A DNA stretch of 28,926 nucleotides from a virus. This document shows positions 1-28,926 of the stretch, in pieces. Location of the stretch: the IMG/VR virus record IMGVR_UViG_3300008267_000267, positions 1-28,926 of that record; one strand, given 5' to 3'. The first letter of the stretch is position 1; every line of letters starts with the position of its first letter. Under the pieces are notes generated by a model. That model saw only the letters and a program-made list of their open reading frames with translations. It was not told the DNA's origin and ran no database searches. Both the position numbers and the translations under genes were made by a program.

Positions 1-696
1 GTACCAGGAGTTACAGGTATTGAGATACGAAGAATGTTTCATGAACAACCACCTGCCATTGTTAGATATTTTGATCCATTCATTGGTACTGGTTTAGGTT
101 CACAACAAATGATGGAGCAGTTTGGATGGGGTAACCTATCTCCAAGCATTTCATTTGTAATGATGCCAGCCTATCAGGATGTATTGCGTTTGCAAGCCAT
201 TGAATTCAATGATTATATTCGTAGGTCATCATATTCATTTGATATAGTGAACAATAAATTAAGATTGTTTCCTATACCAACATTTCCTTTAACTGTACAC
301 TTTCAATACATAATCAAGAACGAAAGAAGCAACCCTTTAAGAGATAGTGATGGTATATCCGATTACAGCAACATTCCATACAACAACATGGACTATTGTA
401 AAATCAATGATACTGGTAGACAATGGATTAGGAAATATACTTTAGCTCTTGCCAAAGAAATGTTGGGTTGGGTTCGTAGCAAATATGGAACTATACCTTT
501 CCCTAATGCAGAAATAACAACCAATGGGGCAGAACTATTAAGTGGAGCTCAGGCAGAAAAAGATGCTTTAATACTAGAGTTGAAAGAAATATTGGACGGA
601 TTATCCAGACAGTCACAATTGGAGCGTAAACAAGCAGAGGCTGCAGCATTGCAACAACAAATAACAATGATACCTTTACGAATTTATATAGGATAA
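1..696 (+). CDS. Neck protein, gp13-like (5' end outside the window)
   Basis: The frame is open from base 1, so the ATG at 34 is an internal methionine and the true start lies upstream. The visible part, about 231 residues, resembles T4-superfamily neck proteins of the gp13 type, which close the filled head and join it to the tail. Seen here: a beta-rich N-terminal half, then a helical stretch ALAKEMLGWVRSKYGTIP followed by a glutamate/lysine/glutamine-rich helix at the C-terminus, as I recall for gp13-family proteins. It is followed after only 4 nt by the gp14-like gene and then the gp15-like gene, the same 13-14-15 order as T4, which is the strongest support. Family assignment is from motif memory and synteny, not from a search. 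Confidence 0.65.
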   Translation, partial: VPGVTGIEIRRMFHEQPPAIVRYFDPFIGTGLGSQQMMEQFGWGNLSPSISFVMMPAYQDVLRLQAIEFNDYIRRSSYSFDIVNNKLRLFPIPTFPLTVHFQYIIKNERSNPLRDSDGISDYSNIPYNNMDYCKINDTGRQWIRKYTLALAKEMLGWVRSKYGTIPFPNAEITTNGAELLSGAQAEKDALILELKEILDGLSRQSQLERKQAEAAALQQQITMIPLRIYIG

Positions 697-700
697 TACC

Positions 701-1237
701 ATGGCACTATTTGCAGGTGGCAGAGATGCCTCGTTGATACGGAAATTGAATACCGAGCTGATGCGTCGATGGATTGACACTGAAATTGAATTCTATAAAC
801 TGTCAATGAACGATACTCAAGATAATATATACATGGAATCAGATTCTAAAAAGTATTTCCAACCAGTAAAGTTTCATTGTACTGCACAAAAGGATCCTAG
901 AGAAATTGCAGCAAGCGAAGTAGGTTTAGATTCCAATCGACTTGGAGTATTTTCTTTCATACGCAATGATTTGAAAGATGCAAGCATTGTAATTGAAATT
1001 GGAGATTTAATTTGGTGGGATGGAGATTATTATGAAATTGATGTTGTAGGTGCTACCAATTATTGGAGTGGAAGAAATCCAGAAACATTGTTAGGTACTA
1101 CTTCAGGTGAGATAGATGAGTTTGGCTATTCTATCAGTGTAGTATGTGAAGCTCATGTTACCAGAAGAAATCGAGTAAGCATTGTAGAAACACGCAGTGG
1201 TATTAACAATAGAAACATTATACCAAGGAACTTATAA
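701..1237 (+). CDS. Neck protein, gp14-like
   Basis: A 178-residue protein lying between the gp13-like and gp15-like genes, the position of gp14 in T4. The segment GDLIWWDGDYYEIDVV (about residues 101-116) matches the EGDLIYF...FEINWV pattern of T4 gp14. The protein is shorter than T4 gp14 (256 residues), lacking the long C-terminal part. Expected role: with gp13 it forms the neck that seals the packaged head and receives the tail. The start ATG follows the upstream stop by a few bases, so translational coupling is likely. Identity rests on one motif plus synteny; another head-tail connector is the main alternative. Confidence 0.6.
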   Translation: MALFAGGRDASLIRKLNTELMRRWIDTEIEFYKLSMNDTQDNIYMESDSKKYFQPVKFHCTAQKDPREIAASEVGLDSNRLGVFSFIRNDLKDASIVIEIGDLIWWDGDYYEIDVVGATNYWSGRNPETLLGTTSGEIDEFGYSISVVCEAHVTRRNRVSIVETRSGINNRNIIPRNL

Positions 1238-1239
1238 TT

Positions 1240-2112
1240 ATGGCAAGCAATAGACCTAAATTAAGCAGGACTGAAAGTTCATTCAGCGACGATGTAAAAT
1301 TAAATCGAGCTCAACAGATACGCAGAGACAACGATACCATAAAAACTCCTACATGCACTTTGTATGATATTGATTTTGCAATCATGTGGTATTTACAAAA
1401 TCGAGTAGATGCTAAAGTAACTGAAAACGGAACAAGAATACAGGTACCAGTACAGTATGCAAACGGAGAGAAATGGGCTCAAATTCAAAAGCACGGGTAT
1501 ATGCGAGACAACAACAACAAATTGATGGCTCCGATAATTACTATACGCCGAGACAATGTTATTGAAAGACCAGATATGCCTCAATTAGGAACATATTTGA
1601 ATCCAGAAAGTCCAACAGGCCAACAAAACTTCGTAATGATATTGAAAAACAATTATACGGTTGCTAACCGATATGATAGATTTGGATTGTTGAACAATAC
1701 TAAACCAACTCGCGAATACTATATTTTACAAATGCCTACATATGTAGATGTTACTTACAATTTATATGCTTGGACTGATACGGTAGAGCAATTAAATTCT
1801 ATAGTAGAGAGCATAATGAATGTTAATGGATTTGCATGGGGTGACAGTTGGAAATTCACAACCATAGTAAATGATTTTAGTATGGAAACTGTCAATGATG
1901 CTGGAGGTGACCGTATTATAAGTTCCAATACCACATTGAATGTAAAAGGTGTTATAATTACGGAATCACAATTGCAACAATCCAGTATGCAAAAGGCATA
2001 TTCTGTTAAACAGATTGTATTTAAAACTGAAACACAAGTACCACCACCAGGCGGATACATCAACAATACAGGTAATTCATTTCAAGAAAAACACAGAAGA
2101 TTTGATCATTAA
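1240..2112 (+). CDS. Tail terminator / sheath stabiliser, gp15-like
   Basis: A 290-residue protein two bases after the gp14-like gene. It has the layout of T4 gp15 (272 residues): an early 'RIQVPVQYANGEKW' segment comparable to 'FIRVPITYASKEHF' in gp15, a central YYILQMPTYVDVTYNLYAWTD strand region comparable to the 'MIYELSIFTRYEDD' strand, then 'QLNSIVESIM' and a final beta-rich part with ISSNTTLNVKGVI. The C-terminus is proline/glycine rich and probably disordered. The family forms a hexameric ring capping the finished tail and binding the last sheath ring. Context (13-14-15 order, sheath downstream) agrees. Motif comparison is from memory of T4 gp15. Confidence 0.7.
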   Translation: MASNRPKLSRTESSFSDDVKLNRAQQIRRDNDTIKTPTCTLYDIDFAIMWYLQNRVDAKVTENGTRIQVPVQYANGEKWAQIQKHGYMRDNNNKLMAPIITIRRDNVIERPDMPQLGTYLNPESPTGQQNFVMILKNNYTVANRYDRFGLLNNTKPTREYYILQMPTYVDVTYNLYAWTDTVEQLNSIVESIMNVNGFAWGDSWKFTTIVNDFSMETVNDAGGDRIISSNTTLNVKGVIITESQLQQSSMQKAYSVKQIVFKTETQVPPPGGYINNTGNSFQEKHRRFDH

Positions 2113-2135
2113 CTAATTGTTTGGTACAATTGTTA

Positions 2136-2145
2136 TATATTTATT
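2136..2145 (+). promoter_or_regulatory. Putative promoter core, TATATTTATT
   Basis: In the 82-nt gap before the small coiled-coil gene lies TATATTTATT, with TTGGTA starting 15 nt upstream of it, the same offset seen between TTGAAA and the core at 14110/14125. A second, partial copy (AATATTTATTAA) follows about 20 nt downstream. Recurrence of this core upstream of many genes in the window is the evidence; the promoter role is inferred. Confidence 0.4.
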
Positions 2146-2194
2146 AACGAACACAATATTTATTAACCATTAAAATCAAAAATCCTCAATCGTT

Positions 2195-2473
2195 ATGGCA
2201 GATGAAATTAAATTTACTGAAGAAGAAATGCAAAAATTAAATGCTCATGTAGACGCAGCTAATAAACTTGTAATGGACTTCGGACAAATAAAAACACAAA
2301 TAATCAACACCAAGCAGCAATTGGAAAAACTATATGTTGCAGAACATGAGTTAGAGCAAGCATACTCCAATTTGCAAACAACAGAACAGTCAATAATAGA
2401 CGAATTAACCAAGAAATACGGGGTTGGTACATTAGATATCCAAAGTGGGGTATTCAGACCGTCAGCCGTATAA
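2195..2473 (+). CDS. Small coiled-coil protein of the tail module
   Basis: A 92-residue protein with no cysteine and a long heptad-like helical stretch (about residues 20-70, rich in K, Q, E, L), followed by a short conserved-looking tail, GVGTLDIQSGVFRPS. I recall similar small proteins of unknown function beside tail genes of marine T4-like phages. No enzyme motif is visible. It sits between the gp15-like gene and the sheath gene, 31 nt before the sheath start, so it is probably co-transcribed with the sheath. A role as structural or assembly helper is an inference from position only. Confidence 0.7.
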   Translation: MADEIKFTEEEMQKLNAHVDAANKLVMDFGQIKTQIINTKQQLEKLYVAEHELEQAYSNLQTTEQSIIDELTKKYGVGTLDIQSGVFRPSAV

Positions 2474-2504
2474 ATTAAATAAATAAAACAAGGAGAAAAA
2501 CTAA

Positions 2505-4307
2505 ATGGCAGAAAAAATTGTATCGCCTGGTGTATTTACAAGAGAAGTAGACCAATCCTATTTACCAGCCGGAATTGCAGCCATAGGTGCAGCATTGATC
2601 GGCCCAACGGTAAAAGGTCCAGCTGGCGTACCAACAGTAGTAACAAGCTACTCAGAATACCAACAAATATTTGGAGATTCATTTTCAAGTGGTTCTGGAG
2701 AAGCTCAAAAACAATATCAGTATTTAACTTCACATGCTGCTAAAAATTATTTAAAATCAGGTAATGCTCTTACTGTAGTTAGAATATTAGTTAATTCTGC
2801 TAGTTATGCAGTATCACCTGCAAGTTCAAATGTAGCATCCAATTTTAGAAACGGTAGTTTTAATCCGTCTTTTAAATTGTATACACTATCCGATGGTGCG
2901 TTATTAAACAGTGGTAATGTATCTGCATCAAATAATATCGCATCTGGCTCTACAAGTGACGAAACAACCAATGGAGCTTTAGTATCAGGTTCAGTAAACA
3001 ACCTTCGTTGGGAAATATCCAATGTTAACACCAGCAAAGGTACTTTCAATTTAAGTATACGAAGAGGTGATGATACAACTAAGCGTAAGGCGTATTTAGA
3101 ACAATGGAACAATTTAACACTGGATCCAAATTCAACGCAATACATTGCTAATGTAATTGGAGACCAAGTGTATACATTAAAAGATGCAGGAACTACTGCA
3201 CCATATTTACAACTTTCAGGTTCATATCCAAATCAATCTAAATATGTACGAGTTGAAGTATTTAAAACAACTTATAACTATTTAAATTCCAACGGAACTA
3301 TTGCAATTCCAGCATATTCAGCATCACTACCTGCTGCCTGTTCAGGTACATTTGCCAATGGCTCAGATGGATTTATTGCCCATCCGCAAGCGTTCAATGA
3401 AAATATTACTGCAAACAACTCACAAGGGTTTAATATATCAAGTGCACAAGCAAGTGCATTTAACGCATACAATGATGCTATTAATCTATTAAGCAATCAA
3501 GATGAGTATGATATTAACTTGTTATTGATGCCAGGTGTAATTAACAATGGACATAGCGCATTAGTTACTCAAGCCGTACAAATGTGCGAAGACCGAGGAG
3601 ATTGTTTTGTAATAGTAGATCCAACTTTATATGGTGATTCACTAACAACTGCAATTGCTCAAGCAGACTCATATGATTCTAATTATGCAGGTATGTATTA
3701 TCCATGGATTCAAACTCGCGATACTAACTCCGGCCAAAATGTATGGGTACCGCCTTCCACAATGATGGGTGGAGTATATTCATTCAATGATTTGGTTGGT
3801 GCTGAATGGTTCGCCCCAGCTGGTTTGAACAGAGGTGGTTTAGATTTAGCTATCCAAGCTGAAAGAAAACTGACTCGTAGCAATAGAGATGATCTATATG
3901 AAGGTAGCATTAACCCATTAGCAACATTCCCAAATACAGGAGTTGCAGCTTGGGGACAAAAAACATTGCAAAAGAAAGCATCTGCATTGGATAGAATCAA
4001 TGTTAGAAGATTGTTGATTAACGCTAAGAAGTTTGTTGCATCAGCTACTAAGTATTTAGTATTTGAACAGAACACCACTGTAACAAGAAACAGATTCCTG
4101 GGCATAGTTAATCCGTATTTTGAAAATGTTCAACAAAGACAAGGTTTGTATGCATTCCGTGTAATAATGGATGAAAGCAACAACACTGCAGATGTAATTG
4201 ATAGAAATCAAATGGTAGGTGCAATTTATTTGCAACCATCCAAAACTGCAGAGTTTATCATAGTTGATTTTAATATTTTACCAACCGGTGCTAACTTTCC
4301 AGAATAA
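2505..4307 (+). CDS. Tail sheath protein, gp18-like
   Basis: A 600-residue protein with the hallmark sheath N-terminus: SPGVFTREVDQS, then GAALIGPTVKGPAGVPTVV and SYSEYQQIFG. The C-terminal part has the conserved sheath core: YLVFEQNTTVTRNRF, NPYFENVQQRQGLYAFRV and the closing FIIVDFNILPTG. It is slightly shorter than T4 gp18 (659 residues); the middle (about residues 100-300) is serine/asparagine rich and is probably the surface-exposed variable domain. It forms the contractile outer tube of the tail. A good AGGAG ribosome site lies 8-12 nt before the ATG. A strong terminator follows at 4331. Confidence 0.93.
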   Translation: MAEKIVSPGVFTREVDQSYLPAGIAAIGAALIGPTVKGPAGVPTVVTSYSEYQQIFGDSFSSGSGEAQKQYQYLTSHAAKNYLKSGNALTVVRILVNSASYAVSPASSNVASNFRNGSFNPSFKLYTLSDGALLNSGNVSASNNIASGSTSDETTNGALVSGSVNNLRWEISNVNTSKGTFNLSIRRGDDTTKRKAYLEQWNNLTLDPNSTQYIANVIGDQVYTLKDAGTTAPYLQLSGSYPNQSKYVRVEVFKTTYNYLNSNGTIAIPAYSASLPAACSGTFANGSDGFIAHPQAFNENITANNSQGFNISSAQASAFNAYNDAINLLSNQDEYDINLLLMPGVINNGHSALVTQAVQMCEDRGDCFVIVDPTLYGDSLTTAIAQADSYDSNYAGMYYPWIQTRDTNSGQNVWVPPSTMMGGVYSFNDLVGAEWFAPAGLNRGGLDLAIQAERKLTRSNRDDLYEGSINPLATFPNTGVAAWGQKTLQKKASALDRINVRRLLINAKKFVASATKYLVFEQNTTVTRNRFLGIVNPYFENVQQRQGLYAFRVIMDESNNTADVIDRNQMVGAIYLQPSKTAEFIIVDFNILPTGANFPE

Positions 4308-4330
4308 TTAGTACTAATTTATGATTAAAG

Positions 4331-4357
4331 CCAGATAAGAAATTATCTGGTTTTTTT
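4331..4357 (+). terminator. Rho-independent terminator after the sheath gene
   Basis: Perfect 8-bp stem CCAGATAA / TTATCTGG with a GAAA tetraloop, directly followed by seven Ts. It ends the sheath transcript before the tail tube promoter, allowing separate dosage of sheath and tube. Confidence 0.9.
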
Positions 4358-4365
4358 CATTATGT

Positions 4366-4383
4366 TATATTTATATATAAATA
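4366..4383 (+). promoter_or_regulatory. Putative late promoter of the tail tube/ferritin unit
   Basis: Directly after the sheath terminator lies TATATTTATA overlapping a perfect T4-type late core, TATAAATA (4376-4383), on the + strand. It is 41 nt before the tube start codon. T4 late promoters are read by a phage sigma from a TATAAATA -10 element; this is the only exact copy I noticed at a gene-proximal position. The role is inferred from position and the consensus match. Confidence 0.55.
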
Positions 4384-4424
4384 GAAATTTAAACATTACA
4401 CAAATATAATTGGAGAAGAATTAA

Positions 4425-4913
4425 ATGGCAGAATTATTAAGCCCTAACGAAATAATGTTTACTGCATTTGAACCTAAAGTAGCCAATAGGTTCATTATGT
4501 ACATTGAAGGTATCCCTTCTTACATAATTAAAGCAGCAAGTCGTCCAAGCATTGACCAAGGAGAATTGGTATTGGATCACATTAACATTGAAAGAAAATT
4601 AAAAGGTAAAAGTCGTTGGCAAGACATCACCATTACATTGTATGATCCAATTGTACCATCCGGAGCTCAAGCAGTAATGGAATGGGTTCGTTTGCACCAT
4701 GAGTCAGTTACTGGTAGAGATGGATACAGTGATTTCTATAAAAAAGATATTACTTTGAATTCTTTAGGACCAGTAGGTGATAAAGTTGAAGAGTGGACTA
4801 TCAAAGGTGCATTCATCAGCTCAGCTACTTTTGGTGATATGGATTGGAGCACTGAAGATGCTGTGAACATTGAACTTACTTTGAAATACGATTACGCAAT
4901 ATTGCAGTTCTAA
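4425..4913 (+). CDS. Tail tube protein, gp19-like
   Basis: A 162-residue protein, the usual length for gp19 (163 in T4). It shows the family pattern: an N-terminal strand FEPKVANRFIMYIEG, then IPSYIIKAASRPS, the strand-turn ITITLYDPIVPSG, a helix AVMEWVRLHHESVTG, and a C-terminal AVNIELTLKYDYAIL strand. It polymerises into the inner tail tube around the tape measure. A GGAG ribosome site lies a few bases before the ATG. It has its own promoter and shares a transcription unit with the ferritin-like gene 15 nt downstream, with a single terminator after both. Confidence 0.93.
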   Translation: MAELLSPNEIMFTAFEPKVANRFIMYIEGIPSYIIKAASRPSIDQGELVLDHINIERKLKGKSRWQDITITLYDPIVPSGAQAVMEWVRLHHESVTGRDGYSDFYKKDITLNSLGPVGDKVEEWTIKGAFISSATFGDMDWSTEDAVNIELTLKYDYAILQF

Positions 4914-4928
4914 AAATTAGAGATATAA

Positions 4929-5447
4929 ATGATACAGACAGCATCACAAACAAGCATCAAGCAACCTAAAACATTAGCTGAAACTTCTGTTGCTAGATTG
5001 ACTGACAGACTTCGAGATGAATATGCAGCTCATTACTTTTATCGCAATGCTCACAATTGGTGTGCTGGAGAAGGTTATATGAAAGCTGCAGCATTCTTTA
5101 AAGCAGAAGCAGCTGCAGAATTAGAACACGCAGAAGGCATACAAAAGTATTTAGTAGATTGGAATGTATACCCTACACTACCATCCATTAAACCAACTAT
5201 CAATTTTAGCAATTTGATTGATATTGTTAATAAAGCCTATGCCATTGAATATGCATTGTTTGAAGCATATACTAAAAATTCAGCAGAGTTGTTTGCTACA
5301 GACTTAAATACTTTTGATTTCATGACTGAATATCGTAAAGGTCAAACTCAATCAGTAATTGAATATTCAGATTTATTGAATGCCGCTAACCTAGTAAATG
5401 TAGGTAACAATTTTGAAGTATTGTATTTCGAACAAACATATTTTTAA
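4929..5447 (+). CDS. Ferritin-like diiron protein in the tail operon
   Basis: A 172-residue protein that aligns without gaps to E. coli FtnA over its first two helices. FtnA E17, W30, C31, A39-A41/F42, E50 and H53 match E31, W44, C45, A53-A55/F56, E64 and H67 here. After one deletion FtnA E94 matches E107 (in YAIEYALFEAY), and Q127 probably matches Q139. So the main ferroxidase ligands are kept. FtnA E49, E126 and E130 (outer iron site) appear replaced by A63, G138 and S142. About 15 extra residues precede helix A. Ferritins oxidise and store iron; some four-helix relatives have other uses. It follows the tail tube by 15 nt with no promoter between, and a terminator follows it. Fold assignment is firm from residue matching; a role in virions is inference. 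Confidence 0.85.
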   Translation: MIQTASQTSIKQPKTLAETSVARLTDRLRDEYAAHYFYRNAHNWCAGEGYMKAAAFFKAEAAAELEHAEGIQKYLVDWNVYPTLPSIKPTINFSNLIDIVNKAYAIEYALFEAYTKNSAELFATDLNTFDFMTEYRKGQTQSVIEYSDLLNAANLVNVGNNFEVLYFEQTYF

Positions 5448-5468
5448 TATTAATTTTTAATGAATTAG

Positions 5469-5495
5469 AGTCTCGGTAACCCCCGGGACTTTTTT
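5469..5495 (+). terminator. Rho-independent terminator after the ferritin-like gene
   Basis: Eight-bp stem AGTCTCGG / CCGGGACT with one G-T wobble and a TAACCC loop, ending in six Ts. It closes the tube/ferritin unit. Confidence 0.85.
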
Positions 5496-5535
5496 CATGT
5501 AATATTTGGCCAATTGTATATTTATTTATATATTT
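5496..5535 (+). promoter_or_regulatory. Putative promoter, copy 1 of a repeated intergenic module
   Basis: CATGTAATATTTGG, then 8 variable nt, then ATATTTATTTATATATT. The same arrangement recurs with identical spacing at 6677-6715, also directly after a terminator and before a gene start. It contains the ATATTTAT core common to this window; the promoter role is inferred. Confidence 0.5.
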
Positions 5536-5555
5536 AGAAAAAAGAAAGAAGTTAT

Positions 5556-6449
5556 ATGACTACAGTAAATGATGACTATCCTCGTCAACAAGCACAAATG
5601 AGTGATGCTGAATTGAAACAGCTAGCCATTCAGAAATTTGAGCAATCCAAACAAGCTCAATCACAACCCCAATCAACCTACAAGTTTCCTTCAGAAATAA
5701 TTGAATTGCCAAGTAAAGGTCTATTGTATGATCCAAGCAATCCATTAAGTTCAGGCAAATTGGAATTGAAGTACATGACTGCCAAAGAAGAGGACATCTT
5801 AACTACTCAATCATACATTAAACAAGGGGTTGTACTAGACAAACTATTTCAGTCGCTTATTCTGGGTAATGGTGAAGGTAGATCAGTTAACTACAATGAC
5901 TTATTAATGGGAGACAAGAACGCTGTGATGATAGCAGCTAGGGTACTTGGTTACGGTAAAGACTATGAGATAGAAATAACCAATCCATCCGGCGACAAAC
6001 AAAAAGAGGTAGTAGATCTTTCTCAATTTGAACATGTAGCATTTGATGAATCTTTAATTACTCCAGGCATAAACAGATTCCGTTTTGAACTACCAGCCAG
6101 CAAAAGGGCAGTAGAATTCAAATTGCTAACTCACCGAGACAACATGAAAGTTGATGAAGAGTTAACGGCAATGAAAAAACTCACCAAACAAGGAGGCGCA
6201 GAAGACCACAACTTAACCACTCGTATGATTCATACCATTGTGGCAGTGGATGGCAACGAAGACCGCCAACACATAAGAAACTTTGTGAAAAACGAATTTT
6301 TAGCTATAGATGCTCGAGCATTTAGAAAATATATGAAATCCATTCAACCTGATGTAGATTTAACATTGAATCTAACAGATGACACTTCTGGGGAACCATT
6401 CACTATGGAACTCCCAATTAGCGTGGACTTTTTTTGGCCTAGGGCCTAG
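5556..6449 (+). CDS. Tail assembly chaperone / gp26-gp51-like baseplate protein, short frame
   Basis: A 297-residue product of the family Pfam calls T4_baseplate (gp26/gp51-like). Seen: a low-complexity glutamine-rich N-terminus, then FPSEIIELPSKGLLYDPSNP, LELKYMTAKEEDILTT, and a C-terminal ISVDFFWPRA. It lies between the tube and tape measure genes, the usual site of tail assembly chaperones. The frame ends at a TAG created by a tandem GGCCTAG repeat (6436-6449). Coding clearly continues in another frame to 6645. Removing one 7-bp copy gives an uninterrupted protein of 360 residues reading FFWPSYRPILHGQIF across the joint. So this is either a mutated gene, an assembly error, or the short product of a frameshift pair of the G/GT type. 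Confidence 0.75.
   Translation: MTTVNDDYPRQQAQMSDAELKQLAIQKFEQSKQAQSQPQSTYKFPSEIIELPSKGLLYDPSNPLSSGKLELKYMTAKEEDILTTQSYIKQGVVLDKLFQSLILGNGEGRSVNYNDLLMGDKNAVMIAARVLGYGKDYEIEITNPSGDKQKEVVDLSQFEHVAFDESLITPGINRFRFELPASKRAVEFKLLTHRDNMKVDEELTAMKKLTKQGGAEDHNLTTRMIHTIVAVDGNEDRQHIRNFVKNEFLAIDARAFRKYMKSIQPDVDLTLNLTDDTSGEPFTMELPISVDFFWPRA
6436..6449 (+). repeat. 7-bp tandem duplication GGCCTAG x2 that breaks the frame
   Basis: GGCCTAG at 6436-6442 is repeated exactly at 6443-6449. The second copy supplies the in-frame TAG stop of the upstream gene and moves the downstream coding sequence to another frame. A run of seven Ts (6429-6435) lies immediately before it. Deleting one copy restores a single open frame. 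Confidence 0.9.
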
Positions 6450-6645
6450 TTACCGGCCCATCCTGCATGGACAGATATTCGATTTAATATATTGGGGAAA
6501 AGGTGGATTTACTTGGAGTGATGTTTACGATATGCCAGTTTGGCTGCGCACTTTTTATATCAAGAAGATTGATAAGGTTCATAAGGACCAGAACAAGCAA
6601 CAAGAAGACGCCAATAAGAAAATGAAATCACAAAGAAAGAAATAG
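6448..6645 (+). CDS. Frame-shifted C-terminal part of the chaperone/baseplate protein
   Basis: Coding sequence for about 65 residues: SYRPILHGQIFDLIYWGKG, then GFTWSDVYDMPVWLRTFYI, then a lysine/glutamine-rich tail ending SQRKK. It is in the +1 (equivalently -2) frame relative to the gene before it. No credible start codon or ribosome site exists: the first ATG upstream in this frame (6379) lies inside the upstream gene and gives an unnatural out-of-frame leader. The GGFTWSDVY.MPVWLR.FYI signature looks like the conserved end of this phage protein family, which I recall as contiguous with an FFWP segment. Expected to be made only by frameshifting, or lost if the duplication is a real mutation. 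Confidence 0.7.
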   Translation, partial: SYRPILHGQIFDLIYWGKGGFTWSDVYDMPVWLRTFYIKKIDKVHKDQNKQQEDANKKMKSQRKK

Positions 6646-6650
6646 AAAAG

Positions 6651-6676
6651 GTACCTGCTAACCCAGGTACTTTTTT
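6651..6676 (+). terminator. Rho-independent terminator after the chaperone gene
   Basis: Seven-bp stem GTACCTG / CAGGTAC with loop CTAACC followed by six Ts. It lies 6 nt beyond the stop of the frame-shifted extension, which supports that extension being part of the transcribed gene. Confidence 0.88.
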
Positions 6677-6715
6677 CATGTAATATTTGGTAATTAAGAT
6701 ATTTATTTATATATT
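6677..6715 (+). promoter_or_regulatory. Putative promoter, copy 2 of the repeated intergenic module
   Basis: CATGTAATATTTGG, 8 variable nt, then ATATTTATTTATATATT, matching the module at 5496-5535 in sequence and spacing. It drives, by inference, the unit starting with the 81-residue gene and the tape measure. Confidence 0.5.
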
Positions 6716-6737
6716 AAATTTAGGTTGAGAGTTCATT

Positions 6738-6983
6738 ATGAATAAATTAGAAAAAAAATTACTTAAAGAGATGTCATTTTTTGATAGAATGTATGCAGAT
6801 GTAATCCGCGCATTATTCCGACCAGCAGCTAAAAAATTCTTTGATAAGATAGCCAATGATATAGATACTAAACCAGAAGTGGCAAAAATGTTTCAAGATT
6901 TAGTAGATGCCAAGAAAAAGTATAAAGATGCCCGAGAAAGATTTGAGAAATTGACTCCTGCGGCTAAAGGTAAATTAGATTAA
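6738..6983 (+). CDS. Small basic helical protein before the tape measure
   Basis: An 81-residue, lysine-rich, probably all-helical protein (KKLLKEMSFFDRMYADVIRAL near the start and a charged heptad-like stretch DLVDAKKKYKDARERFEKL near the end). No known motif. It is the first gene after a terminator/promoter module and stops 12 nt before the tape measure gene, so it is probably co-translated with it. A role in tape measure chaperoning or tail initiation is plausible from position only. Confidence 0.7.
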   Translation: MNKLEKKLLKEMSFFDRMYADVIRALFRPAAKKFFDKIANDIDTKPEVAKMFQDLVDAKKKYKDARERFEKLTPAAKGKLD

Positions 6984-6995
6984 TAAGGACCATCC

Positions 6996-9326
6996 ATGGC
7001 CAAGAAAAAATACAACCCTGCAGATGAACAAGGTAAACTGCTCAAGGAATCACAAGCCATAGGAAAGGCTTTGGGTATGGAGTTTGGAGACATTGCCGAC
7101 ATACAGGAACAAATTCTAAACAAACAGATCAAGAGCAATCAAGCTTTATTAGATGCATTAAAATTAGCCAAACAGACTGCAGAGGCAAATAAAATACGAT
7201 TCAGGCAGGAAGATGAGATATATCAGAAACAAGTAGATAAATTAAAACTACAAAAAGAAGAAAAACAGCTGATTGCAGATCGTATAAAACAATCAAATCA
7301 GCTTCAAGATCTAACTGATGATCTAGCAAAATCAATACAGGGTTCGCAAAAAACATTGCTTTCCAATACAGAAGATACATATAATGCGCAGAAAAAATTA
7401 ATTAAAGCAAGAAAACAAGAAATTGCAGAATCTAGGAAAAACGGAGAAATTAACAGTAGTGTTGCTAGATCTTTATATGATCAGCTTAACGCTTTAGATG
7501 ATCAAGTAGATAAAATACAACAAGTTCAAAATACGTATCAAAAGCAATTCGAGACAATGACTGCGTTAGGTGGATTCTTAAAAAAGAATTTTGGCGAAGT
7601 TGGTGAGATACTCGATGGTAGTATCAGTAAGGGTTTAGAGGCATTTAGTGAGGAAATGGGTAAATCTGGAGATGCGGCTCAATCACAACAAGCTGCTATG
7701 AAAGCATTCGGAGGACAATTAAGTTCCAGTTTATTAAAAATGTTTTCTTTGGTAGGAGTTGCAACTTTATTATATACAACACTATCAGATGCATTAAAAC
7801 AAATAAAAGAATTTTCCAAAGAAACAGGTACATCAGTCGGACAGTCCCAGGAGTTAGTTAACAGTGCTAAATTATATGCTGCTACAAGTGGATTATCATT
7901 AGCCACTGCAGAAAAAACATTGGATGTACAAAAACAGCTTGTAGCTGAATTTGGCAATGTAAATACTATATCCACACAAACGGCAGCAGAATTAGCTCAG
8001 ATTGGTGAATCATTTGGATATGGTGCTGTAGAAGCAGGCAAAGTTCAATCAGCAATGATGAGCATTGGAGCAAGTGCAGAAGACGCTTTAAAAATACAAG
8101 GATTTAGTGCAGCCATGGCGGAAGCAGCTGGAGTAGCGCCAGGTGCAGTAATGAAAGACATTGCACAGAATGCAAAAACTACTGCAAAGTATTTTGCTGG
8201 TAATCCTAAGGCTCTTGCTAAAGCTGCAGTAGAAGCAGCTCGTATGGGAATGAGTTTACAGGATATGGCTTCAGTTGCAGATAAATTGCTGGATATTGAA
8301 AGTTCATTGACTGCACAGTTTGAAGCATCGGCAATGTTAGGCCGTACCATCAATATGGATAAGGCTCGTCAATTAGCATTGGATGGGGATATAGAAGGTG
8401 CAACCAAAGCAACTTTGGAACAAGTAGGTTCAATAGCAGACTTTGAAAAAATGAGTATGCTTCAAAGAAAGAAAATTGCACAAGCTGCAGGCATGGAGGT
8501 TAGTCAAATTGAAAAGGCACTTCAACTACAGGAAAAGACACAAGGAATGTCAGCCGAGCAATTAGCAACGGTTAATAAATACGGCGATGCATTAGGTGAT
8601 ATTAGCAAAATGAACAAACAGGATTTGCTAGATAAAACTAAAGCACTGCAGGCTACCGAGCAGTTAGATGCTGTTATAACACAAATAAAAGATGTATTCA
8701 CTACAGCATTACTTCCAGCAGCAAAAGTTTTTGGAGTATTGTTAACTGCAGTTCTATGGCCAATACAAACTGCACTAGGCATGATAGATTCTATGGTTGC
8801 AATGTTTACTGGAGGGTATGATGCATTAAGTGGCTGGGGCAAAACTTTGGCAGTAATAGGAACTATATTAACAACAGTATTTTTACCAACCATTATAGCA
8901 GGTGCATATGGTATGTTAGCAAATGCAGTAAGCTCTATTTATACTGGACTGTCTATGATACCATTTGGTTTAGGTATACCATTAGCAGTTGGAGCCGCAG
9001 CTGGATTAGTTTCTCAATTTACTGGATTAATGGGTAATGTTAAAAAGACAGGTGACTTATCTATAGATGCAAACGGCGGTCCGGTAGTAATGAGTCCTAG
9101 AGAAAATACAATTTTCCAAGGAACCAAGAACGATGATGTTGCTATGTATCCAGGAGCTACTACCGGTGGTGGCAGTACTGATATGACCGAAACAAATTCA
9201 TTGCTACGACAATTATTATCTGCCATGAAAACTCCAGTACCAGTAGTTATTGGAGACAAGGCAGTCAACGAAATAGGCAAACAATACGCCACAAATTCAT
9301 CATATAAACCTGCAGGAAGTAGATAA
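6996..9326 (+). CDS. Tail length tape measure protein
   Basis: A 776-residue protein with the typical tape measure layout. About the first 200 residues are a charged coiled coil (many K, E, Q). A hydrophobic stretch follows near residues 245-265, then an alanine-rich helical middle. Strong hydrophobic segments lie between about 565 and 680 (LLPAAKVFGVLLTAVLWPI; LAVIGTILTTVFLPTIIAG; FGLGIPLAVGAAAGLV), followed by a polar glycine-rich end. It would sit extended in the tail tube, set tail length, and be ejected into the host envelope. At about 0.15 nm per residue it predicts a tail near 116 nm. The ribosome site AAGGA precedes the ATG; the stop overlaps the next gene's start region. Confidence 0.85.
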   Translation: MAKKKYNPADEQGKLLKESQAIGKALGMEFGDIADIQEQILNKQIKSNQALLDALKLAKQTAEANKIRFRQEDEIYQKQVDKLKLQKEEKQLIADRIKQSNQLQDLTDDLAKSIQGSQKTLLSNTEDTYNAQKKLIKARKQEIAESRKNGEINSSVARSLYDQLNALDDQVDKIQQVQNTYQKQFETMTALGGFLKKNFGEVGEILDGSISKGLEAFSEEMGKSGDAAQSQQAAMKAFGGQLSSSLLKMFSLVGVATLLYTTLSDALKQIKEFSKETGTSVGQSQELVNSAKLYAATSGLSLATAEKTLDVQKQLVAEFGNVNTISTQTAAELAQIGESFGYGAVEAGKVQSAMMSIGASAEDALKIQGFSAAMAEAAGVAPGAVMKDIAQNAKTTAKYFAGNPKALAKAAVEAARMGMSLQDMASVADKLLDIESSLTAQFEASAMLGRTINMDKARQLALDGDIEGATKATLEQVGSIADFEKMSMLQRKKIAQAAGMEVSQIEKALQLQEKTQGMSAEQLATVNKYGDALGDISKMNKQDLLDKTKALQATEQLDAVITQIKDVFTTALLPAAKVFGVLLTAVLWPIQTALGMIDSMVAMFTGGYDALSGWGKTLAVIGTILTTVFLPTIIAGAYGMLANAVSSIYTGLSMIPFGLGIPLAVGAAAGLVSQFTGLMGNVKKTGDLSIDANGGPVVMSPRENTIFQGTKNDDVAMYPGATTGGGSTDMTETNSLLRQLLSAMKTPVPVVIGDKAVNEIGKQYATNSSYKPAGSR

Positions 9327-11188
9327 TGGGACTAATTGATTTAAAATCTAATTTAACTTGGCCAAGCGCCAACCATCCAGGTAATCCTCCTGCTGTTGAT
9401 TTCTTTGATGTCAATAGATCTGTAGCTACTGGATTTACAACTAATATGTATCCTATAGGCGGAGCTAAACAGAATTCTCAATTTTTAGCGGTGAGCAACC
9501 CTGATCTATTGACTTCACAATACAATAATCCAATACTCAATCTTCAAGGGGAACAAACCCCTAATTCTTATATCAAACAACCTTTTATACTGCGAGGTAT
9601 ACAGCGACCTGGAGCCAAGGCTAAACCACAAAGATGGGGCTTTGGTGTTACGGTTGATGACGGGTTTATGCGCGGTGGTATAGTTACTGCAACTGAAAGA
9701 TCCTTAGTAGATGTATTGAGACTTGGTAAATGGATGTTGACTCCAAAGGGTCTTTTATGGAATGTTAAACAATTAGGTTTAGGGTTTGCTAATCCAAATG
9801 TAGAAACACTACCAGGAGTAAAAATACCTCCAACCCGTTTGCATTTAGGACCTAGCACTTTATTGTCAGTTGCTGGTAATGCATTCGGACAGCATTTTAC
9901 AAGCCATGGATTACCGTTAGTAAGTAGTTTAGGTAATTATGGTAATGTTCAAAGAGCAAAACAAATAATATCTCCTTCAGGTCAAAGCAGTCGATTAGTA
10001 CAATTAAAAAATGACTTGTTATCAAATCCAAAAAGTGTATTTGTTAACCAAATCATTGATAGTAGTTTAGGCGGAGCTAATTCAGTATACGGTATAGGCA
10101 GAACTGATATTCGAAGATATATTAATTCAAACGAAGGACTTCAAGGATCTATAGTTGAAACATTTTTCAAAAAAGGGCTATTTTCTAAAACTAGTGATTT
10201 TGGCTTTGCAAACCAGACACAAACTCCGGTATATCAATACAATATAAACAATCAATATTTTTCAATTGGTTCTAAATCTACATATAAAACTGCAGCAAGT
10301 GTAACTGATGATAGAAAGGATGAAACACCTCAAACGGTTTCTAATTTAGTAGATGATAATAATAAACCAGTTATTCCTAATACCGATATCGTTATAGATG
10401 ATACTAATACAAAGGATATAACTTCATTGTCTAAACCTGTAGATTTAGATCCTGTTATAGGTAAGTATGCAACACTTGCATATGGTAAATTGAAAAGGGC
10501 AGATGACCAAGGTGCACCGAATAATAAAATTCCAAAGGATTTTAGAAAATCTATTCCAGGTTATAAAAATAAAAAATGGATAACTCCTACTGGATATGAT
10601 ATACCGGATTATGATCAAAAAAATATAGAAAATGTTTATAGAATAGGTCAGGAAGATGAATATGCTGAAAGTACAAAGGATTTTATAAATTTCTATTTTA
10701 CGCCTCGACCAATGGGAGGATCACCATCAGAAACCCCAATACAGTTCCGTGCATTTCTAGACAGTGTATCAGATTCATTCAGTCCAACCTGGAATGCTGA
10801 ATTCGACCAAGGTAGAGCTGATGCTCGTATATTGTATGGTGCATTTGCAAGAACCATTGGATTAACATTTAGAATTGCAGTATTCAAACGAGAACAGATT
10901 GATATTGTATATAAAAAAATGGAGGCATTGGCCAGATTAACTATGCCAGTATATGGAGGACCATCTTTTACTGGTACCTTCTGTGATATAACCGTAGGTA
11001 ACCTATATCGCAATGTACCAGTATACATAGACTCACTTACATATGATTGGGATAGCGAAAGTCCATGGGAATTGACTGACGGGCAACAAGTACCATGGTA
11101 TGTTTCAGTAAGTGTGAATTGCACTTGGATTGGTAAAAAACGACCTGATCAGAAACAGTCAGTATTTTCAGTAGGATCTAAAACATAA
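9326..11188 (+). CDS. Tube initiator / baseplate protein, gp48/gp54-like C-terminus
   Basis: A 620-residue protein overlapping the tape measure stop by one base (TAATG). The N-terminal two thirds (SNLTWPSANHPGNPPAVDFF onwards) is glycine/asparagine rich and not recognised. The C-terminal third carries a pattern shared by T4-type tube-cap proteins: FRAFLDSVSDSFSPTWNAEF, GRADARILYGAFARTIGLTF, a YKKMEALARLTMPVYGG helix-strand, then SPWEL..GQQVPWYVSVSV. In T4, gp48 and gp54 sit on the baseplate and nucleate the tube. Position between the tape measure and the LysM/hub genes agrees. The long N-terminal region may be an extra surface or wedge-contact domain. Confidence 0.65.
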   Translation: MGLIDLKSNLTWPSANHPGNPPAVDFFDVNRSVATGFTTNMYPIGGAKQNSQFLAVSNPDLLTSQYNNPILNLQGEQTPNSYIKQPFILRGIQRPGAKAKPQRWGFGVTVDDGFMRGGIVTATERSLVDVLRLGKWMLTPKGLLWNVKQLGLGFANPNVETLPGVKIPPTRLHLGPSTLLSVAGNAFGQHFTSHGLPLVSSLGNYGNVQRAKQIISPSGQSSRLVQLKNDLLSNPKSVFVNQIIDSSLGGANSVYGIGRTDIRRYINSNEGLQGSIVETFFKKGLFSKTSDFGFANQTQTPVYQYNINNQYFSIGSKSTYKTAASVTDDRKDETPQTVSNLVDDNNKPVIPNTDIVIDDTNTKDITSLSKPVDLDPVIGKYATLAYGKLKRADDQGAPNNKIPKDFRKSIPGYKNKKWITPTGYDIPDYDQKNIENVYRIGQEDEYAESTKDFINFYFTPRPMGGSPSETPIQFRAFLDSVSDSFSPTWNAEFDQGRADARILYGAFARTIGLTFRIAVFKREQIDIVYKKMEALARLTMPVYGGPSFTGTFCDITVGNLYRNVPVYIDSLTYDWDSESPWELTDGQQVPWYVSVSVNCTWIGKKRPDQKQSVFSVGSKT

Positions 11189-11208
11189 TATCATTATAAT
11201 TATACTAT

Positions 11209-11514
11209 ATGGATAGATATCAATTTACACCAATCAAAAAAGATACAGATACCGGAGTTCGTATGCTGTCAAGTACATACTATCCTAAAATAGATGCACA
11301 ATCAACTGACATATATATAATAACCAGAGCCGGTGATAGACTAGACAATTTAGCTTATTCATACTATCAGGATACAACCAAATGGTGGGTTATAGCAGTT
11401 GCGAACAATTTAGGTAAAGGTACATTTGCAGTGCCTGCAGGAAAACAAATAAGAATTCCATATCCTATCAACGATTTATTAAATCAATTACATAACAGTC
11501 AAACTACATTATAA
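11209..11514 (+). CDS. LysM-domain baseplate protein, gp53-like
   Basis: A 101-residue protein that is mostly one LysM-type domain: IITRAGDRLDNLAYSYYQD, then TKWWVIAVANNL, and a closing VPAGKQIRIPYP. LysM-like modules occur in T4 baseplate wedge protein gp53 and in the X/P2-type tail proteins that bind the spike-hub complex. It lies between the tube-initiator gene and the hub gene and its stop TAA overlaps the hub ATG (TAATGG), indicating coupled translation. Shorter than T4 gp53 (196 residues), so it could instead be counted as a tail protein X-type adaptor. Confidence 0.75.
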   Translation: MDRYQFTPIKKDTDTGVRMLSSTYYPKIDAQSTDIYIITRAGDRLDNLAYSYYQDTTKWWVIAVANNLGKGTFAVPAGKQIRIPYPINDLLNQLHNSQTTL

Positions 11515-13508
11515 TGGACGATAGCAATTTCTTTTTTAGGGAAGTAACTGATTCTGTTCGCGAGGCAGTAGCTAAACGAGGTAAACTTAAAGGATCTGTA
11601 GAAGGTGCTGTCCGTAAGACTGGATTCGTTGAGATATACGGAGTCAATGATGAATATTTCAAAATACTACCTGCAATAGGTACTGGTATTGCAGATACAT
11701 ATTCAAGTAAAACTGGTAAACCTATACCTACCTTAGGCGCAGTTACCATTGAAGTAGATGGTGAGTTTGGAAGCTTGCGCAGAGCAACAGCTGAATTTAC
11801 TTGTTATGACATGGATAGTTTTGATGCTCTAGAAAAAACATTGCTCAGGCCCGGAAAAAGAATTTTTATTAGATATGGTTATTTAGGGGCAGATGATAAG
11901 ACTGAAACATGTCAAGGTTTAGTTAAAATAAAAATTGGAAAGACTGAAGTTACTGCATACGAATTTGTAATAGCTGATTATAGTTTTACATATACAAAAG
12001 AAAATTATATCAAATGTTCATTCAAAGCCATTGGTGTAGGAGGCTTAGCCACTTCAGTTAATTTTTCAAATACAGTAAACGGCGGAACTAGAAAATTTTT
12101 AAGGGATTTTGAACAGCAGACTACTGAAACAAAAGTTAAGACTGTAGAGGATGTATTTGATTATCATTTAGTCAAACATTTAATTGGAGAAGGTAATAGT
12201 GTAGACGATTCTATTATCAATGGAAAAACTGCTGCATTAACAACCCCTGACGAGTATAAGGTACCAGTTATACTGTCAATGATTAAATTACCAACAGATT
12301 ATGAGGTAGCCGATGCTATTGTGGAAACTAATTGGCTGAATTCATCATATATGGCATACTGTTCATTGAGTTACATAATACATCATTTAATTAATATTGA
12401 ATTGCTACGAGATAATCCTAACAATTTAACAGATGGATTTAGAAATGTTAGGTATATTTGCAACGACAAGGTAACAACAGGGCCTACATATGATGATTTA
12501 CTATTTTCTGCAGATCCATTGAATATAGGTATTACATCAACTAAGTCAATTCAAAATGATTATGGTCCATCATTCGGTGGAGGGTTTGCCGTAGGTACTG
12601 TAGATCCATCAACTACATTTTCATTTAAGACAGCAAACATACCAGCTAACAATTTAGTATTAAGTGGAAATAAACTAACTGATTTCTCAATGATATTAGT
12701 TAGCAGATTGGTACTTAGAAAATTACTTAAAGAATTTGAGAAAGATAAGTTTTCAATTAATGATTTTTTAAATAAATTGTTTGATGTTATATCTGACGCA
12801 ACTGCAGGAATGATTACATTAGGATTATATGAGCCAGATTTAAATTCATCTAATACAGATGAAAAGGTATTGTATGATACTTATAGTCAATCTGGGAAAT
12901 ATACTCCGATATTAGTAAAAAATTTAAAACAAAAACCAAGTAGTGTGCCTCCTGCATTACAATTTGATCCATTAAAAGGCGATGGTATTACTCGATCATG
13001 CGAGGTAACTGCTAAAATACCAAAGGATATGGCAGCAGAGGCATATGGTAGAAATACCCCTGGGAAAACAGGTGGTACTGGAACTGATGGAGGACAGATA
13101 TCACAAGTATTAGATGCATCAACTAAATCAATCAAACCAGACGCTACACTTGATACTATAACAGATCTTATCAGTGATTTGAAAACAAAAACATATCCTG
13201 AAAACAAATTATCTGGAATTGCCGTAACAGAAGGTAAAACATTATTAAAAGATTTAATGAATGTATATATACCATTAGAGAAACGACTTCAGTCAGAGCA
13301 AATTCTATATCCATTAGAAATGAAATTAGTGTTAGATGGTATAGAGGGATTTCGGTTTGGCGATCATCTAACAACTACTAATATACCGAGTGTGTATAGA
13401 AAAACAAATGGTATGCGAGTAGGATTTACTGTATTGAGAACCACACATACTATTGCAGGTAACAATTGGAGTACTGAATTAACAACAATAGCCAGATTGG
13501 TTAATTAA
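11514..13508 (+). CDS. Baseplate central hub protein, gp27/gpD-like
   Basis: A 664-residue protein. The N-terminal region has hub-type strands: GAVTIEVDGEFGSLRRATAEF, MDSFDALEKTLLRPGKRIFI and RYGYLG, matching the beta-barrel pattern of tail hub proteins in which the chain describes a rank of 'large area, small area' domains. The C-terminal part ends in a typical hub barrel: PLEMKLVLDGIEGFRFGDHL, RVGFTVLRTTHTIAGNNWST and ELTTIARLV. The central 350 residues are less recognisable. Such proteins form the trimeric platform under the tail tube holding the spike. Coupled to the LysM gene by overlap. No lysozyme motif is visible. Confidence 0.7.
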   Translation: MDDSNFFFREVTDSVREAVAKRGKLKGSVEGAVRKTGFVEIYGVNDEYFKILPAIGTGIADTYSSKTGKPIPTLGAVTIEVDGEFGSLRRATAEFTCYDMDSFDALEKTLLRPGKRIFIRYGYLGADDKTETCQGLVKIKIGKTEVTAYEFVIADYSFTYTKENYIKCSFKAIGVGGLATSVNFSNTVNGGTRKFLRDFEQQTTETKVKTVEDVFDYHLVKHLIGEGNSVDDSIINGKTAALTTPDEYKVPVILSMIKLPTDYEVADAIVETNWLNSSYMAYCSLSYIIHHLINIELLRDNPNNLTDGFRNVRYICNDKVTTGPTYDDLLFSADPLNIGITSTKSIQNDYGPSFGGGFAVGTVDPSTTFSFKTANIPANNLVLSGNKLTDFSMILVSRLVLRKLLKEFEKDKFSINDFLNKLFDVISDATAGMITLGLYEPDLNSSNTDEKVLYDTYSQSGKYTPILVKNLKQKPSSVPPALQFDPLKGDGITRSCEVTAKIPKDMAAEAYGRNTPGKTGGTGTDGGQISQVLDASTKSIKPDATLDTITDLISDLKTKTYPENKLSGIAVTEGKTLLKDLMNVYIPLEKRLQSEQILYPLEMKLVLDGIEGFRFGDHLTTTNIPSVYRKTNGMRVGFTVLRTTHTIAGNNWSTELTTIARLVN

Positions 13509-13522
13509 AATATATATTGTAT

Positions 13523-14089
13523 ATGCCATTACAAAGTTTTTATTTACAGAATCAAATAGTTACTGGATTGTATACCACAGGCGGTCAGTGGCAATTGGAA
13601 GATGGTACTGAATACATAGGGCCATATCATCAGTATATAAACGATAGATTAACATATACCAATTCTAAATACCAAAAAGGTGTAACCAAACAATTGTTTC
13701 CTTTAGTAACTGATCCAAACATTAAAGAATACAATCAGGCTACAGGTACTAGCGCAAAAATATGGGCACAGCCTAAATATCATTATCCAGTAATAACTGC
13801 CAACCATATTCAACAAGGTTGGATTCCTAGATATTTTGTTCAAGTAAGAAACAATCCACAAAGTACCATTGTAGAAATCAGCCAGGAACAAGTTGCTAAC
13901 ATAGGAACTCCTGTCAACGGTATTGATGATACTCGATACAATTCCTTAACCATCCGTTGGAAAATAACAGGTACTCCTGCAGAAATTATAAATTCTAACA
14001 GACAGATGTTAGCCATTAAGAATCAAACCTTTCCAGGTATTGTCAACTACCTATCCGACCTAGTAGAATTTTCTACATCCATCAGATAA
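13523..14089 (+). CDS. Probable virion structural protein, function unknown
   Basis: The likely start is the ATG at 13523 rather than the in-frame TTG six bases upstream, giving 188 residues (MPLQSFYLQNQ). It is the last gene of the tail block. The segment DGTEYIGPYHQYINDRLTYTN resembles a motif I recall from small structural proteins of marine T4-like phages that have no assigned function. Aromatic-rich, beta-leaning composition, no cysteine, no membrane segment or signal peptide. It follows the hub gene by 14 nt. A baseplate or tail-fibre attachment role fits its place but is unproven. Confidence 0.65.
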   Translation: MPLQSFYLQNQIVTGLYTTGGQWQLEDGTEYIGPYHQYINDRLTYTNSKYQKGVTKQLFPLVTDPNIKEYNQATGTSAKIWAQPKYHYPVITANHIQQGWIPRYFVQVRNNPQSTIVEISQEQVANIGTPVNGIDDTRYNSLTIRWKITGTPAEIINSNRQMLAIKNQTFPGIVNYLSDLVEFSTSIR

Positions 14090-14100
14090 ACATAAAAATA

Positions 14101-14134
14101 TTAGGATAATTGAAATATTGATATTATATTTATG
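14101..14134 (+). promoter_or_regulatory. Bipartite promoter of the DNA polymerase gene
   Basis: TTAGGATAATTGAAA (14101-14115), 9 nt, then TATATTTATG (14125-14134). The same two boxes with the same spacing recur at 23341 and 27103. If TATATT is the -10 hexamer, the transcription start falls at 14137, the A of the polymerase ATG. No Shine-Dalgarno sequence precedes that ATG. Confidence 0.6.
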
Positions 14135-14136
14135 GT

Positions 14137-15486
14137 ATGATATTAATCGAGGACCATAATCAGTATGACTTGTTTTTAGGGGATATCCGAGAGTGTAAAA
14201 CTTTTTGGGTACCAATATACTCGGACCAATACAAACATTATGTACATAACCGGATATCATGTATATACATATATAATATAGATACTCAATTGGAATACAT
14301 ATTGCCATTCTATCACAAAGAATGTGTGAACTTGCCAATGGACTATTTAAAGGGTATTGCCACTGAAGATGATATATTTGTATTGAACAAAAAACATTTT
14401 ATACATTTTTACAACAAGACTGTTTATGATGCAGATTTAGTGGCTTGGTTTCAAACTGGTAAAGGTTTACAATTGGAAGACACTGAAACTGCAACACATT
14501 CATTTTTCAACAAGATGTATTACAATGAAACCAATGTTAATGATTTCATACCTATATTCAAACACTATGAGAAGTGTGTGGAAATTAAGGATCACTTTCT
14601 AGAAGCATATCATTCATTCAACAAAACAAAAGACTTTACTAGATATGACTCTTTATATATAGACAACCTGTATGCCATAGAGAGGAACGGGCTTGCCATC
14701 AACTATGATAAATTTGTTGATGCATTTCAAACCAACGGTATAATTGACAACACTGTATATACTGAATATAATTTATATACTACTACAGGTCGTCCAAGCA
14801 ACAGATTCGGTGGAGTAAATTATGCCGCATTGAACAAAGAGGATGGCAGTCGAGAAGCATTTGTGAGTAGATTTAAAAATGGAATGCTATTGGAATATGA
14901 CTTTGATTCATATCACTTAAGATTGATTGCAGACATCATAGGATATACATTTCCAATGGATGCCATACATGACTTTCTAGGTAAACAGTATTTCAAAGTT
15001 GATAAGCTGACTGAAGAACAATATGAACAAAGCAAGCAGTTAACATTCAAATCCTTGTATGGAGGACTGACTGAAGAAACAGAAGGAGTTGAATTCTTTC
15101 AAAAGGTACATCAATTCAGTAAAGGTTTATGGAAACAATATCAGACTGACGGATATATACATACTCCATTGTTCAACAGAAAAATGAAAAAGAGTTTTTA
15201 TAGTGATATGAATGCCAATAAATTGTTCAATTACTATTTGCAGGCAGTAGAAACTGAATACAGCATTATCATAATAAACAATATCAATGAATTGTTGCAA
15301 GCATATTCAACCAAATTGATTCTGTATACATATGATTCATTGCTGTTTGATTTCAATATAAGTGAAGGCAAGGAGTTGATTGTGAACATTAAGAATGTAA
15401 TGTCAGACAATGGCAAATACCCAGTAAAAATAAAGTCTGGTAGAACCATTCACAATATGAATAGCATAACAAACAAATTGAATTAA
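14137..15486 (+). CDS. Family A DNA polymerase, divergent, exonuclease region degenerate
   Basis: A 449-residue protein with the family A palm motifs. TTGRPSN (217-222) matches TGRLSS of Pol I (R668). Motif A is EYDFDSYHLRLI with catalytic D255. Motif B is SKQLTFKSLYG with K300, F304 and Y308 at the K758/F762/Y766 positions. N365 and Q369 match N845/Q849. Motif C is YTYDSLLF with catalytic D400. Several normally fixed residues differ: E710 is H260, R754 is Y296, H881 is Y399 and E883 is S401. Residues about 40-160 look like a shrunken 3'-5' exonuclease domain lacking the DxE motif, so proofreading must come from elsewhere. T4 relatives normally use family B gp43. First gene of the replication block, with a bipartite promoter abutting its ATG. 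Confidence 0.85.
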   Translation: MILIEDHNQYDLFLGDIRECKTFWVPIYSDQYKHYVHNRISCIYIYNIDTQLEYILPFYHKECVNLPMDYLKGIATEDDIFVLNKKHFIHFYNKTVYDADLVAWFQTGKGLQLEDTETATHSFFNKMYYNETNVNDFIPIFKHYEKCVEIKDHFLEAYHSFNKTKDFTRYDSLYIDNLYAIERNGLAINYDKFVDAFQTNGIIDNTVYTEYNLYTTTGRPSNRFGGVNYAALNKEDGSREAFVSRFKNGMLLEYDFDSYHLRLIADIIGYTFPMDAIHDFLGKQYFKVDKLTEEQYEQSKQLTFKSLYGGLTEETEGVEFFQKVHQFSKGLWKQYQTDGYIHTPLFNRKMKKSFYSDMNANKLFNYYLQAVETEYSIIIINNINELLQAYSTKLILYTYDSLLFDFNISEGKELIVNIKNVMSDNGKYPVKIKSGRTIHNMNSITNKLN

Positions 15487-15500
15487 AATTACACTTTCGT

Positions 15501-15510
15501 TATATTTATT
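15501..15510 (+). promoter_or_regulatory. Putative promoter core, TATATTTATT
   Basis: A TATATTTATT core in the 64-nt gap after the polymerase gene. It lacks the TTAGGAT/TTGAAA boxes, resembling the single-core sites before structural genes. Role inferred from recurrence. Confidence 0.35.
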
Positions 15511-15550
15511 AATAGTATAAACTCAATTTAATAAAGATGAAAACAGGATC

Positions 15551-15943
15551 GTGTATAATACTCAATTACTTTGTACATTTGCGCATAAAACAGATATAGA
15601 TATCATATTGCAATATATTAAAAATGTATATTCAACAATAGATCGACAATTATTTATATTTAGCAATCAAAATGATGACAGCGAACTATTTTGTACATAC
15701 AACATAGATAAGTCTGAGCGACATTTGAAAGTACCTAGTACCATAAGTATACATCGTAAGAAAGATACGAATACATTATATACAGTGAATGCATTAAATT
15801 TAATCATACAACAATTAAACAACGGAGTGTTGGACAAATCATTTATCATCAATTGGGAAGTATACGCCAATTCTTTAATATTGACCAACGGTTCAGATGT
15901 TAGAATAATTAAATTGCATTTATTTAAAAGAATTGAACTGTAA
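15551..15943 (+). CDS. Conserved-looking small protein of the replication block, unknown
   Basis: A 130-residue protein starting at GTG, with an AGGA ribosome site a few bases upstream. The ATG at 15537 is in another frame and leads to a stop after 20 codons. Notable segments are ELFCTYNID, TISIHRKKDTNTLYTVNAL and NNGVLDKSFIINWEVYANSL. I recall similar proteins in T4-like marine phages beside replication genes, without a known function. Mixed alpha/beta, no enzyme motif. It lies between DNA polymerase and SSB, so a replication or late-transcription accessory role is possible but is only an inference. Confidence 0.7.
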   Translation: MYNTQLLCTFAHKTDIDIILQYIKNVYSTIDRQLFIFSNQNDDSELFCTYNIDKSERHLKVPSTISIHRKKDTNTLYTVNALNLIIQQLNNGVLDKSFIINWEVYANSLILTNGSDVRIIKLHLFKRIEL

Positions 15944-16011
15944 AATTATTGAACTGATTTACAACTACTTAATAAAAAATAACAAATAAAAATTAACTTT
16001 TTCTTGTATCT

Positions 16012-16036
16012 ATGAAAAATAGGTATTATATTTATG
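16012..16036 (+). promoter_or_regulatory. Promoter of the SSB unit (bipartite, weaker upstream box)
   Basis: ATGAAA (16012-16017), exactly 9 nt, then a perfect TATATTTATG (16027-16036). The TTAGGAT part is only partly matched. It lies 39 nt before the SSB start, which has a good GGAGG site. Confidence 0.5.
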
Positions 16037-16075
16037 ATAGAAATTAAAAATTAACAATTTAAAACGGAGGTAAAA

Positions 16076-16846
16076 ATGTCAATTAATTTAGACGCAATTA
16101 AACAAAAATTAAATCAGTTACAAAATCAAACCAAAAAGTCCGATAATCTTTGGAAACCGGAAGTAGGTAAACAGACTATTCGTATTGTCCCTTATCAACA
16201 TAATAAAAGCAATCCATTTACAGAATTGTATTTTCACTATGATTTAGGTAAAAAGAATTTTGTATCCCCAATGACATCTGGTAATCCAGATCCAGTAATT
16301 GAATTCGCAGAGAAATTAAAATCATCAGGTAATTCAGACGAATGGAAATTAGGTAAAAAATTAGAGCCTAAAATGAGATGTTATGTTCCTATCATTGTTA
16401 GAGGTAAAGAATCAGAAGGTGTTAAATTCTGGGGATTCGGTAAAACAGTATATACTGAATTGTTAGGGTTTATGGCTGATGATGACTACGGCGATATATC
16501 AGATCCAATGAACGGTAGAGATATTGTTGTAGAATTTATTCCAGCAGAAGGTGCAGGATATCCTAAAACTACTATTAGAATTAAACCTAATACATCTCCA
16601 ATCACTGAAGATAAAAATGTTGCTGAAAAAGTTGCTAAACACCAACCAAGCTTGAATGATATGTTTAAAGAGCCAACCTATGATGAACTTAAACAAGCAT
16701 TAGAAAATTGGTTGAATCCTGAAGAAGGTGCTGAGACAACTGAAGCTGCTGCTCCTGCTACTACTAAAGAAAGCAAAAAGGCTGCTCCTGCAGTTAATAA
16801 AGTAGATGATGTTTCATCTGCATTTGATGCATTATTCAATGACTAA
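16076..16846 (+). CDS. Single-stranded DNA-binding protein, gp32-like
   Basis: A 256-residue protein with gp32-type features: an N-terminal basic/leucine patch (LDAIKQKLNQLQNQTKKSDN), the core opening LWKPEVGKQTIRIVPY, then FTELYFHYDLGKKNFVSP, PIIVRGKESEGVKFWGFGKT and DPMNGRDIVVEF, an alanine/threonine-rich linker and an acidic tail (DDVSSAFDALFND) like the protein-recruiting tail of gp32. T4 gp32 binds zinc through one histidine and three cysteines; here a single cysteine is visible (in MRCYVPI), so the zinc site is absent. It coats ssDNA during replication and recombination. Strong ribosome site (GGAGG) implies high expression. Followed by UvsX, its usual partner. Confidence 0.88.
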   Translation: MSINLDAIKQKLNQLQNQTKKSDNLWKPEVGKQTIRIVPYQHNKSNPFTELYFHYDLGKKNFVSPMTSGNPDPVIEFAEKLKSSGNSDEWKLGKKLEPKMRCYVPIIVRGKESEGVKFWGFGKTVYTELLGFMADDDYGDISDPMNGRDIVVEFIPAEGAGYPKTTIRIKPNTSPITEDKNVAEKVAKHQPSLNDMFKEPTYDELKQALENWLNPEEGAETTEAAAPATTKESKKAAPAVNKVDDVSSAFDALFND

Positions 16847-16867
16847 TTAAAAAAGAGATAATAATTT

Positions 16868-18061
16868 ATGGCAAAAACAAAATCGGTGTCGGCTAATGAG
16901 TCGGCACCAAATAAACCGACATCACAGTCAAAGTCAGAACAGGTTGACGACTTAGCTTCAGAATTAGCATCTACACTGAATAAAAAGTTTAAGAATACTA
17001 ATTATAAGGTAGCCTACTTTTTAGAAGGAGATAGCGATTCCCCATCCAATGTATCAGGTTGGGTTAGTACTGGATCAGACATATTAAATTTAGCCATATC
17101 CAATAGAGCCAACGGAGGATTCCCTATAGGACGAATCAGTGAGATCACAGGATTGGAAGCATCAGGTAAATCATTATTAGCTGCACATGCATTAGCAGAT
17201 ACACAAAAACAAGGTGGGTTAGCAGTTTATATTGATACTGAAAATGCAGCATCGGAAGAGTTTCTAACTGCCATTGGAGTTGATTTAAAGAAAATGATGT
17301 ATGTTCCATTGGAAACAGTTGAAGATATATTTGAGTCAATTGAAAGTATTATTGAAGGAGTTCGTAAGTCCAGCAAAGACAGATTGGTTACCATTGTAGT
17401 TGATTCCATAATGGGAGCTTCAACTAAAATTGAAATGGCAGCTGAATATGATAAAGATGGTTACGCAACTTCCAAATCAATTATATTGTCCAAAGCAATG
17501 CGTAAGATAACCAATATGATTGGAAGAGAAAAAATATGTTTGATCTTTACCAATCAGTTAAGAACTCGACTAGGAGTTAGTTTTGGTGATGCATGGACTA
17601 CCTCCGGCGGTAAAGCTATTCCGTTTCACGCTTCAGTGAGATTGCGATTGAAGTCAGTAGGTAAGATTACGGTGAAGAAAGATGGCATGGATCAGGTACT
17701 AGGAGTAAAGACTGAAGTGCAAGTAGTTAAGAACAGAATGGGTCCGCCTATGAAAAAACTACAATATGATATCTATTTCGAATCTGGAATTGATAACATA
17801 GGTGGTTGGTTGGAAACTATGAAGAACTATGGATTAGTTACTCAAGCAGGTGCATGGTATACATATGTAGATAAGACTACTGGAGAAGAAATTAAATTCC
17901 AATCCAAAGACTTTGAAGGTAAAATAAATGCAGATCCTACATTGAAAAAGACTATATATGATGATATATGTGAAAACTACATATTCAAATATAAACCAGG
18001 AACTGATATAGGAATAGATGATATAGAAATTTCATCAGACATACTTAATGAAGAAAGTTAA
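16868..18061 (+). CDS. uvsX: RecA-family recombinase, UvsX-like
   Basis: A 397-residue protein with a RecA core. The Walker A motif GLEASGKS is at 95-102, followed by AVYIDTENAASEEFL (the RecA 'Y.DTE.A' segment), LVTIVVDSIMGA as Walker B, and the loop region FTNQLRTRLGVSFGDAWTTS ending in GGKAIPFHASVRLRL. The first 45 residues are a polar, low-complexity leader. It forms filaments on ssDNA for strand exchange and recombination-dependent replication. Its position after the gp32-like gene suits UvsX rather than a bacterial RecA, and its length is close to T4 UvsX (391). The stop overlaps the ATG of the next gene by one base. Confidence 0.9.
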   Translation: MAKTKSVSANESAPNKPTSQSKSEQVDDLASELASTLNKKFKNTNYKVAYFLEGDSDSPSNVSGWVSTGSDILNLAISNRANGGFPIGRISEITGLEASGKSLLAAHALADTQKQGGLAVYIDTENAASEEFLTAIGVDLKKMMYVPLETVEDIFESIESIIEGVRKSSKDRLVTIVVDSIMGASTKIEMAAEYDKDGYATSKSIILSKAMRKITNMIGREKICLIFTNQLRTRLGVSFGDAWTTSGGKAIPFHASVRLRLKSVGKITVKKDGMDQVLGVKTEVQVVKNRMGPPMKKLQYDIYFESGIDNIGGWLETMKNYGLVTQAGAWYTYVDKTTGEEIKFQSKDFEGKINADPTLKKTIYDDICENYIFKYKPGTDIGIDDIEISSDILNEES

Positions 18062-19125
18062 TGAAAAATAGATTCGCAGAAATTTTTAAAGAAATAGATT
18101 CGGATCGAAATAGTAACCAAGCCGTCGACGTCAATAGTAGAGTAATGATAGTTGACGGCTTGAATACTTATATTCGAGTTTTTTCTAGTGTCCCTGCATT
18201 GAATGATGACGGGGATCATATAGGTGGTATAGTAGGATTCTTGAGATCTATTGCAGCAACAATTAGACAATTCAAACCTACGAGATGCATTTTAATATTT
18301 GACGGTAAAGGTGGCAGTGCCCGTAGAAAGAAATCATTCGGCGGATACAAAGCTAATCGAACCGGTAAGACTAATTTTAAACGACATGAAGAGTTTAAAG
18401 ATTTAGTTGATGAACAAGAATCAATGAGAGCACAATTGAATCGTGTAGTGCAGTATTTAGCCCACTTGCCGATTACATTAATGTGTTATGACCATATAGA
18501 AGCAGATGATGCAATTGCATACATAGCCAATGAAGTATTGACACAGCCTGAAAATAAAGTCCAGATAGTGTCTACAGACCGAGACTTCTTACAATTGGTT
18601 AACGATAGGATATCTGTGTGGAGTCCTGTTAAAAAGAAGTTGTACACCCCGGCATTAATGAGGGAAGAGTTCGGCATTGACAGTAGAAACTATTTGACTT
18701 ATAGAATATTTGAAGGAGATGGATCCGATAACATACCAGGTGTAAAGGGCATATCACTGAAGTCTTTAATTAAATACTTTCCAATGATAACTGAAGAACG
18801 ACATGTACCAATAGATGAATTGTTGGATCACGCAAAAACAAATGCAACTGCTACTAAATATAAAATATACAATGTAGTTAATGATGCATTGGAACAAATA
18901 CAAATGAATTCAGATCTAATGCAATTGAAAGAAGTTGATATTGCAGGCAATATAAAATTAATGATATTGGACAAATTCAATCAGCCAATACCACAATTAA
19001 ACATGTATGAATTTAAAAAGATGTTTATGGCTGATAAACTATATACTGTTATCAAAGATGTAGATGGTTGGAGTTCGATGTCATTCAACACATTGAATGC
19101 ATATTCAAAACTAAATAATAAATAA
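18061..19125 (+). CDS. 5'-3' exonuclease / flap endonuclease, T4 RNase H-like
   Basis: A 354-residue FEN-superfamily nuclease. Metal-binding acidic residues are in place: D32 (MIVDGLNTYIRVF), D81 (ILIFDGKGGSARRK), E147/D149/D150 (EADDAIAYIA), D173 and D175 (STDRDFLQLV), and D220/D223 (GDGSDNIPGVKGI, leading into the helix-turn-helix DNA clamp). T4 RNase H (305 residues) removes RNA primers and trims flaps on the lagging strand. Here the C-terminal 120 residues extend the fold and may contact gp32. It overlaps uvsX by one base (TAATG), so translation is coupled. A 9-bp GC-rich inverted repeat lies within its first 105 nt. Confidence 0.9.
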   Translation: MKNRFAEIFKEIDSDRNSNQAVDVNSRVMIVDGLNTYIRVFSSVPALNDDGDHIGGIVGFLRSIAATIRQFKPTRCILIFDGKGGSARRKKSFGGYKANRTGKTNFKRHEEFKDLVDEQESMRAQLNRVVQYLAHLPITLMCYDHIEADDAIAYIANEVLTQPENKVQIVSTDRDFLQLVNDRISVWSPVKKKLYTPALMREEFGIDSRNYLTYRIFEGDGSDNIPGVKGISLKSLIKYFPMITEERHVPIDELLDHAKTNATATKYKIYNVVNDALEQIQMNSDLMQLKEVDIAGNIKLMILDKFNQPIPQLNMYEFKKMFMADKLYTVIKDVDGWSSMSFNTLNAYSKLNNK

Positions 19126-19127
19126 AA

Positions 19128-19161
19128 TTAGGTTATTAATTAGTTATTTATTATATTAATA
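19128..19161 (+). promoter_or_regulatory. Bipartite-type promoter of the helicase gene (weaker match)
   Basis: TTAGGTT starts at 19128 and TATATTAATA lies exactly 24 nt later (19152-19161), the same offset as in the three strong sites. The TTGAAA box is poor (TAATTA). A -10 at 19152-19157 would place transcription start on the A of the helicase ATG (19164). Confidence 0.45.
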
Positions 19162-19163
19162 GT

Positions 19164-20519
19164 ATGACAGATAGATTAAGTAGTTATGGTTATAATTTTC
19201 AAATGAAGGTTATATCCGCATTATTATCAGATAAATTCTTTTTACAACAAGTTTCAGATATTATGTCTCCAGACTATTTAGAGTCGGATGCAAATAACTG
19301 GATAGTAGATACTATACTTAAATATTTCCTAGAATACAAAACTGCACCTACCTTAGAGGTAATGAAAGTTAAATTGGATGATGTAACACATGAAGTGCTT
19401 AAAACACAAATAATTGCACATCTTAAAGAAGCCTGGAGATTCATTGAAGCAGACGATTTACCTTTTATAAAAGAACAGACACTTGACTTTTGTAAGAATC
19501 AAGAAATTAAAAAGGCTATACTATCATCCGTTGATTTGTTGAAGTTCGGTAAGTATGATCAAATTAAAGCTTCAATTGATAACGCCTTGAAGGCAGGTGC
19601 AGATAAGAATATTGGCCATGAATATATGACTGACATTGATTCTAGATACCAGGATGCAGTACGCCATGTAAGAGAAACTCCATGGGATATTATTAACGAA
19701 ATAACTGATGGCGGACTTGGTAAAGGAGAATTAGGAGTATTCGTAGCACCTGCAGGTATTGGTAAGTCATGGGGGTTGATAAACATTGGAGCGCATGCAG
19801 TTAAGAAAGGCTTAACCGTAGTTCATTATACATTAGAGTTGAATGCAGCATATGTAGGTTTACGATATGACTCGGTGTTAACAGGTATAGCCAATCAGAA
19901 TTTAAAGAACTATCAAGACGAAGTAAAAAACACATTAGGTAAATTGACAGGTCAGTTAATTATAAAATACTTTCCAACCAAGACTGTATCCGTAATAGGA
20001 TTGAAGGCTCACTTTGAGAAATGTATATTGCAAGGCAAAAGACCAGATGTTATCATTGTAGATTATGCTGACTTGTTAAGAGGTACTGGTGGCGAGAAGA
20101 GGCATGAGTTGGAAAGTATTTATGAAGACCTAAGGGGTATGGCAGGAGAATATGATGTTCCAATTTGGACTGCATCTCAAGCTAATAGATCTGCATTGGA
20201 AGATGATATTATTGAAGCTGGTAAAATATCTGAGTCATACAGTAAAATTATGATTGCTGACTTTGTACTTTCATTGAGCAGAAAGGTAACTGACAAATTA
20301 GCAGGTACTGGTAGATGGCATGTTATTAAAAATAGATTTGGACCTGATGGTATTACATTCCCTAGCAAAATGAATACCTCCAACGGACAAATAAACATAT
20401 TCAACGAAACTTCAGTTCAAGGTAAAGATACTAAAAAAGAAATGCAGAACGGAGAAGAGTACGCAAGGAAGATGTTAGCTCAGAAGTTTAAAGAAATTAG
20501 TACAGATTCATTTGGTTGA
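19164..20519 (+). CDS. Replicative DNA helicase, gp41/DnaB-like
   Basis: A 451-residue DnaB-family helicase. The N-terminal 150 residues are helical, like the DnaB N-domain. The RecA-like motor has Walker A APAGIGKS (195-202), the H1a-like HYTLELNAAYVGLR, Walker B VIIVDYADLL (about 296-305), the H3 glutamine region PIWTASQANRSAL, and the H4-type stretch RWHVIKNRFGPDG with a likely arginine finger. Length is close to T4 gp41 (475). It unwinds the fork as a hexamer. No Shine-Dalgarno sequence precedes the ATG, and the promoter core ends 2 nt before it. A helicase loader (gp59) or primase (gp61) is not seen in this window. Confidence 0.9.
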   Translation: MTDRLSSYGYNFQMKVISALLSDKFFLQQVSDIMSPDYLESDANNWIVDTILKYFLEYKTAPTLEVMKVKLDDVTHEVLKTQIIAHLKEAWRFIEADDLPFIKEQTLDFCKNQEIKKAILSSVDLLKFGKYDQIKASIDNALKAGADKNIGHEYMTDIDSRYQDAVRHVRETPWDIINEITDGGLGKGELGVFVAPAGIGKSWGLINIGAHAVKKGLTVVHYTLELNAAYVGLRYDSVLTGIANQNLKNYQDEVKNTLGKLTGQLIIKYFPTKTVSVIGLKAHFEKCILQGKRPDVIIVDYADLLRGTGGEKRHELESIYEDLRGMAGEYDVPIWTASQANRSALEDDIIEAGKISESYSKIMIADFVLSLSRKVTDKLAGTGRWHVIKNRFGPDGITFPSKMNTSNGQINIFNETSVQGKDTKKEMQNGEEYARKMLAQKFKEISTDSFG

Positions 20520-20544
20520 TAACGATAAATAAGTTGAACCATGA

Positions 20545-20554
20545 CATATTTATT
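20545..20554 (+). promoter_or_regulatory. Putative promoter core before nrdB, CATATTTATT
   Basis: CATATTTATT preceded by TTGAAC starting 11 nt upstream, in the 66-nt gap between helicase and nrdB. The 11-nt offset equals the TTGG-to-core distance in the two repeated intergenic modules at 5496 and 6677. Role inferred. Confidence 0.38.
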
Positions 20555-20585
20555 TTAACACTAAAAACAAGAGCCACAAATCATT

Positions 20586-21572
20586 ATGGAAGTTATAACA
20601 GAAAAAAGCAAAATGCTTACCGATAGATTAGCATTTAAGCCATTCGAATACCAATGGGCATACGACTATTGGTTCCAACAACAAAACGCACACTGGATGT
20701 TTCAAGAGATCAATATGCAAAAGGATATTGCAGATTGGAAATCCGAATTAACTCCAGAAGAAAAAAATGTAGTAGGTACTATTTTAAAAGGATTCTTTCA
20801 GTCAGAAACACAAATTGCAGACTATTGGAGTACCTATGTAACACAATGGTTTCCAGTACCTGAGATTAAAATGATGGCAATTACCTTTGGTGCATTTGAA
20901 ACCATACATGCAGTTGCTTATTCATATTTAAACGAAGTTCTTTATTTAGAAGACTATGAAGCATTCCTACATGATCCAACCATAATGAACAAATTGGAAG
21001 TATTGATTAATGTAGATAAAGATGATGAGTCACTAACTAATATTGCTCGTTCGTTGGCATTGTTCTCTGCATGCGCAGAAGGCATCCAATTGTTTTCTAG
21101 TTTTGCAATTATGCTTTCATTGAGAAAGAAAAACTTAATGACAGGTATCGGTCAACAAATGATATTCTCCATACGAGATGAATCATTGCACTCTGAAGCA
21201 GGTTGCAAATTGTTTAGAACATTGATTGCAGAAAATTCAGATATATGGACTGATGCATTAAAGTCAGAAATATATGAAGGATTCGAACTTGCATTGAACA
21301 ATGAGTTTGCATTTATTGATAATGTATTCAGTCAAGGTGATTTGGAAACTATTACAAGAGACCAAGTAAAAAACTTTATGTATGACAGAGCCAACAGAAA
21401 ATTAAAAGAATTGATGTTGGAGCCAGTATACAAAGTGGATGAAGAACTACTTAAACAAATGGATTGGTTCTATATATTAGTATCAGGAGAACAACAAACA
21501 GATTTCTTTTTCAATAGAGAAACAGGATACGCAAAACCAAATGCTGATTGGGAAACAGAAGATTTATTTTAA
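20586..21572 (+). CDS. nrdB: Class I ribonucleotide reductase, small (radical) subunit
   Basis: A 328-residue ferritin-fold R2 protein. Metal ligands are E74, E105, H108 (FETIHAVAY), E165 (ACAEGIQLF), E199 and H202 (IRDESLHSE). The radical tyrosine is Y112, spaced as in E. coli (E115-T-I-H118...Y122). The first ligand, D84 in E. coli, is Glu here: E74 is exactly 31 residues before E105, as D84 is before E115. The C-terminus (ADWETEDLF) is the acidic/aromatic tail that docks on NrdA. It makes the tyrosyl radical for dNTP synthesis. It sits 14 nt upstream of nrdA and is clearly in operon with it. Confidence 0.93.
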   Translation: MEVITEKSKMLTDRLAFKPFEYQWAYDYWFQQQNAHWMFQEINMQKDIADWKSELTPEEKNVVGTILKGFFQSETQIADYWSTYVTQWFPVPEIKMMAITFGAFETIHAVAYSYLNEVLYLEDYEAFLHDPTIMNKLEVLINVDKDDESLTNIARSLALFSACAEGIQLFSSFAIMLSLRKKNLMTGIGQQMIFSIRDESLHSEAGCKLFRTLIAENSDIWTDALKSEIYEGFELALNNEFAFIDNVFSQGDLETITRDQVKNFMYDRANRKLKELMLEPVYKVDEELLKQMDWFYILVSGEQQTDFFFNRETGYAKPNADWETEDLF

Positions 21573-21586
21573 TTAGAAATTAACTT

Positions 21587-23323
21587 ATGACAAAACACGA
21601 AACACATCCAATTGCTAAAAAATTAGGTTGGAAAGTAGAAGAAGATTATCCTGTAGAAGGAAACAATGCATTATATCTAACTACCATACAAGGTGGTTAC
21701 TTATTAAAAGGTGAAACGCCAAACCAATGTTATAGAAGACTTGCTAAAACAGCTGCAGCATATCATAACAACGAAGACGAATTGGAAGAAAGATTTTTTA
21801 ATCTGTTTTCTAAATTGTGGTTGATACCATCCACTCCAGTATGTGCAAACTTTGGAACAGATAGAGGTTTGCCAATATCATGTTTCTCAGGTTATGTAGA
21901 TGATGATATGTATGAATTGAATCGTAAATGCACTGAAATGTCAATGCTATCAAAAGCAGGTGGTGGAACTGCATATGACTTTTCAGGTATTCGTCCTATA
22001 GGGACTCCAATTAAAAATGGAGAGAATGGCAAGTCAGATGGAATCATTCCATTTATAAAAGGATTTGATAGTTGGATCCTAGCATCCAAACAAGGCAGTT
22101 TAAGAAGAGGTGCTGTTGCAATTTATTTAAATGCAGAACATGATGAGTATTTAGAATTTTTAGAAGTGAGAGAGCCTAAAGGCGAAGTTCAACGACAATC
22201 ACATAACATACACCAAGGTGCAATATTCACTGATGAGTTTATGCAAAAGGTAGTTGATAAGAATGGTAAAGAAAGAGAAATATGGTTAGCCACTTTAAAG
22301 AAAAGAGTTAAGACAGGTGAGCCATATACTATGTTCATTGACAATGCAAACAAAGTAGTACCTGAATGGTGGAACCGACATAGTTTAAAAATAAGACATT
22401 CAAACTTATGTTCAGAAATATTCCTACCTACGGATAAAGATCATTCATTGGTTTGTTGCTTAAGTTCATTGAACCTATCTAAATATGATGAGTGGAAAGA
22501 TACTGAAGCAGTATTTTTATCAACTTTATTTTTAGATTCAGTTATATCAGAGTTTTTAGAAAAGGCAGCACAAATTAAAGGTATTGAAGATACTGTAAGA
22601 TTTGCAGAGAAGTCCAGAGCATTAGGTTTAGGTACATTAGGATGGCATTCATATTTACAATCCAAAATGATTCCGTTTGCAGGTCTTCAAGCCAGATCAC
22701 TAACTAAATTGGTATTTGGTCAAATTAGAAAACAAGCAGATGACGCAACATTATGGATGGGATCCAAATACGGAGAACCAGAATGGTGTGCAGGGTCTGG
22801 CAGAAGGAATTTAACTTTATTAGCCATTGCACCTAACCGTAGCTCCAGCAAATTGGCAGGTGGTGTATCACAAGGGGTTGAACCATTAGCAGCTAATATA
22901 TATGTAGATGATGATTCCAAAGGAGTTCACATTCGTCGTAATCCATACCTAGAAGAATTGTTAGTATCCAAAGGAAAGAATATTCCAGAAGTGTGGGATG
23001 CCATATCCGAAGACAAAGGTTCAGTTCAGAATGTAAGATGCATGACCAAAGATGAGAAAGAAGTATTCTTAACCTTCAAGGAAATAAATCAATTGGAACT
23101 AGTAAGACAAGCTGCAGTTCGTCAAGAATATTTGGATCAAGGACAAAGTATCAATTTAGCATTCTTCCAGGATGCACCTGCCAAATGGATCAATCAAGTT
23201 CACATTGAAGCTTGGAAGTTAGGATTAAAATCATTATACTATTTAAGATCTGAATCCAATTTAAGAGCAGACTCTAAACTACAAAGAGATCTATACTCTG
23301 AATGTTTAGCTTGTGAAGCTTAA
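21587..23323 (+). CDS. nrdA: Class I ribonucleotide reductase, large (catalytic) subunit, short form
   Basis: A 578-residue R1 protein. Active-site residues are C99 (LPISCFSG, the C225 position), N273/C275/E277 (HSNLCSEIF, the N437/C439/E441 positions) and C290 (VCCLSSLNL, the C462 position). The C-terminal redox pair is C573 and C576 in ECLACEA. Compared with E. coli NrdA (761 residues) the N-terminal ATP-cone is absent: the protein starts directly in the R1 core, so dATP feedback inhibition through the cone should be lost. It reduces ribonucleoside diphosphates using the radical from NrdB. Next to FolE/QueD and dUTPase in a nucleotide metabolism block. Confidence 0.93.
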   Translation: MTKHETHPIAKKLGWKVEEDYPVEGNNALYLTTIQGGYLLKGETPNQCYRRLAKTAAAYHNNEDELEERFFNLFSKLWLIPSTPVCANFGTDRGLPISCFSGYVDDDMYELNRKCTEMSMLSKAGGGTAYDFSGIRPIGTPIKNGENGKSDGIIPFIKGFDSWILASKQGSLRRGAVAIYLNAEHDEYLEFLEVREPKGEVQRQSHNIHQGAIFTDEFMQKVVDKNGKEREIWLATLKKRVKTGEPYTMFIDNANKVVPEWWNRHSLKIRHSNLCSEIFLPTDKDHSLVCCLSSLNLSKYDEWKDTEAVFLSTLFLDSVISEFLEKAAQIKGIEDTVRFAEKSRALGLGTLGWHSYLQSKMIPFAGLQARSLTKLVFGQIRKQADDATLWMGSKYGEPEWCAGSGRRNLTLLAIAPNRSSSKLAGGVSQGVEPLAANIYVDDDSKGVHIRRNPYLEELLVSKGKNIPEVWDAISEDKGSVQNVRCMTKDEKEVFLTFKEINQLELVRQAAVRQEYLDQGQSINLAFFQDAPAKWINQVHIEAWKLGLKSLYYLRSESNLRADSKLQRDLYSECLACEA

Positions 23324-23340
23324 AATTATTTTCAAACAGA

Positions 23341-23374
23341 TTAGGATAATTGAAATATATTTTTTATTTTTATA
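23341..23374 (+). promoter_or_regulatory. Bipartite promoter of the folE unit
   Basis: TTAGGATAATTGAAA (23341-23355), identical to the first 15 nt of the site at 14101, then exactly 9 nt, then TATTTTTATA (23365-23374). The folE ATG follows 23 nt later with an AAAGG ribosome site. Confidence 0.62.
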
Positions 23375-23397
23375 AGAAATAATAACGGATAAAGGTT

Positions 23398-24102
23398 ATG
23401 TCAAAAAAAAATTACAAAGATTTAGAATTAGTTAAGCCAGGTTTCGCAAATGGTATGTCATTGCAGTTAGCAAATAAACGAGCAATAGAAGGTCCAACTG
23501 CACAATTAACTTATGAGGAAAAACAAATAATCATACAAGCTGCAGAAGAAGCATATGGTGATTTCTTAACTGCATTAGGCGTAGATTGGAAAAATGATCC
23601 GAACAGTTCGGACACTCCTCGTAGAGTTGCAAAGGCATATGTAAATGACTTATGGGCAGGTAGATATGAAGCAATGACTGACATTACAACATTTCCAAGC
23701 GATGGTTATGATGGTGTAGTATTTGAAGGTGGTATTCCTTTAACATCAATGTGCAGTCATCATCATCAAGCAATTCAAGGTTTAGTGCATGTAGCATATC
23801 TTCCAGGTGAGAGTAGCAATGTTATTGGATTGAGCAAACTGAACCGAGTAGTAGAACACTTTGGTAGACGAGGTGCAATACAAGAACAATTAACGGTTGC
23901 TATTCATCATGCCATCAATGAACTAATTGAACAGAATAAAGGAGTTGCAGTTATGATTGAAGCAACTCATAATTGTGTACAATGCAGAGGAGTTAAGCAT
24001 GTAGGTGCATCTATGAAGACTGCAAAGCTATCAGGCGCATTTTTAAACAATGGCAATGCAAGATCAGAATTTTATCAATTTGTAAAAGGTTATAACAGAT
24101 AA
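23398..24102 (+). CDS. folE: GTP cyclohydrolase I
   Basis: A 234-residue GTP cyclohydrolase I. The zinc site is C119 and H122 in TSMCSHHH (C110/H113 of E. coli FolE), with C193 in THNCVQCRGV (the C181 position). Other family marks are DTPRRVAKAY, IGLSKLNRVVEHFGRR and QEQLTVAIHHAI. It converts GTP to dihydroneopterin triphosphate, the first step towards either folate or 7-deazaguanine. The family EHH is SHH here. One base separates its stop from the QueD-like ATG, and QueE is nearby, so the product is most likely aimed at preQ0 rather than folate. Confidence 0.92.
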   Translation: MSKKNYKDLELVKPGFANGMSLQLANKRAIEGPTAQLTYEEKQIIIQAAEEAYGDFLTALGVDWKNDPNSSDTPRRVAKAYVNDLWAGRYEAMTDITTFPSDGYDGVVFEGGIPLTSMCSHHHQAIQGLVHVAYLPGESSNVIGLSKLNRVVEHFGRRGAIQEQLTVAIHHAINELIEQNKGVAVMIEATHNCVQCRGVKHVGASMKTAKLSGAFLNNGNARSEFYQFVKGYNR

Positions 24103-24103
24103 T

Positions 24104-24868
24104 ATGAAAAGATTTACTAGCACAAAATTATTTGATGGTTACTCTACTTGTTTCCGTCAATGGAGAGCAGAAGGAACTCATTGCAGATTTCTACATGGTT
24201 ATGCCATTTCATTCCGAGTTTGGTTTGAAGGTGAATTGGATGAGAGACACTGGGTATTCGACTTTGGCGGAATGAAAAGAGCCAAGACTACTATACTAGG
24301 TATGTCTCCTAAAGACTACTTTGCTTGGTTATTGGATCACACTACCATAGTAGCAGAAGATGATCCGCAACTTCAAAAATTTAAAGAATTAGATAGTTTA
24401 GGTGTTATTCAATTAAGAATACTACCAACTACAGGTTGTGAACGATTTGCAGAGTTTTTATATGGATTGATCAACTCATTCTTAAAAGAAGAAACTAAAG
24501 GTAGAGTTAAGGCTACTAAGGTTGAAGTATATGAACATGAAAGAAACAGCGCAAGCTATTCAGAGGATGATGCAAAGCAACAAACAACTGCTGCAGCTGA
24601 AGTTGAAATGGTTTCCTTGTTTGATTATTTAGGAAGACCTGCAGGTGGACCTTTAGGGTTGAAAGTTTACAATGAATCCAAGAAGTTAGGTATTACAGTA
24701 GGTAGTGTTACAATAGTATCCAAGAACTATACAGGTAAGGTTATATTGTATCCAAAAACATTTCTAAATGATTATTTTCATAAAGAATTGTACGGCAATA
24801 ACGATATACCAACTAATTATCATATAATAGACCAAGATATAGAAGAAGATTACGATTTACCATTTTAA
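24104..24868 (+). CDS. queD: 6-carboxytetrahydropterin synthase-like protein (QueD/PTPS), divergent
   Basis: A 254-residue PTPS-superfamily protein, much longer than E. coli QueD (121). YSTCFRQW and THCRFLHGYAISF align with FEAAHR and HKCGRLHGHSF. The catalytic C27 and H31 are kept, but the zinc ligands H16 and H33 become C16 and Y33. LLDHTTI gives the second-site D/H pair, and VEVYEHERN the substrate glutamate. The HGYA form belongs to a divergent clade I recall from phages and proteobacteria. The last 75 residues are an extra domain of unknown role. Reaction expected: dihydroneopterin triphosphate to 6-carboxytetrahydropterin. It follows folE by 1 nt. Confidence 0.78.
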   Translation: MKRFTSTKLFDGYSTCFRQWRAEGTHCRFLHGYAISFRVWFEGELDERHWVFDFGGMKRAKTTILGMSPKDYFAWLLDHTTIVAEDDPQLQKFKELDSLGVIQLRILPTTGCERFAEFLYGLINSFLKEETKGRVKATKVEVYEHERNSASYSEDDAKQQTTAAAEVEMVSLFDYLGRPAGGPLGLKVYNESKKLGITVGSVTIVSKNYTGKVILYPKTFLNDYFHKELYGNNDIPTNYHIIDQDIEEDYDLPF

Positions 24869-24881
24869 AAAATAAAACAAC

Positions 24882-25319
24882 ATGATAGTAAGAATAAAAA
24901 AGTTACATCCGGATGCAGTAATACCTACATATGGTAAACCCGGGGATGCAGGTATGGATTTAACTGCCATTGAAGTAGAAAGAGATCCTACAGGAAATTA
25001 TTGTTATAACACTGGACTGTCTATGGAAATTCCAGAAGGACATGTAGGATTATTGTTTCCTAGATCCAGCAACACTAAAAAGGCACTTACATTAGGAAAC
25101 AGTGTAGGTGTTGTAGATAGTGGTTACAGAGGACCAATCATTTTTAAATATCGACCTGTAGCATATGCTCAATCGCATCAGCCAGAAGAGGCATATGTAG
25201 TAGGAGATAGAATAGGTCAAATCATAATAATACCATATCCTTCCATACACTTCCTAGAAGTAAATGAATTAGGTGAAACAGAACGAGGAGAAGGTGGATT
25301 CGGATCAACAGGTAAATAA
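24882..25319 (+). CDS. dut: dUTPase (deoxyuridine 5'-triphosphate nucleotidohydrolase)
   Basis: A 145-residue trimeric-type dUTPase with all five motifs: AGMDL (23-27), PRSSNTKK (60-67), VGVVDSGYRG (about 75-84), GDRIGQIIII (about 108-117) and the C-terminal RGEGGFGSTG, whose phenylalanine stacks on uracil. It hydrolyses dUTP to dUMP, keeping uracil out of DNA and supplying dTMP synthesis. Normal length for the family. It follows the QueD-like gene by 13 nt without a clear ribosome site, so translation is probably coupled. Confidence 0.95.
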   Translation: MIVRIKKLHPDAVIPTYGKPGDAGMDLTAIEVERDPTGNYCYNTGLSMEIPEGHVGLLFPRSSNTKKALTLGNSVGVVDSGYRGPIIFKYRPVAYAQSHQPEEAYVVGDRIGQIIIIPYPSIHFLEVNELGETERGEGGFGSTGK

Positions 25320-25327
25320 TTATACAA

Positions 25328-25341
25328 CATATTTATTTATA
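25328..25341 (+). promoter_or_regulatory. Putative promoter core before the 558-residue gene
   Basis: CATATTTATTTATA in the 41-nt gap between dut and the next gene, the single-core form without TTAGGAT or TTGAAA boxes. An AAGGA ribosome site follows before the ATG. Role inferred. Confidence 0.35.
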
Positions 25342-25360
25342 GAACAAAAAGGAACTACAA

Positions 25361-27037
25361 ATGATTGACTTTGATGCAATTATCAATGAATGGAGTTATA
25401 GAACTCATAGAGGATATCCAATTTGGAATAATCCTGCCGATATGATTATATTGAAGGATATTCTTAAAGAAATGAATTTAAGTTTAGATGCTATACAATT
25501 AAAAGAATCTGAATTTACTCCATCAGAATTAGTTAGGGATAAATACCTTAATGGATTTATTGATAAAATTACTAAAGGAGAGCCATTTATTTTAGAGAAG
25601 GATAAGGAAAAGGTAATTATAGATCCAAAATTTTTAGATGTACTTACGCAAATTGGAAGCATACAAAGTATAAGTGATAGACAGAATGCAATTAAGAAAC
25701 AATTTGGGACTAATGCTATCATTCCATTAGAAGATGGTAGAAATGTACGATTGAAAGATATAAGTAAAGATACATTTACTGCAAAATCTACTACATCTGG
25801 ATTAGTAGGAACTGAAACTCCTGACTTTAAGGAAGGATTAGTTGTTTATTTTTATGATTGTAGTAAAAATTTACTTGATGATGTTTTTGATTATATAAAA
25901 GGTAATAATACTAAAATACCAGAATTATCAACTACTTCAATTAACGCTTCACATTACGGAGATAAATCAGCCAAATTGGTTACTTCTGGTATTGACTTAT
26001 TAACATCAGGAGCTACATTGGATGTAAAAACTAAACAATTGTTTTTAAATGCAATTAGTGCAGCAAAAACTATTCAGAAAAATTTTGGATTAGGGTATGT
26101 TATTGATAGAGGTGATTTATTTAATGATATACGAAAAGCTGCAAAGAAAATAACTAATGTACCTGAAGATAAATGGTGTCCTGGCGATGTTTATTTATAT
26201 AAAAATTCTTCCATTGGAGCAATTAAAGATATAATCAAACAATCTGTTACTAGTAATTCAATTGTTAGTATAGAAGAAAAAGGCGGTGATGTATTTCAAG
26301 TCGGGCTTAATTCATTATTTGATATTGATAATCCCTTGGTTACTGCAGTATCTTTAAAAGAAGAAGAGGCATTAAGTGGAAGAGCAAAGGACTTTGTATC
26401 AGTTAAAAATTTAAAGGGTGTAGATCTAGGTGCAGAAACAGGTGATTTTACTAAAGATGAGATGGCATTACTAACTGGTAGAGAATCTATAGACTCTGAA
26501 GTAATTGATAAATACAGAACTGAATATAATGTATATAAATTAAAGTATTCTAGAGAGATAACTAAATTTGGATATAAAAATACATTCGGTACTAGTAAAT
26601 ATAAAGAACCTGAAGTTCAGGTTGAAGTTAGAAATAAAATAGTAAAATCTGCTATTTATAGATTATTGAATAGATATTTTGCTAACTTTGATACATTAAA
26701 AGGTATCAATGATGTCATGAAAAACTATGATGATCCATTTTTAGCTTTGACTGCATATGGAGTTTCATTAAGTGGATTTAATCCTACATTTTATAAAGTA
26801 GTTGCAAGCAGTAAAGGTGATTATGGCCATGTAACGGTATTCAAAGGTAGAGATAGCCTCAAAGCAGAATCAGATTCAGTTATTACAATTGATACTCCAA
26901 CCAAAGCAGGCGTATATCTAACATTCAAAACCATTATGGGAGATAAGATGTATCAAACCAAATTAGATGTTAGAGAAGCAAAATCAGGATCTTCTATATC
27001 AATTGCAATTATAGTAGATGAATTTAAAGAAGCATAA
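25361..27037 (+). CDS. Large protein of unknown function (558 residues)
   Basis: Not recognised. The N-terminus (MIDFDAIINEWSYRTHRGYP) is polar and helical. The centre carries FKEGLVVYFYDCSKN (about 157-170), KWCPGDVYLYK (271-281) and, some 50 residues on, VTAVSLKEEEALSGRAK (327-343). The spacing of a PGDV strand and a V-S-L-K strand recalls nuclease folds of the PD-(D/E)xK type, but the match is weak. The C-terminus (VYLTFKTIMGDKMYQTKLDV, then SGSSISIAIIVDEF) looks like a beta-sandwich end. It has its own putative promoter, a good AAGGA ribosome site, and a terminator hairpin after it. It separates dut from queE in the metabolism block. It might be an injected or DNA-processing protein; no function is assigned. 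Confidence 0.75.
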   Translation: MIDFDAIINEWSYRTHRGYPIWNNPADMIILKDILKEMNLSLDAIQLKESEFTPSELVRDKYLNGFIDKITKGEPFILEKDKEKVIIDPKFLDVLTQIGSIQSISDRQNAIKKQFGTNAIIPLEDGRNVRLKDISKDTFTAKSTTSGLVGTETPDFKEGLVVYFYDCSKNLLDDVFDYIKGNNTKIPELSTTSINASHYGDKSAKLVTSGIDLLTSGATLDVKTKQLFLNAISAAKTIQKNFGLGYVIDRGDLFNDIRKAAKKITNVPEDKWCPGDVYLYKNSSIGAIKDIIKQSVTSNSIVSIEEKGGDVFQVGLNSLFDIDNPLVTAVSLKEEEALSGRAKDFVSVKNLKGVDLGAETGDFTKDEMALLTGRESIDSEVIDKYRTEYNVYKLKYSREITKFGYKNTFGTSKYKEPEVQVEVRNKIVKSAIYRLLNRYFANFDTLKGINDVMKNYDDPFLALTAYGVSLSGFNPTFYKVVASSKGDYGHVTVFKGRDSLKAESDSVITIDTPTKAGVYLTFKTIMGDKMYQTKLDVREAKSGSSISIAIIVDEFKEA

Positions 27038-27062
27038 GAATCTTAATCAATTTTAATTCGAG

Positions 27063-27083
27063 TACTCCCTACGGGGAGTATTC
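27063..27083 (+). terminator. Likely terminator hairpin after the 558-residue gene
   Basis: Stem TACTCCC / GGGAGTA with a C(TACG)G loop of the very stable UNCG type, followed by a weak T-rich stretch (TTCTT). The short T-tract lowers confidence in strong termination. Confidence 0.6.
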
Positions 27084-27102
27084 TTACATTTAGAAAGTTT
27101 TA

Positions 27103-27136
27103 CTAGGATTATTGAAAAGTATTATTTATATTTATG
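27103..27136 (+). promoter_or_regulatory. Bipartite promoter of queE
   Basis: CTAGGATTATTGAAA (27103-27117), exactly 9 nt, then a perfect TATATTTATG (27127-27136). It sits just beyond a terminator hairpin, as expected of a promoter. The queE ATG is 19 nt downstream with an AAAGG ribosome site. Confidence 0.62.
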
Positions 27137-27155
27137 ATAAATTAATAAAGGTTAT

Positions 27156-27989
27156 ATGAGTAAGATAGAAAAAGATAAATTACTAATCAGTTCAGATTTT
27201 TATTCAGTACAAGGAGAAGGTAAGAGTACTGGAGTCCCTTCCTATTTTGTAAGACTAGCTACATGCAATTTAACCTGTGGTATGAGTCGATTGTTTGCCA
27301 ATAAACTAATGAAAGAACAAACATTAGCAGATGGTGAGATATTCAAAGGTGATTTAGAATTAGAAGGCAAAGCAACATGGACCTGTGATAGCACTTCACA
27401 ATGGTTATGGCGCGGAGTTAATCAAGACTTTCAGTATCTAATTGACCGTTGGAAAGATCAAGGTATCTATGAAGATATATTGAATGGACATATTCATATT
27501 ATTTGGACAGGCGGTGAACCTACCATTAAAGCACATCAAGAAGCAATTGTTAACTTTCATAAGTATTGGATGTCAAATGTAGATGTATATCCACATTTCT
27601 ACAACGAAATAGAAACTAACGGTACTGTTGTAATTAATGACCCTTTATTTGAGTTATTGCATCAAATTAATTGTTCACCTAAATTATCCAATTCAGGTTT
27701 AGATGCTAAACAAAGAATATCTCCAGAAGCTATTAAAAAAATAATGCAACATAAAAATTATCAATTCAAATTTGTTATTAGCAACGAAGCTGATGTTATA
27801 GAAATATTCCGAGACTTCATCAATCCATTTAACATACCATTAAAAAATGTAGTGTGTATGCCAGGATTAGACAGTCAAGAAAACTTCCACGAAAGAACGC
27901 AATTCGTATTAGAAATGGCCAAGAAATACAAATTCATTGGTTTAACTAGATTACACATCTCGGCTTGGGATAAAACCTTAAATGTATAA
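27156..27989 (+). CDS. queE: 7-carboxy-7-deazaguanine synthase (radical SAM), cluster-loop insertion
   Basis: A 277-residue QueE-like radical SAM enzyme. Seen: the N-terminal FYSVQGEGKSTGVPSYFVRL typical of QueE, cysteines C37 and C41 (ATCNLTCG) and C77 (WTCDS), the IWTGGEPT SAM-binding motif (GGEP 119-122), then FYNEIETNGT and a C-terminal FIGLTRLHISAW. The Fe-S motif is CX3CX35C instead of the usual CX3CX2C: 33 residues, charged and helical-looking, are inserted between the second and third cysteines. The reaction is ring contraction of 6-carboxytetrahydropterin to 7-carboxy-7-deazaguanine, the step after QueD. QueC, which makes preQ0, is not in this window. Driven by its own bipartite promoter. 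Confidence 0.87.
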   Translation: MSKIEKDKLLISSDFYSVQGEGKSTGVPSYFVRLATCNLTCGMSRLFANKLMKEQTLADGEIFKGDLELEGKATWTCDSTSQWLWRGVNQDFQYLIDRWKDQGIYEDILNGHIHIIWTGGEPTIKAHQEAIVNFHKYWMSNVDVYPHFYNEIETNGTVVINDPLFELLHQINCSPKLSNSGLDAKQRISPEAIKKIMQHKNYQFKFVISNEADVIEIFRDFINPFNIPLKNVVCMPGLDSQENFHERTQFVLEMAKKYKFIGLTRLHISAWDKTLNV

Positions 27990-27992
27990 ATT

Positions 27993-28333
27993 ATGAAAGT
28001 TATATTAAAAAAATCAGCCATTCAAAAAAGAATTAAAGAAATAACTCCGGTGGTGTTGAAACCATAAAGGATTTAGAAGTGGATCTTAAAGGTAAAAAAG
28101 TTTATCTAGTAGATGATATGTGTGATTCAGGTGCAACCATGTTTGAAGCTATATTGACTGTCGAATCTAGAATGCCAGTAGACTTGCAAATAGTTACTTT
28201 GTTGAAAAGAAAAGACGGATGCGAATATGCCGACTTCAACGGATTCGAAATAGGAGATGAATGGGTAGCAGGTTACGGATTTGATGATAATGGATTAAAA
28301 CGAAATTTAGAAGATATTATTAGGATCAATTAA
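27993..28333 (+). pseudogene. Hypoxanthine phosphoribosyltransferase, internally deleted
   Basis: Two separated pieces of an HPRT-type gene. The first frame (ATG at 27993) reads MKVILKKSAIQKRIKEI, like the HPRT N-terminus (compare PEAEIKARIAEL in E. coli Hpt), and then runs into a stop at 28066. From about 28046 a second frame reads SGGVETIKDLEVDLKGKKVY, then the PRPP loop LVDDMCDSGATM and GFEIGDEWVAGYGFDDNGLKRNL, closely following the HPRT C-terminal half. Roughly 55-60 codons, including the core strand and the flexible loop, are missing, and the frames do not match. A GTG at 28079 could start an 84-residue remnant, but this would lack half the fold. A real deletion or an assembly error are both possible. 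Confidence 0.72.
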
Positions 28334-28353
28334 AAAAACTTTTTATATTTATG
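28320..28353 (+). promoter_or_regulatory. Putative bipartite promoter after the HPRT remnant
   Basis: TTAGGAT at 28320, ATTAAA at the TTGAAA position (28329), then a perfect TATATTTATG at 28344-28353, giving the same 9/15/24-nt offsets as the strong sites. It overlaps the end of the HPRT remnant. Confidence 0.45.
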
Positions 28354-28407
28354 AAAATTAATATTTGGATATCAATCAATCATGTGTTTCAATAATTGTA
28401 TGAGTTT

Positions 28408-28542
28408 ATGAAACATCCAGTAGCAGTTAACCTACCTAAAGACTTTGAATATTGGTTTCATAGTAATGGAAGTAATACAGATCTTGCTATGGTAACAATC
28501 GAAGTAGATTTATTTATAAAAATATTAGACAATTTAAATTAA
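28408..28542 (+). CDS. Small hypothetical protein, 44 residues
   Basis: ATG at 28408 opens a 44-residue frame, MKHPVAVNLPKDFEYWFHSNG then VTIEVDLFIKILDNLN, ending in TAA six bases before the next ATG. The composition is protein-like and codon use matches its neighbours, and tight packing with the next gene supports it. No convincing ribosome site is seen. Not recognised. Confidence 0.5.
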   Translation: MKHPVAVNLPKDFEYWFHSNGSNTDLAMVTIEVDLFIKILDNLN

Positions 28543-28548
28543 TAAGTT

Positions 28549-28926
28549 ATGTACGGAAAACAACAATGGATTGGACGCGAGGTAGAAGGACGCTACAGTG
28601 ATATGATGACTTTCTTTGTAAGAGAATTAGGAGATGGTATTGATGTAGAAGATTTCAATCAGTATCCTCATTATTATTTTACGGTAGAATACATGGAAAC
28701 AATGTTAGCACTCACTTTGTCTGATACACTTAAAGGCAATCGTAATACCAATAAAGAATACATTGGTGCAATTCGTGGAATTTTAGACACTACTAATTGT
28801 GTAGTAACTATTGAAGCTAACAATAAAATTATAGACTGTCTGCCACCTGATCTATTCAATAGATGTCACATAATATACCGCATACAAGATACTGCAGTAC
28901 AGAAGTTGAAAAGCACTGATACATTA
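28549..28926 (+). CDS. Hypothetical protein, 3' end outside the window
   Basis: An ATG at 28549 opens a frame that stays open to the window end (126 codons). It starts MYGKQQWIGREVEGRYSDMM, then FFVRELGDGIDVEDFNQYPHYYF, and later YIGAIRGILDTTNCVVTIEA and PPDLFNRCHIIYRIQD. Mixed alpha/beta, three cysteines, not recognised. The steady codon use and the absence of stops make it a real gene whose product cannot be assigned from this part. Confidence 0.72.
   Translation, partial: MYGKQQWIGREVEGRYSDMMTFFVRELGDGIDVEDFNQYPHYYFTVEYMETMLALTLSDTLKGNRNTNKEYIGAIRGILDTTNCVVTIEANNKIIDCLPPDLFNRCHIIYRIQDTAVQKLKSTDTL

Follow-up and report, generated by a model that had tools for sequence, protein, structure and literature searches.

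The 28,926-base IMG/VR record analysed here, referred to as the window, encodes a short family A DNA polymerase that, judged by its sequence, belongs to the divPolA1 family of Yutin et al. (2024; PMC11348598). On balance, we regard divPolA1 as probably an active, proofreading-free polymerase of the Pol I type with a shortened thumb, which is kept beside a replicative polymerase and has a gap-filling role. Yutin et al. named divPolA1 in 14 phages, including Flavobacterium phage immuto. According to the available text, divPolA1 proteins retain the palm residues, have a truncated thumb, and carry replacements of the exonuclease aspartates; they are encoded besides a regular DNA polymerase (DNAP) of family A, B, or C, and conserved replication genes lie downstream (PMC11348598). 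Literature searches on 'divPolA1' returned only this study and its preprint, with no biochemistry for the family. Searches on second phage polymerases and on Klenow active-site changes returned nothing on the divPolA1 family, and the term PolA is absent from the available part of PMC7824862. At least 592 environmental phage contigs carry divPolA1, and no characterised member was found in the literature.

Table 1. Coordinates of divPolA1, its motifs, and the neighbouring features in the window; residue equivalences refer to E. coli Pol I (Klenow)
Feature	Position	Strand	Remarks
divPolA1, short family A DNA polymerase	14137..15486	+	449 aa; His at steric gate; degenerate exonuclease-like N-terminus; Pfam, model, and profile alignment
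N-terminal 135 aa of divPolA1, alpha/beta exonuclease-like domain	14137..14541	+	from the model; domain boundary is an estimate
motif 1, TGRPSN to N228	14785..14820	+	R219 = Klenow R668
motif A, D255 to I264	14899..14928	+	D255 = D705; H260 = E710 (steric gate)
motif B / O-helix, Y296 to G309	15022..15063	+	Y296 = R754; K300 = K758, F304 = F762, and Y308 = Y766 intact
motif C, Y397 to D405	15325..15351	+	Y399 = H881; D400 = D882; S401 = E883
conserved 130-aa protein	15551..15943	+	directly follows divPolA1 in the gene run; marker search and model
gp32-type single-strand DNA binding protein	16076..16846	+	Pfam 1.7e-14
UvsX/RecA-type recombinase	16868..18061	+	profile matches
FEN-type 5'-3' exonuclease	18061..19125	+	PF02739; separate gene, equivalent to the 5' nuclease half of a Pol I
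gp41-type DnaB-like replicative helicase	19164..20519	+	profile matches
ribonucleotide reductase, small and large subunits	20586..23323	+	
broken phosphoribosyltransferase (prt)	27993..28333	+	start and end recognisable; middle gone, frame lost
slot that holds family B DNA polymerase in relatives	28334..28548	+	empty here; tblastn
'EGRYSD' protein	28549..28926	+	runs off the contig; directly follows PolB in relatives

The 449-aa product of the open reading frame matched the Pfam family PF00476 (DNA_pol_A) at 4e-11, with 42.8 bits against a curated cut-off of 34.3; the match was confined to residues 203-431. The window protein had no match in PHROGs at E 0.1, and phrog_17 (DNA polymerase) was matched by 17 of the 59 aligned family members. 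An AlphaFold2 model built from these 59 aligned sequences (the window, IMG/VR, and MAG sequences) had a mean pLDDT of 93.5 and a pTM of 0.90. Its best structural match was M. smegmatis Pol1 (Z 27.4, 409 residues, 3.6 Å). Among the matches listed, Pol I large fragments covered residues 1-443 of the model with Z scores of 25.8-27.4, and the Foldseek ranking was headed by Klenow. The first-pass annotation, made from the letters of the window, had proposed a highly divergent family A polymerase, and the Pfam match, the confident model, and a Z score of 27 to Pol I bear this out.

A tblastn search against phage records yielded six records with at least 80% coverage of divPolA1, namely four immuto records (35%), the 484-kb uncultured phage LR756508 (31% identity), and Microcystis phage Mel-JY01 (29%), whose divPolA1 is annotated as 'hypothetical protein'. 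The nearest annotated relative was immuto gp1 (35% identity over 89%, E 1e-66). The best PolA outside divPolA1 was that of phage CRP-3 (E 5e-6). A tree of 29 divPolA1 proteins and five other PolAs, in which the T7, immuto PolA, and Mel-JY01 rows were long, placed divPolA1 on one side of a branch of length 2.45 with a support of 100/100.

Active-site residues were mapped by profile alignment to E. coli Pol I (E 2.6e-9). The substitutions proposed earlier, E710 to His, R754 to Tyr, H881 to Tyr, and E883 to Ser, were all recovered in this alignment. The accompanying claim that only the two catalytic aspartates and the Lys, Phe, and Tyr of motif B are intact was correct for these five residues and too narrow in its 'only', as R219, N365 (N845), and Q369 (Q849) are also kept and are nearly invariant across the family. 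Conservation was counted in 113 divPolA1 sequences, comprising 91 from a first set found via motif A or C and 22 new ones from a second set found via motif 1, with gaps and X set aside. The relatives came from two IMG/VR scans, which confirmed at least 577 and at least 592 relatives and with 80 loci retained from each; seven further loci, all on MAG contigs, were obtained in a search of genome contigs. The loci L087-L093 are probably phage contigs that were binned with MAGs; the bin labels include Nitrosopelagicus, Flavobacteriales, Winogradskyella, and Rickettsiaceae.

Median pairwise identity in the first set was 39%, with a minimum of 23%. Across the 113 sequences, R668, D705, and Q849 were each present in 112/112, N845 in 111/112, K758 in 111/111, F762 in 112/112, Y766 in 112/113, and D882 in 111/111. 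The substituted positions were conserved as well. His occupied position 710 in all 112 sequences with a residue there (one gap), and Tyr occupied position 881 in 111/111. Position 883 was Ser in 93 and Ala in 18 of 111. At position 754, Tyr was found in 101 of 112, the others being Ile (six), Leu (two), and Met, Gln, and Val (one each); Arg never occurred. The first-set search patterns came from motifs A and C, so the counts were repeated in sequences lacking these patterns. H260 was found in 17/17 sequences with a residue at that position, among 18 without the motif A pattern, and Y399/D400 in 41/41 without the motif C pattern. The motif 1 search gave 22 new loci out of 80, in which the same substitutions recurred except at position 754 (Tyr in 13 and Ile, Leu, or Val in nine). 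Search-motif bias did not create the conservation result, because the pattern-lacking and motif 1 sets agree; 'R754 to Tyr', as read from these sequences, is not universal in divPolA1. In pairs at 70-98% protein identity, dN/dS was 0.035-0.20 wherever dS was computable, which indicates purifying selection. Chance or decay of a single gene was rejected by these dN/dS values and by the motif conservation in the independently sampled set.

The substitutions were compared with five other PolAs (E. coli, T7, the regular immuto PolA, CRP-3, and phiSA012). All five retain Glu at position 710, and their motif B strings show Arg at position 754. Their motifs C read HDE, HDE, HDQ, HDS, and HDS, respectively. 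Ser at position 883 is not special to divPolA1 because the ordinary PolAs of CRP-3 and phiSA012 also read HDS. R754 and H881 are important in Klenow, and their loss could make divPolA1 activity weak or altered. The available text of Yutin et al. (2024; PMC11348598) makes no mention of His at the steric gate.

The N-terminal region is folded as an exonuclease-like domain in the model. The first strand of this domain in the AlphaFold2 model (residues 22-28) holds no acidic residue. Its residues could not be aligned to PolA by sequence (hhalign probability 0.2%). In the structure-guided alignment described in the available text of PMC11348598, all three exonuclease aspartates are replaced in other divPolA1 members. 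The proposed loss of the exonuclease DxE motif in the window protein is likely from the modelled strand and from the replacements in other members. The stretch from the exonuclease-like domain to motif 1 is estimated from the model at approximately 80 residues, against approximately 145 in Klenow. A polymerase with low processivity and without proofreading would be expected because of the degenerate exonuclease and the short thumb.

divPolA1 lies in a T4-type replication cassette, as had been suggested at first pass; gp32, RecA/UvsX, DnaB-type helicase, FEN-type nuclease, tail sheath, and gp19 tube genes were all recognised in the window. Gene order was sought in 90 loci with the window proteins as markers. 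The downstream sequence required was at least 4.5 kb for the 130-aa gene, at least 6.5 kb for gp32, 7.5 kb for UvsX, and 9 kb for FEN and gp41. Downstream of divPolA1 and on the same strand, the 130-aa gene was found in 56/56 testable loci, gp32 in 42/43, UvsX in 31/37, and FEN and the gp41 helicase each in 29/31. A recombinase is annotated at the UvsX place in immuto and was unmatched by the marker search. The order was identical in 83/83 loci with at least four of the nine markers. Tail and baseplate-type genes lie upstream of divPolA1. A homologue of the window gene at 11209-11514 was upstream in all 37 loci with 6.5 kb of upstream sequence, and a homologue of that at 13517-14089 in only 40 of 67 loci with 1.5 kb. 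According to the available text of Yutin et al. (PMC11348598), it is the divPolA1 gene run, and less so the neighbourhood of the regular polymerase, that resembles a replication operon, which led the authors to suggest a role in replication.

The 130-aa protein is the most constant neighbour of divPolA1. Its model is confident and opens with a ferredoxin-like beta-alpha-beta-beta unit. A fold search gave no PDB match with an E value below 0.1 (best Z 6.2 over 65-67 residues), and the window copy matched no PHROGs or Pfam family. RegA, whose gene adjoins gene 43 in T4, was considered as its identity and rejected, as hhalign gave no alignment. Further genes of the window recur in divPolA1 loci. 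A stretch homologous to the 558-aa protein at 25361-27037 directly follows divPolA1 in L019, L044, L049, and L062, and the gene after divPolA1 in L002 opens with a motif that, by eye, resembles the EWSYR..GYP of this protein. A ferritin-like protein (4929-5447; PF00210, 3.9e-17) is encoded directly after the tail tube gene, with relatives in several other divPolA1 loci.

The first-pass annotation proposed that the cassette had exchanged its family B polymerase for a family A enzyme, and this was not borne out. PolB (PF00136) was sought in 49 IMG/VR divPolA1 records in batches of 14, 21, and 14, and was found in nine, three, and four, respectively. Where the contig continued for more than 16.2 kb past divPolA1 (16 records; this limit was set after the data were seen), PolB was downstream on the same strand in 15, at a distance of 10.2-53.1 kb; 14 of these 15 genes were within 23.2 kb. 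In the remaining long record, G059 (18.5 kb downstream), neither PolB nor a second PolA was found. G002, with 2.2 kb downstream, has PolB at the opposite contig end, and in the 32 other records that lack PolB the sequence after divPolA1 does not exceed 16.2 kb. The nearest relative tested (L007/G017, 60% identity) has PolB 14.3 kb downstream. Of two MAGs searched, PolB was found in G015 and not in G016. Mel-JY01 has a PolB gene together with clamp-loader genes. The regular PolA of immuto is full-length (777 aa) and matches the exonuclease family PF01612. Of the records searched, immuto alone yielded a second PolA, and PolC (PF07733) was found in one of 17 records, that of LR756508. In the latter record (LR756508.1, L002), three polymerase families coexist: besides divPolA1, there are PolB-like pieces in two frames and a match to PolIII-alpha. 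divPolA1 did not replace gp43 in this group, because relatives with divPolA1 in the same place carry PolB. A complete family B polymerase elsewhere in the genome, which the annotation had named as evidence against the exchange, is thus present in relatives and was not seen within the window.

The PolB slot of the window is empty. The best PolB-like tblastn match in the window had an E value of 0.22, and only 215 bp separate the prt remnant from the EGRYSD gene. In G007, G004, and G053, PolB lies between prt and the EGRYSD-motif gene, and G017, the nearest relative tested, has the order folE-PolB-EGRYSD (L121). PolB is directly upstream of the EGRYSD gene, with a median gap of about 28 nt, in 74 of the best 80 of 136 EGRYSD loci; the other six of the best 80 have only 47-729 nt of upstream sequence. 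divPolA1 was present in 11 of 15 searched records among the EGRYSD loci. In the search for closer copies of the right end, carried out with the EGRYSD protein, the closest copy among the best 80 of 136 loci had 74% identity. groES was not found in the window. From this arrangement, PolB of the window phage may have been relocated, exchanged, or lost; a misassembly of the contig at this point would be another explanation. For the window phage only, the empty slot leaves room for the exchange idea but lends it no support, as divPolA1 occupies the identical place in relatives with PolB. Deazaguanine (queuosine-type) genes occupy 23398-27989, including folE and queD by Pfam and queE by eye and by similarity to the loci of relatives; in relatives, such genes adjoin the PolB slot.

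The empty slot bears on whether divPolA1 might do more here than in its relatives. It could act as the principal replicase, in this lineage if not more widely, with PolB secondary or lost, a reading that we consider unlikely. The empty slot ahead of the EGRYSD gene, so regularly filled by PolB elsewhere, would fit it, as would the position of divPolA1 in the tightest replication gene run and the remark of Yutin et al. that the function of the regular DNAP is less obvious (PMC11348598, available text). However, PolB is kept in 15/16 long records and accompanies clamp-loader genes in Mel-JY01, and a proofreading-free, short-thumbed enzyme is unlikely to copy genomes of 150-190 kb. Since groES and part of prt are missing too, the gap is equally well accounted for by a local deletion or rearrangement, a PolB move, or faulty assembly. 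divPolA1 might instead carry out translesion synthesis at stalled forks together with UvsX and gp32. The probable absence of proofreading, the shortened thumb, the UvsX neighbourhood, the loss of R754 and H881, and the invariant replacement of E710 would suit such an enzyme, but no lesion-bypass signature is readable from sequence, changed nucleotide contacts can lower activity generally, and the proposal overlaps with gap filling; we give it a small chance. That divPolA1 is a dead polymerase serving as a scaffold would account for the several replaced active-site residues. It is very improbable, given that the 113 sequences show little or no variation at both catalytic aspartates, at R668 and Q849, and at the Lys, Phe, and Tyr of the O-helix, and that the aspartates are present in 22/22 and 20/20 (two gaps) of the set found without motifs A or C.

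The steric gate raises a different question. Glu710 is the ribonucleotide-excluding gate of E. coli Pol I, with F762 as its assistant (PMC13228545, available text). Its replacement may affect sugar choice in divPolA1, and altered sugar choice or fidelity, as had been suggested at first pass, is possible from the sequences. divPolA1 with a His gate might accept ribonucleotides and make or extend RNA primers or short RNA/DNA stretches. His in every member with a residue there, Glu in the five other PolAs, and the lack of Glu at this position in T7 RNA polymerase are in line with this proposal. Nevertheless, a bulky His may still block the 2'-OH, the gate assistant F762 is invariant, immuto has an annotated DnaG primase, and motif C with Ser is found in ordinary phage PolAs too, so that we consider ribonucleotide use quite improbable. 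There is similarly little probability that divPolA1 is a separate functional class in which the invariant His gate and the lost triphosphate contact alter sugar or template choice, for example in using ribonucleotides or in extending primers at UvsX D-loops, and which is possibly the sole phage polymerase in this lineage. Acceptance of modified dGTP, also proposed earlier, is unlikely to be the reason for the active-site changes, because the modification gene of immuto is annotated as DpdA and none of the window genes tested was identified as dpdA. DpdA is a transglycosylase that acts on DNA.

Gap filling beside a separate replicase thus remains the reading that we favour. divPolA1 would be an active polymerase because its catalytic set is conserved. 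It would most likely be the polymerase half of a split Pol I, paired with a separate FEN-type 5' nuclease, because such a nuclease is encoded in the same gene run. Together with this nuclease, gp32, UvsX, and the gp41-type helicase, it would fill short gaps left at Okazaki fragments, at recombination intermediates, and at sites of damage, before the main polymerase takes over again. Because evolution has retained a whole series of Pol I-fold enzymes whose sugar gate is uniformly His, divPolA1 offers natural material for testing steric-gate theory. The empty PolB slot points to a lineage for asking whether divPolA1 can stand alone.

Among known systems, the closest is the divPolA1 group of immuto (Yutin et al., 2024; PMC11348598, available text), which resembles the window protein in sequence (35% over 89%), length, palm residues, degenerate exonuclease, and downstream replication genes. 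Unlike the window, immuto and the long relatives have a regular DNAP; the usual DNAP slot of the window is empty, and the rest of the genome lies outside the 28.9-kb contig. Pol I large fragments (Klenow, Bst, and M. smegmatis Pol1) share the fold over residues 1-443, the motif order, and the catalytic Asp with divPolA1. They differ in length (about 600 aa against 449 aa), in having Glu710, Arg754, His881, and Glu883 where divPolA1 has His, Tyr, Tyr, and Ser, and in the stretch before motif 1, the place of the thumb, which is shorter in divPolA1. Rhodothermus phage RM378 was put forward at first pass as a split Pol A for comparison. It is likewise a T4-like phage with an unusual polymerase arrangement, but this comparison was wrong, as its split polymerase is of family B, with PF00136 in Rm378p092 and PF03104 in Rm378p024. 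For the RM378 protein Rm378p012, whose annotation reads 'similar to DNA polymerase I', the match was confined to the 5'-3' exonuclease domain. The divPolA2 of barbaviruses is, like divPolA1, an extra divergent PolA that is encoded beside a regular DNAP and is without an exonuclease domain; it is set apart, by its description in the available text of PMC11348598, by a variable neighbourhood and an unrelated N-terminal domain.
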